A stretch of 64,000 nt of DNA from Paraburkholderia ginsengiterrae (GTDB lineage Bacteria > Pseudomonadota > Gammaproteobacteria > Burkholderiales > Burkholderiaceae). The notes below the pieces were generated by a model. It saw only the letters and a list, made by a program, of their open reading frames with translations. It was not told the DNA's origin and made no database searches. A program made the translations under genes and the position numbers. Where the stretch lies: the NCBI RefSeq assembly GCF_001645125.1, contig NZ_LXKA01000165.1, positions 62,001 to 126,000 on the forward strand, given 5' to 3'. Numbering within the stretch: the stretch's first letter is position 1; the number at the start of each line of letters is the position of its first letter. Shown in pieces: positions 1 through 64,000 of this stretch.

Positions 1-989
1 TACTAATTAGGATTACTAGTTTTATTCAATAAACGTCTGGCTGCGGCATGCGGTTTTTTAGTGTTTTCTACAGCACGCTGCCTCTGCCCTCGATGAATTT
101 TTAGCGCGAGCGAGTACCTCTTCAAAAGAAGTATTTCGCATGTCTAATTTAAATAATGGCAGCCGACCGGACGGTCGATTCTTTTTAGCGAACTGACCGC
201 CGCGGCGATCGACGCATTGCTGCGTTACGAGGGTCCAAAGGGCTGCGGCATAGGGGCGACGATGGCGCGGCAGAGCACTGATCGCTCGCCTGACTGGTAT
301 GCCTGTTTCGCCGGGCCAGCGCCCGACTTTGCCCCAACTGGAATACTCATGGTTACCGGACCCCTCGATAGCGCGTCACATCCGTTTCGTCGGCACATGG
401 GCTTGGCAAACAGCTTCATGCCATGCAGCAAGCGCCGCTTCTTTTGCAACATGAGCACTATGTGAGACAAGGGCCGCTCCATTTTGTATTAGATGTGCGC
501 CCCTTACTCTGGCAATTCGTGTAACACAAAGAAACTTATGTGCTCGTGGGAACTTTCTCATACGCCTTTTCATTTGTCTACAGAAAAGACTTACTTTATT
601 GCGGGCTTTGCAAGATTTAATAATTAGGGAATGGATGCTATTGAGGATTGCCTTGACGCTGCCTTATTTTTTTCGAGGAATTGCCATCCCGACGTGACTA
701 GGAATCCCTGCACGGGCAATGCCCACGCGATGGATATGCCCCAAAACAGTTCAAACACCTCGTCAGATTTTCTATGACAAAATTAAGAACTCACGAGAAT
801 TTTTTATGCATTTCGCCTTAAATCATTCTTGCCATCCAATTCTTTCTTCCTCTAATACAGCTTACAAAGAGGTTCGCTGTCTGGTCCGAATTTCATGAAA
901 CCACGTGACACTCGTCCTCTGCAAAATTCCGCGGCGCTTCGCCCGCTGCCGCAACACAAATGCAACGGCAGCGGATACACACAACTTAC
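1..989. other. No gene recognised (AT-richer intergenic stretch)
   Basis: About 1 kb that is visibly less GC-rich than the rest of the window, especially around 600-860. Short open frames exist on both strands (for example 217-465 plus, 225-482 minus), but they lack a convincing ribosome binding site, overlap one another and resemble no family I know. The stretch probably holds regulatory or decayed sequence. I see no tRNA or terminator that I would defend. Confidence 0.5.
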
Positions 990-1074
990 TTACCAGCGAT
1001 AGCCGACACCCGCGCCTGCACCTACGGAACCGTGGCCCGAAACAGAGGTCGTGATCGAGCCCTTGACCAACCAT
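990..1074 (-). pseudogene. Possible C-terminal remnant of a YadA-like trimeric autotransporter
   Basis: Read on the minus strand in the frame ending at the TAA of 992-990, the last residues are SVSGHGSVGAGAGVGYRW. A glycine-rich strand ending in an aromatic-x-Trp/Phe stop is the usual end of outer-membrane beta-barrels, and GVGYRW endings occur in YadA-type anchor domains. No start codon or head domain is present: upstream lies the end of the GH74 gene in a different frame. This is a short similarity judged by eye, so it may be chance or the scar of a deletion that removed a surface adhesin. Confidence 0.25.
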
Positions 1075-1098
1075 CCCACAAGCTCGACTGAAGACAGA

Positions 1099-3447
1099 TC
1101 AGGTGGACGAAGTACCGTAGAGAATGCCTCGACCGCTGTTGGGCGCCACGTAGACGGTCCCGAACGTCCTGGGGTCCCCGACCACCAGCGTGTAACCGCC
1201 CCATTGATGCAGGGCGTCGTTGATCTGCACCCAGGTCGCGCCCTGGTCGATGGAGCGGAACAGGCCGATCACGCCATTGACCGTGCCCGCCAGATAGAAG
1301 GTCTGACCGTTCGCTCCCGGCGCCGCCATGCCGAAACCGATCGAGATTGCCGACGTGATAATGCCCGGCTGGAACGCGTTCCAGGTCCAACCCGAGTTGC
1401 TGCTGCTGTAGAGGCCGGACGACGTCGCGAGCCAGATCTGCCCCTGAACGCCGGTCACCGTCGAAGCTTGGCCGCCAATGGGCAGGCCGCTGGCGGAAAT
1501 CTGCCACGTCACGCCCTGATCGCCGCTGCCGTAGAAGACGCCGTGGGTAGCATCCCATGCATAGAGCAGGTTGGCGTTGAGCCCGTCCGAAAGCACCTGG
1601 ACACCGACTGGCAGCGGCGTTTGCGTCCACGCGCCCAGGCACGGGAGCCAGCTCGCGCCATTGTTGGTGGAGTAGACCGGCGCCACATCGGACGGCGCCC
1701 ACACGATCGTGCGCCCGTCCGCGGACAAGGCCACTCCACCGGAACCCTTGGACGAGCCGGCCTGACTGGCGAAGGCCGTCCACGTCGCGCCGCCGTCCTG
1801 CGAGACTGCACCGTATGCACCCGTGCTGCCAACGCCGGTTCCGACCAGGACCATCTTCGCGGGGACGTTCCGCGCGAAATCGACGCCTGTGCCGTTTCCG
1901 TTGGTGATATTTGCGGCTGACTGCGTCGGCGCCGCGGTCAAGCTGGTGTGGACGAACCCGCCCACGTCGCCGAGGCCGCTGATGAGCGTGGCGCCCGCCG
2001 TCGGCGAGGCCAGCGCGAGCACCGCGGTTTCTTCGATGCCATTGGCGCCGATGCTCCAGTGGGTCGGCAGACCGCGATCGGCATCGGTCAGATTGGACGT
2101 GGTCCAGATGCCGCCGCCGGTCGTATAGAACGCGTGGTCGATGTTCGACGGATCGATCACGGCCTGGGCCCAATTACCGAAGCCGGGCTCCGATTGGCCG
2201 TGTGCCATCCAGGGCGCGAGGCTCGCGTCCCGCACAGCGTTCGCGCCGACGTCCGTCCACGTCTTGCCGCCATCGCCAGTGCGATACATCGTGTCTTGCG
2301 GCCACCAATGGTCCATCGTCATGACGATCGCGACACCGGGGTTCCACGGATCGAGCGCGAGGCCGCTGAAACCTGACGGGTAGTTGATCGGATCGTGTGG
2401 CGTGATGTTCTCCCAGGTGCCGGCGTCGATACTGTACTTCCACACCTGGCCGGCCGTCATGCCGTTGGGGCCTTTGACATTGCCGTACGTGACGTACAGT
2501 TGACGATCGGGCCCGATCAGGCCGCGCTGCGGCATCATGGGGCTCGTCGGGCCGCCCGCAACCGGGCTCCACGTCACGCCGCCGTCGCCGCTGCGATAAA
2601 GGGTCGACGCCGCCGTGCCGGTGGAAACGCCGGCAAAGATGGTCTGGCTCGGCGAACCATTGCCGCCGGATCGCGGATCGAACGCGATAAACGCCACGCC
2701 CGCCCCAGTGCTGTCGCTGGAAAGCGCATTGAAGCCGCTCACCTTCGTCCACGTCTGGCCGCTGTTGGCGCTCGTCCATAGACCGTTGGAGCTTGGCTGG
2801 GAGCTGTTATTGGAGCTCCCGTAGAACAGCGTCGACCCATGGTTCGGATCCACCTGCAACCGCTCGCCGACCTGGCGTCCGTCCTCGTTGCCGCCAACCC
2901 GAAAGCTCAACGGATACGATGTGAAGCTCGCGCCCTGGTCCGACGACACGAGTACGGCGCCATTCTGTGCCCACCAGCTGGTATAGAGGCCGACGACCAT
3001 ATAAAGCATGTTCGGATTGCCCGGATCGACGGCAATGCTCTCAATCCCCATCCAGTGAGCGTCCGATGGCGGTGTCCAGTCGTTCAGCGGGATCCATGTG
3101 CTGGTCGCCGCGTTGTAACGATAGGCGCCGCCGATATCGGTGCGCGCATAGAAAACCCCTTGCTTCCACGGATGCGCGACGATACCCGTGACATAGCCAC
3201 CGGCGACGACCCGCACGTTGCCCCAGGCATCGGCGGGCTGGGCAGACGCGCCGCCGGCCTTGGCGGCCATGGCCATGGCTTTGACGGATGTCGACGCCGG
3301 TCCGCCGCCGTCCGCTCCACCGCAGGCGGAGAGGAGCGTTGCGGCGCCAAGGCTCAACAGAAAGTGCCGTCGAGCGTTGCTTTCGATACTGCCGTCCGCG
3401 GATTGATGTGCAGCCGGCACGCGTGCCGGCGTATTGGTTTGATCCAT
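1099..3447 (-). CDS. GH74-type xyloglucanase-like lipoprotein (BNR/beta-propeller)
   Basis: A 782-residue exported protein likely to cut beta-1,4-glucan backbones, with xyloglucan the usual GH74 substrate. The N-terminus has a twin-arginine pair (R26-R27, ARRHFLLSL) and a lipobox LLSAC with Cys42, so Tat export and lipidation are expected. The mature part opens with a GH74 hallmark, GVFYARTDIGGAYRY. It continues with repeated BNR-like motifs such as SSDQGASF, SGDGGVTW, TGDGGKTW, SQDGGATW, SGDQGVTW and SIDQGATW, which are Asp-box turns of two seven-bladed propellers. The length matches the family. The ATG is preceded by GGAG about 9 nt upstream. It is the last gene of the minus-strand carbohydrate block, after a chemoreceptor gene. 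The family call is strong. The exact substrate is inferred, and sialidase-type activity is unlikely. Confidence 0.85.
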   Translation of the reverse strand: MDQTNTPARVPAAHQSADGSIESNARRHFLLSLGAATLLSACGGADGGGPASTSVKAMAMAAKAGGASAQPADAWGNVRVVAGGYVTGIVAHPWKQGVFYARTDIGGAYRYNAATSTWIPLNDWTPPSDAHWMGIESIAVDPGNPNMLYMVVGLYTSWWAQNGAVLVSSDQGASFTSYPLSFRVGGNEDGRQVGERLQVDPNHGSTLFYGSSNNSSQPSSNGLWTSANSGQTWTKVSGFNALSSDSTGAGVAFIAFDPRSGGNGSPSQTIFAGVSTGTAASTLYRSGDGGVTWSPVAGGPTSPMMPQRGLIGPDRQLYVTYGNVKGPNGMTAGQVWKYSIDAGTWENITPHDPINYPSGFSGLALDPWNPGVAIVMTMDHWWPQDTMYRTGDGGKTWTDVGANAVRDASLAPWMAHGQSEPGFGNWAQAVIDPSNIDHAFYTTGGGIWTTSNLTDADRGLPTHWSIGANGIEETAVLALASPTAGATLISGLGDVGGFVHTSLTAAPTQSAANITNGNGTGVDFARNVPAKMVLVGTGVGSTGAYGAVSQDGGATWTAFASQAGSSKGSGGVALSADGRTIVWAPSDVAPVYSTNNGASWLPCLGAWTQTPLPVGVQVLSDGLNANLLYAWDATHGVFYGSGDQGVTWQISASGLPIGGQASTVTGVQGQIWLATSSGLYSSSNSGWTWNAFQPGIITSAISIGFGMAAPGANGQTFYLAGTVNGVIGLFRSIDQGATWVQINDALHQWGGYTLVVGDPRTFGTVYVAPNSGRGILYGTSST

Positions 3448-3649
3448 GAATGCACTCCAATTGTCGTTGTTGATGAACGTACGCCAGCGTCAAACGAACA
3501 GCACTGCCCGCATCCGCGCAAAACCATCATGTCGTTTGCGATCGTCGGATTCGGTGACTGAGGCAGTATTTGGGGTTTAGCCACTGCGGCGCGGCTGTAG
3601 AAGCAAACCGGCTATGTTAGTTATGCAAAGCAATTGCTCGTGACGCAGA

Positions 3650-5197
3650 TTACGCATCAGCGACCTTGAACACCGAGACCACATCTTTAAGGCTCGTCGC
3701 CTGCTCTTCAAGCGACTGCGCCGCGGCGGCTGCCTGCTCAACCAGTGCCGCGTTCTGCTGAGTCACTTCGTCCATTTGACCGACGGCCTGATTCACCTGC
3801 TCGATACCACGGCTCTGTTCTTCAGAAGCTGCCGCGATTTCTCCAACGATATCGGACACCTGTTTGATTGCCTGCTTGACCTGCCCCATGGTCGTGCTGA
3901 CTTCTGCTGCCTGTCTTGAACCATCCTGGATTTTGGAAACGGACGCAGTGATCAGTTCCTTGATTTCTTTGGCTGCGGTCGCGGAACGCTGAGCGAGGCT
4001 TCGAACCTCACTCGCCACGACGGCAAAGCCGCGCCCCTGTTCACCAGCGCGTGCCGCTTCCACGGCCGCGTTGAGCGCCAGAATGTTAGTCTGGAATGCA
4101 ATGCCTTCAATCACTCCGGTGATTTCGGAAATCTTGCTCGAGCTACCGCTAATGTCTTCAATCGTTCCAACCATACCCAGAACGGATTCGTTACCGGCGT
4201 CCGCCATATCGGTAGCACGGGCGGCTAGCGCGTTCGCCTGACGTGCGTTCTCGGCGTTCTGCTTTACCGTCTCGGTCAGCTGCGTCATGCTGGCAGCGGT
4301 TTCCTCAAGCGACGCGGCCTGTTCCTCGGTGCGGGCCGACAGGTCCGTGTTGCCGGCTGCGATCTCTTTGGCCGCTACCGTGACAGACTCGGACGATAGT
4401 CGAACCGACCCAACTGCCTCCGCCACGCGCGTCAACAGTTCATTGAACGCGGTAGCGGTATGCCCAATTTCGTCCATGCGCTCTACCGGGGCTCTCCGCG
4501 TCAGGTCGAGCGACATTTTCACGTGCTGCAGGGAGTCCCGCATGCCTGAGAGGCTGCTGCTGATTACCCGATGCAATTGGATCGCCATGCCTCCAGCCAG
4601 AACCGTTGCCAGGGCGATAATCGCTGTCAGAATCCACACGGTCCTCGTGTGTGACACCAGATTCTCGTTACGCAGATCAACGCCGAGCTGGACGTTGAAC
4701 GCGATATGATCGTCAAGCGCCTTCTGCAGGGCCCTGTTCGCTTCGCGCACGGCCCCGCCTTCATCCAGCGCTTCTGCTGCGCCTTGCATGTCGTTGGCCT
4801 TCACCTGCGCAATAAAGTGGCTCTGCGCCGATATGAAGTCCGCCAGCTTCGCTCGATCGAGATCCAGCAATTTGCGGTCGGCGTCATTGGTTATGTCGTC
4901 CTTTTCATATTTGTTCAAAACCTGCCCAATATCTGAATTCATCTTCCGCATTTCAGATTCAAGCGCCTCTCTTTTTGCGCTGGACGTGAAGATGACATAG
5001 CGATAGTCAAGAATCCGATCTCGATAAACCAGGGCTCCTTCGTCAGTCAGATTTTTGATTGCCTGAGTGACGTTATTCTGGAAATATTCGAATCGGTTTT
5101 GAGCCTGGTTGATTTGCCAAAGTCCAACTATTCCAACGGTCAGCATGGATAGTAGTGCTATGGAAATAGACGACAGTAGCCGGTTTGAGATTGTCAT
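3650..5197 (-). CDS. Methyl-accepting chemotaxis protein
   Basis: A 515-residue inner-membrane chemoreceptor. TM1 lies at about residues 8-28, followed by a periplasmic four-helix-bundle-type sensor domain (about 30-188). TM2 is at about 189-211, a HAMP linker at about 212-264, and the cytoplasmic signalling domain runs to the end. The signalling hairpin tip is clear ([20 protein letters not shown]). Glu/Gln-rich methylation segments flank it, for example [17 protein letters not shown]. The C-terminus lacks an NWETF-type CheR/CheB tethering pentapeptide. It sits between two exported carbohydrate-active genes, so a sugar or oligosaccharide ligand relayed through a binding protein is an attractive guess, but nothing in the sequence fixes it. 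No che genes are nearby. Confidence 0.93.
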
Positions 5198-5455
5198 GAG
5201 CTAACCCGCGAGATTAAGAGCGGCGCCTTGCCTTCTTCGAGGAAATGGCATCGAAACACTCCCCGTTATGTTTCGTAAGGCAAAGCTGATGGGCACTGTT
5301 CGAATTAAGCGGTTTCGATTGTATCGCATACAAACTAGATAGTTAACTTCAACAACTGAGGTATTTTGTAGGGATTTCCTGATTTTCTGGTCAGGCGTTC
5401 GCATGCACTCTGCACAGCTTGCGTGACGCCCGGCCCGGTCAGGCAGCGTGAACGT

Positions 5456-7711
5456 TCAGACAGATGACGCCCCCTGAGCAAGCAACGCGATCTGACTGGC
5501 CGACAGCGCGCCGCGGTAGATCCGGAACTCGTCGACGAGGCCGTTGAAATACGGATCCGCTGGAAACTGCGAACGTCCAATCCAGTTCTGCGCTGTCGGA
5601 CCGATGCGCCACGGCGCAAACGGGACGTTGCTCAGGCTGTTCGCTGCAGCGCCGTTGACGTAGAGCGTTAGTGTCGTGCCTGACAGCATGACCGCAACAT
5701 GCGTCCATTGGCCTGTCGGCAATGCCGCCGTGCCGTCGAGCCGATACTCGCCATACGGACCGTTGGTCGTGATCGCAAAGCGCACACAATTGTCCGGGCC
5801 GCCCTTCGGAGACAAGTACAGGTAGCGTCCCGTGCCGGAGCCGAAATCGAACACGCGCTGCCATGCTGCCCCGCCGTTCCAGTACACCCATGCCGCGACC
5901 GTGAAATCCGACACGTCGGCGACGAGGTCTTCGGGCAGGCTCACATAACCGCTCGAGCCGTCCAACAATACGGCGCGGTTCGACTTTCCTGCCGCATGTG
6001 TGACGCCACCGACGAGCGTGCCTGCATGGTTGTTGCCGCTCGAATCAGCGGCTGCGGCGCCGCTGGTTTCGTCGAACGTCAGCCAGGTATGCAACTGCGC
6101 AACTGTGACAGCTGTGGCTTCGGGCGAGTTTGCGCTCTCACCAGACGACGTCTGAGCGCTCACGACGTAGTACCAGGTGCCGGGCGACGGACTGTCGGTG
6201 TACGTCAGCGGATCGGTGACGCCTTGCGCAATGGTCGCGTACGGGCCACCGGATTTTGCCGCGCGCTTCACGTTGTAGCTCGTGCCGTTGGCAACGCCCC
6301 ACCACGACAGCGCGACCTGTCCCGCGCCCGGCCACGCGGTCAGCCCGCTCGGTGCCACGGCCGGCGCAACGGGGTCGCGTGTAAAGGTCAACGTGCCGTA
6401 GCCGAGTTGATCGAAAGCCCCGCTGTCGTTACCGGTAGGGCCGCCTTCCGGTTGGACCTGCACGGCCATCTTCTGTGTCCAGGGCGCGGCCAGTCCCTTC
6501 CGGTTGACGTAGTGGTTGTACACCAGCGCCCAGCACGAACGCAGCGTAGGTTGCGCGTTCGACGAGAGCTGCGTCTGCGTGACGTCCTTGTTGGAGTAGG
6601 TCAGATAAGGCACGGTATAGATAGTCGTGCCGTCCGGCTCATATAGATTGGACTTGGCGACATACTCCGCGCCGGCGAGGAAGCGATTGTTGTCGTAGCC
6701 GTACAGATCGATACCCTGATTCCATGCCATCTCGCAGATCGCGCCACCCAGCGCGATGCCGAGCGTGGTGTGCCCCTGGTCGCGGCCGGTCTCCTGCCAT
6801 TGTCCGAGGTAACCGGGATGCAGATAGTAGACGGCCTGTCTGATCGCGCCGTTGCCGGTGCCAAAGAGGAAGTAGTTGACTGCCTCGTCGAACAGCGAAT
6901 GGTCATCGCACAGAACGCCGATCGCCATGATTGAAGCGATGTTGCATAGGTCCCAGTTGGCCCAGTAATGGGTAATGTCGGTGCCGTTGTGGCCGCTCAG
7001 AAAGGCGATATTGATCGGATAAAAGACGTTCTTCATCATCGACTGGAATGCGGCAAGATTCGCTGCCGACAGGCCGGGGTAAGTCCGCATGATCTCGCCG
7101 ACAATCGCGAACTCGTAGCCGTAGATGCCCGCGGCAAGATCCTGGTTCGTGTCTCCCGTCACCTGCTGCAGCGTCGAAGACCACCCATTCATGATCTTCA
7201 CCGCCGTGTCAGCGTGTGTCGTACTGCCGGTCACCTTCCAGTACAGCGCATTGGCATAGGCCGCTGCGATGTTCTGCATCAGATGCGGATAGCTGCCGCC
7301 GGTCGCAGTGCGCGTGATCACAGCCTCCGCGAGGAGCGTCTGGTCCGCACTCGAATGCCCGTTTGCGATCAGCGCCTGCCAGCCGTCGTACCACGGCGCA
7401 GCCTGCGCGCCGACCTTGGTGGACATCCGGTCGAAATCCGACTGCAGATGCAGTAGGCCGGGATGCACGAAGGCCGCGCTGGTGGAGACGGCGGTCTCAC
7501 CCGTCGCGGCTCGGGCGAGCGCGTCGTTTGCTGCGAGGACCATAGCCGACGCCGCGCGGCTGCTCGCTCCCGCCGAAGCGGCCGGGCTCTCACCTCCGCA
7601 TGCCGAAAGTGCAAGCGCGCCGAGGCTGTACAGGAACGTACGCCGTGAAAGGGTCGTGTTCACGACATCGAATCCGTTGCTTTGCTTGCTCTTCTGCTTG
7701 TTGACCAACAT
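5456..7711 (-). CDS. Alginate-lyase-fold polysaccharide lyase with FnIII and LamG domains (lipoprotein)
   Basis: A 751-residue multidomain exported protein. The leader carries SRRTFLYSLGALALSAC, a twin-arginine motif (R23-R24) followed by a lipobox with Cys38. Residues about 70-400 form an alpha/alpha-toroid of the alginate lyase type, with NWDLCNIASIMAIGV and QETGRDQGHT. The latter loop is typical of lyases annotated as alginate lyase, or PL38-like enzymes acting on glucuronan. A fibronectin type III domain follows (about 450-545), then a LamG/concanavalin-like domain (about 550-740) with the DSSGNNHAGTLVGG opening. The architecture suggests a cell-surface enzyme that binds and cleaves an acidic polysaccharide. 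The start is supported by GGAG just upstream. A LacI-type palindrome lies about 50 bp upstream. Uronic-acid polymer cleavage is likely but the precise substrate is not determinable. Confidence 0.8.
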   Translation of the reverse strand: MLVNKQKSKQSNGFDVVNTTLSRRTFLYSLGALALSACGGESPAASAGASSRAASAMVLAANDALARAATGETAVSTSAAFVHPGLLHLQSDFDRMSTKVGAQAAPWYDGWQALIANGHSSADQTLLAEAVITRTATGGSYPHLMQNIAAAYANALYWKVTGSTTHADTAVKIMNGWSSTLQQVTGDTNQDLAAGIYGYEFAIVGEIMRTYPGLSAANLAAFQSMMKNVFYPINIAFLSGHNGTDITHYWANWDLCNIASIMAIGVLCDDHSLFDEAVNYFLFGTGNGAIRQAVYYLHPGYLGQWQETGRDQGHTTLGIALGGAICEMAWNQGIDLYGYDNNRFLAGAEYVAKSNLYEPDGTTIYTVPYLTYSNKDVTQTQLSSNAQPTLRSCWALVYNHYVNRKGLAAPWTQKMAVQVQPEGGPTGNDSGAFDQLGYGTLTFTRDPVAPAVAPSGLTAWPGAGQVALSWWGVANGTSYNVKRAAKSGGPYATIAQGVTDPLTYTDSPSPGTWYYVVSAQTSSGESANSPEATAVTVAQLHTWLTFDETSGAAAADSSGNNHAGTLVGGVTHAAGKSNRAVLLDGSSGYVSLPEDLVADVSDFTVAAWVYWNGGAAWQRVFDFGSGTGRYLYLSPKGGPDNCVRFAITTNGPYGEYRLDGTAALPTGQWTHVAVMLSGTTLTLYVNGAAANSLSNVPFAPWRIGPTAQNWIGRSQFPADPYFNGLVDEFRIYRGALSASQIALLAQGASSV

Positions 7712-7759
7712 GCTCTCCTGCGGTTCGAACGAGGTGGGAACGGATATGAATACATCCGC

Positions 7760-7771
7760 GCAAACGTTTGC
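7760..7771. promoter_or_regulatory. LacI/GalR-type operator palindrome
   Basis: GCAAACGTTTGC is a perfect 12-bp palindrome with the central CG and flanking AAAC/GTTT typical of LacI/GalR-family operators. It sits about 50 bp upstream of the ATG of the lyase/LamG gene (start at 7711). No LacI-family gene is present in the window, so the cognate regulator would be encoded elsewhere. The role is inferred from sequence and position only. Confidence 0.55.
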
Positions 7772-7940
7772 TCTTCGGCTGGCACGACGACAAGCGTAGC
7801 CGTCCAGCCTTGATAACGGCCGGGCCGCTGATGGTCTTTAGGAAAAAATACGGCGACGTTGCCGCGAGGCGCTCTGCGCGATGGTTGACGCCCAGTGCAG
7901 GTCTACGGCAACGCGCACGGCCAACGGCCTGAAGAAGCGC

Positions 7941-8903
7941 TCACCGATCCGGCAGCGGTACTCCCCATGCTGCCGTGACGTTGCCACCTAACCGCCATTC
8001 GCTGAACGGACGGCGCGGCGCAATGAGCGCCGCTAAACGGCGATCCCTGACGCGCGCGTAATACGGCTCGAACCAGCACAACTCGTCCTGAAAGGTCCAT
8101 GGGAACAGATCCTGTTTGACTGGTGTGATCTTCGCAAAGCTTGCGGGGTCCTCGACCGATTCGATCACGAGATTCGCCAAACGGTCGATCGCGCGGTCGT
8201 TTTCGCGGTAGAGGTCAATATTGCGTTGCCGTACCAGTTCAGCCGCAAAAACCAGCGGAATCAATGCGAACGTGTGATAGTGCAGCGCACGGTTGCCGCG
8301 CTTGACTTCCCGCGCCAGCGCACCGTCGGGACCGATATCGCGAATCCCCTCGCGGACGCGCAGAAGTCCCGAGTCGACGAGACTCGCGTTGCCGGTCGCG
8401 CTACCGATTGCGATCAGATCGAGCCCTGCCCAATATACGAGATTGTTGTGCAGATGATTGATCGCTTCCGAATCGCGAGTAGCGATCGCGATTCGCTCGA
8501 GCCAGGGATCGACCGCGTTGAATCGCGCCTGATTAGTCTCGCGGAATTCGCGCGGCATGCGCAGAATGACCATTGCGAAGTCCGTTCCCGCCCACGAACG
8601 TTCGTAGTAGCCCTGATAACCGGAAATATGCCCCATCAACGCATCGGCTTTCGCCCAGCTTTCCAGCAGGTCGAGTGCACATGACCAGTCACCCTTGGCG
8701 GCCGAGCTGTTCAGTCGCGCAACGAAGTCGCGCATGGGCTTCACAGCGCGTGCATAACCCGTTGCGTCATCGTAGTAACCCGGCGGGTCGATTGTTTCCA
8801 CCGGGGCCGGTACCGCGCATGCGTGAGCTGAACGCTCGAAGCCGAAGGCCGCGCTTGCCGCAAGCAGGACAATGAACAACACTCGAACGGATACATGGTG
8901 CAT
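7941..8903 (-). CDS. AlgL-like (PL5) alginate/poly-mannuronate lyase, periplasmic
   Basis: A 320-residue exported protein with a cleavable Sec signal peptide (about 1-28, ending in AHA). The mature part is an all-helical toroid of the PL5 family. HLHNNLVYWAGL corresponds to the NNHxYW segment of AlgL, and KRGNRALHYH to the RGxRALxYHN segment bearing the catalytic Arg/His. The C-terminal third carries the aromatic FQDELCWFEPYYARV. The length is slightly below typical AlgL (about 370). Family members beta-eliminate mannuronate-rich alginate, but divergent ones act on other uronate polymers. The gene follows the mutarotase gene by 25 bp in the same direction and is probably co-transcribed with it. 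No alginate biosynthesis gene is present, so a catabolic rather than secretion-associated role is inferred. Confidence 0.75.
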   Translation of the reverse strand: MHHVSVRVLFIVLLAASAAFGFERSAHACAVPAPVETIDPPGYYDDATGYARAVKPMRDFVARLNSSAAKGDWSCALDLLESWAKADALMGHISGYQGYYERSWAGTDFAMVILRMPREFRETNQARFNAVDPWLERIAIATRDSEAINHLHNNLVYWAGLDLIAIGSATGNASLVDSGLLRVREGIRDIGPDGALAREVKRGNRALHYHTFALIPLVFAAELVRQRNIDLYRENDRAIDRLANLVIESVEDPASFAKITPVKQDLFPWTFQDELCWFEPYYARVRDRRLAALIAPRRPFSEWRLGGNVTAAWGVPLPDR

Positions 8904-8928
8904 CGTGGCCTCGGCGCTGATTTATCCC

Positions 8929-9267
8929 TTAGAACTGCTGCAAGTCGAATATCCGCTGCATCGGTATCCACTTCTGTCCGGCTGGCGTCCAGGGCGTGGG
9001 AGCCTGGAACTTCCACATCAGTTCCTCCCACTGTCGAACCGCCGTATTGGTTTCTGCGGCATGGGCCATTCTGTCAGCATCGAAAGTGGCGTCGTCCGTT
9101 TCCATGATCATGAATAATCGCGTCCCCAAGCGGTAGATCTCCATACTCAAGACTCCATGCTCGCGTATGTGCGTGACGACATCCGGCCAGACCTCGCGGT
9201 GAAGCTCCTCGTAACGCGCAATCAGACTCGGATCATCTCTCAAATCCAGGGCAAAACAGTACCGCAT
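8929..9267 (-). CDS. rhaM: L-rhamnose/L-fucose mutarotase family protein (COG3254)
   Basis: A 112-residue member of the RhaM family, small dimeric ferredoxin-like proteins that interconvert the alpha and beta anomers of L-sugars. Diagnostic segments are MRYCFALDLRDD, EELHREVWPDV (conserved His), MEIYRLGTRLFM, the MWKFQ stretch and TPWTPAGQKWIPM near the C-terminus. Length is normal. The ATG has AAGGAA 7 nt upstream. Family members act on L-rhamnose, and on L-fucose/L-galactose in organisms with oxidative L-sugar pathways. The neighbours (dehydrogenase, lactonase, LgoD, UxaB, UxaA) favour L-galactose or L-fucose over L-rhamnose, since no rhamnose genes are present. The symbol names the family, not a proven substrate. 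Confidence 0.85.
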   Translation of the reverse strand: MRYCFALDLRDDPSLIARYEELHREVWPDVVTHIREHGVLSMEIYRLGTRLFMIMETDDATFDADRMAHAAETNTAVRQWEELMWKFQAPTPWTPAGQKWIPMQRIFDLQQF

Positions 9268-9412
9268 AGCCGTTTCCTTTCACGAAGCATTCGAATCGAC
9301 AACGAACGGATCGGCGGCAAAGCGTGTCATTTTCAGACTTCGCCTGACGCGAGCCCGGCGAACCGCCTACCGTCATGCCATCGAACTTCCTGAGTCGTCT
9401 GGCATTATCAAA

Positions 9413-9676
9413 TCAATCATGCTGTCCGCTGAATTGCCTTTGCAGCGCGATGATTGCGGGAAGTTGAAAGTCGTGAACATCGGGAGCCGCGTTGCCTCGT
9501 CGGCGGCAGACCTCGGTGGCAAGTTCCAGTGCGCGGGCGCGCGTATCGATCAACAGGGATAGCGCCTCCCACAGCAAGCCTCTCTGCAGCGCGGATAGCT
9601 GAAAAGCTTGCCCGGCGTCGACAACTGCAAGTTCAAACGCTTCAGTATCCATTGGCAATGGTGCCCGACAGTTCAT
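9413..9676 (-). CDS. Small hypothetical protein inside the sugar operon
   Basis: An 87-residue protein that I do not recognise. It is soluble, rich in Ala and Leu and predicted mostly helical (ALQRGLLWEALSLLIDTRARALELATEV). There is no signal peptide, membrane segment or cysteine motif. An AAGGAG box sits 5 nt before the ATG at 9676, which favours that start over a GTG two codons upstream. It lies between uxaA (stop at 9725) and the mutarotase gene, all in the same direction, so it is probably part of the transcript. No function can be assigned. Confidence 0.55.
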   Translation of the reverse strand: MNCRAPLPMDTEAFELAVVDAGQAFQLSALQRGLLWEALSLLIDTRARALELATEVCRRRGNAAPDVHDFQLPAIIALQRQFSGQHD

Positions 9677-9724
9677 AGTCACTCCTTGAGTGCGACGCTC
9701 ATCTTTACCACAAGGCGCTTACCG

Positions 9725-11254
9725 TCACATGACTGCCGCGCCTCGCAGCCACGGCACGAACTCGCGTTCGCCGATGCCGTTTTCCTCGCTGCAAGTCTTG
9801 CCGCCCGAGGCGACGGTCAGCATCAGCTGAAACAGCCGCGCCCCCGCCTCTTCAATACTGAGCGAGCCGTCGACGATCTCCCCGCAGTTGAAGTCCATGT
9901 CCGAACGCATCCGTTCAAAAAGCCCCGTGGTTGTCGCGACCTTGATCGTTGGAACCGGCTTCGAACCAAAGACAGAACCTCGCCCGGTGGTGAAGCAGAT
10001 CAGATTCGCCCCTCCCGCAATTTGTCCGGTTGCGGACACTGGGTCGTAGCCCGGCGTGTCCATGAACACGAGGCCACGTTCGGATACGGGGTCCGCATAG
10101 TCGTACACGGCCTTGAGCGCGGTGCTCCCTCCTTTCGACACCGCGCCCAGCGATTTTTCCAGTATCGTCGTGATACCTCCCGCCTTGTTTCCCGGCGACG
10201 GGTTGTTGTTCATTTCTCCACCCGCATCGCCTGCGTAGTGCTCCCACCACTGTAGCTTCTCCAGCAGCCGATCGGCCACACCGCGCGACGCGGCTCGCGC
10301 CGTCAGCAGGTGTTCGGCACCATAGATCTCCGGCGTCTCGGAGAGTATTGCGGTTCCGCCGTTGCGTACAAGCAGGTCAACGGCTGCACCAAGCGCGGGG
10401 TTAGCGGTGATGCCGGAGTATCCGTCGGAACCGCCGCACTGCAAGCCCAGCTTCAATCGCGCTGCGGGTACTTCCGTGCGGCTCGCGCGGTCGGCCGCGT
10501 CGAGCAGGTCGCGGACGATCACGACCCCGCGGGAGATCGTCTCGCGTACACCGCCCTCTTCCTGTATGACGAGTGTTTTGATCGGACCTGGATTGAGCGG
10601 ACCCAGCAATTCGGCCAGATCGTTCACCTGGTTGACTTCGCAACCGAGTCCAACGAGCAACACGCCTGCGAAGTTCGGGTTGCACGCGTAGCCAACAAGC
10701 GTGCGGCGCAACAATGCGATGCCGTCCCCCGTGGCCGACAGGCCGCAGCCACTGTGGTGCGTGATGGCAACCACGCCGTCGACCCTTCCGTATGCCGCCA
10801 TCGCGTCGCCCTTGAACGCATCCGCGATGGCGTGGCAGACACTCGCCGAACAATTGACGCTGCCGATTACACCGACGTAATTGCGTGTTCCGACCTGGCC
10901 GTCCGCTCGCTCGAACCCGAGGAACGTATCCGAGCGGTCCGCTTCGACGATGCGATACGCCGCATCGTTCAGCAACCGCTCGCTCTGGTAATGTTCTGGC
11001 ATCCCGACGTTATGTACGTGGACATGCTCTCCCGCCGCGATGTCGCACAAAGCAACGCCGATCGTCTGCCGATATTTGACGATGTGCGCTCCACGTGGGA
11101 TATCCCGGGTCGCGAGCTTGTGACCGGCAGGAATGGGAGTCAGGATTCGTAATGGCTGCCCGAGCGCGTCGATCCACCCATCCGCGCTCAATGCGACGAG
11201 CGCCACCGCTACGTTGTCTTCGCCGTCAAGTTTCACGACAGTCTGGTCTTTCAT
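9725..11254 (-). CDS. uxaA: Altronate dehydratase family protein (UxaA)
   Basis: A 509-residue UxaA-type dehydratase, an iron-dependent lyase converting D-altronate to 2-keto-3-deoxy-D-gluconate. Residues about 1-90 form the SAF domain (IPAGHKLATRDIPRGAHIVKY). The large domain includes FERADGQVGTRNYVGVI, the VAITHHSGCGLS segment, KLGLQCGGSDGYSGITANPA and DTPGYDPVSATGQIAGGANL. Together these carry the Cys/His positions of the family. Length is close to E. coli UxaA (495). It starts 14 nt after the stop of the uxaB-like gene. With that gene and the LgoD-like gene it completes L-galactonate to KDG. UxaA homologues occur in L-fucose loci of some bacteria, so L-fuconate dehydration is an alternative. 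Confidence 0.88.
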   Translation of the reverse strand: MKDQTVVKLDGEDNVAVALVALSADGWIDALGQPLRILTPIPAGHKLATRDIPRGAHIVKYRQTIGVALCDIAAGEHVHVHNVGMPEHYQSERLLNDAAYRIVEADRSDTFLGFERADGQVGTRNYVGVIGSVNCSASVCHAIADAFKGDAMAAYGRVDGVVAITHHSGCGLSATGDGIALLRRTLVGYACNPNFAGVLLVGLGCEVNQVNDLAELLGPLNPGPIKTLVIQEEGGVRETISRGVVIVRDLLDAADRASRTEVPAARLKLGLQCGGSDGYSGITANPALGAAVDLLVRNGGTAILSETPEIYGAEHLLTARAASRGVADRLLEKLQWWEHYAGDAGGEMNNNPSPGNKAGGITTILEKSLGAVSKGGSTALKAVYDYADPVSERGLVFMDTPGYDPVSATGQIAGGANLICFTTGRGSVFGSKPVPTIKVATTTGLFERMRSDMDFNCGEIVDGSLSIEEAGARLFQLMLTVASGGKTCSEENGIGEREFVPWLRGAAVM

Positions 11255-11268
11255 GATGCCTGCGCCCC

Positions 11269-12411
11269 TTATTTGGTCTGCAGCAGCCCGTGCCTCGCCA
11301 GGGTGCTCCGCAGACGCGGCTGATCCGCTTGCAATGAGAGCGAATCCGCGAGTTCGATCAGCGGCAATATCCGCCTCCTGACCTTTTCGACATGGTTCTG
11401 CGCGATATCCGCGATTCGATGATTGAGATACGGGTTGAGAAACCGCTCACGCACGCTCGCGATATAACACTCGGCGCGACTACGTAAATCCATCGCGGCG
11501 AATACCTCAAGGACTTCTTCCTGCCACACTGCCTCGATTCCATCACGCAGCCGTACATCGTTCATTGCGTCAAGAACCGTTTCGGACGAGGCGCGGCGCT
11601 CGTTGAGCCACTGATCGGCCAGCCAGGTATGGGCCAGATTGAGGAAGAACAGTTTCAACCGCTCATAACTGCGTAAATCGTCCGTGAGAATGATGTTCTC
11701 GTGTACGCATGGAAGTTGCATGCCGTCGCGGCGTTCAATTGCCCACAGCGCATAGGGTTCGGCTACCGCGCCGACCGGATCGATCGGCTCGGATACGATC
11801 CGGTCGACGAGGGAGTTCACCCAGACGCAGTCCTCCTGCAAATAGCCGACAAAACTCTGAGGAAGCGTCCATCGTTGAGCCAGACCGAGCACGATGTCTC
11901 GAAGCGTGTCGCCGTTGTTCGCAACGAGTTCGCACGGAAGAATTGACACGCCGGCACCGGGCCTCTCGCGCCAGCGTGCATGAAGCAACGTCAGCAGTTT
12001 GGCGGGATAACTGTGCGGCGCCTGCGCAGTGTTCGCCAGTAGGTCCGCCGAATCACGCGCGTCGAGCCGATAGCCTGTGTCACCGGTGTTCGACACGATT
12101 ACGCGGACGTCTTCGATCGTCGCGCGTCGAACTGCAGCCCAGTCTTGATCGGCGGTCCATGCCGTGCGTATGGCATGGCATTCGATCGTTTTGTCCACGA
12201 CCGAGCCGCCTTCCACGCCGCGAATTCTCACGGGGTAACTGCCCGCTTGCGAGAGCGCAGCGACACGCGCGCGGCTGGATGGATTCGCGGTCGTCTGCAC
12301 CACACTGATGCCGCCGATCGCATCTCCACGCTCGAGTGCCTGAGACACGAACAGCGCGACGTGAGCCAGCAGGAATCGGCTCGTGCCAAACTGAAGAATA
12401 GGTTCGCTCAT
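11269..12411 (-). CDS. uxaB: Tagaturonate reductase-like protein (UxaB/UxuB, mannitol dehydrogenase family)
   Basis: A 380-residue NAD(P)-dependent reductase of the polyol-specific long-chain dehydrogenase family. The N-terminal nucleotide fold begins with ILQFGTSRFLLAHV. The catalytic region has the family Lys...Asn..His arrangement in ERLKLFFLNLAHTWLADQWL. E. coli UxaB and UxuB are about 485 residues, so this is a compact form roughly 100 residues shorter, yet both core domains are present. I chose the ATG at 12411, just before the conserved FGTSRF. A longer frame would start inside the upstream gene's end. It lies between the LgoD-like and uxaA genes, which predicts D-tagaturonate to D-altronate reduction. 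UxuB-type fructuronate reduction is less likely because no mannonate dehydratase is nearby. Confidence 0.78.
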   Translation of the reverse strand: MSEPILQFGTSRFLLAHVALFVSQALERGDAIGGISVVQTTANPSSRARVAALSQAGSYPVRIRGVEGGSVVDKTIECHAIRTAWTADQDWAAVRRATIEDVRVIVSNTGDTGYRLDARDSADLLANTAQAPHSYPAKLLTLLHARWRERPGAGVSILPCELVANNGDTLRDIVLGLAQRWTLPQSFVGYLQEDCVWVNSLVDRIVSEPIDPVGAVAEPYALWAIERRDGMQLPCVHENIILTDDLRSYERLKLFFLNLAHTWLADQWLNERRASSETVLDAMNDVRLRDGIEAVWQEEVLEVFAAMDLRSRAECYIASVRERFLNPYLNHRIADIAQNHVEKVRRRILPLIELADSLSLQADQPRLRSTLARHGLLQTK

Positions 12412-12443
12412 CCTGTCCGTCCTGATTGGTCCGCCACCACCGG

Positions 12444-13454
12444 TCAGCACTCCACCAGCGCCTTCACGACGGTCTGCCCCGGTTCGAGCAGACGCGGAAA
12501 CGCATCCGGCACTTCCGCAAGCTGCATGCGGTGCGTGTTGAGTGCCTGGTCGGGAATGTGTCCCGCGCGCATCGCCTCGAGCACGGTTTCGAAGTCGATG
12601 GTCGTGGCGTTGCGGCTCGCGAGCAGCGTGGTTTCGCGCTTATGAAACTCGGGATCGGAGAACGTCACCTGGCCCGGAACGATCGAGATGAGCGTGTATT
12701 TGCCGCCATGCGCGACAAAGCCAAAGCCGCGGTTCATCGCGTCAATGTTCCCCGTCGCATCGAAGACGGCATCGAAGAACTCGCCGTCTGTCAGCGACGC
12801 GAGTTGCTCCGTATCATCCGTGCCGACCGCGACGGCTGCATGCACACCCAGTTGCGACTCGCAGAATGCGAGGCGGTCGGCACGCGTGTCGAGACAGGTC
12901 ACGGTGGCGCCGCGCAGCTTCGCGAAGATCATCGCGGCCATCCCGATCGGACCCGCTCCGACCACCAGCACCCGTTGTCCCGCCAGGACATCTGCGCGTC
13001 GCACCGCATGCGCCCCGATGGCGAGGAATTCGAGCATCGCGGCCTGATCGAGTGTCACGCCTTCAGCCTTGTGCACGAACTGGGCCGGCACGCTGAGATA
13101 CTCGGTGAGCGCGCCGTCGCGATGCACGCCCAGCACCTTGATGCTGACGCAACAGTTCGTTTTACCCTGGCGGCACGCAACGCAATGCCCGCACGACAAA
13201 TATGGCATGACGTAGACGCCATCGCCGACGGCAAGCCCGGAGTCGGGTTCTGTTTCTACGACCACCGCGGAAAGCTCGTGGCCCATCACGCGCGGGTATT
13301 CCAGATAGGGCTGATTGCCGGTAAAAATGTGAAGGTCGGTGCCGCAAATCCCGACGCGACTGACTCGCAACAGCACTTCGCCGTTTCCGCGCGCGGGTAT
13401 GTCGCGTTGTTGCGCGCGCAAGACGCCCGGGGATTCGCAAATCACGCTAAGCAT
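12444..13454 (-). CDS. lgoD: L-galactonate 5-dehydrogenase-like zinc alcohol dehydrogenase
   Basis: A 336-residue medium-chain zinc dehydrogenase. The catalytic zinc site is CGTDLH with GHE (GNQPYLEYPRVMGHE). The structural zinc cysteines are in SCGHCVACRQGKTNCC, and the Rossmann motif is VVGAGPIG. Several stretches match what I recall of E. coli LgoD/YjjN closely: GNQPxxxYPRVxGHE, KTNCC, xVLGVHRDGALTEYLSVP and FSDPEFHKRETTLLASRNAT. That enzyme oxidises L-galactonate at C5 to D-tagaturonate using NAD. L-gulonate 5-dehydrogenases are close relatives. The neighbouring uxaA and uxaB homologues accept exactly the tagaturonate branch, which favours L-galactonate. AAGGAA lies 7 nt before the ATG. 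The substrate is inferred from similarity plus context. Confidence 0.8.
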   Translation of the reverse strand: MLSVICESPGVLRAQQRDIPARGNGEVLLRVSRVGICGTDLHIFTGNQPYLEYPRVMGHELSAVVVETEPDSGLAVGDGVYVMPYLSCGHCVACRQGKTNCCVSIKVLGVHRDGALTEYLSVPAQFVHKAEGVTLDQAAMLEFLAIGAHAVRRADVLAGQRVLVVGAGPIGMAAMIFAKLRGATVTCLDTRADRLAFCESQLGVHAAVAVGTDDTEQLASLTDGEFFDAVFDATGNIDAMNRGFGFVAHGGKYTLISIVPGQVTFSDPEFHKRETTLLASRNATTIDFETVLEAMRAGHIPDQALNTHRMQLAEVPDAFPRLLEPGQTVVKALVEC

Positions 13455-13489
13455 GGTGGTTTCCTTTTGATCAAGTTAAGTGCGGCGGG

Positions 13490-14350
13490 TCATACGCCGA
13501 TGCGATAGAAACGGCATGCATTGCCACCAAACACGTCGGGGAGTGCCGCTGCGGCAAAAAGACGCTCGCAGTCGTCTTCGCACGCGGACAGCCACTCGCC
13601 ATAATCACCGCGGATTGCTGCGAGGCGCAGCACGGGCCAGTCGCTGCCCCACATCAATCGTTGCGGGCCAAATAGATCGGCGAGGATGCGGACATACGGA
13701 TGAAGGCGCGCGCGAACCGCTTCGACGTCGGCTGCGAAACCTGCTTCGGTCCATAGCCCGGAAAGCTTGCAATGCACATTGGGCAGGTGCGCGAGGCGCG
13801 TCATGGCCGAATGCCAGGGCTCTCTTTCGTCCGTCGCGATGTGGGGTTTCGCCGCATGATCAATGACGATCGGCAAATCGGGGTAACGTCGTGCAAACGC
13901 GTACAGCGAGTCGAGATGACGTGGCATGACCAACGCGTCGAAGCGAAGATCGTGCTCAGTCATCGCCGCAATCGCGCCGTCGAGAGCCGGGTCATCGATC
14001 CACGTATCGTCGGCCAGATCCTGAAGCATCGGCCGTAGAGCGCGAGCCTTCGGATGCGCAGCGAATGCCGCGATCCTGGCCGCGGCATCCGCGGCCTTCA
14101 GATCGACCCAGCCGACAACGGCGAGCACGGTCCCGGTTTCATCGGCGAGGTCGAGCAAATAGCGCGTGTCTTCGGCGGTGGGTAGTGACTGCACAAGTAC
14201 GGTGCCGTCGATGCGGCCCGCTTCGAGTTCCGGTGCCAGATCGCCGGGGCCGAAATCACGGTAAATCGGGCTCAGTTCGCGGGGAGGCCAGTGGCCCGCA
14301 CGCTCGCTGATTCGCCAATAGTGCTGGTGAGCATCGATACGTGGCGTCAC
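13490..14350 (-). CDS. L-fucono/L-galactono-lactonase, COG3618 amidohydrolase
   Basis: A 286-residue amidohydrolase-superfamily protein hydrolysing a sugar lactone. The HxH metal motif is at the N-terminus (IDAHQHYW, His8 and His10). The conserved HAAKPH lies in mid-protein, KLSGLW follows, and the C-terminal Asp sits in LMWGSDWPV. COG3618 members include characterised L-fucono-1,5-lactonases that also take L-galactono-lactones, and L-rhamnono-lactonases. I place the start at the GTG of 14350, which overlaps the TGA of the preceding aldo/keto reductase as GTGA. That gives the normal family length and puts HxH near the start. An in-frame upstream extension lies inside the previous gene and is low-complexity Arg/Ala. 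The overlap implies translational coupling with the sugar dehydrogenase, whose lactone product it would open. Confidence 0.82.
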   Translation of the reverse strand: MTPRIDAHQHYWRISERAGHWPPRELSPIYRDFGPGDLAPELEAGRIDGTVLVQSLPTAEDTRYLLDLADETGTVLAVVGWVDLKAADAAARIAAFAAHPKARALRPMLQDLADDTWIDDPALDGAIAAMTEHDLRFDALVMPRHLDSLYAFARRYPDLPIVIDHAAKPHIATDEREPWHSAMTRLAHLPNVHCKLSGLWTEAGFAADVEAVRARLHPYVRILADLFGPQRLMWGSDWPVLRLAAIRGDYGEWLSACEDDCERLFAAAALPDVFGGNACRFYRIGV

Positions 14351-15363
14351 GCGCCCCCCTCGGGTACCGGCGCATTTGCCGCAATCAGCCCTTCGTTGCT
14401 GAGCGCGGCCCAGAAGTCGGCTGGCACGTGCTGCTCGAGCCACGCGATGTTCTGCTGCAATTGGGCGACACTGCGTGCGCCCACCACGCATGAAACGACG
14501 GCAGGATGTGCGAACGGAAATTGCAACGCAGCCGCCGGAAGGGGAACGTCAAAGCGCTCGCACAGCGCGGACAACCTCTGGACCTTCTTGACGACTTCGG
14601 CAGGCGCGTCCGCGTAATTGAACTTGCCATTGCCCGCAAGCACACCTGAATTGAACACGCCACCTGCGACGATAGCCGTCCCCACGCGCGCGCAGTGATC
14701 GAGCAGGGGTTGCAGCGCTGTCTGTTCCAGTAACGTGTAGCGACCCGCGAGCAGGATCGCGTCAAGCGGCGCCTCATTCATCGCATCGACCGCGATTTCC
14801 CACTCGTTGACGCCAAGGCCGATCGCGCGCACCTCACCACTCTGGCGCAGTTCAGCCAACGCGCGCAATCCGCCGCCCGCAACCAGTTGATCCCAGAAGT
14901 GAGGGTGGCGATCGCCATGTGTCATGGCGCCGATGTCGTGCACATAGAGAATATCGATCCGCGACGTCCCGAGCCGCTGCTGGCTATCCTCGTACGAGCG
15001 CATGACGCCACTGTAGCTGTAGTCGAAAACTGGCCGGAAAGGAAGCGGTTCGGCCCAGCCATCATCGCCGGGTCGCACGCTCGCGTCGGGCCGCATCAGG
15101 CGGCCCACTTTAGAACTCAAAGTGAATGCATCACGCTCGCGCAGCGCGAGTGCGTGCCCCACGCGCCGCTCGGAGAGCGTGTAGCCATAGTACGGGGCGG
15201 TATCGAAGTAGCGCACGCCCGCGGACCATGCCGCATCGACAAGCGCCCTCGCGTCGGCCGATGACATGGGACGGTAGAGGCCGCCAAGCTGGGAACAACC
15301 CAGACCGAGGGCAGTCAACTTCAGCCCGCTGCGAGGCAAGGCGCGCATTTCATGAGCGTTCAT
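14347..15363 (-). CDS. L-fucose/L-galactose 1-dehydrogenase-like aldo/keto reductase
   Basis: A 338-residue TIM-barrel aldo/keto reductase of the L-fucose (D-threo-aldose) and L-galactose dehydrogenase group. The catalytic tetrad is visible: Asp and Tyr in RYFDTAPYYGYTLSERRVG, Lys in TLSSKVGR, His in DILYVHDIG. The cofactor end shows CVVGARSVAQLQQNI. The family oxidises the anomeric carbon of L-fucose or L-galactose to the lactone with NAD(P), and the lactonase is encoded immediately downstream with a 4-bp overlap. The ATG at 15363 is chosen; an in-frame TTG five codons earlier and an ATG five codons later are possible, and no strong Shine-Dalgarno decides. Pyridoxal 4-dehydrogenase belongs to the same subfamily and is a less likely alternative here. 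Confidence 0.8.
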   Translation of the reverse strand: MNAHEMRALPRSGLKLTALGLGCSQLGGLYRPMSSADARALVDAAWSAGVRYFDTAPYYGYTLSERRVGHALALRERDAFTLSSKVGRLMRPDASVRPGDDGWAEPLPFRPVFDYSYSGVMRSYEDSQQRLGTSRIDILYVHDIGAMTHGDRHPHFWDQLVAGGGLRALAELRQSGEVRAIGLGVNEWEIAVDAMNEAPLDAILLAGRYTLLEQTALQPLLDHCARVGTAIVAGGVFNSGVLAGNGKFNYADAPAEVVKKVQRLSALCERFDVPLPAAALQFPFAHPAVVSCVVGARSVAQLQQNIAWLEQHVPADFWAALSNEGLIAANAPVPEGGA

Positions 15364-15393
15364 AAACCAGGGGTGCAATCGCGAAGAAATATA

Positions 15394-15457
15394 GGTTTCC
15401 GGACGAAACCGTGAAACGGACCTGCATCGATCCGGCGTAACATCGCCGCAGGTCCGT
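15394..15457 (-). terminator. Two stem-loops between the binding-protein gene and the catabolic genes
   Basis: Right after the stop of the binding-protein gene, arms ACGGACCTGC (15416-15425) and GCAGGTCCGT (15448-15457) form a perfect 10-bp stem. Within the loop a second short stem (GGCG/CGCC) can form. A further hairpin, GGTTTC (15394-15399) with GAAACC (15405-15410), follows. No strong U-tract is present, so complete termination is doubtful. Partial termination or protection of the upstream transporter mRNA from 3' exonucleases is more likely, which would set higher transporter than enzyme expression. Confidence 0.6.
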
Positions 15458-15464
15458 GGACTCG

Positions 15465-16412
15465 TCAGTAGAGGACGTTCTTTGCTTCCTGGGAATCGAG
15501 GTTCTGCTTGTCGACCATGACGACGCCCGTATCGACCTGCTTCGCGACCGGTTTGTGCTCGATGACGTTCACCACGGTCTGAATACCCTTGTATCCCATC
15601 TGATAGGACCCCTGAACGGCGATCGCCTGGATCGTGCCGTCGCGCGCGAAGTCCTGCAGGTCCTGGTTGCCGTCGAAGCCTATGGCCACCAGTTTTCCTG
15701 CCTTCCCAGACTGCTTGAGTGCGCGGCCCATCCCCACGGCGGTGGGTTCATTGGCGCCGAAAATACCCTTCAGGTCGGGATTGGCAGAAAGCACGTCGGT
15801 CGTCTGATTCAACGCGGTAGCCATCTGCGACTGCGAATAGTACGGCCCGACAATTTGCAGCTTCGAGTGGGCAGCGATGTACTTGCGGAAGCCGCCAACA
15901 CGCCCGATTTCCGACCCAGCGCCAGGCACGTAGGACATGACGGCGATCTTGCCCGTCTGACCGACGCGATCGATCAGCGCCTTCGCGCACAGTTCCCCGG
16001 CTTTCTCGTTGTCGGTGGACAGGAACGACTGGTAGTACTGCTTGCCTGCATCCGAAAGTGCCGAGTCGATCAGCACGACCGGAATGTGCGCCTCCCACGC
16101 TTTCTTGATGGCCGGCACGAGGGCATCAGGATCGGACGGCGCGAGCACGATGCCCGCGACGTGCCGGTTCACCGCGTTCTCGACCATATTGACTTCGTCG
16201 GCGACGGCCGATTCAGCAGCCGGTCCCTGGAAAGTCATCGTATAGCCCTTCGCCTCGCCGAGCGCGCCATTCGCGCCTTTCTGCACGTTTTGCCAGTAAT
16301 TCGAATTGACCGTCTTGACGATCACTGCGATCTCGCCGCCTGCCGCATACGCCCCCGTCGTGAACATCGTGCAAAGCAGTGCCGATACCGCCAGTAATGG
16401 GAACTTCTTCAT
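15465..16412 (-). CDS. Periplasmic sugar-binding protein of an ABC importer (RbsB-like)
   Basis: A 315-residue periplasmic binding protein of the pentose/hexose (type I, RbsB-like) fold. A Sec signal peptide occupies residues 1-23, ending in AYA. The mature chain begins with IAVIVKTVNSNYWQNVQKGA, a hinge-ligand segment where aromatic residues stack on sugars. Conserved interior motifs are GIVLAPSDPDALVPAI, PVVLIDSAL, IGRVGGF, FGANEPTAVGMGRAL and AIGFDGNQDLQDFARDG. An AGGAG box lies 8 nt before the ATG. It is the third gene of the transporter, after the permease. The neighbouring enzymes predict an L-sugar ligand (L-galactose or L-fucose), but ligand identity cannot be read from the sequence. 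Confidence 0.92.
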   Translation of the reverse strand: MKKFPLLAVSALLCTMFTTGAYAAGGEIAVIVKTVNSNYWQNVQKGANGALGEAKGYTMTFQGPAAESAVADEVNMVENAVNRHVAGIVLAPSDPDALVPAIKKAWEAHIPVVLIDSALSDAGKQYYQSFLSTDNEKAGELCAKALIDRVGQTGKIAVMSYVPGAGSEIGRVGGFRKYIAAHSKLQIVGPYYSQSQMATALNQTTDVLSANPDLKGIFGANEPTAVGMGRALKQSGKAGKLVAIGFDGNQDLQDFARDGTIQAIAVQGSYQMGYKGIQTVVNVIEHKPVAKQVDTGVVMVDKQNLDSQEAKNVLY

Positions 16413-16449
16413 GTCTCGCTCCTATGTCGCGTGGTTAAACTTCTTGTGG

Positions 16450-17481
16450 TCACAATTTCCGGCTTCGCAACTGGTCGATCCAGACGGTGCCCAGAATGAC
16501 GACACCGATAATGATCTGCTGAATGAAACTGGATACCCCATTCATGTTCAGACCGTTGCGAAGAACGCCGATCACGAACGCGCCGATCGCCGTGCCCGAG
16601 ATCGCGCCCACGCCGCCCATCAAGGACGTGCCGCCGATCACCGCGCTCGCGATCGCATCGAGTTCGTACATGACGCCTTCGTTGGGCTGGCCGGTCACGA
16701 GCCGGGACATCAGCACACATCCCGTCACACCGGCCAGCACACCCGAGAGCACGTAAGTGAAAAGCTTCACGCCCTGAACGTTGACGCCGGAAAGTCGTGC
16801 TGCCTCCGCATTCGAGCCGACAGCGTGGATGTGACGGCCGAGCGAAGTCTTCGAGAGCAGCACTGAACCCGCGATGAACAGCACGATCATGATGACGACG
16901 GGGTATGGAATACCGGGAAAGGTCGTGTCCGGAAAACCATCAGAACCGATACGGGAGAGGCGAAACAGCGCGCCGTTGCCAAGCGCGCCAAACGCATCGC
17001 CGAGGTCGGAGACAGGACGTGCCCCGGTGATCTCCAGCGCAAGGCCTCGTGCGACCAGCATCATGCCGAGCGTCGCGATGAATGGCGGCAAGCCCATGCG
17101 CGTCACGCAGATGCCGTTGACGAAACCGCACAGGCCGCCCACCGAGATTCCACCGAGCATGGCAACCGGCACCGGTATGCCGGCTTTGACCAGCAGAGCC
17201 GCCGACACCCCCGCAAGCGCGAGCACCGAGCCCACGGAAAGGTCGATGCCGCCCGTGATGATCACGCAGGTGGCGGCGACGCCAAGATACGCGATGGAGG
17301 TCACTTGCAAGCTGACGGTCATCATGTTGCCGACCGAGAAGAAAGCCGTGCTCGTGATCGAGAACGCAATCACAAGTGCTACCAGGCTGCCCAATGCCGC
17401 GAACTTCTGGATGAGCTCGCGCCGCCGCTGACGCGCCGTCCGTTCCACGGCATGGGTCCGATCCGATGTCATTTCAAGCAT
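16450..17481 (-). CDS. Sugar ABC transporter permease (RbsC-like)
   Basis: A 343-residue inner-membrane permease with about eight to ten hydrophobic helices. Family signatures are GGIDLSVGSVLALAGV, the FIATLGMMLVARGLAL segment, VGSNAEAARLSGVNV (the coupling region contacting the ATPase) and SAVIGGTSLMGGVGAISGTAIGA. The ATG at 17481 overlaps the end of the ATPase gene (stop 17474), indicating translational coupling. An in-frame ATG at 17472 is also possible. It forms the membrane channel with the ATPase encoded upstream and the binding protein encoded 37 bp downstream. The sugar is inferred to be the substrate of the linked L-galactose/L-fucose enzymes. Confidence 0.9.
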   Translation of the reverse strand: MLEMTSDRTHAVERTARQRRRELIQKFAALGSLVALVIAFSITSTAFFSVGNMMTVSLQVTSIAYLGVAATCVIITGGIDLSVGSVLALAGVSAALLVKAGIPVPVAMLGGISVGGLCGFVNGICVTRMGLPPFIATLGMMLVARGLALEITGARPVSDLGDAFGALGNGALFRLSRIGSDGFPDTTFPGIPYPVVIMIVLFIAGSVLLSKTSLGRHIHAVGSNAEAARLSGVNVQGVKLFTYVLSGVLAGVTGCVLMSRLVTGQPNEGVMYELDAIASAVIGGTSLMGGVGAISGTAIGAFVIGVLRNGLNMNGVSSFIQQIIIGVVILGTVWIDQLRSRKL

Positions 17482-19024
17482 GTGTGCGCCCCGAAGCAAA
17501 GTGCATGATTTCCTCCTGACTGGTCTGTTTCGTTTCGAGAATCGCCGTCATCCGGCCCTCGTGAAATACGGCAATTCGATCCGTCATCCCAAGCAGCTCC
17601 GGCAACTCCGAACTGATCAGCACGACACCGACGCCGTCTGCCGCGAGCCTGTCCATCAGCCCGTAAATGGCGAACTTGGCTCCCACGTCGATACCGCGCG
17701 TGGGCTCGTCGAAGAACAGGATCTTCGATCCGCGGTAGAGCCACTTGCTGATCACGACCTTCTGCTGGTTGCCGCCGGACAGGTTCCGTACGATCTGGTC
17801 GACCGATGGTGTGCGGATAGCCAGTTCCTGCACGTAGCGCCGCGCAACCGCAGCCTCTTCGCTAAAACGAAGGAAACCGGCGCGCGACGAGACGCCCCGC
17901 ACGTTCGCAAGCGTGATGTTCGCGGCGACAGGCATAGCAAGCGCGAGACCGTCCTGCTTGCGGTCTTCCGACAGGTACGCGATGCCGTGACGGATGGCTT
18001 CGCGCGGCGAGCGTATCGTCACCGGCTGGCCGTGAAGCGATATCGTGCCGCTGTCGAGCCGGTCGGCACCGAAGATCGCGCGGGCGACTTCCGTACGGCC
18101 TGCACCCATGAGGCCGGCGAAGCCGAGGATCTCGCCTTTGCGAAGCTCGAATGAAACCGGACCGAACACGCCTGCCCGACTGAGGTCGCGCGCGCTCAGC
18201 AGTACGGTGCCGGTGGGCCGCGATTGCCGCGGCGGATAGGCGTCTTCGAGCGGGCGTCCCACCATGCGGGCGACGATGTCGTTCACGCTCAGCGCGGCAA
18301 AGTCGTCGGTGGAAATATGGCGGCCATCTCGCAGCACTGTCACTCGGTCGACGATTTGAGCCATTTCGTCGAGGCGGTGCGAGATGTAAAGGATCGCCAC
18401 GCCTGCCGCTCGCAACTCCTTGATGATGCGAAAGAGCTGGACCGTTTCCGATTCGGTGAGCGAGGACGTCGGTTCGTCCATGATCAGAACGTCGGCGTCA
18501 AGCGACAGCGCCTTCGCGATTTCGACCATTTGCTGCTGCGCGATGGACAGTGCTCCGACCGGCGTCGTCGGGGCCACGTCCAGGCCAACCCGTGCGAGAC
18601 AACGTGCTGCGTCGGCGTTGAGCCTGCGTGAGTCGACAAACGGCCCGCGTTTGGGCTCACGCGCGAGGTACAGGTTTTCCGCCACCGTCAGGTGCGGTAC
18701 GAGGTTGAGCTCCTGATGAATGATCGCGATCCCGGCCGCCTGTGCCTCGGACGTCGAATGAAACCGCACCGGCTCGCCACGATAACGAATGGTGCCTTCG
18801 TCGGGCGAGTACTGACCGCTGATGATCTTCATCAGTGTGGACTTACCTGCCCCATTTTCACCGCAGACGGCGTGGACCTCCCCGCGCCGCAGATCGAGGT
18901 GAATGCCGTCGAGGGCGATGACGCCCGGAAAGCGCTTGCCGATGCCCGCGAGGCGCAGGATTTCCCGGTCTGCGAACTCGTGGCGCTCTACAGCAAGGCT
19001 GGACGGACTGTGAAGCATTGTCAT
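17474..19024 (-). CDS. Sugar ABC transporter ATPase with two nucleotide-binding domains (RbsA/MglA-like)
   Basis: A 516-residue cytoplasmic ATPase with tandem ABC cassettes, as usual for ribose/galactose-type importers. The first domain has Walker A GENGAGKST, an ABC signature region LSIAQQQMVEIAKAL and Walker B DVLIMDEPTSSL. The second has the degenerate GLMGAGRTE Walker A, the signature LSGGNQQKVVISKWL and Walker B ILFFDEPTRGID. I placed the start at the ATG of 19024, preceded by CAGGAG 5 nt upstream. The frame stays open another 41 codons upstream, but that extension would run through the promoter. It is the first gene of the minus-strand operon and is transcribed from a promoter in the gap shared with gntR. 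Confidence 0.93.
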   Translation of the reverse strand: MTMLHSPSSLAVERHEFADREILRLAGIGKRFPGVIALDGIHLDLRRGEVHAVCGENGAGKSTLMKIISGQYSPDEGTIRYRGEPVRFHSTSEAQAAGIAIIHQELNLVPHLTVAENLYLAREPKRGPFVDSRRLNADAARCLARVGLDVAPTTPVGALSIAQQQMVEIAKALSLDADVLIMDEPTSSLTESETVQLFRIIKELRAAGVAILYISHRLDEMAQIVDRVTVLRDGRHISTDDFAALSVNDIVARMVGRPLEDAYPPRQSRPTGTVLLSARDLSRAGVFGPVSFELRKGEILGFAGLMGAGRTEVARAIFGADRLDSGTISLHGQPVTIRSPREAIRHGIAYLSEDRKQDGLALAMPVAANITLANVRGVSSRAGFLRFSEEAAVARRYVQELAIRTPSVDQIVRNLSGGNQQKVVISKWLYRGSKILFFDEPTRGIDVGAKFAIYGLMDRLAADGVGVVLISSELPELLGMTDRIAVFHEGRMTAILETKQTSQEEIMHFASGRTHA

Positions 19025-19073
19025 TGCGTCTCCTGGGAGGAACGGCCGATCTGGCGCTGCGCGCTGGTCAGTC

Positions 19074-19137
19074 CAATTTGTTTGAATTAAACAGAAATTT
19101 CCACAATTGGTCAAGCCAATATGTAATTTACAAATTG
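19074..19137. promoter_or_regulatory. Promoter of the sugar operon with an operator over the -35 box
   Basis: On the minus strand, TTGACC (19114-19109) and TTTAAT (19091-19086) are separated by exactly 17 bp, a good sigma-70 promoter for the transporter operon. The -35 box lies inside the perfect inverted repeat ATTGG-TCAAG-CCAAT (19106-19120). An outer repeat, CAATTTG (19074-19080) and CAAATTG (19131-19137), flanks the whole region. The placement suggests repression by the divergent FCD-type GntR regulator. The match to a GntR site is by form and position, not by a known consensus for this protein. Confidence 0.65.
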
Positions 19138-19261
19138 ATCTTACCAAGACAACCGAACCTCGGAACGGGCATAGATCGGCCGTTGATCGGGCCTTCCCGT
19201 GGTTATGCTAGAGTTGGCAAACGGCTCTTGATGCCGCCCATGATTGGCAACGACCTGCAAT

Positions 19262-19963
19262 ATGAAATCGACAGAACCAAAGCGGCTTTACCAATCTGTT
19301 GCCGCCCAGATCCTCGCGCTGATTCGGCAGGAGGAATATCCGGCTGGGGAGCGGCTACCGCCTGAGCGTGAACTGGCCTTAAAGCTGGGCGTGTCACGTC
19401 CCTCGCTGCGCGAGGCACTCATCGCGCTGGAGATCGGCGGCCAGATAGAGATCCGGATGGGGTCGGGCGTTTATGTGCGCGATGCAAGCGCAGACGACGT
19501 GAGCGCGATCGGCGCGCTTGGCGACAGTCCGTCGGAGCTCATGCAGGCGCGTGCTGCTATAGAAGGCAGCGTGGTCGTGCTTGCTACGGCGCGCATGACG
19601 GCGGCCACGGGGGATCGTCTGCGCCGCATGATCGAACGCATGCGCAGGCTGGCGGCAGCGGGCAAATCACCCGTTGAAGCGGACCGGCAATTCCACATGC
19701 TGATTGCGGAAACCGCCGGTAACTCGGTGCTCAGCCGCTATGTTGGAGAACTGTTCGATAGTCGCCACGATCCCATCGCGGCGGCCATGCGTGGCTACAC
19801 GGAAAGCGCGCAAACCTGGACCGCAGCGGTACGGGAACACGAGGACGTACTAAAGGCGCTGCAGGCCGGCGACCCGATCGCCGCGCAAACAGCGATGCGC
19901 GCGCATTTAAGAGCTTCCGAAGAGCGATGGATAAGCGGCGCGTTGAAGCAACACACGGATTGA
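19262..19963 (+). CDS. GntR-family (FadR/FCD subfamily) transcriptional regulator
   Basis: A 233-residue regulator with an N-terminal winged helix (about residues 8-75: GERLPPERELALKLGVSRPSLREALIALE, then the GSGVYV wing). The C-terminal FCD ligand domain (about 90-225) has metal-ligand-like residues in DRQFHMLIAETAGN and REHEDVLKAL. FCD regulators commonly sense sugar acids such as hexuronates and aldonates and repress adjacent catabolic genes. It is transcribed divergently from the sugar transporter/enzyme operon. I favour the ATG at 19262; a TTG six codons upstream also opens the frame. The predicted effector is an intermediate such as L-galactonate, D-tagaturonate or D-altronate, by inference. 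Confidence 0.9.
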   Translation: MKSTEPKRLYQSVAAQILALIRQEEYPAGERLPPERELALKLGVSRPSLREALIALEIGGQIEIRMGSGVYVRDASADDVSAIGALGDSPSELMQARAAIEGSVVVLATARMTAATGDRLRRMIERMRRLAAAGKSPVEADRQFHMLIAETAGNSVLSRYVGELFDSRHDPIAAAMRGYTESAQTWTAAVREHEDVLKALQAGDPIAAQTAMRAHLRASEERWISGALKQHTD

Positions 19964-20146
19964 CGAACGTGTTGTCGTCATCGGCTGTACGGGAAGTCGA
20001 ACATCTGAGCGACCGCATCATCCGAAATCCCGCCCGTGGTGCAAGAGGATAAAGTCAGAACCTGATCGAATTCAGCTTTTGAGCAGTTTCGCCGTGATAC
20101 CGCCAATCAGCGTATTGAAAGCAAACAACTTGCCTCTCAAACCCAC

Positions 20147-21103
20147 ATGAAAACGTTCATCTCGGCCGTTCTGTTGTGCTTGTCTGCGGCAATCGCACAC
20201 GCCGCGGGAATAAAGTTCGCACAGATTCCGGCCGATGCCGGCGGTCCGGCGTTAAAGGCGATGGTGTGGACACCGTGTGCAGAGCCCGCCCAGGAGGTGC
20301 CGATCGGGCCATATGTCCTGAAGGGGCGGCGCGACTGTCCGACCGCTGGCGAAAAGCTTCCCCTCGTTGTCATTTCACACGGCTATGGCGGATCGTACCT
20401 TGGCCACCGAGACCTTGCCGAGGCGCTTGCCGACGCGGGCTTTGTCGTGGCGGCAATCAATCATCCAGGCGATACATTCTCTGACATGACTCGCGCCGAC
20501 GATATGTCTGTGTTCGTCGAGCGACCGACCGACATCAAGCGCCTTATCGATTACATGTTGAGCGCCGCCCCCGACGCGGCCAGAATCGACCCTCAACGGA
20601 TAGGCTTTTTTGGCTTTTCGCGCGGCGGCTACACGGGCCTGGTGTTGGCCGGCGGCAACCCGGATTTCCCGCACGCCGATATTACGTGCCCGGACCCGAG
20701 AGCCCCGATTTGCAAACAGGTCCGAAGTGGAGAGGTACCCACCGATCACCTGACTCATGATGCGCGGATCAAAGCCTTTGTGCTGGCGGACCCGTTCAAT
20801 GCATTCCCAACCGCGGAGAGCCTGAAGAACGTGCAAGCGCCGGTCCAGCTTTGGGCTTCCCAGTTCGGGGGCGCCGGCGTGCTGCCGCACAACGCTGACG
20901 CACTCGCCAGGACCCTTCCTCACAGGCCTGAATATCACATTGTTTCCAACGCGGCGCATTTTGCCTTTCTTGCTCCATGTCCTGCAGCAATGAAGAACAA
21001 TGAGCCGGCGCTCTGCGTCGATGCGAACGGCTTCGATCGCATCGTCTTTCACACGCAGTTTGACGAAATGGCGCTTACGTTTTTTCAAGCGAATCTTAGG
21101 TAG
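20147..21103 (+). CDS. Exported alpha/beta hydrolase (dienelactone/PAF-acetylhydrolase-like)
   Basis: A 318-residue serine hydrolase with a Sec signal peptide (about 1-20, ending AHAA). The oxyanion-hole region is VVISHGYGG, the nucleophile elbow GFFGFSRGGYTGLVLA, the acid residue probably in AFVLADPFNAF, and the catalytic His in SNAAHFAFLAPC. The organisation resembles bacterial dienelactone-hydrolase-like or platelet-activating-factor-acetylhydrolase-like lipases/esterases found in the periplasm. Several cysteine pairs in the mature chain fit a periplasmic location. The gene stands alone downstream of gntR with its own leader region, so a link to sugar use (for example a carbohydrate esterase) is only a guess. 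Confidence 0.8.
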   Translation: MKTFISAVLLCLSAAIAHAAGIKFAQIPADAGGPALKAMVWTPCAEPAQEVPIGPYVLKGRRDCPTAGEKLPLVVISHGYGGSYLGHRDLAEALADAGFVVAAINHPGDTFSDMTRADDMSVFVERPTDIKRLIDYMLSAAPDAARIDPQRIGFFGFSRGGYTGLVLAGGNPDFPHADITCPDPRAPICKQVRSGEVPTDHLTHDARIKAFVLADPFNAFPTAESLKNVQAPVQLWASQFGGAGVLPHNADALARTLPHRPEYHIVSNAAHFAFLAPCPAAMKNNEPALCVDANGFDRIVFHTQFDEMALTFFQANLR

Positions 21104-21192
21104 ATCCCAGCGTGGTCCGCCAGACCGCGCGTGCCAGATGAGTCGGATCGGGAAGCGGCGCCTCGACTACCGTGCAGCAACAGGAGAACCCG

Positions 21193-21519
21193 ATGATCAA
21201 AGTCAGTGTCATGTACCCGTACGCCGCAGGCGCGCGATTCGATCATACTTACTACCGCGAGAGGCATATGCCAATGATGAAACAGCTGCTCGGCGCCGCA
21301 TGTCTGTACTACACGGTGGACAAGGGCATCGCAGGCGGTGCTCCGGCCACGGACCCTGTTTACGTGGCCAAGTGCGACTTCGTCTGCACTTCTCTCGAAG
21401 CTTTCCTGGCGGCCCGCGGCCCGCACGCGCAGGAGATCAGGGCCGACATAGCCAATTACACGGATATACAACCCGTGCTGCAAATCAGTGAGGTGGTAGT
21501 GGAGCGTTCGGACGTCTGA
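21193..21519 (+). CDS. EthD-family small protein
   Basis: A 108-residue protein of the EthD family, dimeric ferredoxin-like alpha/beta-barrel proteins. The opening MIKVSVMYPYAAGARFDHTYYRERHMPMM is typical, with the conserved His-Met-Pro. The start at 21193 is chosen because GGAGAA lies 6 nt upstream, whereas the frame opens seven codons earlier without a site. EthD was first noted beside ether-degradation cytochrome P450 genes. Family members are often accessory or of unknown role. No oxygenase gene is adjacent, so no specific function is assigned. Confidence 0.8.
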   Translation: MIKVSVMYPYAAGARFDHTYYRERHMPMMKQLLGAACLYYTVDKGIAGGAPATDPVYVAKCDFVCTSLEAFLAARGPHAQEIRADIANYTDIQPVLQISEVVVERSDV

Positions 21520-21787
21520 CCAAGGTTCGGATATCGCCAGGCACCGCATCCGCGTATGGCGTACCCCAGCGACAAGGCGGTGCTTATGCATGCCCTCCAC
21601 CACTTCACCGACCTACGTAGTCGACGTCATAGAAGTTCTTCCCTTGATACACGAGGGAGCTGTGGTGAGTAATCGTATGTCCGCTTTAGGGCGTTGAATA
21701 AGCGTCGCGGAAGGTGCCTCACGGCCAGGCTCCGGGGCCTTCACCTTCAATCCCCGGGGCATCTGGGTTGGATGGCTTGTGCAAGTC

Positions 21788-22165
21788 TTATGGCTTTCCT
21801 GTGACAAGACAGATCAGCATGGCTTTCCCGCTGGCCGAAATAGTTTCATGCCATTGCTCGGTAATGTCTAAACCATGCGAAGTGTAGACGCCGCAAAAGA
21901 TTCCCGTTGATGCAAAGTCAAGTCGCGCTGCCGAGCCCGATGCGGAAGGTGGCACATCCGCCTGGCATTGGAACATCGTATTGCTGTTGTTGTTCTGCGT
22001 GACAACGGCCTTGGAATCGGTCGTGAAGACCAGGTTTCCGTTGCCGTCAGCCAGACCGCAGCCACCGGCCGGGTTGATAACCACGGCTCGCGCAGCGTGC
22101 GCCATGGGCGCAGCCAGCGCGAAGAGCGCAGCCGCGGATGCAAGAAGTAGGTGTCTCGTAAACAT
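21788..22165 (-). CDS. Small secreted hypothetical protein
   Basis: A 125-residue protein with a clear signal peptide (MFTRHLLLASAAALFALAAPMAHA). The mature domain has four cysteines (GGCGLADG, MFQCQAD, IFCGVY, MLICLV), suggesting two disulfides. The second ATG (22165) is chosen because AGGA lies 7 nt before it, while the first ATG is too close to that box. I do not recognise the domain. It is probably periplasmic or extracellular. The neighbour on the same strand upstream is a lipoprotein with Ig-like domains. Confidence 0.65.
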   Translation of the reverse strand: MFTRHLLLASAAALFALAAPMAHAARAVVINPAGGCGLADGNGNLVFTTDSKAVVTQNNNSNTMFQCQADVPPSASGSAARLDFASTGIFCGVYTSHGLDITEQWHETISASGKAMLICLVTGKP

Positions 22166-22298
22166 GGCCATTTCCTAGAAATTATTAGAAGTCGAATCAT
22201 CGCGAATACGTGGGTCGCTGCCCTCCATCCCGACATCATGTCGATTCACTATCGAAGCCCGCCACGCTGCACCGATGATGCGGTCGCGACGGCCCGAA

Positions 22299-23129
22299 CT
22301 ACCTGGATGCGGTGGCTTCAGGCGTCACGTTCAACATCGCATCGGCGCTCGTTGTCGAGCCCGCACCGCTACGGACCTCGACGCTGTATCTGGCGCCGTT
22401 GTCGGTGAGCGCGACCGGCGGCGTCGTGTAACTGCCGCCAATGGCCGCTGGAATCGCAACCCCATTGCGGCGCCACTGATAGGTGGGTGTCTGGCTGCTC
22501 TCGACCGCCACGAAGAACGTCGCGGTCTGCCCGGCGAACACCGACTGGCGGCGCGGCTGCGACGTGATGCTGGGGGCCGTCACACCGGTCTCCGGCGGCC
22601 TGACGCTGACTTTGGCACCGGCGCTGGTGACTTTGCCATGCACGTCGCTGACGACCACCGAAAAGACCGAGTCCGTGTCACCGATAGATAGAGGGCCTGT
22701 GGTGTACCTCGAACTCGTGGCACCAGCGATCTTGACGTCGTCGATCTGCCATTGATACATCAGCGGCCCGTTGCCCGACGCGGTCACGGAGAAGGTCGCT
22801 GTCTGGCCGGAGGTGACGGCAATGCTTTGCGGCTGTAACGAGATCGAGATGCTGGGGGCGCTGATGGCCTTGCCTGGCTCCGATGCCGGATTGCCGCTGG
22901 CGCCGGCTTGATTGCCTTCGCCCACACTGACAGCCGTCGATCGGAATCGTGTCGGCGTCGCCGACCCCGAATCGTTATCGCCACCGCAGGCGGCTAGCAG
23001 AACCGACGAGGCGGCCAGTACCAAAGCGAACAACCCTCCCTGCATCACCAATGACATGCGAACCACGGGATTGTCTGCAAGGCCGGGTCTAGGGACGGCC
23101 ATCGCCTGAGCACTTAAGGTTCGGGACAT
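22299..23129 (-). CDS. Lipoprotein with two Ig-like domains
   Basis: A 276-residue surface or periplasmic lipoprotein. The hydrophobic segment SLVMQGGLFALVLAASSVLLAAC ends in a lipobox with Cys48. The unusually long N-region is accepted because AGGAG lies 9 nt upstream of the first ATG at 23129. Two immunoglobulin-like repeats follow (about 92-180 and 185-270), each with the pattern QPQSIAVTSGQTATFSVTA...YQWQIDDVKI and QPRRQSVFAGQTATFFVAV...YQWRRNGVAI. Such domains mediate adhesion or sugar/protein binding. No catalytic domain is attached. Partner and role are unknown. Confidence 0.75.
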   Translation of the reverse strand: MSRTLSAQAMAVPRPGLADNPVVRMSLVMQGGLFALVLAASSVLLAACGGDNDSGSATPTRFRSTAVSVGEGNQAGASGNPASEPGKAISAPSISISLQPQSIAVTSGQTATFSVTASGNGPLMYQWQIDDVKIAGATSSRYTTGPLSIGDTDSVFSVVVSDVHGKVTSAGAKVSVRPPETGVTAPSITSQPRRQSVFAGQTATFFVAVESSQTPTYQWRRNGVAIPAAIGGSYTTPPVALTDNGARYSVEVRSGAGSTTSADAMLNVTPEATASR

Positions 23130-23620
23130 GTGGGTCGCTCCTGTTGGACTCAGTTCCCCCCCGAGGTCTTGACCGGAAAGAACTCGACAGTTTCACCTGG
23201 AGCCGCGGTAAATACGGGCGTCAGCGTATGGTCCAAGCCTAGGTGGTTCAGATGCTCATGAATTGAATGGCGTGTGCGCGATGCGGAGTATCCGCAATCC
23301 TGAACACATTATTGCCAGAGTCGAAAGCAGGAAAAGGAGGGAAACCCCGCCGAACGGCATGGGTAGAAACCCGCTACGCATCTACGTCTGCACGAGGGGG
23401 AGGAAAGCCGCTCACGTGTGTGGTCCAGTTGGTCTTCTCACGCACTCAAGCGTGGCAGGATTGCCCCAACGATCTCCTCGTGAACGTCTGTTTGCGAGGA
23501 TCGAGTGGTTCTCTCGCGCATCTGACGGGTAGACATCTGCACCGACGCTGCGTATCGAAGCCCGATGCGGTCTCATGGCATCATCGTGCGCACCTTCACT
23601 CAACTCCAGGAGCGTCCGCC
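23130..23620. other. Intergenic region, no supported gene
   Basis: About 490 bp between the divergent Ig-like lipoprotein gene and the DUF1330 gene. Open frames cross it (one continues in frame into the DUF1330 gene), but the convincing ribosome binding site is at 23621. A small stem GCGGA-gta-TCCGC lies near 23283. Nothing else is recognisable. Confidence 0.5.
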
Positions 23621-23908
23621 ATGGCGACTTATATCGTATTCACGAAGGAAAGCACGCAAGATCAGGATGAGCTCGACATTTACCAAAGCAAGGTCGGCGA
23701 GACCTTCGGCGGTCATCCGGTCAAGATTCTCGCTGCCTACGGACCTCAACAAGTTCTTGAGGGCGAAGCGCCAGAGGGCGTTGTGATCGTGGAGTTTCCG
23801 TCGACTGCGGCCGCGCGCGCGTGGTACGACAGCCCGGCCTATCAGAAAGTCGCACAGCACCGGTTCAAGGGCGCGCGCTATCGCGCCGTCCTCGTCGAAG
23901 GCGTGTGA
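23621..23908 (+). CDS. DUF1330 family protein
   Basis: A 95-residue protein of the DUF1330 family (ferredoxin-like dimeric alpha/beta fold). The typical features are VFTKESTQDQDELDIYQSKV, ILAAYGPQQVLEGEAPEGVVIVEFPS and the aromatic ARAWYDSPAYQ motif. The ATG at 23621 is chosen because CCAGGAG lies 8 nt upstream and it gives the normal family length. A longer in-frame extension upstream has no matching family sequence. Family members are of unknown biochemical role and are often found beside oxidoreductases. Here it is a single gene. Confidence 0.85.
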   Translation: MATYIVFTKESTQDQDELDIYQSKVGETFGGHPVKILAAYGPQQVLEGEAPEGVVIVEFPSTAAARAWYDSPAYQKVAQHRFKGARYRAVLVEGV

Positions 23909-24171
23909 CGAAAGCCGGCGACGCTCGGGCCCGTGGAGCCAGTCCTTGACCTACCGCTGACGCGCCATGAGCGCGTCAGTGTTCTGTCCGCAAAAAGCAC
24001 AGACGCGCACTGCCTGTGCAAGGGGTCTGAAGGTTCACTGGGGGGCCGGCCGCCGTCGGCCAATAGCAGCCGTTCGCGATCGCAGCTGCACGATCATTCG
24101 AGCGGCTGCTCCGATCGGATAGCGGACCTCCCTGCTCGGACCGCGTTGAACGAGTGAAAAAAGCGTGCGCC

Positions 24172-24966
24172 CTATGCAATTGTCCGAACGACACCGCCGT
24201 CGACACGCAAGGAAGTACCTGTTGTCGCCGACGCCTGCTCCGAGCAGACATAGACGACCAGGTTTGCGACTTCTTCGGTTGTCGCGAAGCGATTGAGGAG
24301 CGTGGTCGGGCGATTCGTTTTCAGGAACTGCTGCTCGGCTTCCTCACGCGTAATGCCTTGCGCATCTGCGTTCGCCTGCGCCCAACCACCCATGATCTCC
24401 GAATTCGTCGGACCAGGAAGAACCGAATTAACGGTGACGCCCGTTCCGCCGACCACCTCGGCCAAGCCTCTCGCAATGGCGAGCTGAGCGGTCTTGGTCG
24501 TGGCGTAGTCGATCATGTCCTTGGGGATGGCAAGCGCGGACTCACTGCTGATGAAAACGACGCGCCCCCAGCCACGCTTCGTCATGTTCGGCACATAGTG
24601 GCGGGAGGCGCGAATGCCGCTCATGACGTTAAGTTCGAAGAGATCGATCCACTCGCTGTCCTCAATTTCGAAGAAGGACTTCCAACGCCCAGTCCCCACA
24701 TTGTTGACGAGAATGTCCGCATCCGGCGCCTGCGCGAACAACTCCGCCGCGCCTTCCGGGGTCGCAAGATCTGCGATGACGCCGGTAAACTCCGTCGTTG
24801 GCAAGAGTTCGCGAAGCTCCCTAAGCGCCGTGGAGACGCGCTTCTCTGTGCGGCCGTTGATGACGACCGCGGCGCCTGCGCGCCCCAGCCCTTCTGCAAT
24901 GGCTCGGCCGATACCCGCCGTTGAGCCGGTAACGACCGCCTTGCGGCCAGTAAGATCGATATTCAT
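24172..24966 (-). CDS. Short-chain dehydrogenase/reductase
   Basis: A 264-residue classical SDR. The cofactor motif TGSTAGIG is at residues 13-20, NNVG in mid-chain, and the catalytic triad is Ser in FISSESALAI with Tyr/Lys in DYATTKTAQ. The C-terminus ends in the usual SLRVDGGVVRTI strand. NADP preference is suggested by the NGRTEKRV segment after beta-2. The substrate is unknown; 3-ketoacyl-ACP reductase-like annotations are common for such sequences. It is transcribed in the same direction as the NTF2-like gene about 460 bp upstream and away from the LysR gene at 25904, which may regulate both. Confidence 0.9.
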   Translation of the reverse strand: MNIDLTGRKAVVTGSTAGIGRAIAEGLGRAGAAVVINGRTEKRVSTALRELRELLPTTEFTGVIADLATPEGAAELFAQAPDADILVNNVGTGRWKSFFEIEDSEWIDLFELNVMSGIRASRHYVPNMTKRGWGRVVFISSESALAIPKDMIDYATTKTAQLAIARGLAEVVGGTGVTVNSVLPGPTNSEIMGGWAQANADAQGITREEAEQQFLKTNRPTTLLNRFATTEEVANLVVYVCSEQASATTGTSLRVDGGVVRTIA

Positions 24967-25314
24967 GACACCAGTCCTTCAACATGTGGAGAAAGCTGGA
25001 GTGTGGGTGATGTCTGAATCAATGATAATGGCTTAATTTGTCATAGTATTAATTCCTGAGAGGAATTAGAACTGACCAGCAGCACGCATGATGTCTCAGG
25101 TCTGATCAGGACGGTCGCTCGAATGACTGTTTTACTTTGAAAGTTGCCGTAGTACTCGCGTCTGATCGAAGGGCAGATGTGGGTCGAAATGGGTCCGCTG
25201 AGCGACGCGCTGTTAGCGTGCTCAACTTTTGCGATGCCGCAGAGATCACCGCTATCAACCACCAACTACGTAAGCGTTGCTCGAGCACCGTCTAGACCGT
25301 TGACGCCAAGGTGG

Positions 25315-25356
25315 ACAAAGTAGGCTCCACCAAACACCTGGTGGAGACTACTTTGT
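25315..25356. repeat. Long near-perfect inverted repeat
   Basis: Arms 25315-25332 and 25339-25356 (18 nt each) are complementary except for one position, with a 6-nt loop AACACC. No T-run follows on either strand. It sits in the 458-bp gap (24967-25425) between the NTF2-like and SDR genes, where no other gene is visible. It could be a transcript-processing hairpin, an IS-related footprint or a protein-binding palindrome. Confidence 0.7.
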
Positions 25357-25425
25357 CACCTGAGATGGCGATAGCCGCGAGACGGACGCGTAAGCGTACC
25401 CCTACACGGCCTGCGGTTCGGCTCT

Positions 25426-25800
25426 TCAGTCGAACGTACGCATTACGGCGGACGCCTTGGTTGCAATCAGCCAGCTGCCCTCCACCTTATGCATGACGAA
25501 GTGATCGTTGAACAGCTTATTTCCAATCCGCACTCTCACTGTTGCCGTTGAAAGGCTGTCCGAGATGTTCTCCATGGCGAGGATCGCCTCATCTCTGGGC
25601 GCACCAGTGGATTGAGGACTCGGCCTCCCGTTGATGAGCGCCGCATATTCCGGCGACGACAGGATGTGCAACTCGCCTTCGTGAACCCACTGGACAAGAC
25701 AGTTCGGGTGGAAAACTTTATTGAAGTCACGGCTCTTCGGCTCATAAGCCAAATTGAAATAGTCCTCAATTAAAGCGACTACGGCTTGGGTTTGTGTCAT
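25426..25800 (-). CDS. NTF2-like / putative lumazine-binding family protein
   Basis: A 124-residue SnoaL/NTF2-like alpha+beta cone protein. It begins AVVALIEDYFNLAYEPKSRDFNKVFHPNC and contains ATVRVRIGNKLFNDHFVMHKVEGSWLIATK, the usual sheet of this fold. The ATG at 25800 is selected because AGAGGAAAG lies 7 nt upstream. The frame opens 12 codons earlier without a site. Proteins annotated as putative lumazine-binding have this length. It is divergent from the LysR gene with a 103-bp gap. Function unknown; possibly an isomerase or hydratase acting with the downstream SDR. Confidence 0.75.
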   Translation of the reverse strand: MTQTQAVVALIEDYFNLAYEPKSRDFNKVFHPNCLVQWVHEGELHILSSPEYAALINGRPSPQSTGAPRDEAILAMENISDSLSTATVRVRIGNKLFNDHFVMHKVEGSWLIATKASAVMRTFD

Positions 25801-25903
25801 TGCGGGCTTTCCTCTGTAGTTGAACGACTCGTACAATGAACGATCCTCCCGCTCTCGAATAGTGCGAACCGGTCATCGCTGCCATTACAGGAAGACATAG
25901 ATC

Positions 25904-26812
25904 ATGGAAGACATCGCTGGAGGAATAGTTAGCGGCTTGACTGCACTTGCAGCCCTAGCCGAGTCCAAGAGCTTTGGTCGCGCCGCAACTCGTCTGGGCA
26001 AGACGCAGCCTGCGATAAGTCGTGCTATTCAACGACTGGAGGACCGCCTGCGGGCGAAGCTCGTGCATCGCACCAGCCGACACGTTGAAGTGACGGACGC
26101 TGGGCATGAGCTATTGTCAAAGGTGCTGCCGTTACTTCAGGGGATCGAAGAGGCGACGGTCGGCGTTTCGGATCAAACTTCAATCGTCAAGGGAACGCTC
26201 CGTGTGGCGTGCGATGCCGCGTTCGCCCGGCTTGTGTTGGCTCCGGAGTTGGCCCAGTTCCTGAAGGATCACCCCGCTCTTCAACTGAAGCTCGAGACCC
26301 GCAACGACCTCACCGACCTGGTGAGCGACGGCTTCGATCTCGCCATACGGTTCGGACCGCCATCCGTTTCAACCTTGGTCTGTCGAAGGCTATACAGTCC
26401 GCGGATCCTGACTGTGGCCGCGCCGTCCTACCTGGACCACCGTGGCCGACCGAGGTCGCCGAAGGATCTGGTCGATGACGGCCATGAATGCATCCTGGCC
26501 ATCGACCCGGCTACAAGCAGACCTTTCGAATGGGAGTTCTGGCGTGGCAATGAGAAAGTGAAGGTGGCCGTTAGCGGGAACCTGACTGTCACGGATGCGG
26601 GAACCAAACTCGGGGCCTGTCTTGCAGGCTACGGGATCGCTCAGGTAATCGATCTCGGGATCGACGCACACCTGCGTGCGGGCACGCTAGAGCCGGTTCT
26701 GACGGAGTGGCCGGACGAGACGTTTCCTCTTTACGTCTACTACCCCAGCCGGAACCACGTTCCGGCCAAGGTGAGAGCGTTCATCGACTTTGTCGTCGGC
26801 ATGATGCCTTGA
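25904..26812 (+). CDS. LysR-type transcriptional regulator
   Basis: A 302-residue LTTR. The N-terminal winged helix-turn-helix spans about residues 10-68 (SKSFGRAATRLGKTQPAISRAIQRLEDRLRAKL). The periplasmic-binding-like effector domain occupies about 95-298, with GTLRVACDAAFARLVLAPEL, DLAIRFGPPSVSTLVCRRL and AGYGIAQVIDLGID. This substrate-domain style resembles CrgA/AaeR-type LTTRs. It is divergent from the NTF2-like gene at 25800 and its likely targets are that gene and the SDR. The ligand is unknown. Confidence 0.92.
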   Translation: MEDIAGGIVSGLTALAALAESKSFGRAATRLGKTQPAISRAIQRLEDRLRAKLVHRTSRHVEVTDAGHELLSKVLPLLQGIEEATVGVSDQTSIVKGTLRVACDAAFARLVLAPELAQFLKDHPALQLKLETRNDLTDLVSDGFDLAIRFGPPSVSTLVCRRLYSPRILTVAAPSYLDHRGRPRSPKDLVDDGHECILAIDPATSRPFEWEFWRGNEKVKVAVSGNLTVTDAGTKLGACLAGYGIAQVIDLGIDAHLRAGTLEPVLTEWPDETFPLYVYYPSRNHVPAKVRAFIDFVVGMMP

Positions 26813-26998
26813 GGGTCAGTGGCGCCGGTGCTTATGTTGGTGACTGAGGCAAGCTATGCGGACATCCGTGCGTGAAAGCGCAATCAACGCCGTGTCAACC
26901 TCAGTGACGCGCAATTCGTATCACCCAGCCCTGAAAAGAATCTCCCTCGGTGCTGAGAGATCACCCGTACGAACATGCATCTTGACCGCGTGCTCGCT

Positions 26999-27018
26999 GA
27001 GAACCGTACGCGGTTCTC
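26999..27018. terminator. Perfect 8-bp hairpin downstream of lysR
   Basis: Arms GAGAACCG (26999-27006) and CGGTTCTC (27011-27018) around a TACG loop. A run of six T occurs about 14 nt further (27033-27038), too far for a classic intrinsic terminator. It lies in the 375-bp gap between the lysR stop and arsR. It may be a weak terminator or a binding palindrome. Nothing else gene-like is visible in the gap. Confidence 0.4.
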
Positions 27019-27082
27019 CAAAAGTGCGATCTTTTTTGTGCGCCGACACCTATCACCCCCATAGAGAGTAGTGTTTTCACAC

Positions 27083-27102
27083 ATATCGCAAAAATCCGAT
27101 AT
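27083..27102. promoter_or_regulatory. Candidate ArsR-family operator
   Basis: Inverted repeat ATATCG (27083-27088) and CGATAT (27097-27102) with an 8-bp spacer, about 85 bp upstream of the arsR start. AT-rich half-sites of the ATAT/ATAT type spaced 6-8 bp are common operators for small ArsR-family repressors. Autoregulation of arsR and the downstream ene-reductase gene is inferred. Confidence 0.5.
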
Positions 27103-27187
27103 ATGATTCGTCCTGTAGCGATGCAGATGCGCGCACGCCGACCGGCACCGCGCCTGCCTGTTGTAGACGACCCTGAAACGACCCCAT

Positions 27188-27490
27188 ATGACGCTCGACA
27201 TCGACGCGATCCACAAAGCGCTGGCCAACCCGGTTCGCCGGGAGATTCTCGGCTGGCTGCGCGAGCCGTACGCGCATTTCGCCGACCAGGAGTTCACGCT
27301 CGAGCATGGCGTGTGCGCCGGCAAGATCGACGGACGCTGCGGCCTGTCGCAGTCCACCGTGTCGGCCCACCTCGCGGCTTTGCAGCGCGCCGGCCTCATC
27401 ACGTCGAAGCGAGTGGGTCAGTGGGTGTTTTTCAAACGCAACGAGCCCGTTATCCAGGCGTTCCTCGAGCACATGAATACCCAGCTCTAG
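27188..27490 (+). CDS. ArsR-family helix-turn-helix regulator
   Basis: A 100-residue winged-helix repressor. The core ALANPVRREILGWLREP, the recognition helix LSQSTVSAHLAALQRAGLI and the wing TSKRVGQWVFFKRNE are standard for ArsR. Two cysteines lie just before the recognition helix (HGVCAGKIDGRCGLSQ), at residues about 44 and 51. They could sense thiol-reactive electrophiles or metals, although the classic ELCVCDL metal box is absent. It is 85 bp upstream of an Old Yellow Enzyme gene in the same direction. Such pairs respond to electrophiles or quinones in related bacteria, which fits the cysteines. Confidence 0.88.
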   Translation: MTLDIDAIHKALANPVRREILGWLREPYAHFADQEFTLEHGVCAGKIDGRCGLSQSTVSAHLAALQRAGLITSKRVGQWVFFKRNEPVIQAFLEHMNTQL

Positions 27491-27575
27491 GCACGGCATC
27501 CGCATCGCCGCTCTTCTTTCATCACGCTGTTTTTTTAGGCTCGGGCCACGCGCCCGCCGCCAAAGGTGAACACTT

Positions 27576-28637
27576 ATGCCGACTCTTTTCGATCCGCTGC
27601 AAATTGGTGACATCACGTTGTCGAACCGCATCATCATGGCGCCGCTCACGCGTCAACGCGCAGAAGAAATCCGCGTGCCGAACGCGCTGATGGCAAGGTA
27701 TTACGCTGAACGCGCCACGGCAGGCCTGATCATCAGCGAGGCGACGTCGGTCACGCCGCAAGGCGTGGGCTACGCCGAGACGCCGGGCATCTGGTCGCAG
27801 GAGCAGGTGGCAGGCTGGAAGCTCGTCACGCAAGCGGTGCACGCGGCCGGCGGCAAGATCTTTCTGCAACTGTGGCACGTGGGCCGTATTTCGGACCCGC
27901 TGTTCCTGAACGGCGAACTGCCGGTCGCGCCGAGCGCGATCGCAGCACAAGGCCACGTGAGCCTGGTGCGTCCTGAGCGCCCCTATGTGACGCCGCGCGC
28001 GCTGGAACTCGATGAAATCGCCGGCCTGGTCGAAGCGTTCCGCAAAGGCGCGGAAAACGCCAAAGCAGCAGGTTTCGACGGTGTCGAAATCCACGGCGCG
28101 AACGGCTACCTGATCGACCAGTTCCTGCAGGACAGCACCAACCAGCGTACCGACGCCTACGGCGGCTCGATCGAAAACCGCGCCCGTCTGCTGCTCGAAA
28201 TCACCGACGCCTGTATCGGCGTGTGGGGCGCAAACCGCGTCGGCATGCATCTCGCGCCGCGCCGCGACGTGCACACCATGGGCGACTCCGATCCGGCCGG
28301 CACCTTCGGTTATGTGGCCCGCGAACTCGGCAAGCGCAAGATCGCGTTCATCGCGGCACGTGAAGCGCTCGGCGACGACCGCCTCGGCCCGCAACTGAAG
28401 AAGGCATTCGGCGGCCCGTACATCGCGAACGAGAAGTTCACGAAGGAAACGGCGCAGCAAGTGCTCGACGCCGGCGAAGCAGATGCAGTGGCCTGGGGTC
28501 AACTGTTCATCGCCAATCCGGATCTGGTGCGCCGCTTCGAGACGAACGCGCCGCTGAACAAGCCGAATCCGTCCACGTACTACGCGCGCGGCGAAACCGG
28601 CTATGTGGATTATCCGGCGCTGGAAACTGTGGAATAA
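27576..28637 (+). CDS. nemA: Old Yellow Enzyme family ene-reductase (NemA-like)
   Basis: A 353-residue FMN-dependent TIM-barrel ene-reductase that reduces activated alkenes such as N-ethylmaleimide, enals and quinones with NAD(P)H. Signatures are LFDPLQIGDITLSNRIIMAPLTRQRA, LQLWHVGRIS and the substrate-binding HGANGYLIDQF (His/Asn pair). Also seen are DAYGGSIENRARL and the phosphate-binding end with ADAVAWGQLFIANPDL. The segment RVGMHLAPRRD has His where many family members have an Arg, a variant I believe occurs in related proteins. AAGGTGA lies upstream of the ATG. It is co-oriented with arsR and is likely the stress-response enzyme that ArsR controls. Confidence 0.9.
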   Translation: MPTLFDPLQIGDITLSNRIIMAPLTRQRAEEIRVPNALMARYYAERATAGLIISEATSVTPQGVGYAETPGIWSQEQVAGWKLVTQAVHAAGGKIFLQLWHVGRISDPLFLNGELPVAPSAIAAQGHVSLVRPERPYVTPRALELDEIAGLVEAFRKGAENAKAAGFDGVEIHGANGYLIDQFLQDSTNQRTDAYGGSIENRARLLLEITDACIGVWGANRVGMHLAPRRDVHTMGDSDPAGTFGYVARELGKRKIAFIAAREALGDDRLGPQLKKAFGGPYIANEKFTKETAQQVLDAGEADAVAWGQLFIANPDLVRRFETNAPLNKPNPSTYYARGETGYVDYPALETVE

Positions 28638-28837
28638 GCACCCAGGCGCGCTGAAAAAATGAAGCCATGTGCTTCGGAGCCGGCGGAGGTCAGGCCGCGA
28701 AGTTGATGCGGCCAAAGCATGGCAGTGCGCTGTAACACCACGCGGCGGCGTGTGACCCGAACTGTACGTTCCCGTCATACCCGCCGCGTTTTTTATGCCT
28801 TGTCAGTTCGTCAGGCATCACTGGCCCGCGTTGCAAG

Positions 28838-29365
28838 TCATACCAGATCGCGCCGCATGAATACACGTTTCGATTCGTCGAGTCCTCGCGCGATATGCGC
28901 GTCGCGACGCGCAATCAGGGCCGCGTCGAGTTCGGCCGTTTCGAGATCGCGAAACCCGAGGCGCCGGTAGTACGGCGCATTCCACGGCACGTCGCGAAAG
29001 GTGGACAGGATGAGTTGACGCAACTGCCGCGCGCGCGCAAGTTGCGCGACCTGCTCGATCAACGCCGCACCGATGCGCCGCCCGGCGTGCGAAGTGAGCA
29101 CGTCGAGTTCCTGCACATAGATGCGCTCGGGCTGCGGCTCGAACATCACAAAACCGGCACACGTTTCGTCGGCATCCAACGCGACGATAATCTCACGCGC
29201 GTCGATTTTGCGCAGGACCACTTCCAGTTCCATAGGCGGCGCATCGGCAATACCAGCCATATCGACGCTCACAAAGCGCCCGCCCGCCTCGTATTCGATC
29301 GCGCGAATGGCCTGCGCATCGTGCGGCGCGGCAAAACGGAAAGTGACGGCGGGAGCTTCGTTCAT
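28838..29365 (-). CDS. GNAT-family N-acetyltransferase
   Basis: A 175-residue GCN5-related acyltransferase. The acetyl-CoA binding motif A reads VLTSHAGRRIGAALIEQVAQLAR (Q/R-x-x-G-x-G/A form RRIGAAL). The motif B region follows as ILSTFRDVPWNAPYYRRLGFRDLE. The N-terminal half carries VTFRFAAPHDAQAIRAIEYEA. The substrate (a small amine, amino acid or protein N-terminus) cannot be read. It is convergent with the ene-reductase gene and divergent from dedA. Confidence 0.88.
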   Translation of the reverse strand: MNEAPAVTFRFAAPHDAQAIRAIEYEAGGRFVSVDMAGIADAPPMELEVVLRKIDAREIIVALDADETCAGFVMFEPQPERIYVQELDVLTSHAGRRIGAALIEQVAQLARARQLRQLILSTFRDVPWNAPYYRRLGFRDLETAELDAALIARRDAHIARGLDESKRVFMRRDLV

Positions 29366-29502
29366 AGGCGTTTTGTAAGTTGATGCCGGACGCCGTGCTT
29401 GACGGCCTGCCTCGATACTGACATCACCACCGCAAAATAGACAAGTCGGCGCAGCGCCACGGGACTAAACTCCTGAACATCTGAAATTCTGTTCGAGCCA
29501 AG

Positions 29503-30150
29503 ATGGATCTGATGCATGTGCTGCAGGTCGCCCTGCACTTCGACCAGCACCTGAGCGGCCTGATCGTGCAATACGGCACCGCTGTGTACGCGATGCTGTT
29601 TCTCGTGGTGTTCGTCGAGATCGGTTTTCTGCCGCTGTTCTTCTTACCCGGCGATCCGCTGATCTTCATTTGCGGTGGCCTCGCCGCTACGGGTGCGCTG
29701 AACGTGTGGCTTGTCATTCCGGTGCTGTTCACGGCCACGGTGGCCGGCAGCATCGTCGACTATGCGTTCGGCCGGGCCATCGGCGAAAAAGTCTATACCG
29801 CCGACTACCGGTGGCTCGACAAGAGTGCCTTGCGCAAAGCGCACGCGTTTTACGAAGCGCGTGGCGGACTGACCTTTCTGCTGTCGCCGTTCATTGCCGT
29901 CGTGCGCACGTTCGCGCCTTTCGTCGCGGGCGTCTCGCGCATGACGTTCGCGCGCTTCGTGTCGTTCGTCAGCGCCGGTGCCGCGCTATGGATCGTGTCG
30001 CTGGTGACGGCCGGCTATCTGTTCGGCAATGTCCCGCTGGTACGCGATCACATGAGCTCGATCGTGCTGCTGGGCGTCGCGCTCGGCACCGGTTCGTTGC
30101 TCGTGAGCGCCGTGTGGCGCTTCGTCAACCGGCGTTTGCGCGCTCACTGA
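29503..30150 (+). CDS. DedA-family membrane protein
   Basis: A 215-residue inner-membrane protein of the DedA/SNARE-associated superfamily, implicated as a lipid flippase or in envelope homeostasis. Features are FVEIGFLPLFFLPGDPLIFICGGLAATG with the re-entrant loop, GSIVDYAFGRAIGEKVY, and the characteristic FLSPFIAVVRTFAPFVAGVSRMTFARF (conserved Arg), followed by two C-terminal helices. Length is normal. Undecaprenyl-phosphate recycling is known for some homologues, but the subtype here is not determinable. Single gene. Confidence 0.92.
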   Translation: MDLMHVLQVALHFDQHLSGLIVQYGTAVYAMLFLVVFVEIGFLPLFFLPGDPLIFICGGLAATGALNVWLVIPVLFTATVAGSIVDYAFGRAIGEKVYTADYRWLDKSALRKAHAFYEARGGLTFLLSPFIAVVRTFAPFVAGVSRMTFARFVSFVSAGAALWIVSLVTAGYLFGNVPLVRDHMSSIVLLGVALGTGSLLVSAVWRFVNRRLRAH

Positions 30151-30252
30151 AACACCCGGAGATCGAGCAGATCGACCACTCGGCTCCGGTCTGGATCGTC
30201 AAGGGTGGCCAGGGTGTGATCGAGCGACGCGTGGAGATACAGTCCAATACAC

Positions 30253-30714
30253 TTACACCCAGCCTTCGATCTTCAGGCCACTCACGCGCTCCGCTTCCTC
30301 GTGCGAAACCTCGCGCACCGTCTGGCCGAAACTCCACACGTGCCCTTCCGGATCGCGAGCCGCGTAGACACGGTCGCCATAAAACTGGTCCGCGAGTTCA
30401 CGTGTAATCACCGCGCCCGCGGCACGCGCACGGGCGCAATGCTCGTCGATGCCTTCGCGCAATTGCACGTGCACCGATTGCGTGTTCTTGCCGCCGATCG
30501 AGGCCGGGCTCGCCGCGTCTTCCGACCAATCGCGGCAAATCATCACGTAGCTGTCGCCGAAACGCATTTCCGAGTGCCCCAGCTGGCCGTCATTGTCCGT
30601 GACGACCAACTGGCGCTTAAAGCCAAACGCTCGCTCGAGCCAGTCGAGCGCGGCAAATGGATCCTTGTAGTACACCGCCGATCCCATTGAAGGACGATGA
30701 TACGGTTCGCTCAT
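30253..30714 (-). CDS. VOC/glyoxalase-superfamily protein (PhnB-like)
   Basis: A 153-residue vicinal-oxygen-chelate protein. The N-terminal beta-alpha-beta unit is VYYKDPFAALDWLERAFGFKRQLVV and the second unit is VHVQLREGIDEHCARARAAGAVI, ending ARDPEGHVWSFGQ with the typical metal-proximal Glu/His. Typical length. An AAAGGAG box precedes the ATG. It may act in antibiotic or electrophile resistance or as a dioxygenase-like enzyme, but such sequences are rarely assigned. Convergent with dedA. Confidence 0.85.
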   Translation of the reverse strand: MSEPYHRPSMGSAVYYKDPFAALDWLERAFGFKRQLVVTDNDGQLGHSEMRFGDSYVMICRDWSEDAASPASIGGKNTQSVHVQLREGIDEHCARARAAGAVITRELADQFYGDRVYAARDPEGHVWSFGQTVREVSHEEAERVSGLKIEGWV

Positions 30715-30916
30715 GATGGGCTCCTTTCATCAACGTTCGGGTGGATATTAGGCACCATAGTAAAGCGAAGGGGGAAAGCAAGGCCGCTTTATCCGAAAAA
30801 ACGTACTTGCCCGCCGGCTTTACGGCAATGCTCGAGTGCTGTCTCGGTGCGAACACGTCGTGTTTCGTGTGTCCGCATTGCGTATCAGCGCTGTGCCCGT
30901 CGTGCCGTACGGCACG

Positions 30917-31252
30917 TCAGGAAGCTGGTTTGACGCGAACAGCGGTTCCGTAGCATAGAACCTCCGAAATGCCCCGTGCGATCTCCGTCGCATCGTAGCG
31001 CATGCCGACAATTGCGTTTGCGCCGAGGGCCTCGGCCTCCGCCACCATGCGCTCGTAGGCGTCCCGCCTCGCCCGTTCACAAAGTGCCGTATATAAGGTG
31101 ATATTGCCGCCAAATATCGTCTGAAGGGACGCGCCGATCGAACCGACAATAGAGCGCGATCGAACAACGATTCCCCGGACGATGCCCAACGAATGTTCCA
31201 TGCGATACGACGGGATATCTAGTGTCGTAGAAACCATGTGCCGTTCAATCAA
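30917..31252 (-). CDS. YbjQ/UPF0145 family protein
   Basis: A 111-residue heavy-metal-binding-fold protein of the YbjQ family. It has [70 protein letters not shown] and a C-terminal GTAVRV. These proteins form pentamers in structural-genomics work and have no settled function. The start is probably the TTG at 31252, because GAGGAG lies 6 nt upstream. The ATG five codons later has no site. It is encoded 44 bp downstream of a prohibitin-like gene in the same direction. Confidence 0.85.
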
Positions 31253-31296
31253 CGCTTTCTCCTCACAGAACGTGTCCGTCCCTTTCCTGTCGATCC

Positions 31297-32118
31297 TTAT
31301 CGATCTACCTTGGTTATGCCAAGATTTCCGAGCATCGGCAGAACTCCGCTACTCCCCAGCACTTCAGGCAAGTGGCCATCCCACTTCGCTACTGCCTGCT
31401 GCTGAATGATCTCAGGCGTGATCGTCTGCTGGAGCAGTTTTTGCGCCTCGGCCTGAGCGTGTGCTTCGACAATCTTCTGATCGGCAAGAACCTTGGCCTT
31501 CTGCAATTCGTATTGCGCCTGCTGCGCGCGCTGCTGGGCGACCTGTTTTTGCTCGATCGCCTGGACGAACTGCGTGCTGAAGTGGAAGTCGGTGATGTTC
31601 ACGGAATCCACCACCAGCCGATAGGGTTTGAGTTCCGCGGTGATTTGCGTCTCGATCTGTCCGCGCACCTGATCGCGATGCGTGATCAGATCTTCGGCGT
31701 TGTAATGGGCCGTGATCGCTTTCACTGAATTGCTGATAGCCGGCTTGATGATCTTGACCACCAGCGCGGATTCGTTGCCGATGTGCTGATAAACCCACTC
31801 TGCGTCGGCCGGAAGAATGTGCCAGTTCGTCGCCACTGTGGTCGTCACATCCTGTAGATCAAGGCTCGCCGCCGTTTCCGCGTCCTGGGAGTTTTGCACC
31901 TGAACGTCCATTTTGGCGACCGACTGCGCGAACGGGATCTTCAGATGCAGGCCAGGGTCAAGTACGCCGGGTTCGACCGCGCCCCATGTCATCAGTACAC
32001 CACGCTGGCCGGGGCCGACTGTCACGAAACCGCCGGTAATCAGGATGAAAGCCAGAAGGACGATCACTGCCACGCCGAGAGCGCGAGGCTTCGCCGGCAT
32101 GCTCACCTGTACGTTCAT
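31297..32118 (-). CDS. SPFH/prohibitin-family membrane protein
   Basis: A 273-residue protein with one N-terminal transmembrane anchor (about 14-34) and an SPFH domain (about 35-210: [31 protein letters not shown]). A coiled-coil tail follows, rich in Ala/Gln/Lys ([28 protein letters not shown]). It resembles bacterial prohibitin-like and HflC-like proteins that form membrane rings and modulate FtsH-type proteases or microdomains. No hflK partner is adjacent, so it is probably a stand-alone prohibitin homologue. Confidence 0.9.
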
Positions 32119-32534
32119 TGTTGTTATCCCCCGTTTTTAAGTATTGGAAATGTTTTTCAGCAACCGGAACGTTCTGCAGCGCACATGGCTATACCCGTGA
32201 AGTCATCGACGTTTTACGTCACGCCATTCAGAGCGTGGATATACGCTATTGTCAGCACGTCTACTTCAGGCTCTGTACAAGGGTCTCATCCAGATTCTTT
32301 GCCACGAACTCAGGCATACCCGTCCCCGAATACAACCCTCTGTCAACGATAGCAATATCGTGACGTATTGCAACCATTCTTGTTATCGGCTTTGCAGCCG
32401 TTTTCTGAATGACCAGAAAAGCGGCAGGGTTACCCCTTTTTACGTGCGGTGTAACTTAAACCACGCCTGTTCATCCGTGGCGCATGACGCAAAACACACG
32501 CCCTTCCGCCCCACCTTGACTCCGCACAAATACG
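32119..32534. other. Intergenic region, no supported gene
   Basis: About 415 bp between the divergent prohibitin-like and MarR genes. Short plus-strand frames exist but overlap each other and lack family features. The stretch likely carries both promoters. I see no RNA gene or repeat other than the operators listed next. Confidence 0.45.
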
Positions 32535-32558
32535 AAGGTAACCTTCACAGGTAACCTT
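32535..32558. promoter_or_regulatory. Tandem MarR-type operator palindromes
   Basis: AAGGTAACCTT (32535-32545) is a palindrome with a single central base. GGTAACCTT recurs with a 13-bp period (GGTAACC at 32537-32543 and 32550-32556). The pair ends 25 bp before the MarR start codon. Two phased copies suggest cooperative binding by MarR dimers and negative autoregulation of the MarR/isochorismatase-like/MFS operon. Assignment rests on symmetry and position. Confidence 0.65.
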
Positions 32559-32583
32559 TGCATCTCTCATCGCACGAGCAAGC

Positions 32584-33036
32584 ATGAGCAAAACCGACCT
32601 CCCCGTAGATCCTGAGACCCTGCACGCCATGGCGGAAGACCTGCGCGTGCTGGTCGGCAAACTGCGCCGCCGCATGCGCGAAGAAGCGCATATTGGCGAC
32701 TTCACCCCTTCGCAGGTGCAAGTCCTCGGCCTACTGGAACGCGAAGGCCCCGCAACGGTCACCGCGCTCGCTCGCGCCCAAGGCATGCGCCCGCAATCCA
32801 TGGGCGAGACGCTGTCGGTTCTGAAAGCCGCCGGACTCGTCAGCGGCGCGCCCGATCCGAACGACGGCCGGCAAACGGTCCTCTCTCTCACCCCCGCTTT
32901 TCGCAAGAAGGTCAAGGCAAGCCGCGCGGCCCGCGAAGACTGGCTGTTTCGCACTATCCAGACGCGTTTCTCGCCTGCCGAGCAGCAACAACTCGCGATA
33001 GGCGTCGACTTGCTCAAACGCCTGATCGTCTCGTAA
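32584..33036 (+). CDS. MarR-family transcriptional regulator
   Basis: A 150-residue winged-helix dimer. The DNA-binding core is FTPSQVQVLGLLEREGPATVTALARAQGMRPQSMGETLSVLKAAGLV with the wing GAPDPNDGRQTVLSLT. Helices at both ends (DLRVLVGKLRRRMREE and a C-terminal EQQQLAIGVDLLKRL) form the dimer interface. First gene of an operon with an isochorismatase-like hydrolase (16 bp downstream) and an MFS exporter. The set looks like a drug- or aromatic-responsive efflux unit. Tandem palindromes lie just upstream. Confidence 0.92.
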   Translation: MSKTDLPVDPETLHAMAEDLRVLVGKLRRRMREEAHIGDFTPSQVQVLGLLEREGPATVTALARAQGMRPQSMGETLSVLKAAGLVSGAPDPNDGRQTVLSLTPAFRKKVKASRAAREDWLFRTIQTRFSPAEQQQLAIGVDLLKRLIVS

Positions 33037-33052
33037 CCCCCAGGAGCACTCC

Positions 33053-33616
33053 ATGGCACTTACCACCCTCGACGCAAAAACCGCGTTGGTCGTCATCGAT
33101 TTGCAGCAGGGCATCGTCGCGCTGCCTACCGCTCACCCCACCGGCGAAGTCGTCAAGCGCGCGGCCGTCCTCGCCCAGGCATTTCGCCGCCATGGGCTGC
33201 CCGTCGTGCTCGTCAACGTAGCCGGCGGCGCGCCGGGGCGCGCGGACCAGGCGCGCCACACGGGCGACTTTCCGGCCGACTTCGCCGATCTGGTGCCGGA
33301 ATTGAACGCGCAACCGTCGGATCATCGGGTGACCAAGCGCACCTGGGGTGCGTTCACGAACACGGATCTCGAAGCGTATCTGCGCGGGCAAGGCGTCACG
33401 CAAGTGGTGATCGTGGGCGTGGCGACCAGCATCGGCGTCGAATCCACCGCACGTTACGCGCACGAACTGGGCCTGCACGTCACGCTCGCCGTGGACGCCA
33501 TGACCGACCTGAACGCGGACGCTCACGTCAACAGCATTACGCGCATCTTTCCGCGCCTTGCCGAAACCGGCACAACGCAGGAAGTTCTCGATCTGCTCGA
33601 GCGTTCGCGCGCATGA
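33053..33616 (+). CDS. Isochorismatase-like hydrolase lacking the usual cysteine
   Basis: A 187-residue Rossmann-like isochorismatase-fold protein. The catalytic Asp is in ALVVIDLQQGIV (Asp16), Lys in VTKRTWGAF, and the cis-peptide region reads VIVGVATSIGVESTARYA. At the place where nicotinamidase-type members have the nucleophilic Cys (TDxCV) this protein has Gly (TSIGV). True isochorismatases also lack the Cys, so it may hydrolyse an enol-ether or act without a thiol nucleophile. CAGGAG lies 6 nt before the ATG. It is encoded between marR and an MFS exporter; the substrate is probably the compound the unit detoxifies. Confidence 0.88.
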   Translation: MALTTLDAKTALVVIDLQQGIVALPTAHPTGEVVKRAAVLAQAFRRHGLPVVLVNVAGGAPGRADQARHTGDFPADFADLVPELNAQPSDHRVTKRTWGAFTNTDLEAYLRGQGVTQVVIVGVATSIGVESTARYAHELGLHVTLAVDAMTDLNADAHVNSITRIFPRLAETGTTQEVLDLLERSRA

Positions 33617-33680
33617 TCGGGCCCATGAGCACGCGCCGCGGCCTGCATGCCGCACGGCTTGTTCGCAGGGGAATACCCCA

Positions 33681-35021
33681 GTGACAGGCACGTTCCGTTC
33701 GCTGCGAAATTTCAACTATCGGGTCTGGGCGAGCGGCGCGATCGTCTCCAACGTCGGCACGTGGATGCAGCGCACGGCGCAGGACTGGCTGGTCCTTACG
33801 GAGCTCACGCATCACAACGCGACCGCCGTGGGTATCGTCATGTCGCTGCAGTTCGGCCCGCAAATGCTGCTGTTGCCGCTGACCGGCTATGCGGCGGATC
33901 ACTTCGATCGCCGCAAGCTGCTGTTCGCCACGCAGGCGGCCATGGGTTCGCTCGCGCTCGGCCTTGGGCTGCTCACCGTCACCGGACTCGTGCAGCTATG
34001 GCAGGTGTACGTATTCGCGGGGCTGCTCGGCTGCGCCTCCGCGTTCGATTCGCCGGCGCGCCAGACCTTCGTATCGGATCTGGTCGGAGAAGACGATCTA
34101 TCGAACGCGGTCGCGCTGAACTCCACATCGTTTAACGCGGCGCGCATGATCGGGCCCGCGGTCGCGGGCCTGTTGATCGCGTCGATCGGTACCGGCTGGG
34201 TGTTTCTGCTCAACGCGCTCTCGTTCGTCGCCGTGCTCGGCTCGCTGCGCATGCTGCGCAAGAGCGAGTTGCATCTGAAGCCTCGGGCGGTGCGCTCGCG
34301 CGGCAGTTTCGTGGAAGGCTTCAAATACGTGTGGACGCGTCCCGATCTGAAGGCGGCACTGCTCATGCTGTTCCTGATCGGCACATTCGGCCTGAACTTC
34401 CCGATCTTCATCTCGACCATGTCGGTCACCGCGTTTCATGCGGGAGCGAGCGAATACGGCGTATTGAGCTCGACCATGGCGATCGGTTCGGTAACGGGCG
34501 CGCTGCTCGCCGCGCGCCGGGCAAAACCGCGCATGGCGCTGCTGCTCGGGGCGGCGGCGGTGTTCGGAGTGGGCTGCACAGTGGCCTCGCTGATGCCGAA
34601 CTATGTGCTGTTCGGCATCGTGCTCGTCGTGATCGGCGTGTCGACGCAAACCTTCACGACCTCCACGAACAGTCTCGTGCAACTCTCCACCGAGCCCGCC
34701 ATGCGTGGCCGGGTCATCGCGATCCTGCTGGCGATCGCGCTGGGCGGCACGCCGCTCGGCGCGCCCATCGTGGGCTGGGTCGCCGACCGCTTCGGCCCGC
34801 GCTGGGCGCTCGGCGTGGGCGCGGCATCAGGTTTTGCGGCGGCACTCGTCGGCGTGCTGTATCTCGTGAAGTACCACCAGTTGCGCGTGTATGTCGAGGC
34901 GGGGCGCCTGCGCTACAGCGTGGGCGAGCCACGCGTTGCGCCCGCTTACGTCGGCGCCGCTGCCGCCGTGCGCAACGCCGTCCTGGACGAAGCTGAAGAA
35001 GATTCGGCTTCGAGCGTCTAG
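33681..35021 (+). CDS. MFS exporter (DHA3/EntS-like)
   Basis: A 446-residue major facilitator with about 12 transmembrane helices. N-terminal signature FRSLRNFNYRVWASGAIVSNVGTWMQRTAQDWLVL and the loop-2 motif GYAADHFDRRKLL (G-x-x-x-D-x-x-x-R-R-K) place it in the MFS_3/enterobactin-exporter-like group. The start is the GTG at 33681, with AGGGGA upstream, directly before the conserved TFRSLRNFNY. A longer frame from 33558 overlaps the hydrolase gene and has no such support. Third gene of the marR operon, hence probably an efflux pump induced by its substrate. Confidence 0.88.
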   Translation: MTGTFRSLRNFNYRVWASGAIVSNVGTWMQRTAQDWLVLTELTHHNATAVGIVMSLQFGPQMLLLPLTGYAADHFDRRKLLFATQAAMGSLALGLGLLTVTGLVQLWQVYVFAGLLGCASAFDSPARQTFVSDLVGEDDLSNAVALNSTSFNAARMIGPAVAGLLIASIGTGWVFLLNALSFVAVLGSLRMLRKSELHLKPRAVRSRGSFVEGFKYVWTRPDLKAALLMLFLIGTFGLNFPIFISTMSVTAFHAGASEYGVLSSTMAIGSVTGALLAARRAKPRMALLLGAAAVFGVGCTVASLMPNYVLFGIVLVVIGVSTQTFTTSTNSLVQLSTEPAMRGRVIAILLAIALGGTPLGAPIVGWVADRFGPRWALGVGAASGFAAALVGVLYLVKYHQLRVYVEAGRLRYSVGEPRVAPAYVGAAAAVRNAVLDEAEEDSASSV

Positions 35022-35046
35022 CGCGCCGTTGCCGGGCCCAGATGCG

Positions 35047-35079
35047 AAAAAGCCGCGCCTGAATCAGGCGCGGCTTTTG
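35047..35079. terminator. Bidirectional intrinsic terminator
   Basis: AAAAGCCGCGCCTGA and TCAGGCGCGGCTTTT form a near-continuous 15-bp GC-rich stem flanked by an A-run on one side and a T-run on the other. It lies in the 84-bp gap between the convergent MFS and mmsA genes and can stop transcription from both. Confidence 0.93.
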
Positions 35080-35105
35080 TCACTGCCGGGATCTTGCCTC
35101 GAGAC

Positions 35106-36629
35106 TTACTTCGCCACCGGCATCGTGAATTCGGCACCCTTGGCGATGCTGTCCGGCCAGCGCTGCATGATGCTCTTGTAGCGCGTATAGAAGCGCACGC
35201 CTTCCTCGCCGTATGCATGATGGTCGCCAAACAGCGAACGCTTCCAGCCGCCGAACGAATGCCATGCCATCGGCACCGGGATCGGCACGTTGATGCCGAC
35301 CATGCCCACCTGAATCTGCCGGCCGAACGCGCGTGCCACACCGCCATCCGACGTGAACAACGACACCCCGTTGCCGAACTCGTGCGCGTTGATCAGCTCG
35401 ACAGCGCTCGCGAAATCGGGAACACGCACCACCGCCAGCACCGGGCCGAAAATCTCTTCCTTGTAGATCTTCATGTCCGTGCCGACATGGTCGAACAGCG
35501 TGCCGCCGATAAAGAAGCCCTCTTCGCTCGCCACCGGATGCGCGCGCCCGTCCACGATCAGCGTCGCGCCTTCCGCCTCGCCCGATGCGATATAGCCGGC
35601 CACCTTGGCCTTATGTTCGGCCGTCACCAACGGTCCCATTTCCGCGTCGAGGTTTTCGCCGTTCTTGATCACCAGCGATTTGACGCGCGGCACCAGCTTC
35701 TCGATCAGTTTGTCGGCGACATTACCCACCGCCACCGCGACCGAGATCGCCATGCAACGCTCGCCCGCCGAACCGTAGGCAGCGCCGATCAATGCGTCGA
35801 CGGCCTGGTCCAGATCGGCGTCCGGCATCACCACCAGATGATTCTTCGCGCCGCCGAGCGCCTGCACGCGCTTGCCGCGCTTCGACGCCTCCGTATGGAT
35901 ATATTCGGCGATCGGCGTGGAGCCCACGAACGACAGCGCCGCCACGTCCGGGTGCTCGATCAGCGCGTCCACGGCCACCTTGTCGCCGTTCACGACGTTG
36001 AACACGCCGTCCGGCAAACCGGCTTCCTTCAGCAATTCCGCAATGCGCAGCGATGCCGACGGATCACGCTCCGACGGCTTCAGCACAAACGTGTTGCCGC
36101 AGGCGAGCGCCACCGGGAACATCCACATCGGCACCATGAAGGGGAAATTGAACGGGGTGATGCCCGCGACCACGCCCAACGCCTGGCGCAGATTCCAGTT
36201 GTCGATGCCGCCGCCGATCTGGTCAGTGAAGTCGGTTTTGAGCAGGTTCGGAATGCCGCACGCGAACTCGACCACTTCAATGCCGCGCACCACTTCGCCT
36301 TGCGCGTCAGTAAACACCTTGCCGTGCTCGCGCGTAATCAGCATGGCCAGCTCGTCGTGGTGCTGGTTCAGCAGTTCCTTGAACTTGAACAGAATGCGTG
36401 CGCGCTTGATCGGCGCCGTTTCGCTCCAGGCCGGAAAGGCGGCCTTGGCAGCCTGCACCGCGGCATCCACTTCCTCGACCGAGGCGAGCGCGACCGAGCC
36501 GGTCACCTTGCCGGTCGCCGGATTGAACACGTCCTTGAAGCGGCCGCTCGCGGGCGCCGCCGGCGCGCCGCCGATGTAATGGCCCAACTGCTGCACCGAC
36601 AGCTTCGCTTGTTCGTTCACTGCATTCAT
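35106..36629 (-). CDS. mmsA: Methylmalonate-semialdehyde dehydrogenase (CoA-acylating)
   Basis: A 507-residue aldehyde dehydrogenase of the MmsA family, converting methylmalonate semialdehyde or malonate semialdehyde to propionyl- or acetyl-CoA in valine, beta-alanine and inositol catabolism. It shows [26 protein letters not shown] at the N-terminus, [34 protein letters not shown], the coenzyme motif [10 protein letters not shown], and the catalytic Cys in [11 protein letters not shown]. The MmsA-type [14 protein letters not shown] and GERCMAIS are diagnostic. The ATG at 36629 is chosen (AGGTCAGG upstream); a 43-codon upstream extension is Arg-rich noncoding sequence. No mmsB is adjacent, so the pathway cannot be fixed. 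Confidence 0.93.
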
Positions 36630-36866
36630 GTCCTGACCTCGGGTTCGGGATAGGCCGCGGCGCAGCGGCGCCGGGCGATAGGCAAAAAGTTTCAGGCGAC
36701 GTCGCGTCGCGCCAGAGCGGCGATCCGCGCGCCGGCGGGCTCCATCGAGTCCTGCCAACTGTATCGACGGCGCCGCTCAGATTCCCGATACAGCGGGATA
36801 AAACCGCGCCTCACTGTATTGTTTTTTGTATGGCAACTGTATTGGCTCGACCCACCGCCTCCCGGC

Positions 36867-37925
36867 TCAGCGCCAGGCATCGGTCAGTTCGTTGGCCAGC
36901 ACCATCTTCTCGCGAACCACGTCCACGAGAGCGGCGTCAGTGCCGGCTTGCGCCTTGAGGAACTTGAACGCGGCCGAATGGACCGCGCGCATCGACCTTC
37001 CGTCGATACCGGCCATCCGTGCCGCGCTGCGCCGTGTCTCCTCGACCAGGTCACGCGCGGCGCTTAAGTCGGGCGATAGGCCGCTTTGCGTCTCGAACCC
37101 GGCGCGCAATTGCGCCGCGTAGTCGCGCGATGTGCCGAGCCGGTCGATGTCGATCAGCAAATCGACGCCCTCGGCCATGCGCAGTGCGCCGAGAATCCAC
37201 AACGCGATGAACGCCCGATAGGCGTTATTCCCCTCCGCCGTGCGCGCGTACTGCTCGCAAGCCATCGCGTAGGCGTCGTCCGAAGCGGGCGCGACGGGCG
37301 GCAGGCTCACGCCGCAGACCTCGATGACCTGCCTGACCAGCGGGTCCGCCTGATTCATGCCCAGCACGCGAAATGGCGCGGCCACGAAAAACGGATTGCT
37401 CCATTGCTGACTGAGCAGCCACCCCGACGCGAACTGCGACGCCGGATTTCGCAACACGCCCACATGCATGGCCTGCACGAACGCCTGCCGCAACCAGGGC
37501 AGCCGGCCCGATGAGCGGCAGAATTTGAACACCGGCACGCGGCCCTGTGCGGCAGTGTGCTCGCACAGGTTCTGCAAGTAGGCCCGCAGCGCCGGGAAGT
37601 CGCCATCCGGCGCGCTCGCGAATCGATCGATATTGAATTGCTTTCTATACCCGGCCACACCGCGCGTGCGCTCCTGCAGAAACGGCCGGTATTCGTCGAA
37701 GTACGGCGAGTCAAGCGGCGGGTGCCCTGAAGTCAATGTGGGCCGCAAGCCGGAAACATCAGCGAGGCTCAGGTCCGCGAGCACGCCGCTGAGCGGTTCA
37801 TAGAAGCCGGTCACCGTGTCGAGTTCGCGCAAACGCGACCAGATCCACGTTCCGGCACTACGCCAGCCGGTGTGCAGAAATACGGCCTGTTTCACGCCAC
37901 TCGACGGTTCATGTGACAACGTCAT
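36867..37925 (-). CDS. Sulfotransferase-like P-loop protein
   Basis: A 352-residue protein with features of PAPS-dependent sulfotransferases. The 5'-phosphosulfate loop is at the N-terminus (VFLHTGWRSAGTWIWSRLREL) and a 3'-phosphate segment in mid-protein (MHVGVLRNPASQFASGW, with the Arg-x6-Ser spacing approximated). The remainder is helical with no membrane segment. The ATG at 37925 is chosen; a TTG five codons upstream is also open. It is not beside polysaccharide or lipid synthesis genes. The substrate is unknown and a degenerate, non-sulfating relative is possible. Confidence 0.65.
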   Translation of the reverse strand: MTLSHEPSSGVKQAVFLHTGWRSAGTWIWSRLRELDTVTGFYEPLSGVLADLSLADVSGLRPTLTSGHPPLDSPYFDEYRPFLQERTRGVAGYRKQFNIDRFASAPDGDFPALRAYLQNLCEHTAAQGRVPVFKFCRSSGRLPWLRQAFVQAMHVGVLRNPASQFASGWLLSQQWSNPFFVAAPFRVLGMNQADPLVRQVIEVCGVSLPPVAPASDDAYAMACEQYARTAEGNNAYRAFIALWILGALRMAEGVDLLIDIDRLGTSRDYAAQLRAGFETQSGLSPDLSAARDLVEETRRSAARMAGIDGRSMRAVHSAAFKFLKAQAGTDAALVDVVREKMVLANELTDAWR

Positions 37926-38165
37926 TGGACTTCTCTTCAAAGGAAAGCGACAAGGAATCGATGCACGTCAGACGGTGCCTCGCTCACACCACGCAAGCGC
38001 ACACTTTAGCGGGTCAAGCTGTCGTCCGCGTAACAGACACGTCACGACGCGTCACTTTACCTTGCCAGCCTGCGCCGCAATCCTGAACGGGCCTACCGGG
38101 CCAAACTGGAACAGCGGGCCCAAACACTTTAAGCTGCCCGCTTCGCGAACTCAAACGTTGCTGAC

Positions 38166-39071
38166 ATGAACGATTCGGCCGATATCCGGTTCCTCTTGAC
38201 GCTGCGCGAAGGCGGCAGCCTGATCGCCGCCGCGCGAAAGCTGGGCGTGTCGCCCTCGGCGGTCACGCAACGCCTCCAGCAACTCGAGAAAAAACTGGGC
38301 GCGCAACTGGTGAACCGCACGTCGCGCCGCCTGCAATTCACGGAAGAAGGCACCCTGTTGTGCGAACGCGGCGCCGAGCTGATCCAGCAATTCGACTCGC
38401 TGTTCGAAGATCTGCACATGCGCCGCGGCGGACTGATCGGCACGCTGAAAATCAACGCACCGCTGGGGTTCGGGCGGCGTCATCTTGCACCCGCGATTTC
38501 AGGCTTCCAGCAGCAGAACCCGGATATCGAGGTCGCGCTTACGCTGTCCGACAAACCGCTGACCGGGACGATGGACCGCTTCGATATCGTCGTGCATATC
38601 GGCGAGTTGCCGGCATCGAATCTGGTCGGCTACACGATTGCACCGAATGCGCGCTTTGTTTGCGCCGCGCCCGCGCTCATCAAGCGTATCGGCGCCCCGG
38701 ATTCTCCGGATGATTTGAGCAAGCTGCCCTGCATCGTGCTGCAGGAGAATAACGAAGATGTCTCGCTCTGGCAGTTCAGCAAGGGCCGCTTGCGCCGCAG
38801 CGTGCGCGTGCCCGCCCGCCTGAGCTGCAACGACGGCGACGTGATCCGCCAGTGGGCATGCGAAGGCCGCGGCGTGATCCTGCGCTCCGAATGGGACGTC
38901 GCCGACGACATCGCGCAGGGCAGACTCATCCGTTTGCTGCCCGGATGGAAAGCGCCCGACGCCAACGTGATGGCGCTCACGCACCAGCGGGCGGGTCTGC
39001 CGGCGCGCACTCGCCATTTCATGCAGTATTTGCAGAGCCGGTTCAGACCATTGCCGCCATGGCGGCGATAA
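38166..39071 (+). CDS. LysR-type transcriptional regulator
   Basis: A 301-residue LTTR. Helix-turn-helix at about residues 8-66 (EGGSLIAAARKLGVSPSAVTQRLQQLEKKLGAQL), effector domain about 90-290 (GTLKINAPLGFGRRHLAPAISGFQQQNPDIEVAL, VHIGELPASNLVGYTIAPNARFVCAAP, ACEGRGVILRSEWDVADDI). Divergent from the sulfotransferase-like gene with a 240-bp gap, and upstream of the HAD/aldolase pair in the same direction. Its target could be either. Ligand unknown. Confidence 0.92.
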   Translation: MNDSADIRFLLTLREGGSLIAAARKLGVSPSAVTQRLQQLEKKLGAQLVNRTSRRLQFTEEGTLLCERGAELIQQFDSLFEDLHMRRGGLIGTLKINAPLGFGRRHLAPAISGFQQQNPDIEVALTLSDKPLTGTMDRFDIVVHIGELPASNLVGYTIAPNARFVCAAPALIKRIGAPDSPDDLSKLPCIVLQENNEDVSLWQFSKGRLRRSVRVPARLSCNDGDVIRQWACEGRGVILRSEWDVADDIAQGRLIRLLPGWKAPDANVMALTHQRAGLPARTRHFMQYLQSRFRPLPPWRR

Positions 39072-39203
39072 ATGCGCGAAATCCCGTGGCTGCACGTTTC
39101 GAACGGTATATTCAGTTTGATTGAATCTATGAGTTAGCGCCCCTGAACGATACGTCACTGGCGTAACTCTATAATCGATTCACCGCCCCCCGCCGGTCAG
39201 ATC

Positions 39204-39887
39204 ATGACTTCCGTACCCGCACCCGCTCCCGCTGCGTACCCCAAAGCAGTCCTGTTCGATCTGCTGACTGCCCTGCTCGACTCGTGGACATTGTGGAATC
39301 GCGCAGCGGGGTCCGAACAGACGGGCCGTGCATGGCGCGCCGCTTATCTGCGCCTGACATACGGCTGCGGCCAATACATTGCGTATGAACAACTGGTTCG
39401 CGAAGCCGCCGCGCAAGTCGGCCTGCCGGAATCCGCCGCGCTCGCGCTGGAAGCGCACTGGCTGACGCTGTCGCCGTGGAGCGGCGCCGTCGACGCGTTG
39501 CAGGCGCTCGCGTCGCATTGCAAGCTGGCGATCGTCACCAACTGCTCCGTGCGTCTCGGCACACAAGCGGCTCATCTCCTGCCGGTTCGCTGGGACGCAA
39601 TCGTGACCGCCGAAGAAGCCGGCGTGTACAAACCGGACCCGCTGCCCTACCGCCTCGCGCTCGACAAACTCGGCGTGACAGCGCAGGAAACCGTGTTCGT
39701 GGCCGGCTCCAGCTATGACATGTTCGGCACCGCGGCGGTCGGCTTGCGCACCTACTGGCACAACCGCGTCGGCCTGCCGTTGGTGGCCGGCGCGCAGCCG
39801 CCCGAGATCGAGGCGCCGACGCTCGACTCGCTCGTTGCGTGGCTCAGCCGCTTCGGCACGACCCAACCCTCATTCATTTCCCGGTGA
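39204..39887 (+). CDS. HAD-superfamily hydrolase (haloacid-dehalogenase type II-like)
   Basis: A 227-residue HAD protein. Motif I is AVLFDLLTALLDSW: the nucleophilic Asp is present but the usual second Asp two residues later is replaced by Leu, as in L-2-haloacid dehalogenases rather than phosphatases. Motif II is IVTNCS, motif III is VYKPDPLPY with Lys, and motif IV is AGSSYDMFG, which has only one acidic residue. A helical cap follows motif I. It ends 4 bp before the aldolase-like gene, indicating an operon. The degenerate acid residues argue against ordinary phosphatase activity. The substrate is unknown. Confidence 0.82.
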   Translation: MTSVPAPAPAAYPKAVLFDLLTALLDSWTLWNRAAGSEQTGRAWRAAYLRLTYGCGQYIAYEQLVREAAAQVGLPESAALALEAHWLTLSPWSGAVDALQALASHCKLAIVTNCSVRLGTQAAHLLPVRWDAIVTAEEAGVYKPDPLPYRLALDKLGVTAQETVFVAGSSYDMFGTAAVGLRTYWHNRVGLPLVAGAQPPEIEAPTLDSLVAWLSRFGTTQPSFISR

Positions 39888-39891
39888 ACGC

Positions 39892-41031
39892 ATGAAACTC
39901 GACCAGATCGACACCCCTGCCGCATTGATCGACATCGCGCGGATGCAGAAGAACATCGCGCGCATGCAGGGACGGATGAACACGCTCGGCGTGGCGTTTC
40001 GTCCGCACGTGAAGACCACCAAGTGCCTCGACGTGGTCCGCGCGCAGATCGCTGCCGGCGCACGCGGCATTACGGTCTCGACCTTGAAGGAGGCGGAGGC
40101 GTTCTTTGCCGCCGGCATCAGCGACATTCTTTACGCGGTCAGCATGGCGCCTGCCAAGCTGCCCCGCGCGCTGGCGTTGCGCCGCCAGGGCTGCGATCTC
40201 AAGCTGGTGGTGGACAACCCGACCGCCGCCGCGGCCATTGCCGCGTTCGGTGACCAGCACGGCGAAACGTTCGAGGTGTGGATCGAAGTGGACACGGACG
40301 GCCACCGTTCGGGCATCACGCCGGAACAGGACACGTTGCTCGACGTGGGCCGGATTCTGCATGAGAACGGCGTGAAGGTAGGCGGCGTCATGACTCACGC
40401 CGGCTCGAGCTACGAACTCAACACACCGGAAGCACTCGCCGCGTTGGCCGAGCAGGAACGCGCGGGCTGCGTGCGCGCGGCGCAACGGCTGCGCGAAGCC
40501 GGCATTGCATGCCCTGCGGTCAGCGTCGGCTCGACGCCGACCGCACTCGCCGCAGCGCATCTGGAAGGCGTGACCGAGGTGCGCGCGGGCGTGTACGTGC
40601 TGTTCGACCTCGTCATGCACAACGTGGGCGTGTGCACGATCGACGACATCGCGCTCAGCGTGCTCGCCACGGTCATCGGTCACCAGCCGGACAAGGGGTG
40701 GGCCATCCTCGACGCGGGCTGGATGGCGATGAGCCGGGATCGCGGCACGTCGAAGCAGGCGCACGATTTCGGCTACGGCAAGCCGTGCCTGCTGAACGGC
40801 ACGCCGCTCACCGGCTACGTGGTGAGCGGCGCCAATCAGGAACACGGGATTCTTTCACCGACAGAAGAAAGCGCAGGCGACGCCGACGATGTCACACAGC
40901 AATTCCCCATCGGCATGAAACTGCGCATCCTGCCGAATCATGCGTGCGCCACCGGCGCGCAGTTTCCCGAGTATCACGCCGTTTCGCCGGATGGCGAGAG
41001 TGTGGCATGGCGACGCTTTCAGGGCTGGTGA
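39892..41031 (+). CDS. D-threonine aldolase/D-3-hydroxyaspartate dehydratase-like PLP enzyme
   Basis: A 379-residue fold-type III PLP enzyme of the DSD1/D-threonine aldolase family. The Schiff-base Lys is in GVAFRPHVKTTK. The N-terminal alanine-racemase barrel holds VDTDGHRSGI and GGVMTHAGSSYEL, and the PLP-phosphate region is VSVGSTPTA. The C-terminal domain has the metal-binding set in QEHGIL and PNHACAT (His and Cys). The ATG at 39892 lies 4 bp after the HAD stop; an upstream extension would overlap that gene. Members cleave D-beta-hydroxy amino acids to glycine or pyruvate products. The exact reaction (aldolase, dehydratase or racemase-like) is not decided by sequence. Confidence 0.85.
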   Translation: MKLDQIDTPAALIDIARMQKNIARMQGRMNTLGVAFRPHVKTTKCLDVVRAQIAAGARGITVSTLKEAEAFFAAGISDILYAVSMAPAKLPRALALRRQGCDLKLVVDNPTAAAAIAAFGDQHGETFEVWIEVDTDGHRSGITPEQDTLLDVGRILHENGVKVGGVMTHAGSSYELNTPEALAALAEQERAGCVRAAQRLREAGIACPAVSVGSTPTALAAAHLEGVTEVRAGVYVLFDLVMHNVGVCTIDDIALSVLATVIGHQPDKGWAILDAGWMAMSRDRGTSKQAHDFGYGKPCLLNGTPLTGYVVSGANQEHGILSPTEESAGDADDVTQQFPIGMKLRILPNHACATGAQFPEYHAVSPDGESVAWRRFQGW

Positions 41032-41041
41032 CGTAAAGCCG

Positions 41042-41494
41042 TCACTCGTCGTCTTCCTCGAGGCCGGCGAGCAGATCGTCCACCGCGCGATACACGCGCT
41101 CGACGATCTCCGGCCCCACCTTGCGCTCCAGTTCGCGGTAATGCGCTTCGAGATCCTTTGAAATCACCCGTACCAGTTCCACGCTGGTATCCGTCAATGA
41201 GACCAGCACGCGGCGCTGGTCTTCCGCAAAACGCTCCTTGGTCACCAGTTCCATGCTCTCCATGCGCGCGAGCACACCGGCCATGCTCGGGCTCGAAATC
41301 GTGCAGATATCGGAGATGTGGCGCGGCTCCATCGGACCGTGCTCATTGAGCGCGCGAATGACGCGCCATTGCTGCTCGGTCAAACCGTGCGCGGTGATCA
41401 ACGGACGGAAACGCTCCATCATTTTTTCTCTGGCGCGCAGCAGCAACATCGGCAGGTTGCGGTGCAAAACTCGGGTCGAGGCGGAAGCGGACAT
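41042..41494 (-). CDS. hpaR: HpaR, MarR-family repressor of homoprotocatechuate catabolism
   Basis: A 150-residue MarR-family repressor. The DNA-binding region is HGLTEQQWRVIRALNEHGPMEPRHISDICTISSPSMAGVLARMESMELV with the wing DQRRVLVSLTD. The opening LPMLLLRAREKMMERFRPLI is typical of HpaR. In E. coli HpaR represses the hpa meta operon and is relieved by 4-hydroxyphenylacetate or homoprotocatechuate. Here it is divergent from hpaG1. A perfect 14-bp palindrome lies in the 135-bp gap. The context makes the identification firm. Confidence 0.93.
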   Translation of the reverse strand: MSASASTRVLHRNLPMLLLRAREKMMERFRPLITAHGLTEQQWRVIRALNEHGPMEPRHISDICTISSPSMAGVLARMESMELVTKERFAEDQRRVLVSLTDTSVELVRVISKDLEAHYRELERKVGPEIVERVYRAVDDLLAGLEEDDE

Positions 41495-41560
41495 GTTGGT
41501 GGATGATTAAAAAGCAGCCATCGGAGCTTAAGGGAAAACCCGCGCTCAGCCGACAGGCTA

Positions 41561-41604
41561 TTGACCGTGGATCATATCAAGCGCAATACTACTAACATGT
41601 TAGT
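41561..41604 (+). promoter_or_regulatory. hpa operon promoter with HpaR operator
   Basis: TTGACC (41561-41566) and AATACT (41585-41590) with an 18-bp spacer form a plausible sigma-70 promoter reading toward hpaG1. Immediately downstream, ACTAACATGTTAGT (41591-41604) is a perfect 14-bp palindrome that would cover the transcription start. This is the expected place for a MarR-type repressor. Binding by HpaR is inferred. Confidence 0.75.
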
Positions 41605-41629
41605 GTTTTTGCCGAGAGACCGCTAGTTT

Positions 41630-42403
41630 ATGTTTGCACTTGCCGATCACCTGCTGCATCCCGAAGGCGAGGCGCTGCCTCGCGACGTGGATGCGCCCAC
41701 CGCGGCGGCCCTGCTGGCGGGCGGCATGGCATGCCGCCCGCCGGTTTGCGGCGCCGTCTACGGAACCCTGCTGAATGACCGCGACGCGGTGGCGGCGCTT
41801 GGCGATGAGATGCACGCCGCGCCGTACAAAGCGCCGCCCAAGGCGCCGGTTCTTTATCTGAAACCACGCAACACGCTCGCCGGGCATCGCGCGCGGGTCG
41901 TCGTGCCGGACGATGCTTTGGGCGTGCAGGTCGGCGCTTCGCTGGGTATCGTGATTGGCCGCACTGCAACACGCGTCAGCGTGGATCGTGTGTTCGACCA
42001 TGTGGCCGGCTATACGCTGGTCGCCGATCTGAGCGTGCCGCATCAGAGCGTGTACCGGCCTTCGGTACGGTTCCGGGCACGCGACGGTTTCTGTGTGATC
42101 GGGCCGGCCGTGGTGGCGGCACGTCACGTTCCGGCGCCGGACAATCTGCCGATCAACGTCTCGATCAACCAGGCTGGCACATTCACCGCCAGCACCGCGG
42201 CGTCGGTACGCAACGTAGCGCAACTGCTCGCGGACGTGACCGATTTCATGACGCTTGCCGCCGGCGACGTCATCACGCTGGGCGTGCCGCATGACTCGCC
42301 TGTCGCGCATATCGGCGACACGGCCACGCTGTCGATCGGCAACATGCCGCCGCTCACGGTATCGTTTATCGGCGCAGAACAACTGAACGGAGACCAGCCA
42401 TGA
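41630..42403 (+). CDS. hpaG1: HpaG1, 4-hydroxyphenylacetate pathway decarboxylase/isomerase, first subunit
   Basis: A 257-residue FAH-family protein, corresponding to one half of the two-domain E. coli HpaG. In the pathway, HpaG decarboxylates 5-oxo-pent-3-ene-1,2,5-tricarboxylate and isomerises the product to 2-oxo-hept-3-ene-1,7-dioate. FAH signatures include VLYLKPRNTL, LGIVIGRTATRV and VAGYTLVADLSVP, ending FMTLAAGDVITLGVPHDSP. The ATG lies just downstream of the HpaR operator. Its stop overlaps the start of hpaG2 by 4 bp (ATGA), so the two halves are coupled and likely form a heteromer. Confidence 0.92.
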   Translation: MFALADHLLHPEGEALPRDVDAPTAAALLAGGMACRPPVCGAVYGTLLNDRDAVAALGDEMHAAPYKAPPKAPVLYLKPRNTLAGHRARVVVPDDALGVQVGASLGIVIGRTATRVSVDRVFDHVAGYTLVADLSVPHQSVYRPSVRFRARDGFCVIGPAVVAARHVPAPDNLPINVSINQAGTFTASTAASVRNVAQLLADVTDFMTLAAGDVITLGVPHDSPVAHIGDTATLSIGNMPPLTVSFIGAEQLNGDQP

Positions 42404-43158
42404 TGCGCGGCCGTGTTGCGTATGCGGGCGCGATTCACGAAGCCTATCCTGACGCGAACGGCGTGCGTCTCGCGGACGGCCGCGTGCGTCGCGAGGACGA
42501 AGTGGTCTGGCTAGCGCCTATCGAAGTCGGCACGATCTTCGCTCTCGGCTTGAACTACGCCGAGCACGCAAAGGAACTGCAGTTCAACAAGCAGGAAGAG
42601 CCGCTCGTGTTTCTCAAAGGCCCGGGCACGGTGGTGGGTCACCGCGGTTTCACGCGCCGCCCCGCCGACGTCACCTTCATGCACTACGAGTGCGAACTGG
42701 CCGTGGTGATTGGGCAAACCGCGCAAAACGTCGCGCGTGAACATGCGATGCGGCACGTAGCGGGTTATATGATCGCCAACGACTACGCGATCCGCGACTA
42801 CCTCGAAAACTACTATCGCCCGAACCTGCGCGTGAAGAATCGCGACGGCGGCACGGTGCTCGGCCCCTGGTTCGTCGACGCCGCGGATGTCGAAGACGTC
42901 GCGCAGCTCGAACTGCGAACGTTCGTGAACGGCACGCGGCAGCAACTGGGCAACACGCGCGACCTCGTGACCGACATTCCCGCGTTGATCGAATACCTGA
43001 GCAGTTTCATGACGCTCGCGCCCGGCGACGTGATCCTGACCGGCACGCCGGAGGGCATCGTCAACGTCAACGCGGGCGATGAAGTGGTCTGCGAAATCGA
43101 CGGTTTAGGCCGTCTCGTCAATACGATTGCATCCGACGCGGATTTCGGCCGCGCGTGA
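42400..43158 (+). CDS. hpaG2: HpaG2, second FAH-family subunit of the decarboxylase/isomerase
   Basis: A 252-residue FAH protein. Metal ligands are in the conserved ALGLNYAEHAKE, PLVFLKGPGTVVGH, MHYECELAVVIGQ (Glu-x-Glu type) and VAGYMIANDYAIRDYLE segments. The C-terminus has FMTLAPGDVILTGTPEGI. It completes the two-subunit HpaG equivalent. The ATG overlaps the hpaG1 stop. The next gene, hpaE, starts 26 bp after the hpaG2 stop. The substrate assignment rests on operon identity and is firm. Confidence 0.93.
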   Translation: MMRGRVAYAGAIHEAYPDANGVRLADGRVRREDEVVWLAPIEVGTIFALGLNYAEHAKELQFNKQEEPLVFLKGPGTVVGHRGFTRRPADVTFMHYECELAVVIGQTAQNVAREHAMRHVAGYMIANDYAIRDYLENYYRPNLRVKNRDGGTVLGPWFVDAADVEDVAQLELRTFVNGTRQQLGNTRDLVTDIPALIEYLSSFMTLAPGDVILTGTPEGIVNVNAGDEVVCEIDGLGRLVNTIASDADFGRA

Positions 43159-43184
43159 TCGACGGCACTGATAAGGACAACGCA

Positions 43185-44642
43185 ATGCGAATCGAACATC
43201 TGATCAACGGCCAGGCCGGCACCGCGAAAGACTATTTCGAAACGGTCAACCCGGCCACGCAGGAAGTGCTCGCGGAAGTCGCCCGCGGCGGCGCGCAGGA
43301 AGTCGACGCCGCCGTGCGCGCCGCCAAGGACGCGTTTCCCGCGTGGGCCGGCAAGCCCGCCACGGAACGCGCGAAGCTGGTGCGCAAGCTCGGCGAACTG
43401 ATCGCGAAACACGTACCGGAGATTTCGGAAACCGAAACAAAAGACACCGGCCAGACGATCTCGCAGACGCGCAAGCAACTCGTGCCGCGCGCGGCCGACA
43501 ACTTCAGCTACTTCGCCGAGATGTGCACGCGCGTCGACGGCCATACGTATCCCACCGACACGCATCTGAACTACACGTTGTTTCATCCGGTCGGCGTCTG
43601 CGCGCTGATCTCGCCGTGGAACGTGCCGTTCATGACCGCAACGTGGAAGGTCGCGCCCTGCCTCGCGTTCGGCAATACCGCCGTGCTGAAGATGAGCGAA
43701 CTGTCGCCGCTGACCGCCTCGATGCTCGGCAATCTCGCGCTGGAAGCCGGCATTCCGGCGGGCGTGCTGAACGTCGTGCACGGCTTCGGCAAAGAAACCG
43801 GCGAGCCGCTGGTCGCGCATCCTGACGTGCACGCCGTGTCCTTCACCGGATCGACGGCGACCGGCAATCGCATCGTGCAAACGGCCGGATTGAAGAAATT
43901 CTCGATGGAACTGGGCGGCAAGTCTCCGTTCGTGATTTTCGACGACGCCGATTTCGAACGCGCGCTCGACGCCGCGGTGTTCATGATCTTCTCGAACAAC
44001 GGCGAACGTTGCACGGCCGGTTCGCGCATTCTCGTGCAGCGCTCGATTTACGCGCGTTTCGCCGAGCGTTTCATTGAGCGCGCGAAGCGGTTGACCGTGG
44101 GCGATCCGCTGGCCGACAGCACCATTATCGGACCGTTGATCAGCCAGGGGCATCTGGCGAAAGTGCGCAGCTATATCGAACTCGGACCGAAAGAAGGCGC
44201 GACGCTTGCCTGCGGCGGCCTCGACACGCCCAACCTGCCCGATGCCATGCGCCACGGCAATTTCGTCATGCCGACGGTATTCGTCGATGTCGACAACCGC
44301 ATGCGCATCGCGCAGGAAGAAATCTTCGGCCCGGTCGCCTGCCTGATTCCGTTCGACGACGAAGCGGACGCGATCCGCCTCGCCAACGACATCTCCTACG
44401 GACTGTCCAGCTACATCTGGACCGAGAACACGGGCCGGGCTCATCGCGTGGCCGCCGCCGTCGAAGCCGGCATGTGCTTCGTCAACAGCCAGAACGTGCG
44501 CGATCTGCGCCAGCCGTTCGGCGGCACCAAGGCGTCGGGCGTGGGCCGCGAAGGCGGTACGTGGAGCTATGAAGTGTTCCTCGAGCCGAAGAACGTCTGC
44601 GTGTCGCTCGGCTCGCACCACATTCCGCGCTGGGGCGTTTGA
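43185..44642 (+). CDS. hpaE: HpaE, 5-carboxymethyl-2-hydroxymuconate semialdehyde dehydrogenase
   Basis: A 485-residue NAD-dependent aldehyde dehydrogenase. It oxidises 5-carboxymethyl-2-hydroxymuconic semialdehyde (the ring-cleavage product) to the corresponding acid. Motifs: LISPWNVPFMTATWKVAPCLAFGNTAVLK, FTGSTATGNRI, LELGGKSP-type SMELGGKSPFVIFDDADFE, and catalytic Cys in NNGERCTAGSRI. The start MRIEHLING at 43185 has AAGGAC upstream and matches the family; a GTG ten codons earlier overlaps the hpaG2 stop and is less likely. Length is normal. Confidence 0.94.
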   Translation: MRIEHLINGQAGTAKDYFETVNPATQEVLAEVARGGAQEVDAAVRAAKDAFPAWAGKPATERAKLVRKLGELIAKHVPEISETETKDTGQTISQTRKQLVPRAADNFSYFAEMCTRVDGHTYPTDTHLNYTLFHPVGVCALISPWNVPFMTATWKVAPCLAFGNTAVLKMSELSPLTASMLGNLALEAGIPAGVLNVVHGFGKETGEPLVAHPDVHAVSFTGSTATGNRIVQTAGLKKFSMELGGKSPFVIFDDADFERALDAAVFMIFSNNGERCTAGSRILVQRSIYARFAERFIERAKRLTVGDPLADSTIIGPLISQGHLAKVRSYIELGPKEGATLACGGLDTPNLPDAMRHGNFVMPTVFVDVDNRMRIAQEEIFGPVACLIPFDDEADAIRLANDISYGLSSYIWTENTGRAHRVAAAVEAGMCFVNSQNVRDLRQPFGGTKASGVGREGGTWSYEVFLEPKNVCVSLGSHHIPRWGV

Positions 44643-44731
44643 ACCACCGGGCCACACTGAACCGCAACTACGTTGCGTGGGAACCGGGTAAGGCGCTAAA
44701 GCGCCAACTCGGGTCGACAAAGGGAATCGCG

Positions 44732-45595
44732 ATGGGCAAACTTGCATTGGCAGCAAAAGTGACGCACGTGCCGTCGCTATATCTGTCCGAACTCGACGGT
44801 CCGCACAAAGGCTGCCGCCAGCCGGCGATCGACGGTCACCACGAAATCGGCCGGCGTTGCCGCGAGCTCGGCGTGGATACGATCGTCGTGTTCGACGTGC
44901 ATTGGCTGGTGAACAGCGAATACCATATCAATTGCGCGCCGAAGTTCGAAGGTATCTACACGAGCAACGAACTGCCGCATTTCATCAAGAACATGCCCTA
45001 CGCGTATCCGGGCAATGTCGAGCTCGGCAATCTGATCGCGGAAGTCGCCAACGAAATGGGCGTGAAAAGCCGCGCGCACAGCGAGACCACGCTCGAACTC
45101 GAGTACGGCACGCTGGTGCCGATGCGCTATATGAACGCCGATCAGCATTTCAAGGCCGTATCCGTAGCGGGCTGGTGCATGTGGCACGACCTCGACACCA
45201 GCGCGCGCTTCGGTCTCGCGGTGCGCAAGGCGATCGAGGAGCGCTACGACGGCACCGTCGCGATTCTGGCAAGCGGCTCGCTCAGCCACCACTTCGCCAA
45301 CAACGGCACCGCCGAGCAGTTCATGCACAAGGTATGGAGTCCGTTTCTCGAACAGATGGACCGGAGGGTGGTCGAGTTATGGGAGGCAGGCGACTGGAAG
45401 ACTTTCTGCGAGATGCTGCCGCTCTACAATGAGAAATGCTGGGGCGAAGGCGGCATGCACGACACCGCCATGCTGCTCGGCGCGCTCGGCTGGGATCGTT
45501 ATGACGGCAACGTGGAAGTCGTCACGCCGTACTTCGGCAGTTCGGGGACCGGCCAGATCAACGCGATCTTCCCGGTCACGCCCCTGCCCGCCTGA
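44732..45595 (+). CDS. hpaD: HpaD, homoprotocatechuate 2,3-dioxygenase
   Basis: A 287-residue class III extradiol dioxygenase (LigB fold) that opens the ring of 3,4-dihydroxyphenylacetate with Fe(II). Metal-ligand regions are VTHVPSLYLSELDGPHKG (His near the N-terminus), VVFDVHWLVNSEYHI (His) and LELEYGTLVPMRYM (Glu). The proton-donor region is ILASGSLSHHFANNG. The ATG at 44732 is chosen, with AAAGGG upstream. The frame is open 31 codons further back, overlapping hpaE, without family sequence. Length matches the E. coli enzyme. Confidence 0.94.
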   Translation: MGKLALAAKVTHVPSLYLSELDGPHKGCRQPAIDGHHEIGRRCRELGVDTIVVFDVHWLVNSEYHINCAPKFEGIYTSNELPHFIKNMPYAYPGNVELGNLIAEVANEMGVKSRAHSETTLELEYGTLVPMRYMNADQHFKAVSVAGWCMWHDLDTSARFGLAVRKAIEERYDGTVAILASGSLSHHFANNGTAEQFMHKVWSPFLEQMDRRVVELWEAGDWKTFCEMLPLYNEKCWGEGGMHDTAMLLGALGWDRYDGNVEVVTPYFGSSGTGQINAIFPVTPLPA

Positions 45596-45618
45596 ACCTG
45601 CAAGTTGAGGAGAACAAC

Positions 45619-46020
45619 GTGCCGCATTTGACACTCGAATACAGCGCCAATCTCGCCGGCGAAGAAAGCATCGGCCAACTGTGCAACGCCCTTGCGCAAT
45701 GCCTCGATGCCGTGCGCGACAACGGCGAGCGGATCTTTCCCGTCGGTGGCATCCGCGTGCGCGCACTGCGCTGCGACCAGTACAGCATCGCCGACGGACG
45801 ACCCGATGCCGCGTTCCTGCACGCCAATCTGAAAATCGCCGCGGGCCGCTCCGATGCCGCGAAAAAGACTACCGGCGACGCACTGTTCGCGCTGATCAAA
45901 CAGCATTTTGCCGCTGAGTTCGAGCAGCACGGCCTGGCGTTGTCGCTGGAAATCAACGAATTCAGCGAAGCCGGCACGTGGAAACACAACAACTTGCACG
46001 CGCGCCTCAAAGCGCAATAG
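45619..46020 (+). CDS. hpaF: HpaF, 5-carboxymethyl-2-hydroxymuconate delta-isomerase
   Basis: A 133-residue tautomerase-superfamily protein. The mature protein starts with the catalytic Pro1 ([14 protein letters not shown]), as in all CHMI enzymes. The remainder has [17 protein letters not shown] and [22 protein letters not shown]. It isomerises 5-carboxymethyl-2-hydroxymuconate to the oxo form for HpaG. The start is a GTG, clearly supported by GAGGAG 6 nt upstream and by the need for Pro as second residue. A 23-bp gap separates it from hpaD. Confidence 0.94.
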
Positions 46021-46064
46021 CGGGCTGCAACGGCGGGCCAAATAGCGGCCCCAAAGAATCCATC

Positions 46065-46868
46065 ATGCTAGACGAACAGACTATCCGCGAACTTGCCGCC
46101 CAACTCGACCATGCCGAGAAAACGCGGACTCAGCTGCGCCATTTCTCCGCCGCGTATCCGCACATGACCGTGGAGGACGGCTACGCGATTCAACGCGAGT
46201 GGGTAAAACTCAAGCTGGCCGAGGGCCACGTAATCAAGGGCCGCAAAATCGGCCTCACATCGCGCGCCATGCAGCGCTCGTCGCAGATCGACGAACCCGA
46301 TTACGCGCCGCTGCTCGACAGCATGTTCATCGAGAACGGCCAGGACATTCGCGCGGACCGCTTCATTGCGCCACGCGTGGAAGTGGAACTGGCATTCGTG
46401 CTGAGCAAGCCGCTGAAGGGACCGGGCGTGACACTCTTCGACGTGCTCGACGCCACCGCCTACGTGACCCCCGCAGTTGAAATCATCGACGCGCGCATCG
46501 AGCAGTTCGACCGCGAAACCAAAGCTCCCCGCAAGGTCTACGACACGATCTCGGACTTCGCCGCCAATGCGGGCATTGTGCTCGGCGGCCGTCCGGTGCG
46601 TCCGCTGGATGTCGATCTGCGCTGGGTCGGCGCGCTGCTCTACAAGAACGGGGCGGTCGAGGAAAGCGGCCTCGCCGCCGCGGTGTTGAATCATCCTGCG
46701 ACCGGGGTGGCCTGGCTTGCCAACAAGATCGCCCCGTACGACGAAATGCTGAACGCAAACGACGTGATCCTGAGCGGTTCGTTCACAAGTCCGATCCCGG
46801 CACGAGCCGGCGACACGTTCCATGTCGACTACGGTCCGCTCGGCGGAATCGGTTTGAATTTCATCTGA
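46065..46868 (+). CDS. hpaH: HpaH, 2-oxo-hept-4-ene-1,7-dioate hydratase
   Basis: A 267-residue FAH-related hydratase adding water to 2-oxo-hept-4-ene-1,7-dioate. Segments: [71 protein letters not shown] (Glu metal ligands), and [23 protein letters not shown]. The ATG at 46065 matches the family start; a longer frame overlaps hpaF. It precedes the aldolase gene hpaI by 10 bp. Confidence 0.94.
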
Positions 46869-46878
46869 GCGCGCCGCC

Positions 46879-47682
46879 ATGTCTCTACCGCGTAACACCT
46901 TCAAACACGCGCTCAGCGAGGGCAAGCCGCAATTCGGCCTGTGGGCCGCGCTGGCCGACGCCTACGTGACCGAGCTGCTGGCGACCGCCGGCTTCGACTG
47001 GCTGCTGATCGACAACGAGCACGCGCCGAACGACGTGCGCAGCACGTTGGCGCAATTGCAGGCGGTGGCGGCGTATGCAACGCATCCGGTAGTGCGTCCG
47101 GTGCGCAGCGACAGCGCGTTGATCAAGCAATTCCTCGACATCGGCGCACAGACGCTGCTGCTGCCGATGATCGACACGGCGCAGCAGGCGGCCGACGCGG
47201 TGGCCGCCACGCGTTATCCGCCGCAAGGCATTCGTGGCGTGGGCAGTGCGCTGGCACGCGCCTCGCGCTGGAACCGGATACCGGACTACCTGACCACGGC
47301 GGCTGACGAGTTGTGCGTTCTGGTGCAGGTGGAGACGGTGCAGGGTATGGAAAACCTGCCGGCGATCGCGGCCGTCGATGGCGTGGACGGTGTGTTCTTC
47401 GGACCGGCTGACCTGAGCGCGTCTATGGGACTCCTCGGCAAGCCGGGTGACGCCCGCGTGCGCGAGGCGATTCGCGGCGGCATCCAGACCGTGCGGCACG
47501 CGGGCAAAGCGGCCGGCGTGCTGGCGCCCGATCCGGCCATTGCCGCCGACTATCTCGACGCGGGCGCCACCTTTGTGGCGGTGGGCACGGACACGAGCCT
47601 TCTGAGCCGCGCGGCGGCGGACCTCGCTGCGTCGTATAAAAACACCGCTGGAGCGGCTGCGGCGGTCAAGGGCGGATACTGA
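46879..47682 (+). CDS. hpaI: HpaI, 4-hydroxy-2-oxoheptanedioate aldolase
   Basis: A 267-residue class II, metal-dependent pyruvate aldolase. It cleaves 4-hydroxy-2-oxoheptane-1,7-dioate to pyruvate and succinate semialdehyde. The catalytic His is in [68 protein letters not shown] (metal Glu) and [13 protein letters not shown] (metal Asp) are all conserved. It ends the operon at 47682. The succinate semialdehyde dehydrogenase and the 4-HPA hydroxylase genes are not in the window. Confidence 0.95.
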
Positions 47683-47739
47683 CCCGCTTTCACCCACCGC
47701 GCCGCCTCGAACCGTGCGAGCCCGCCGCGTGGCAAGACC

Positions 47740-48822
47740 CTATTCTCTCGCGGGCCAAGGCAGCCCCAAGGACGACCAGTCCAATTCCACGCCAATCACG
47801 GACCGCTCATCCGCAAGCTGCACGGCCAGCGTCACCGCGATACATGGCCGCCCGCTCGCCAGCGAAAGGTAAGGATTGCTCGCCACCGCCACACCCGGCA
47901 ACAGCACCGCATTGCGGTAATACGGCCGGTGATCCCAGCGCGCATCGCGCGGATTCGCCACCGGGTGCAGCGAAGCGACATCGCTGCGCCAGGCCGGACC
48001 CGGCACTTCATGACCGATCTGCCGGCCCGAGCCGTCGAGGATAAAACAGCTGATGCAACGCTCGAAGGTTGCGAGCGTGGCGAATGCCTCGTCCATCAGC
48101 ACGCCGTCCAGCAACGCGTCGGCAGCGAGCAGTAAGCCGGCCCGGTAAGGCTCCACCTGAGATTCGAACAGCGCATATTGATGCGCGCGCCCCTGCGCGA
48201 TCACGTCGAACGCCTCGTCGATGCGCCGGTGCACCGACTCCGGCGGCGCGAGCTCCGCGGCCGGCCGCCCGAGCAAGTAGCCTTGCGCGAAATCTACATT
48301 CGACTCCACGGCGAGAATCAGCTCCTCGGTCGTCTCCACCCCTTCGACCACCACCAGCATCCCCGCCTGATGCAGCAGCGAGACGAGCTTGGGCAGGATC
48401 GGCTGTTCGGTGCCGTGACTCGTCGCGCGAATCAGTTCACCGTCGAGCTTGACGAGGTCCGGGCGAATCCTGAACAGCCGGTCGAGATTCGAATGCCCGG
48501 CGCCGAAATCGTCGACGGCGATCAGGAAGCCGTGCTCACGGTACGACGCCGCCGCCCGCGACATGTCGTCGACGCTGCCGCCGCGCGATTCAAGAATCTC
48601 CAGAATGACCCGGTCAGGTTCGAGCCCGGCCTCCCGCGCGATCGCGGCGAGTTGACCGGCGTAACCTTCCGCCGTGAACGTGGCGGGCAGAATGTTGAGG
48701 AAGAGCCAGGCGTCGTCCGGCAGCGACTTGCACGCATTGCGCAGATGGACCGCATGGCTTGCGCGGTCGAGCGCGCCTTCGTCGCTGGCGGGCCTCGGCG
48801 CGAACAGCACCGCGGGCGGCAC
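47740..48822 (-). pseudogene. EAL domain plus YkuI_C-like sensor half of a disrupted GGDEF-EAL protein
   Basis: This 360-codon frame continues, in the same reading frame, the GGDEF gene ending at 48853. Only the TAG at 48855-48853 separates them. It holds most of an EAL phosphodiesterase domain: LFLNILP, VILEILESRG, AVDDFGAGHSNLDRLFRIRPDLVKLD, VVVEGVETTEEL and DFAQGYLLGRP. The metal and catalytic acids after the EAL signature therefore look intact. The C-terminal 170 residues resemble YkuI_C/PDC-like sensors (DHRPYYRNAVLLPG, NPYLSLASGRPCIAVT). The first possible start is a GTG with no ribosome binding site, so separate translation is doubtful. Either a recent nonsense mutation, a sequencing error or stop-codon readthrough applies. 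Confidence 0.8.
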
Positions 48823-48852
48823 CAGCTTGCCGTCGTGCTGCTCGCCGCGCAG

Positions 48853-48855
48853 CTA
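48853..48855 (-). other. In-frame TAG inside the EAL signature
   Basis: The minus strand reads GFEA-TAG-LRGEQHDGKLVPPAVLFAP. Intact EAL proteins typically read GFEALLRG at this point. A single change TTG (Leu) to TAG accounts for it. Frame is conserved on both sides. The catalytic Glu of the EAL motif lies two codons before the stop. Confidence 0.9.
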
Positions 48856-50070
48856 GGCTTCGAACCCCACCTGCTTCTGGTGCGACAAACTGTAGAGCGG
48901 CTGAAAATGCGATGTCAGGTAGTAGTCGTCCCAACGGTGCCGCTGCGTCGCGCCGCCCTCGCCCGCCGTGTCGCCCGCCCCCCATTGCCGCGCGCCGGGC
49001 TGCAAGGCGCGCTCGGCGCACACGCGGTTTCGTCCCGAGTGCTTGGCGCGCAGCAAGGCCTCGTCGGCACGGTCGAGCAGCACCATGATGCTTTCGCCGC
49101 CCCGGTGCTCGGCTACCCCGAAACTCGCGGTCAGATGGCCGTCGGGCCGCTCGATCGTGGCAATCGCCCGGCGCAGCCGCTCGGCCACATGAAGCGCGCC
49201 GTCGATTCCGTCGCGCAGCAGCACCGCGAACTCCTCGCCGCCAACCCGGCTCACGCTGTCGCCCGCGCCGGTCTCGTCCATCAGCACGTGCGCGACCTGG
49301 TACAGCGCGTGGTCGCCCACCGCATGGCCGAACCGGTCGTTCAGGGACTTGAAGTTGTCGATGTCGATAAAGATCGCGCTAATGCGCGTCTGCGGCGCGA
49401 GCGTGGCGAGTCGGCGCTCGGCTTGCTTGACGAAGGCGCGGCGGTTTTGCAGGCCGGTCAGCGGATCGGTCGCCGCGAGCTGGGCGAGCTGGCTTTCGAG
49501 CAGGAAGTGGTTACGGCGAAACCGGTAGAAGCCAAAATGAAAGACCGTGGAGGTCGGCACGCCGATCGCCACGATCCACATCCACGTGACGACCTGGGCG
49601 TCGTGAGCGAGCGGCACGCCGAACAGGAGCGCGGCCGCCGCCGCATAAAACAGCGCGCTGCCGACCACGAAGTGCGTCGGCGTCAGCCACAGCGGCGCCG
49701 CGCAAACCGGTATCGCGACCATGGCCGGCAGCACCCACAGCAAGGGTTGCGCGACGCCGGCGAGGTTGATCGCGAGGCCCGCCACCAATACCAGGGAGTA
49801 GGCCACGCCGATCAGGCCGAAGACCCCGGTCGACTTCGCGTACGGGATCGCCAGCACCAGCAGGGCGAGCACCGGCGCGCACGCCAGGCGGTAGGCCAAT
49901 GGCGCGGCCGGGCCGCCGACCAGATTGCGCGCCGCGACGAAACACAGGAACGCGACGACCGTGAACGCCAACGTCACCGTGGAAAGGGGCCGCTGGTGCT
50001 CCAGCGAGCGCCGATGGAAGCGTTCGCGCAAGCCGGAGTCGGACAGATGCTGCGTTGAGGTGGAAAGCAT
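48853..50070 (-). CDS. Membrane-bound GGDEF diguanylate cyclase (truncated GGDEF-EAL protein)
   Basis: A 405-residue protein. Residues about 25-200 hold six or so hydrophobic helices of a membrane sensor. The GGDEF domain follows (DPLTGLQNRRAF, IFIDIDNFKSLNDRFGHAVGD, SRVGGEEFAVLL). The signature is GGEEF, an active form. The inhibitory I-site (RxxD five residues upstream) is absent because the Arg position is Gly. The domain is followed by a linker and the start of an EAL domain (YLTSHFQPLYSLSHQKQVGFEA) before the TAG. The ATG at 50070 lacks a good site; a GTG at 50100 with AAGGG upstream is possible. Divergent from the bcs operon, so it plausibly supplies c-di-GMP to BcsA. Confidence 0.88.
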   Translation of the reverse strand: MLSTSTQHLSDSGLRERFHRRSLEHQRPLSTVTLAFTVVAFLCFVAARNLVGGPAAPLAYRLACAPVLALLVLAIPYAKSTGVFGLIGVAYSLVLVAGLAINLAGVAQPLLWVLPAMVAIPVCAAPLWLTPTHFVVGSALFYAAAAALLFGVPLAHDAQVVTWMWIVAIGVPTSTVFHFGFYRFRRNHFLLESQLAQLAATDPLTGLQNRRAFVKQAERRLATLAPQTRISAIFIDIDNFKSLNDRFGHAVGDHALYQVAHVLMDETGAGDSVSRVGGEEFAVLLRDGIDGALHVAERLRRAIATIERPDGHLTASFGVAEHRGGESIMVLLDRADEALLRAKHSGRNRVCAERALQPGARQWGAGDTAGEGGATQRHRWDDYYLTSHFQPLYSLSHQKQVGFEA

Positions 50071-50121
50071 ATTGATAGTTATCAGGCTGGCTCCGATCAC
50101 TCTGCCCTTGGTTATCGGCAA

Positions 50122-50497
50122 ACGTCTGACAAATATTTATGCCTTTCACGATAAAGTTGCCCCTCGTCCGGTCCACGCGATGATGTATCCGTTGTGACGA
50201 GCGCCGCGTTAGAGGACGGCATGGCGAAAACACCGCCACGCAATTCGATTACCGGAAGTTGCGTCGCCAATATGCAACGAGGGCAATCGATTGCGCATAT
50301 GAACATACGATCTGAAAGTGGCTAAAAGTTAATCTCTTAAGTAGACTCCTTCAAAATGTGGCGTACGAACTAGACAACCCGGTAAAAGTAACCTAGGCCG
50401 CGTGCAACACGCGACTTCCCGAAACACTTTTCTTTGCATCCGGTCGTTGGCGCCCGTTCGTTGAGCGGTTGAAAGCAACGGCCATTTCCCGGAAAAC
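50122..50497. other. Intergenic region between the GGDEF gene and the bcs operon
   Basis: About 376 bp separating divergent genes. It must contain the bcs promoter and probably the GGDEF-gene promoter. I see AT-richer stretches around 50310-50350 but no unambiguous -35/-10 pair, palindrome or small gene. Confidence 0.5.
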
Positions 50498-50953
50498 ATG
50501 GCCCAAATTCTCGACTTTCTGCTGGAACGTCAAATCTCGCCGCAGTGGCGCGGCATGCTGACTGCGCTGGCCGCCGAGTTCGAAGCGCAGATCGGTCGCG
50601 ACGAACTTCGCCAGTTGATGCACCGGGTCGGCTGCCGGTTTGCGGCGGCGCATCCGCTGCCCGCCTGCGGCTCGACGGACGAACTGGCGCAAGCCCTGAA
50701 TCTCTACTGGCATGAGATGGATTGGGGCTATGTCGAATTGGCGGATGAACCTGATGCACTGCGCATCGTTCACTACTGCGCGCCGCTTCGGGCATTCGGC
50801 GGCACGGCCCTTGGCTGGACGCCGGCGTTTCTCGAAGGCGTCTATCAGACGTGGTTGAGCGCGTTGGGCGCGCAAGGCCTGTCGGTGGCGCAGACGAGCG
50901 AATACAGCGAAAACAGCGCGATCGAGTTTCGGCTGGGCCGTCACCCTGTTTGA
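50498..50953 (+). CDS. bcsD: BcsD, cellulose synthase subunit D
   Basis: A 151-residue periplasmic-type BcsD. In Komagataeibacter, BcsD forms ring-like octamers that guide glucan chains for crystalline packing. Matching features are ILDFLLERQISPQWRGMLTALAAEFEAQI, the LYWHEMDWGYVELADEPDALRIVHYCAPL core and FLEGVYQTWLSALGA. There is no signal peptide, as in other BcsD proteins. GGAAAAC lies upstream of the ATG. First gene of the bcs operon; bcsP starts 27 bp after its stop. Confidence 0.88.
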   Translation: MAQILDFLLERQISPQWRGMLTALAAEFEAQIGRDELRQLMHRVGCRFAAAHPLPACGSTDELAQALNLYWHEMDWGYVELADEPDALRIVHYCAPLRAFGGTALGWTPAFLEGVYQTWLSALGAQGLSVAQTSEYSENSAIEFRLGRHPV

Positions 50954-50980
50954 ACTGGTCATGGATAAGACGGCGGCACT

Positions 50981-51979
50981 ATGAGTTCATCGAGCGACAT
51001 CGAAAAACTGTTCGAACATTTCGGCGGCGACGCCACGGCGTACCAGGAAATCGGCCGCGAGAACGAAGCGCGTACGGCGCGCACGCGCTGGCCGCTGCTG
51101 GAGACGCTCGACCTGACGCAGCCGGCGATCCCCGCCATCGGCGAGCGGCGCGAGCTCAATCCGCAGACGCCGGCAAACATCGCGCAGCCGGTTGTTGCAG
51201 ACGAAGACACGACGCCGAAAGACGCCGCCTCGGTCACGCGCGCGAAGGCGCCGCTGTTCACCCGCTCGCCTCGGCGGGACATCCCGGCGGTCGTCGTGAC
51301 CGCGCCGCCCACCGCGCCGAGCGGCGGGTCGCGCTTTGGGGCGCTGGAACCGGGCGATAAGGCCGAAGCGTCATCGACACCCGGCGAGGCGCGCGTGGAA
51401 GCCGTGGCGCCGGTGGCGGCATCCGCCGCACCGGTCGTGACTCCTGTCGTTGCGCCGGCCGTTGCGCCTGTCGCTGCCCCGGCTCAAACGGCCCCGGTGG
51501 CCCCGGTGGCCCCAGCCGCTGCCGCTCCTCAAGTGACTCCGGTGACTCACGCGCCGCAAGCCTGGCCGCTCGCCGCCGTGCCGCCCGCCGTATTGACGCA
51601 GGCCGCCAAGCCCCTCGCCAGCGTGGCGCCGACATTTACCTTACGCACACAAGCGACGCCAACCATTCCGCCCGCCGTGCCCAACTGGGCACAGGCCCCG
51701 GAGCCTGCGCGGGCATACGCACCAGCGCCCGCCACACCCACAGCCTCCGCCACACCTGCCGCCCCGGCGCAACGCGCGTCGATCCTCGGCAAGCTCTTCG
51801 CGCCGGCCCCCCAACCCGCGCCGCAGCAACCCGCCGCAGCCCATAGCGAAGCCGCGCCCTTGCAATCGCTGTTCGACCGGCTGCGCGGCAACCCCGCTCC
51901 AACCTCGGCGGCGCCGGCCGGCGCCGCGCGCGCTGCCGCCCCGAACTCGTGGCTGGTCAACGGCCCTCGTCGCTCATGA
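50981..51979 (+). CDS. bcsP: BcsP-like protein: BcsR-like N-terminus with Pro/Ala-rich tail
   Basis: A 332-residue protein found at this place in betaproteobacterial cellulose operons. Residues 1-48 resemble the small regulator BcsR: IEKLFEHFGGDATAYQEIG then ARTRWPLLETLDL, where E. coli BcsR has a similar ending with RWPLL. The rest (about 90-330) is low-complexity Ala/Pro/Val (for example APVAPVAPAAAAPQVTPV), ending NSWLVNGPRRS. The tail is probably disordered and may tether or scaffold. The stop overlaps the bcsQ start as ATGA. Since BcsR partners BcsQ in E. coli, a similar BcsP-BcsQ complex is inferred. Confidence 0.72.
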   Translation: MSSSSDIEKLFEHFGGDATAYQEIGRENEARTARTRWPLLETLDLTQPAIPAIGERRELNPQTPANIAQPVVADEDTTPKDAASVTRAKAPLFTRSPRRDIPAVVVTAPPTAPSGGSRFGALEPGDKAEASSTPGEARVEAVAPVAASAAPVVTPVVAPAVAPVAAPAQTAPVAPVAPAAAAPQVTPVTHAPQAWPLAAVPPAVLTQAAKPLASVAPTFTLRTQATPTIPPAVPNWAQAPEPARAYAPAPATPTASATPAAPAQRASILGKLFAPAPQPAPQQPAAAHSEAAPLQSLFDRLRGNPAPTSAAPAGAARAAAPNSWLVNGPRRS

Positions 51980-52764
51980 AAGTTATTGCGGTGGTGTCTG
52001 CCAAGGGCGGGGTCGGCAAGACCACCCTCGCCGCCAATCTCGCCTCCGTGCTGGCCGCCAGCGGCCGGCGCGTGATCGCGCTCGACCTCGACCCGCAGAA
52101 CGCGCTGCGCCTGCACTTCGGCGTGCCGCTCGACAGCATCGACGGGTTGTCGCGCGCCACGCTGACGGGCGACCCGTGGCAATCGGCGCTGTTCGACGGC
52201 GTGGACGGTGTGACCGTGCTGCCTTACGGCGCGTTGCTCGAAGACGATCGCCGCCGCTTTGAAGGCTATATCGACCAGGAGCCGCGCTGGCTCGCCGGGG
52301 CGCTGCGCAATCTGCGCCTCGATCCGTCCGACGTGGTGATCATCGACACGCCGCCGGGTTCGTCCATGTACGTGCGCGCGGCGTTGAGCGTAGCCACCTT
52401 CGCGCTGAACGTGGTGCTCGCCGACGCCGCGTCCTACGCCGCGATTCCGCAGATGGAGCGGCTGATCGACGCCTACGCGGCGCCCCGTGCCGAGTTCGGT
52501 GGCGAAGGCTATGTGGTCAATCAGATCGACCAGTCGCGCCAGCTGACCAAAGACGTCCTCAAGGTCTTGCGCCAGATGCTCGGCACCAAGCTCTTCCCAG
52601 GCGTGATTCACCTGGACGAAGGCGTGGGCGAGGCGCTCGCTTGCGATACCACGCTGATTCACTACGATCCACTCAGCCAGGCGGCCGCCGACTTCCGCGC
52701 GTGCGGCACGTGGCTGATGGCGGCGATCGACGCGATCGCCGTCTCGCCGAGGAACGTCGCATGA
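51976..52764 (+). CDS. bcsQ: BcsQ, MinD/ParA-like ATPase of the cellulose synthase complex
   Basis: A 262-residue SIMIBI-class ATPase required for cellulose secretion or its polar placement. The deviant Walker A is at residues 10-17 (KGGVGKTT), switch I is near LDLDPQNALRLHFG, and Walker B-like VVIIDTPPGSS follows. The start at 51976 overlaps the bcsP stop, and the stop overlaps the bcsA start (both ATGA), so the three proteins are translationally coupled. Length matches the E. coli protein (250). Confidence 0.93.
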   Translation: MKVIAVVSAKGGVGKTTLAANLASVLAASGRRVIALDLDPQNALRLHFGVPLDSIDGLSRATLTGDPWQSALFDGVDGVTVLPYGALLEDDRRRFEGYIDQEPRWLAGALRNLRLDPSDVVIIDTPPGSSMYVRAALSVATFALNVVLADAASYAAIPQMERLIDAYAAPRAEFGGEGYVVNQIDQSRQLTKDVLKVLRQMLGTKLFPGVIHLDEGVGEALACDTTLIHYDPLSQAAADFRACGTWLMAAIDAIAVSPRNVA

Positions 52765-54965
52765 GTACGCCTCAATCACCAGGGTTGGAGCCCGCCGAAT
52801 CGTCGCGGCTCGAACGCTTCGCCGACGCGCGATTCTGGAACAGCCGCATCGTCACCGGGCTCGTCACGCTGTTCGCGCTGGTGGTGCTGTACTTCGTGTT
52901 CACGGTGCCGCTCGCGTTCTATGAACAGTTGACGTTCGCGACCTGCTGCTTCGTGACCGCCCTGCTGTTCCGCCGCCAGCAAGGCCGGTACGCGACGATG
53001 GTGATGATCATGCTGTCGGTGCTCACCTCGGGCCGCTATATGTATTGGCGGCTGACCGCCACCACTTACTGGGAGCATCCGCTCGACGCCGCCTGGGGGC
53101 TGCTGCTGGTATCCGCCGAAGTCTATTCGACCCTCGTGCTGCTGCTCGGCTACTTCCAGACCGCCTGGCCGCTCAAGCGCAAGCCGATGCCGCTGCCGGC
53201 CTCGCGCGATGAGTGGCCCACTGTCGACGTGTTCATTCCGACCTACAACGAGCCGCTTTCGGTGGTGAAGCCGACCATCTATGCGGCGCTCGCGCTCGAC
53301 TACCCGGCCGAGAAAATCTCGATCCACGTGGTCGACGACGGCCGCCGTCCCGAGTTCAAGGCATTCTGCGAGGAAGTCGGCGTCAACTGGACGATCCGCA
53401 CCCACAACCGCCACGCGAAAGCCGGCAACATCAACGAAGCGCTCAAGATCACGAGCGGCGAATATCTCGCTATCTTCGACTGCGATCACATTCCGACCCG
53501 CTCGTTCCTGCAGATCGGCCTCGGCTGGTTCCTGCGCGACAAGCTGCTGTCGATGCTGCAAACGCCGCACCACTTCTTTTCCGCCGACCCGTTCGAGCGC
53601 AACCTCGGCACGTTCCGCAAGGTGCCGAACGAAGGCGAGCTGTTCTACGGCCTCGTGCAGGACGGCAACGATCTGTGGAACGCCACGTTCTTCTGCGGTT
53701 CGTGCGCTCTGCTGCGCCGGACCATGGTCGAGGAGATCGGCGGCATCGCGGTCGAGACAGTCACCGAAGACGCGCACACCGCGCTGAAGCTGCACCGGCT
53801 CGGCTACACCACCGCGTATCTGGCCATTGCGCAGGCCGCGGGGCTCGCCACGGAAAGCCTGTCCGGCCACATCGGCCAGCGGATTCGCTGGGCGCGCGGC
53901 ATGACGCAGATTTTCCGCATCGACAATCCGCTCACCGGCAAGGGCCTGAAAATCGGCCAGCGGCTGTGCTACCTGAACGCGATGATGCACTTCTTCTACG
54001 GCATCCCGCGTCTGGTGTTCCTGACGGCGCCACTGTCGTACCTGTTTTTCGGCGCGCACGTGATCGAAGCCGCCGCCAGCACGATTGCGATCTACGCGCT
54101 GCCGCACATGATGCACGCGAGCATCACCAACTCGCGCATGCAGCGCCTGTTCCGCCATTCGTTCTGGGCCGAGGTGTATGAATCGGTGCTGGCCTCGTAC
54201 ATCACCGCGCCGACCCTGCTCGCGCTGATCAACCCGAAGCTCGGCAAGTTCAACGTGACCGCCAAGGGCGGCCAGATCGAGAAGAATTACTTCGACTGGG
54301 CGATCTCGCGGCCGTATCTGTTCCTGCTGTTGCTGAACCTGATCGGCTTCTGCGTGGGCATCGTGCATATCTATTTCAACTGGCATGTGCACAGCGTGGT
54401 GCAGACCACGCTGCTGAACCTCGGCTGGACCGCCTACAACATGCTGATTCTCGGCGCGAGCGTGGCCGCCGCGAGCGAGCGCCGGCAGATTCGCGCGGTG
54501 CACCGCGTGGCGATGCAGATGCCCGTGATGCTGAAATTTTCGACCGGCCGCACGCTCGCCTGCGAAACCATCGACTACTCCGAAGGCGGCGTCGGCGTGG
54601 CACTGCCCGCCGCGATCCAGGTGCCGATGCACGAGCGCGTGACGGTGTCGCTGTTTCGCGGCGACGAGGAATACGCGTTCCCCGCCACCGTCGGCTTCAC
54701 CGCGCCGGGCCGCGTGGGCCTGCGCTTCTCGGCGCTGACGCGCGAGCAGGAGTACGAGTTCGTCAAGACCACCTTCGCACGCGCCGACGCCTGGACCGGC
54801 TGGGCCGAAGGACGCCAGCAGGACACCCCGCTGCGCGGCCTGTCGCATGTGCTGACGGTCGGTGCGCGCGGCATCGTGGGTCTGTTCGAACATCTTTATG
54901 AAGACCTTCGCAGTTCGATGAAAAGCCGTCCAACGGACGTCAAAAAGCTAAAAACCAAAGACTGA
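52761..54965 (+). CDS. bcsA: BcsA, cellulose synthase catalytic subunit
   Basis: A 734-residue membrane glycosyltransferase (GT2) making beta-1,4-glucan from UDP-glucose. Transmembrane helices flank a cytosolic GT domain with VDDGRRPEF, DCD (240-242), FFCGS (310-314), TED (335-337) and QRIRW (373-377). The C-terminal PilZ domain has the c-di-GMP site RRQIR (574-578) and DYSEGG (605-610), so activation by c-di-GMP is expected. The ATG at 52761 overlaps the bcsQ stop; a 40-codon extension upstream lies inside bcsQ. All residues needed for catalysis are in place. It is encoded directly before bcsB, its periplasmic partner. Confidence 0.97.
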   Translation: MSTPQSPGLEPAESSRLERFADARFWNSRIVTGLVTLFALVVLYFVFTVPLAFYEQLTFATCCFVTALLFRRQQGRYATMVMIMLSVLTSGRYMYWRLTATTYWEHPLDAAWGLLLVSAEVYSTLVLLLGYFQTAWPLKRKPMPLPASRDEWPTVDVFIPTYNEPLSVVKPTIYAALALDYPAEKISIHVVDDGRRPEFKAFCEEVGVNWTIRTHNRHAKAGNINEALKITSGEYLAIFDCDHIPTRSFLQIGLGWFLRDKLLSMLQTPHHFFSADPFERNLGTFRKVPNEGELFYGLVQDGNDLWNATFFCGSCALLRRTMVEEIGGIAVETVTEDAHTALKLHRLGYTTAYLAIAQAAGLATESLSGHIGQRIRWARGMTQIFRIDNPLTGKGLKIGQRLCYLNAMMHFFYGIPRLVFLTAPLSYLFFGAHVIEAAASTIAIYALPHMMHASITNSRMQRLFRHSFWAEVYESVLASYITAPTLLALINPKLGKFNVTAKGGQIEKNYFDWAISRPYLFLLLLNLIGFCVGIVHIYFNWHVHSVVQTTLLNLGWTAYNMLILGASVAAASERRQIRAVHRVAMQMPVMLKFSTGRTLACETIDYSEGGVGVALPAAIQVPMHERVTVSLFRGDEEYAFPATVGFTAPGRVGLRFSALTREQEYEFVKTTFARADAWTGWAEGRQQDTPLRGLSHVLTVGARGIVGLFEHLYEDLRSSMKSRPTDVKKLKTKD

Positions 54966-54968
54966 TTT

Positions 54969-57536
54969 ATGGGCGACAGGATGGCGAAGGGAAACAGTGA
55001 ACGCACGAATCACACACATCGAGAACGCAGTGGGTCCGGATTGACAACATACCGTGGGAGACGCCCCCGCTCGCAACGGCTGATGCGCGGCATCGCGTGC
55101 TGGCTCGCGCTGCAGACCGCGCTGGCGGCGCCGCTCGCCACAGCAGCCGAAGCCGTGGCCGCGGCCACCGGCGGCGCAAGTGCGGCACGCGCGCTTCAAG
55201 GCGCACCGCAGGGCGCACCGGCCGCGCCCGTGGCGACCGGCGTGGGCAGCGTGCCCGCGCCCAGTCCTGCCGTGCCGTACGACCCGAACACGCTGGCGCA
55301 ACCGCAACTGGCAACGCCGACACCGGCGCTCGCCGCGTCGTCGGTGAAGGCGCTGGGCATCAAGACGCCGACCACTGCCGAGCCGGGCACGCTGGTGCCG
55401 GGCGGCCGCCGTCAGTCGCTTACCTTCGCCGACCTCGGCGCGCTCGACCCGCTGCAACTGCGCGGCACCGTCGGCCAGAACGGCGTGGCGTTCTCCGTGC
55501 GCGGCGACGAAGTGGTGACCGGCGCGGTCCTGCATCTGGTCTACAGCTACTCGCCGGCGCTGCTGCCGGCCGTCTCGCAGCTGAAAGTGCTGGTGAACGG
55601 CGAAGTCGCCGCCACCCTGCCCGTGCCGCACGAGCAGGCCGGCATGCTGGTGGCACGCGATGTCTCGATCGATCCGCGCTTCGTCACCGAATTCAATCAC
55701 CTGAACGTGCAGTTGATCGGCCACTACACGACGCGCTGCGAAGACCCGGCGAACTCGTCGCTGTGGGCGACCGTCAGCAATGCGAGCTCGCTCGATCTGA
55801 CCTATGCGTCGCTCGCCAGCAAGCCGGATCTGGCGGCGCTGCCGCAGCCGTTCTTCGACCGCCGCGACGTGCGCCGTCTCGAACTGCCGTTCGTGCTCCC
55901 GCAAAAGCCGGGTAACGGCCTGCTCGAAGCGAGCGGCATCGTCGCGTCGTGGTTCGGCGCGCTGGCCGGTTATCGCGGCGCGGTGTTTCCGGCGCAACTG
56001 GATAACGCGCCGCTGTCGGGCAATGCCGTGGTGTTCGCCACCTCGGATCAACGCCCGGCCGGCGTGACCATTCCGGCCATCTCCGGCCCGACCGTCGCGG
56101 TGGTCGATCGTGAAGCGCCGGCGCGCGGCAAGCTGCTGCTCGTGCTCGGCCGCGACGAAGCGGAACTGAAAACCGCCGCGAAGGCGCTCGGCATCGGCCA
56201 GAACACGCTGACCGGCCCGAGTGCGACGATCACGCGGTTGAACGAACTCGCCCCACGCGCGCCGTACGACGCTCCGAACTGGCTGCCGACCAACCGTCCG
56301 GTGCGTTTCGGCGAACTCGCCGATCCGCGCGACCTGACCGTGTCCGGCTACGACGCCGACGCCGTCCGCGTGAATCTGCGCGTGCCGCCCGACCTCTTCA
56401 TGTGGCACACCCGCGGCGCGCCGATCGATCTGCGCTACCGCTACACGGCGCGTCCGAAGCACGATCGCTCATCCCTGAACGTGAGCGTGAACGGCGGCTT
56501 CGTGCAGGCGCTGCCGATTCCGGCCGAACCGGCATCGGTGTTCGAACTGAGCAATTATTTCGGACGCGTGTTGCCGGACAAGACCGCCGAGGCGCGCCGC
56601 ACCGTGCATATTCCGCCGCTGCTGCTGACACCGCGCACGCAACTGCGCCTGCACTTCTACTACGACATTCCCGATACCGGCGAATGTCACGGCCGCCTGC
56701 TCGACAACGTGGTCGGCGCCATCGACCCGAACTCCACGATCGACCTCTCGTCGTTCCCTCACTACATGGCGCTGCCCGATCTGGCCGCGTTCGCCAATAG
56801 CGGCTTCCCGTTCACGCGCATGGCGGACCTCTCCGAGACTGCCGTGATCCTGCCGAACGACGCCGATTCGAGCGACTACAGCCTGTATCTGCTGACCATG
56901 GGCCGCATGGGCACCTCCACCGGCTACCCGGTGACGGGCGTGACGGTCGGCACTGCGGACGACGCCGACAAGGTCGCCAGCAAGGACCTGCTGATTTTCG
57001 GCGCACCGGGCAAGCAGCCGCTGTTGCAGCGCTGGGCCAAGTCGATGCCGTTCTCCAGCGACGGCGACTCGCGCACCTTCCAGCTCTCCGACATCGTCTT
57101 CAAGCTCGAGGACTGGTGGCATGGCGAGCGCGGCGTCGAGCGCACGCCGGCGCGCGCCGACCTGACGCTGGTGAGTTCGAACGGCGACGCGCTGCTGACC
57201 GGTTTCGAATCGCCCTTGCATAAGAACCGCAGCGCCGTCGCGCTGTTGAGCGCGGCCGGCCAGTCGGACGCCGACCTGTCCGCTGCGCTCCTCGACGCCG
57301 ACGTGCTGCCGCAGATTCAAGGCGCAATGGCCGTGATCCACGGCCGCACCGTGACGATCACGTCGAACGGCGAAGCGTACTACGTCGGCCATTTGTCACC
57401 GCAGGAGTACCTGCGCTGGGCGCTGTCGTCGCATCCGTTGCTGCTGATGCTGGCCGGCGTGCTCGCCGCGCTGATCATCGCGGGGCTGTTCTACCGGACG
57501 CTGCGCTCCATCGCCGCGCGCCGCCTGAAGGACTAA
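54969..57536 (+). CDS. bcsB: BcsB, periplasmic cellulose synthase subunit
   Basis: An 855-residue (from the first ATG) periplasmic subunit that guides the glucan from BcsA. The signal peptide is probably at residues 39-62 (RGIACWLALQTALAAPLATAAEA), preceded by a basic stretch. ATGs at 54981 and 55083 are alternative starts. An Ala/Pro-rich linker precedes the carbohydrate-binding and flavodoxin-like repeats (LRGTVGQNGVAFSVRGDEVVTGAVLHL, WLPTNRPVRFGEL, YYDIPDTGECHGRLLDNVVGAIDPNSTIDL). A single C-terminal anchor helix (LLLMLAGVLAALIIAGLFY) docks to BcsA. It begins 3 bp after the bcsA stop. Confidence 0.95.
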   Translation: MGDRMAKGNSERTNHTHRERSGSGLTTYRGRRPRSQRLMRGIACWLALQTALAAPLATAAEAVAAATGGASAARALQGAPQGAPAAPVATGVGSVPAPSPAVPYDPNTLAQPQLATPTPALAASSVKALGIKTPTTAEPGTLVPGGRRQSLTFADLGALDPLQLRGTVGQNGVAFSVRGDEVVTGAVLHLVYSYSPALLPAVSQLKVLVNGEVAATLPVPHEQAGMLVARDVSIDPRFVTEFNHLNVQLIGHYTTRCEDPANSSLWATVSNASSLDLTYASLASKPDLAALPQPFFDRRDVRRLELPFVLPQKPGNGLLEASGIVASWFGALAGYRGAVFPAQLDNAPLSGNAVVFATSDQRPAGVTIPAISGPTVAVVDREAPARGKLLLVLGRDEAELKTAAKALGIGQNTLTGPSATITRLNELAPRAPYDAPNWLPTNRPVRFGELADPRDLTVSGYDADAVRVNLRVPPDLFMWHTRGAPIDLRYRYTARPKHDRSSLNVSVNGGFVQALPIPAEPASVFELSNYFGRVLPDKTAEARRTVHIPPLLLTPRTQLRLHFYYDIPDTGECHGRLLDNVVGAIDPNSTIDLSSFPHYMALPDLAAFANSGFPFTRMADLSETAVILPNDADSSDYSLYLLTMGRMGTSTGYPVTGVTVGTADDADKVASKDLLIFGAPGKQPLLQRWAKSMPFSSDGDSRTFQLSDIVFKLEDWWHGERGVERTPARADLTLVSSNGDALLTGFESPLHKNRSAVALLSAAGQSDADLSAALLDADVLPQIQGAMAVIHGRTVTITSNGEAYYVGHLSPQEYLRWALSSHPLLLMLAGVLAALIIAGLFYRTLRSIAARRLKD

Positions 57537-57546
57537 CAGGACTGAT

Positions 57547-58740
57547 ATGCGGGTTCGAATCAACAAGAAAATAAGCATGGCGCTGACGCTCGGACTCGGG
57601 TTTGGGTTCTTTGCGTCGGCAAGTTTCGCCAACATCGTCAGAGTGTCGCAGACCGCTTCCACGCCCGGCGCCTGCGGCGACTGGAGCAGCTACCGGACCT
57701 TCGTGGAGCGCTTCGTGCAGGCCGACGGCCGCGTGATCGACTATTCCACGCCCGCGCAGCAGACCACGTCCGAAGGCCAGTCCTACGGCCTCTTCTTCGC
57801 GCTGGTCGCGAACGACCGCGCGACCTTCGACCGGCTACTCGGCTGGACCCGCACCAACCTCGCCGGCAACCAGTTCGACGCGCAGAACGTGCGCTTGCCG
57901 TCATGGCTATGGGGCAAAAAACCGGACGGCTCGTACGGCGTGCTCGATCCGAATTCCGCGTCCGACTCCGACCTGTGGATCGCCTACGACCTGCTGCAAG
58001 CGGGCCGCCTGTGGCACGAAGCGAGCTATACGCAGCTCGGCCAGGCGCTGGCCGCGCAGATCGCGCGCCAGGAAATGACCAACTTGCCGGGCGTCGGCCC
58101 GATGCTGCTGCCCGGGCCGCAAGGCTTCAAGAACGGCGGCGTGACGCGCCTGAATCCGAGCTACCTGCCGTTGCCCGTATTGCGCGCGCTCGCGCACGAG
58201 GCGCCGGACGGTCCGTGGGGCAAGCTGGCCGACAGCGCGTACAAGCTCGTCAAGACCACCGCGCCGCAGGGCTTCGCTCCCGACTGGGCGGCGTGGCAGA
58301 ACGGCCAGTTCGTGGTCGACCCGAAGAACGGCGACATCGGCAGCTACGACGCAATTCGCGTGTATCTGTGGGCGGGTCTCGCCTCGCCCGCCGACCCGCT
58401 CGCCAAGCCCTGGCTCGCGGCGCTCGGCGGCATGCGAGCGCGCGTCGCGCAGACCGGTATTCCGCCCGAGAAGGTCTCGTCGACCACCGGCGCGGCGAGC
58501 GGCGAAGGCCCGCTCAGCTACTGGGGCGCGCTCGCGCCGTATTTCAAGGCACTCGGCGACGAGCGCGGCCTCGGCCTCGCGCGCACCCGTCTCGCGGCGC
58601 TGGACGCCGGCGTGCCGGGCCGTGAGCCGGTGTACTACGATCGTGTGCTGGGCTTGTTCGGCACGGCTTTCATCGACGGCCGCTACCGCTTCGACGAAGC
58701 CGGACGTCTCGTGCCGAGCTGGAGAAACGCATGCGATTGA
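57547..58740 (+). CDS. bcsZ: BcsZ, GH8 endo-1,4-beta-glucanase
   Basis: A 397-residue periplasmic cellulase of GH family 8, needed for proper cellulose export. Signal peptide about 1-28 (ending ASFA). Catalytic acid Glu76 lies in TTSEGQSYGL. The GH8 signature ASDSDLWIAYDLL (138-150) carries the other acidic residues. The remaining toroid motifs (YLPLPVLRALA, GDIGSYDAIRVYLWAG) are intact. AGGA lies 6 nt before the ATG. Its end overlaps bcsC by 10 bp. Confidence 0.95.
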   Translation: MRVRINKKISMALTLGLGFGFFASASFANIVRVSQTASTPGACGDWSSYRTFVERFVQADGRVIDYSTPAQQTTSEGQSYGLFFALVANDRATFDRLLGWTRTNLAGNQFDAQNVRLPSWLWGKKPDGSYGVLDPNSASDSDLWIAYDLLQAGRLWHEASYTQLGQALAAQIARQEMTNLPGVGPMLLPGPQGFKNGGVTRLNPSYLPLPVLRALAHEAPDGPWGKLADSAYKLVKTTAPQGFAPDWAAWQNGQFVVDPKNGDIGSYDAIRVYLWAGLASPADPLAKPWLAALGGMRARVAQTGIPPEKVSSTTGAASGEGPLSYWGALAPYFKALGDERGLGLARTRLAALDAGVPGREPVYYDRVLGLFGTAFIDGRYRFDEAGRLVPSWRNACD

Positions 58741-61700
58741 ACGCTCTCGCGTTGTCCTTGCGCCTCGCGCTCAGTGTCACGGCCGTGTGCTCCGTGTGCT
58801 ATTTAGCGGCGGGTTCGCCCGACGTGCTGGCGCAGGCGTCGAAAGATCCTCTGAATGTGCTGATCGATCAGGGCAAGTACTGGCAATCGCATCAGCGCGG
58901 CGACCTGGCCGAGCAGGCGTGGCTGAAGGTGCTGCGCCTCGATCCCAAGCAGCCCGATGCGCTCTTTGGCATGGGCATGGTGCTCGCCGACCGCAAGGAC
59001 GGCGCCGGCGCGCAGCAATATCTGGCGCGCCTGAAGGCGGTCGCGCCGAACTACCCGAACATCGATGAACTCGGCCGGCGCCTCGGCGAATCGAGTCTGC
59101 GCGACCAGACCGTGAACGACGCGCGGCGGCTCGCGCAAAGCGGCCAGAGTGCGAGCGCGGTGGAGGAATACCAGCGCGCGCTGAACGGCAAGCCGGCCAC
59201 GCCGCAATTGCAGCTCGAGTATTACCAGGCGCTGTCGGCCACGCCGCAAGGCTGGGACCAGGCGCGCCGCGGACTCGAGCAACTCGCCCGCGATAATCCC
59301 GACGATCCGCGCTACGGCCTCGCCTACGCGCAGCATCTGACCTATCGCGACGTGACGCGCCGTGAAGGCATCGCCCGCTTGCAGAAGCTCGCGAGCGACA
59401 GCACGGTTGGCGCTGCGGCTAAAAAGAGCTGGCGTCAGGCGCTGTTGTGGCTGGACGCCCGTCCATCCGACTCGGCGCTCTACGAGGCGTATCTGCAAAC
59501 CGCGCCGGACGACGCCGCCGTCAAGGCGCGCTTCGATTCGATGGTGTCGCAGGACAAGACGGCACGCGAACGCGGGCAGGAAAACGCCGCGACGGACGCG
59601 CGTGGCCGCACCATCGCCGACGGCTTCGCCGCGCTCGATCGCAACGACGTGGCGACCGCGCGCACGAAATTCTCGGCGGTGCTGGCCAACAGCCCGAACG
59701 ACACCGACGCGCTCGGCGGCATGGGCATCGCCGCGCTGAAGCAGGAACGTTTCGCCGAAGCCCGCACCTATCTGGAACGCGCGTCGCGCAACGGCAATCC
59801 GGCGCGCTGGAAAACCGCGCTCGACAGCGCGACCTACTGGACCTACACGAGCGACGCGATCGGCGCGCGCAGCAACGGCGAATACGCGAAGGCGAAGTCG
59901 CTGTTCGAGCGCGCGATCGCGCTGAATCCGTCCGACGTCACCGCCCAGGTGCTGCTCGGCGAAATGCTGCTCGCGAACGGCGACCCGGTCGGCGCGGAAC
60001 AGGCGTACCGGATGGCGCTGCGCCGCCAGGCCGACAATCCCGACGCGATTCGCGGGCTGGTTGGCGCGCTCGCCGCGCAAGGCCGCGGCGACGAAGCGCT
60101 GCAATTCGCCAACCAGTTGAACAGCGAACAGCAGTCGAAGGCCGGCGGCATCAACCGCCTGCGCGGCGAAGCGCAAGCAGCACAAGCGCGCGCCGCCGAA
60201 GCGCGCGGCGATCTCGGCAGCGCGCGCAGCCTGTTCGAAGACGCGCTGCTGAACACGCCTGACGATCCGTGGCTACGCCTGGACCTCGCGCGCATTTACG
60301 TGCGCCAGGGCGCGGTCGCGAATGCCCGCAGCATGATGGATGGCCTGCTCGCCGCGCATCCCGACATGACCGACGCGCTGTATGCGAGCGCGTTGCTGTC
60401 GGCGGAAACGCAGGACTGGTCGACCGGTCTCGCGCAGCTCGACCGCATTCCGGTCGCGCAACGCACCGACGCCATGACGACCCTGCAGCATCGCCTGTGG
60501 GTGCATCAACAGGCCGACCTCGCCGCGCGGATGGCGCGCAGCGGCCAGACGCAACAGGCGCTCGCCACGCTGCGCGCCGCCGAGCCGGTGGCGGGCAACA
60601 GCCCGGAGCTGATCGGCGTGATCGCCGCCGCCTATCAACAAGCTGGCGACCCGAACCGCGCCCTCGGCCTCGTGCGCGCCGCCATGAACGCGGCCCCCGG
60701 CAACACCGATCTGCTGCTGCAGTACGCGGGCATTCTGTCGGCTACCCAACAGGAAGCCGAACTCGGCATGGTGATGCGGCGGCTGGCCGCGACACCATTG
60801 ACGCCCCAGCAACGCACCGACTTCGCCAATCTGAATCTCGGCATTGTCATCAAGCAGTGCGATACGGTGCGGCAGCGCGGCGATCTCGCCAGCGCCTACG
60901 ACGTGATCGCGCCTTGGCTCGCGGCCATGCCCGACAATCCCGATCTGCAAGCCGCGCTCGGCCGCCTCTATTCGACGGCCGGCGACGACCGCAACGCGCT
61001 CGCCAGCTATCGAGTCGCGCTGCAACGCAAGCCCGACGACCTGAACCTGCTGCAGGCGACCATTTCCGCCGCAACCGGCGCGAAGCAGTTCAGCTACGCC
61101 GAATCGCTCGCGCAACAGGCGTTGAATGCCGCGCCGGGTGACCCGGGCGTGCTCGCTACGGTCGGCCGCATGTATCGCGCGGAAGGCAAGCTGTCGCTTG
61201 CCTCGACTTATCTGCAGCGCGCGCTCGTCGCGGCCAATACGCCGCTGATGGCCAACGCCCCGCGCAACCCGGCGAGCAACGTGCCGCGCGGCTGGGAAGC
61301 GGCAATGCGCCGGATCGGCGCGACGCCGCTGCCGGGCACCAATCCCTTCGAAGGCAAAACCGCCACGGTCACCCCGAGCGACGCCGACAATGCCGCCCTC
61401 GCGGGCGGGAACGTCAGCGCCGCGCGTGCCTCGCTCCCGTATTCGCAGTCTTCCTTGCCGACACAGACCGTGCCGAACTATCCGCCGCCTGCACAGCCCG
61501 CACCCTACGTCGCGCCTTATACCGCGCCCGCGCAACCTTATACGCCGAACGCCGCGCCCGCCGCGCTGCCGTACAACGCGCCGCGTCCAGGCGCCGGTGC
61601 GGGGGACTATGGCCAGGAGACTTACGGCTCGAGCCAGTCGGGTGCGCCGTTGCAGCCGTATCCGGGGCAAGGTCAGCCGCCGGTGCAGCAGGCGCCGCAG

Positions 61701-63482
61701 CCGTATAACCCGGCTTATGCGCAGCCGGCGCCTTATCCGCAACAGGCGCCCTACCCGCAGCAGCAGCCATACCCGCAGCAGGCGCAGTACGGCGCACCGG
61801 ACGGCTATGCGGCCACGCCATGGCCGATGTCGCCGGCCGCGCGTCAAGCGCAGGCCAACGCCGGTTCAATGCAATCGCAGCCGTATGCCACGCCAGGCAC
61901 GAATACAAAACGCACGGCCGGCAAGAAGCAAAGCGCGTCGAAGAGCAGCCGCAGCGCATCCGCCGCGTATGCCCAGGCGCCGTACGGGCAGCAACAGGGC
62001 TATGCGCAGCAACAGCAGCCCTACTACGGCCAGCAGGCGTATCCGCAGCAACAGCAGGGCTACGCGCAGCAGCCGTATCAGCCTTACCAACCGTATCCGC
62101 CGCAGCAACAGGCGTATGCGAATCAGGGCTACTATGCGCAACAGCAGCCGTACATTCCGCAGCCGCCGGCCGGCTACGCCCAACCGTACTACCCGCAGCA
62201 ACCCGGCGCGAACGGCGGCGCCACCTATGCGCAATCGAACGCAGCCAACGCGCAGACGCTCGGCGTCGCCGAAGAACTGGCGCAGGTCAATCGCGAGCAG
62301 TCGAGCACCGTGTCGGGCGGGATCGTGTTCCGCAACCGCAGCGGCGAGGACGGCCTGTCGAACCTCACTGACATCGAAGCACCGATCCAGGGGCGCATCA
62401 AAGCGGGCAACGGCCACGTCGTGGTCACGGCCACGCCTGTCACGCTCGACGCCGGCACCGCGGCCGGCAACGTGTCGACGCTCTCGCGGTTCGGCGCCGG
62501 CCTGTCCAACAGCACGTCCGCGACGGCGGCGGTGGCCGGCAACAATACTTACGGCAGCCAGACGGCGACCGGTGTGGGACTCTCAGTCGGATATGAAGGC
62601 CGCAGCCTCAGCGGCGATGTCGGGGTGACGCCGATCGGCTTCCGCGAGACGAACATCGTGGGCGGCGCACAATACAACGGGGCCATCACAGACAAAGTGA
62701 CGTACTCGATCGCCGTCGCGCGCCGCGCGGTGACCGACAGCCTGCTCTCCTACGCGGGCACGCGCGACGCCGGGTCCGGCCTCGAATGGGGCGGCGTGAC
62801 CTCGTTGGGCGGCCTCGCCAGCCTGGCATGGGACGACGGCACGAGCGGCCTGTACGTGAATGGGGGTTATCAGCACTACACGGGCCATAACGTCGAGAGC
62901 AATAACGCCTTCAAGGGCGGCGGCGGCGTCTACACGCGCCTGCTGAAAGACGCCGACCAGACGCTCACGATCGGTGTGAATACAACATGGATGGGCTACA
63001 ACAACAACCTGTCGTACTTCACGTATGGCCAGGGCGGTTATTTCAGCCCGCAACAATACGTGATCCTGAACTTGCCGGTCGAGTGGACCGGGCGCAACGG
63101 CCCATTCACGTACGACGTGAAGGGATCGATCGGCGTGCAGCATTACCGCCAGGATGCGTCAAATTACTTCCCGCTGGGTGACAGCGCCAGCTTGCAAGCC
63201 ACCGCTGCGGCCAACGCCAAACTCATCGGCAGCGCGGTGCAAAGCGGCGCGGTCTATCCTGGCCAGAGCAAGACCGGCGTGTCGTATTCAGTCAGCGCGG
63301 TAGGCGAATATCAGCTGGCGCCGCAACTGGCGTTCGGGGCGACTGCTTCGCTCGGCAATGCTTATGAATACCGCGAGTGGCTTGCAGCCGTGTATGTGCG
63401 GTACAGCTTCAACAAGCAGACGGGCTTGCAGCCGTTCCCGCCCGCGCCGCTCAGCTCGCCTTATCTGTCGTTGTCGAATTGA
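58731..63482 (+). CDS. bcsC: BcsC, TPR/outer-membrane porin subunit for cellulose export
   Basis: A 1583-residue protein with a signal peptide (about 1-37), many TPR repeats (about 45-860; for example ALNPSDVTAQVLLGEMLLANGDPVGAEQAYRMAL) and a C-terminal BCSC_C beta-barrel (about 1175-1583, ending SSPYLSLSN). Typical BcsC proteins are about 1150-1300 residues. The excess is an extraordinary Pro/Gln/Tyr/Ala-rich segment at about residues 904-1170 between the TPRs and the barrel. The TPR domain spans the periplasm and the barrel exports the glucan. The start at 58731 overlaps the bcsZ end. Last gene of the operon, followed by a stem-loop. Confidence 0.95.
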   Translation: MRLNALALSLRLALSVTAVCSVCYLAAGSPDVLAQASKDPLNVLIDQGKYWQSHQRGDLAEQAWLKVLRLDPKQPDALFGMGMVLADRKDGAGAQQYLARLKAVAPNYPNIDELGRRLGESSLRDQTVNDARRLAQSGQSASAVEEYQRALNGKPATPQLQLEYYQALSATPQGWDQARRGLEQLARDNPDDPRYGLAYAQHLTYRDVTRREGIARLQKLASDSTVGAAAKKSWRQALLWLDARPSDSALYEAYLQTAPDDAAVKARFDSMVSQDKTARERGQENAATDARGRTIADGFAALDRNDVATARTKFSAVLANSPNDTDALGGMGIAALKQERFAEARTYLERASRNGNPARWKTALDSATYWTYTSDAIGARSNGEYAKAKSLFERAIALNPSDVTAQVLLGEMLLANGDPVGAEQAYRMALRRQADNPDAIRGLVGALAAQGRGDEALQFANQLNSEQQSKAGGINRLRGEAQAAQARAAEARGDLGSARSLFEDALLNTPDDPWLRLDLARIYVRQGAVANARSMMDGLLAAHPDMTDALYASALLSAETQDWSTGLAQLDRIPVAQRTDAMTTLQHRLWVHQQADLAARMARSGQTQQALATLRAAEPVAGNSPELIGVIAAAYQQAGDPNRALGLVRAAMNAAPGNTDLLLQYAGILSATQQEAELGMVMRRLAATPLTPQQRTDFANLNLGIVIKQCDTVRQRGDLASAYDVIAPWLAAMPDNPDLQAALGRLYSTAGDDRNALASYRVALQRKPDDLNLLQATISAATGAKQFSYAESLAQQALNAAPGDPGVLATVGRMYRAEGKLSLASTYLQRALVAANTPLMANAPRNPASNVPRGWEAAMRRIGATPLPGTNPFEGKTATVTPSDADNAALAGGNVSAARASLPYSQSSLPTQTVPNYPPPAQPAPYVAPYTAPAQPYTPNAAPAALPYNAPRPGAGAGDYGQETYGSSQSGAPLQPYPGQGQPPVQQAPQPYNPAYAQPAPYPQQAPYPQQQPYPQQAQYGAPDGYAATPWPMSPAARQAQANAGSMQSQPYATPGTNTKRTAGKKQSASKSSRSASAAYAQAPYGQQQGYAQQQQPYYGQQAYPQQQQGYAQQPYQPYQPYPPQQQAYANQGYYAQQQPYIPQPPAGYAQPYYPQQPGANGGATYAQSNAANAQTLGVAEELAQVNREQSSTVSGGIVFRNRSGEDGLSNLTDIEAPIQGRIKAGNGHVVVTATPVTLDAGTAAGNVSTLSRFGAGLSNSTSATAAVAGNNTYGSQTATGVGLSVGYEGRSLSGDVGVTPIGFRETNIVGGAQYNGAITDKVTYSIAVARRAVTDSLLSYAGTRDAGSGLEWGGVTSLGGLASLAWDDGTSGLYVNGGYQHYTGHNVESNNAFKGGGGVYTRLLKDADQTLTIGVNTTWMGYNNNLSYFTYGQGGYFSPQQYVILNLPVEWTGRNGPFTYDVKGSIGVQHYRQDASNYFPLGDSASLQATAAANAKLIGSAVQSGAVYPGQSKTGVSYSVSAVGEYQLAPQLAFGATASLGNAYEYREWLAAVYVRYSFNKQTGLQPFPPAPLSSPYLSLSN
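61441..62240 (+). repeat. bcsC: Pro/Gln/Tyr-rich low-complexity repeat within bcsC
   Basis: About 270 codons encode irregular repeats such as PYPQQAPYPQQQPYPQQ, YGQQQGYAQQQQPYYGQQ and PQQQQGYAQQPYQPYQPY. Codons for Gln (CAG/CAA) and Tyr are dense and the DNA repeats CAGCAG-like units that could slip. The protein segment would be disordered and sits between the periplasmic TPR stalk and the outer-membrane barrel. Confidence 0.9.
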
Positions 63483-63495
63483 TGAGTTCGTGGCC

Positions 63496-63548
63496 GCCGG
63501 CAAATGCTTTCAGCAATCAATTGAAATAAAACTGAAAGCATATCCGGC
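63496..63548 (+). terminator. Extended stem-loop just after bcsC
   Basis: ATGCTTTCAG (63504-63513) pairs with CTGAAAGCAT (63532-63541), and an outer stem GCCGG (63496-63500) pairs with CCGGC (63544-63548). It begins 14 nt after the bcsC stop. No T-run follows, so it may be a Rho-dependent end, an mRNA-stabilising structure or an attenuator before the downstream lipoprotein gene. Confidence 0.55.
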
Positions 63549-63649
63549 GCCACTAATTCAGATTAAACGGATGCATTCCGTCAGTACTTAAGATTTATTT
63601 TCCTGTGCCGATATAAACATAATCCACCCAACAATTCATTGAGGGATTT

Positions 63650-64000
63650 ATGTTTCGCATCGTCATCGCCGCACTATTCACCGCGCTGCTCGCGGGCTGC
63701 AATACCACCTTGCATGTAGACAAGCCGGATCCCACGTCCGGCCTTTACGCCACCCATACCGTGCTCAAACCGGCTGACGTTCGAGTCGCCGACAAATTCG
63801 ATCCCGCTTATACGGAAATGGTTTATCTGAAGATCGACGCGGAGCGCCCGAACCCGCGCTTTGTCGATTTCTTCATGGCGGCTTTCAAGGAAATGCACAC
63901 GTTCAAGAAGATCGTGACAAAGGACGATTTGCAGGCCATCGTCATTGAACGCAATCTTGGCAGCAAAGTGCCGAGCGTGTCGGATCTGGTCGGATTGAAC
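63650..64000 (+). CDS. Lipoprotein, partial (runs off the right edge)
   Basis: 117 codons visible, no stop. The signal peptide MFRIVIAALFTALLAGC has a lipobox with Cys17. TGAGGG lies 5 nt before the ATG. The mature part (NTTLHVDKPDPTSGLYATHTVLKPADVRVADKFDPAYTEM...) is not a domain I recognise. It follows bcsC by 167 bp and the stem-loop, so co-transcription with bcs is possible but not shown. Confidence 0.75.
   Translation, partial: MFRIVIAALFTALLAGCNTTLHVDKPDPTSGLYATHTVLKPADVRVADKFDPAYTEMVYLKIDAERPNPRFVDFFMAAFKEMHTFKKIVTKDDLQAIVIERNLGSKVPSVSDLVGLN

Follow-up and report, generated by a model that had tools for sequence, protein, structure and literature searches.

A probable L-galactose catabolic operon with its own candidate importer and regulator in Paraburkholderia ginsengiterrae

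L-galactose is found in plant cell walls and is a precursor of vitamin C, and the question raised by the present locus is whether it encodes an operon dedicated to this sugar. The window, a stretch of 64,000 nucleotides of contig NZ_LXKA01000165.1, carries between 8929 and 19963 a minus-strand operon and a divergent GntR/FCD regulator, as delimited from open reading frames and protein families. The operon encodes an RbsABC-type importer, an aldo-keto reductase (AKR), a COG3618 lactonase, an LgoD-like dehydrogenase, a short UxaB-like reductase, a UxaA-family dehydratase, and a RhaM-type mutarotase. This gene set had been described in a sequence-only reading; all of its reading frames were found where that reading had placed them, and all of its families were matched in Pfam searches far above chance, while the NCBIfam cut-offs were reached by none of the operon enzymes. 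Direct observations are the gene content and its order, the protein families, how far the operon is conserved, the catalytic motifs, and the nearest E. coli relatives. On sequence, the best-supported reading is the one already proposed, namely import of L-galactose and its conversion to KDG, and a probability of about 0.77 was assigned to it on the basis of the similarity to LgoD, the presence of a separate L-fucose-type cluster, the LgoT-like carriers of related loci, and the grouping of the AKR by gene context.

Uptake of L-galactose would be carried out by the RbsABC-type (CUT2) system, which comprises an ATPase of the RbsA/AraG type (17474 to 19024, minus strand; two stretches of Pfam ABC_tran, 7e-57), a permease (16450 to 17499, minus strand; BPD_transp_2, 6e-46), and an RbsB/AlsB-like periplasmic binding protein (15465 to 16412, minus strand; Peripla_BP_4, 2e-57). 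The best named NCBIfam models for the importer were those for allose, ribose, and rhamnose, all below cut-off, as was the ATPase against the curated AraG and RbsA families. For the ATPase, the most likely start is the ATG at 19024 (516 aa), which is preceded by AGGAG, since the longer TTG reading frame extends into the promoter. Identity of the binding protein is 79-97% in the 52 importer-bearing loci fetched from the genus. The divergent regulator (19262 to 19963, plus strand; Pfam GntR and FCD; 36% identity to UxuR), for which the ATG at 19262 is the probable start, may act at a palindrome over the promoter, ATTGGCTTGACCAAT (19106 to 19120), a candidate operator that overlaps the -35 element TTGACC, and would be released by an acid of the pathway. 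A second, imperfect copy lies at 19064-19077, and 40 of the 58 loci examined have an exact TTGG-N3..7-CCAA in the interval separating regulator and ATPase.

The AKR (14347 to 15378, minus strand; Aldo_ket_red, 2e-45) is proposed to be an L-galactose 1-dehydrogenase that would oxidise C1 to give L-galactono-1,5-lactone. Its top five PDB matches are all named L-galactose dehydrogenase (E 1e-31 to 2e-26), so that an AKR-family enzyme of the L-galactose oxidative pathway appears to be present at the family level, and it carries the D-Y-K-H motifs, which we take to be catalytic. The lactone would then be opened to L-galactonate by the COG3618-type lactonase (13490 to 14350, minus strand; Amidohydro_2, 3e-43; PDB 4dlf, 1e-42), for which the nearest NCBIfam model was L-fucono-1,5-lactonase (206 bits against a cut-off of 400). 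The GTGA coupling claimed for the two genes was confirmed at the junction, where the AKR stop overlaps a GTG start, and the lactonase is therefore the 286-aa protein of 13490-14350 and not the 333-aa reading frame.

The following two steps, C5 oxidation of L-galactonate to D-tagaturonate and reduction of the latter to D-altronate, may be assigned to a Zn-dependent LgoD-like dehydrogenase (12444 to 13454, minus strand; ADH_N, 6e-28) and a short UxaB-like protein (11269 to 12450, minus strand; Mannitol_dh, 4e-15; Mannitol_dh_C, 1e-16). Over 335 aa, the former shares 42% identity with E. coli LgoD, compared with 32% for RspB and 30% for IdnD, and has the Zn-ligand motifs, presumably metal-binding. 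The latter is 33% identical to UxaB and 27% to UxuB, matched the NCBIfam tagaturonate reductase family at 1e-66, below its cut-off, and contains a K-x4-N-x2-H motif with an assumed catalytic role; each of the two thus appears closer to the predicted counterpart than to the paralogues from E. coli used for comparison. E. coli UxaB exceeds the UxaB-like protein by 90 residues, and a truncated, broken gene was considered and rejected because the homologues in 15 relatives, where placed, are 376-422 aa as first-start reading frames. D-altronate would be dehydrated to KDG by a dehydratase of the UxaA/GarD superfamily (9725 to 11254, minus strand; GD_AH_C, 5e-101, with GD_AH_second and SAF). This protein is about equally distant from E. 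coli GarD (37.6%) and UxaA (34.8%), falls below the cut-off of TIGR03248, and has four cysteines common to UxaA, GarD, and the enzyme of the L-fucose-type cluster. KDG would join Entner-Doudoroff enzymes encoded outside the operon; the best match to KDG kinase elsewhere is 33% only, which counts against the L-galactose reading, as do the missed NCBIfam cut-offs and the fact that the dehydratase lies no closer to UxaA than to GarD. All of the substrates named here are predictions from the sequence, as are the reaction directions, repression by the regulator, and the nature of its inducer.

At the downstream end, the RhaM-type protein (8929 to 9267, minus strand; Pfam rhaM, 5e-31; far below the cut-off of the NCBIfam YiiL_rotase model) may equilibrate the L-galactose anomers. 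A small conserved reading frame of 87 aa (9413 to 9676, minus strand), absent from the sequence-only reading, matched no Pfam or NCBIfam family and gave tblastn matches in 17 fetched loci, in each directly downstream of UxaA or UxaB. Beside RhaM lies an alginate lyase gene (7941-8903), and a second protein with a lyase domain is encoded at 5456-7711. Alginate breakdown likewise ends in KDG, and a link was considered for that reason; it was rejected since AlgL had no match in two sets of relatives' loci (100 and 96, many of them short or of other layouts), not even beside the 88-97% identical operon of the 21-kb locus L021, which was included in the search.

An L-fucose (6-deoxy-L-galactose) pathway through 6-deoxy intermediates, or a dual L-galactose/L-fucose system, would use the same AKR and lactonase families, in keeping with the nearest lactonase model, and an AKR of P. 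mimosarum uses D-arabinose, L-fucose, and L-galactose alike (PMC6336799), which also weighs against the L-galactose reading. The L-fucose alternative is nevertheless unlikely, because the genome has another cluster (L107) with what appears from its genes to be the layout of non-phosphorylating L-fucose catabolism. Both loci have an RbsABC-type importer and paralogous AKR (53-55%) and lactonase (49-51%) genes; L107 differs in a two-gene UxaA-type dehydratase, an SDR, and an FAA hydrolase, with no match to LgoD or UxaB, whereas the window operon has LgoD, UxaB, and a one-piece UxaA. NCBIfam and Pfam searches of the window operon found no L-fuconate dehydratase (FucD or two-gene UxaA type), KDF dehydrogenase (SDR), or FAH hydrolase, so that the earlier statement that the 2-keto-3-deoxy-L-fuconate branch is missing stands for the operon but fails for the genome. 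An AKR tree of 107 rows separated the two contexts: one 55-row clade (SH-aLRT 94) took in every one of the 46 rows whose locus has both LgoD and UxaB, and the window AKR was placed there among those of other LgoD/UxaB loci; another clade of 29 took in 26 of the 30 SDR+FAH rows. Against the L-galactose reading, the LgoD+UxaB label requires 6 changes on this tree, owing to 8 LgoD-only rows and 1 other inside the clade. LgoT-like carriers in related loci and the inactivity on L-fucose of LguA, the L-galactose dehydrogenase of Luteolibacter (PMC12632266), also argue against L-fucose.

Still less probable is an aldonate or lactone system, in which L-galactonate or L-galactono-lactone is imported and the AKR and lactonase are a later, dispensable addition. 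Two groups of related loci speak for it; the counts rest on 68 other fetched loci of the genus (75 non-window places, less 6 matches at 62-68% identity and 1 partial match at 72%), with genes placed by tblastn, as longest-ORF calling misplaced several genes in the G+C-rich DNA of relatives. Thirteen of the 68 have LgoD, UxaB, and UxaA homologues with an MFS carrier between UxaB and UxaA that matches part of E. coli LgoT at 32-36% identity, and lack the window-type importer; these resemble an L-galactonate operon. A further 20 have the importer and LgoD (UxaB in 19) without AKR, lactonase, or UxaA. The L-galactose reading is weakened by these 20 loci and by the fact that, of the 32 genus loci in which importer and AKR occur together, 10 have a lactonase and 16 have UxaA. 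No AKR of at least 60% identity was found in the genomes of the 20 AKR-less loci, nor any at E below 1e-40 in one of them (G008), and full-length UxaA of at least 50% identity was absent from 3 of 5 such genomes tested. A conserved substitute gene was rejected on comparison of the 8 kb downstream, in which, RhaM aside, no ORF of at least 110 aa recurs in over 3 of the 20. Four of the AKR-less loci retain a RhaM-type match (a fragment in one of them), which suggests an imported aldose; pyranose sugars are the usual ligands of RbsB-type binding proteins, and the AKR-lactonase overlap in the window likewise opposes the aldonate reading. Another sugar of the D-arabinose, L-glucose, or L-gulose type is very improbable as the real substrate. 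The AKR superfamily is promiscuous (PMC6336799), L-glucose and L-gluconate are further substrates of LguA and LguD (PMC12632266), and E. coli YjjN/LgoD has reportedly been used to quantify L-gulonate as well; yet no C4 epimerase of the LguG type was found among the operon's NCBIfam and Pfam families, LguA prefers L-galactose about 40-fold (PMC12632266), UxaB and not UxuB is the closer relative of the reductase, and the dehydratase belongs to the UxaA/GarD superfamily.

Within the L-galactose reading, the loci may tentatively be arranged as a modular series in Paraburkholderia, comprising an L-galactonate module (LgoD-UxaB-LgoT-like-UxaA), an importer-only ABC-LgoD-UxaB form that would have to take its sugar-oxidising enzymes from elsewhere, probably the AKR and lactonase encoded in the L-fucose operon, and the complete L-galactose form in the window; part of the series has the 87-aa accessory protein. 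If so, two sugar pathways would rely in trans on one front end, and the lactonase, AKR, and dehydratase genes would be gained or lost one at a time.

The L-galactose route is already known in other bacteria, and the operon is a well-conserved new member rather than a new pathway. In Bacteroides vulgatus BVU_0220 is reportedly a lactonase, and the 2019 work on D-altronate dehydratase-family enzymes is said to describe epimerisation of L-galactonate at C5 by two dehydrogenases to give D-altronate. The same steps from L-galactonate to KDG are encoded by E. coli lgoTRD with uxaA and uxaB (LgoD 42%, UxaA 35%, UxaB 33%), where lgoD has no adjoining sugar dehydrogenase or lactonase, transport is by a galactonate:H+ symporter, and the genes lie in separate places; the window combines LgoD-like, UxaB-type, and UxaA-type genes with an ABC importer and not an LgoT-like MFS carrier. 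The sequence-only reading had called the combination little described, a claim that does not survive three earlier reports. Luteolibacter sp. LG18 converts L-galactose to pyruvate and D-GAP with one cluster and one outside kinase gene, and its lgu disruption mutants (2025) were impaired on L-galactose (PMC12632266). By description, lguABCDEF likewise encodes an AKR-type L-galactose dehydrogenase, L-galactonate dehydrogenase, tagaturonate reductase, and altronate dehydratase leading to KDG; it differs in that no importer or lactonase is named, the KDPG aldolase gene lguE lies inside and the KDG kinase gene lguH outside, and its regulator is annotated as the activator Btr, not GntR/FCD. The BLAST searches of its authors found no organisms with the L-galactose set alone of close orthologues (PMC12632266). 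Both dehydrogenase activities, for L-galactose and L-galactonate, are reported for BVU_0219 and BVU_0222 (Hobbs et al. 2014), and a UxaA/GarD-family dehydratase at the Acidovorax avenae locus ACAV_RS08155 is reportedly tied to L-galactose metabolism, in work on a pathway that involves enzymes of the D-altronate dehydratase family (Watanabe et al. 2019, Mol Microbiol). None of these three organisms was among 80 of the 571 loci from a lactonase search of genome contigs.

The locus suggests a rule of context, by which LgoD and UxaB beside an AKR and lactonase indicate probable L-galactose use and an SDR with FAH an L-fucose cluster; this is useful since the enzymes of both cluster types carry common family names. 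A candidate L-galactose-responsive promoter and importer are offered for testing, and many Burkholderiaceae would be added to those with this little-studied rare-sugar route, together with an importer and a regulator that may be dedicated to it.

The operon lies on the minus strand at 8929-19963 of the window, which itself corresponds to G000:C156:62001-126000 in the 8.5-Mb genome of Paraburkholderia ginsengiterrae. Transcription runs in the order importer ATPase (17474-19024, minus strand), permease, binding protein, aldo-keto reductase (AKR), lactonase, LgoD-like dehydrogenase, short UxaB-like reductase, UxaA-family dehydratase, an 87-aa ORF, and RhaM-type mutarotase, and a GntR/FCD regulator is encoded in the opposite direction. 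The layout described in the sequence-only reading was confirmed, with all families that it named in that minus-strand order and the regulator divergent. The AKR stop and the lactonase GTG start overlap in GTGA. There is a further overlap between the LgoD-like stop and the earliest possible UxaB-like start. The closest named relative of the operon is in Paraburkholderia lacunae S27 (L021), with 93-97% identity from the regulator through the dehydratase and 88% for RhaM.

The gap between regulator and ATPase contains TTGACC-N17-TTTAAT, in which the -35 is covered by ATTGGCTTGACCAAT and a weaker ATTGGACTGACCAG lies immediately 3' of the -10. The pattern TTGG-N3..7-CCAA occurs three times within the 64-kb window and is present in this gap in 40 of 58 loci examined, which are related and do not represent 40 independent events; the exact pattern is absent in 18/58. 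We infer that repression is exerted through this gap.

Compared with E. coli K-12 proteins, the LgoD-like dehydrogenase was nearest to LgoD (42% identity; RspB 32%, IdnD 30%), the UxaB-like reductase matched UxaB at 33% and UxuB at 27%, the UxaA-like dehydratase matched UxaA at 35% and GarD at 38%, and the regulator matched UxuR at 36%. The top five PDB matches of the AKR were all entries named L-galactose dehydrogenase. For the lactonase, the top PDB match was 4dlf and the top NCBIfam model was L-fucono-1,5-lactonase, at about half of the curated cut-off. None of the operon enzymes reached an NCBIfam curated cut-off, so the enzyme names hold at family level. The expected catalytic motifs were found, including the four cysteines that bind iron in the dehydratase family (PMC6336799).

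The claim that these enzymes convert L-galactose to KDG is most likely right, judged at the level of sequence from the similarity to LgoD, the context of the AKR in its tree, and the contrast with a second cluster in the same genome (L107, G000:C2). L107 has a non-phosphorylating L-fucose layout, consisting of an importer, a SAF-domain small subunit with a UxaA-superfamily large subunit, AKR, lactonase, SDR, and FAA hydrolase (FAH); neither LgoD nor UxaB had a match there. A two-gene dehydratase of that superfamily in P. mimosarum was assigned to L-fuconate by gene context (PMC6336799). Identity between L107 and the window is 53-55% for the AKR and 49-51% for the lactonase. The presence of two paralogous front ends in one genome speaks against an exclusive L-fucose role for the one in the window.

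The AKR tree was built from 107 AKRs of fetched loci (104 different, some loci being the same record twice), with context labels assigned by tblastn thresholds applied to each locus in full. One 55-row clade (SH-aLRT 94) held all 46 LgoD+UxaB rows, together with eight LgoD-only rows and one other; seven of the 46 also had an FAH match in the locus, one of these with an SDR match too. SDR+FAH rows were concentrated (26/30) in one 29-row clade. The LgoD+UxaB label required 6 changes versus a shuffled mean of 34.9, and the window AKR, when added, joined a starred set of 24 rows including itself, all LgoD+UxaB. On the lactonase tree the same label required 5 changes for 29 rows versus a shuffled mean of 25. 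Both are quick trees with SH-aLRT as the sole support measure and long branches flagged.

The full window set (importer, AKR, lactonase, UxaB, UxaA, RhaM) was present in only 4/68 fetched genus loci. With the window counted, an LgoD-like protein was detected in 68 of 145 genus genomes at E < 1e-100, and in 7 of 399 genomes (6 of 158 genera) sampled from the order at E < 1e-90. Among the loci with a named source are those of several Burkholderia species, Trinickia and Leeia, and variant layouts are seen in Massilia, Duganella and Agrobacterium vitis. The genus has 75 such places besides the window, and the locus counts rest on the 68 that were fetched. Importer and AKR occurred together in 32 (lactonase in 10, UxaB 27, UxaA 16, RhaM 13, regulator 32), UxaB and/or UxaA without an importer of the window type in 14, and none of importer, UxaB and UxaA in 2. 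A homologue of the E. coli carrier LgoT (32-36% over the compared part) lies between UxaB and UxaA in 13 of the 14 loci that have UxaB and/or UxaA and no such importer; the one checked by family matched MFS_1 and the D-galactonate transporter subfamily. In L116, only about half of the lactonase was matched between AKR and LgoD (11626-12072), as if the gene were under loss. The A. vitis loci L032 and L035 carry an importer, AKR and lactonase of the window kind and a 51% LgoD relative, with no UxaB or UxaA matches; in L032 an enolase-superfamily dehydratase gene lies between lactonase and LgoD, and dehydration perhaps precedes oxidation there. A chemoreceptor gene separates binding protein and LgoD in Leeia oryzae (L036, 4167-5837).

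The remaining 20 loci (L110, L113, L117, L119, L120 and 15 more), with an importer and without AKR, lactonase or UxaA, do not fit the proposed pathway. LgoD and the regulator are present in all 20, UxaB in 19 and RhaM in 4; in L117 the ATPase and the binding protein were each matched in two pieces. No AKR of at least 60% identity was found in any of these 20 genomes. An AKR of 51-56%, L-fucose type by identity, is encoded elsewhere in 19/20, adjoined by a lactonase in 4/4 checked; in genome G008 no AKR was found at E < 1e-40. The same kind of AKR also occurs in 9/9 covered genomes with importer-plus-AKR loci, so its presence is no proof of standing in. Full-length UxaA of at least 50% was not found in three of five tested genomes with AKR-less loci (G007, G008, G014), and no downstream ORF of at least 110 aa, RhaM apart, was common to more than 3/20 of these loci. 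At the end of the route, the KDG kinase candidate in the window's genome is only a 33% match to KdgK; in L. oryzae L036 a PfkB sugar kinase (12870-13817) lies directly 3' of UxaA, nearest to KDG/KDGal kinases and below the cut-off.

The 87-aa ORF (9413-9676, minus strand, AAGGAG upstream of ATG) belongs to no Pfam or NCBIfam family. It was matched in 17 operon loci (two from the same species) at 42-83% identity, always directly 3' of UxaA or UxaB, and in 29/143 genus genomes with operon copies counted; relatives elsewhere were weaker. Beside the operon on the minus strand are an AlgL-type poly(beta-D-mannuronate) lyase above the NCBIfam cut-off (7941-8903), with no match among related loci, and a larger protein (5456-7711) in which an alginate lyase domain is combined with Laminin_G_3. 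At 47740-63482 are plus-strand cellulose synthesis genes (BcsR-like, BcsB, GH8, and BcsC proteins); ahead of them, the minus strand encodes EAL and GGDEF proteins.

No description of the operon was found among open-licence papers, those on L-galactose with Burkholderia or Paraburkholderia included, which does not prove that none exists. For Acidovorax avenae ACAV_RS08155, a link to L-galactose metabolism was given as unpublished data in PMC6336799, and Watanabe et al. 2019 is reportedly the follow-up. In Halomonas and Chromohalobacter, TRAP carriers accompany lgoD/uxaA/uxaB (PMC5507952). The suggestion that such a combination is little described was wrong, as the lgu cluster of Luteolibacter LG18 already runs an L-galactose route (PMC12632266). 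There, L-galactose use involves the lgu cluster and lguH outside it, L-glucose use additionally needs lguG, disruption mutants other than lguG and lguF are impaired on L-galactose, and L-fucose is not a substrate of LguA; the paper also cites BVU_0219 and BVU_0222 of Bacteroides vulgatus (Hobbs et al. 2014). The authors' close-orthologue search gave no organisms with the L-galactose set only, so such a Burkholderiaceae operon lies outside that paper's coverage. The operon is most likely a further case of a known route, and its modular history would be worth a test.
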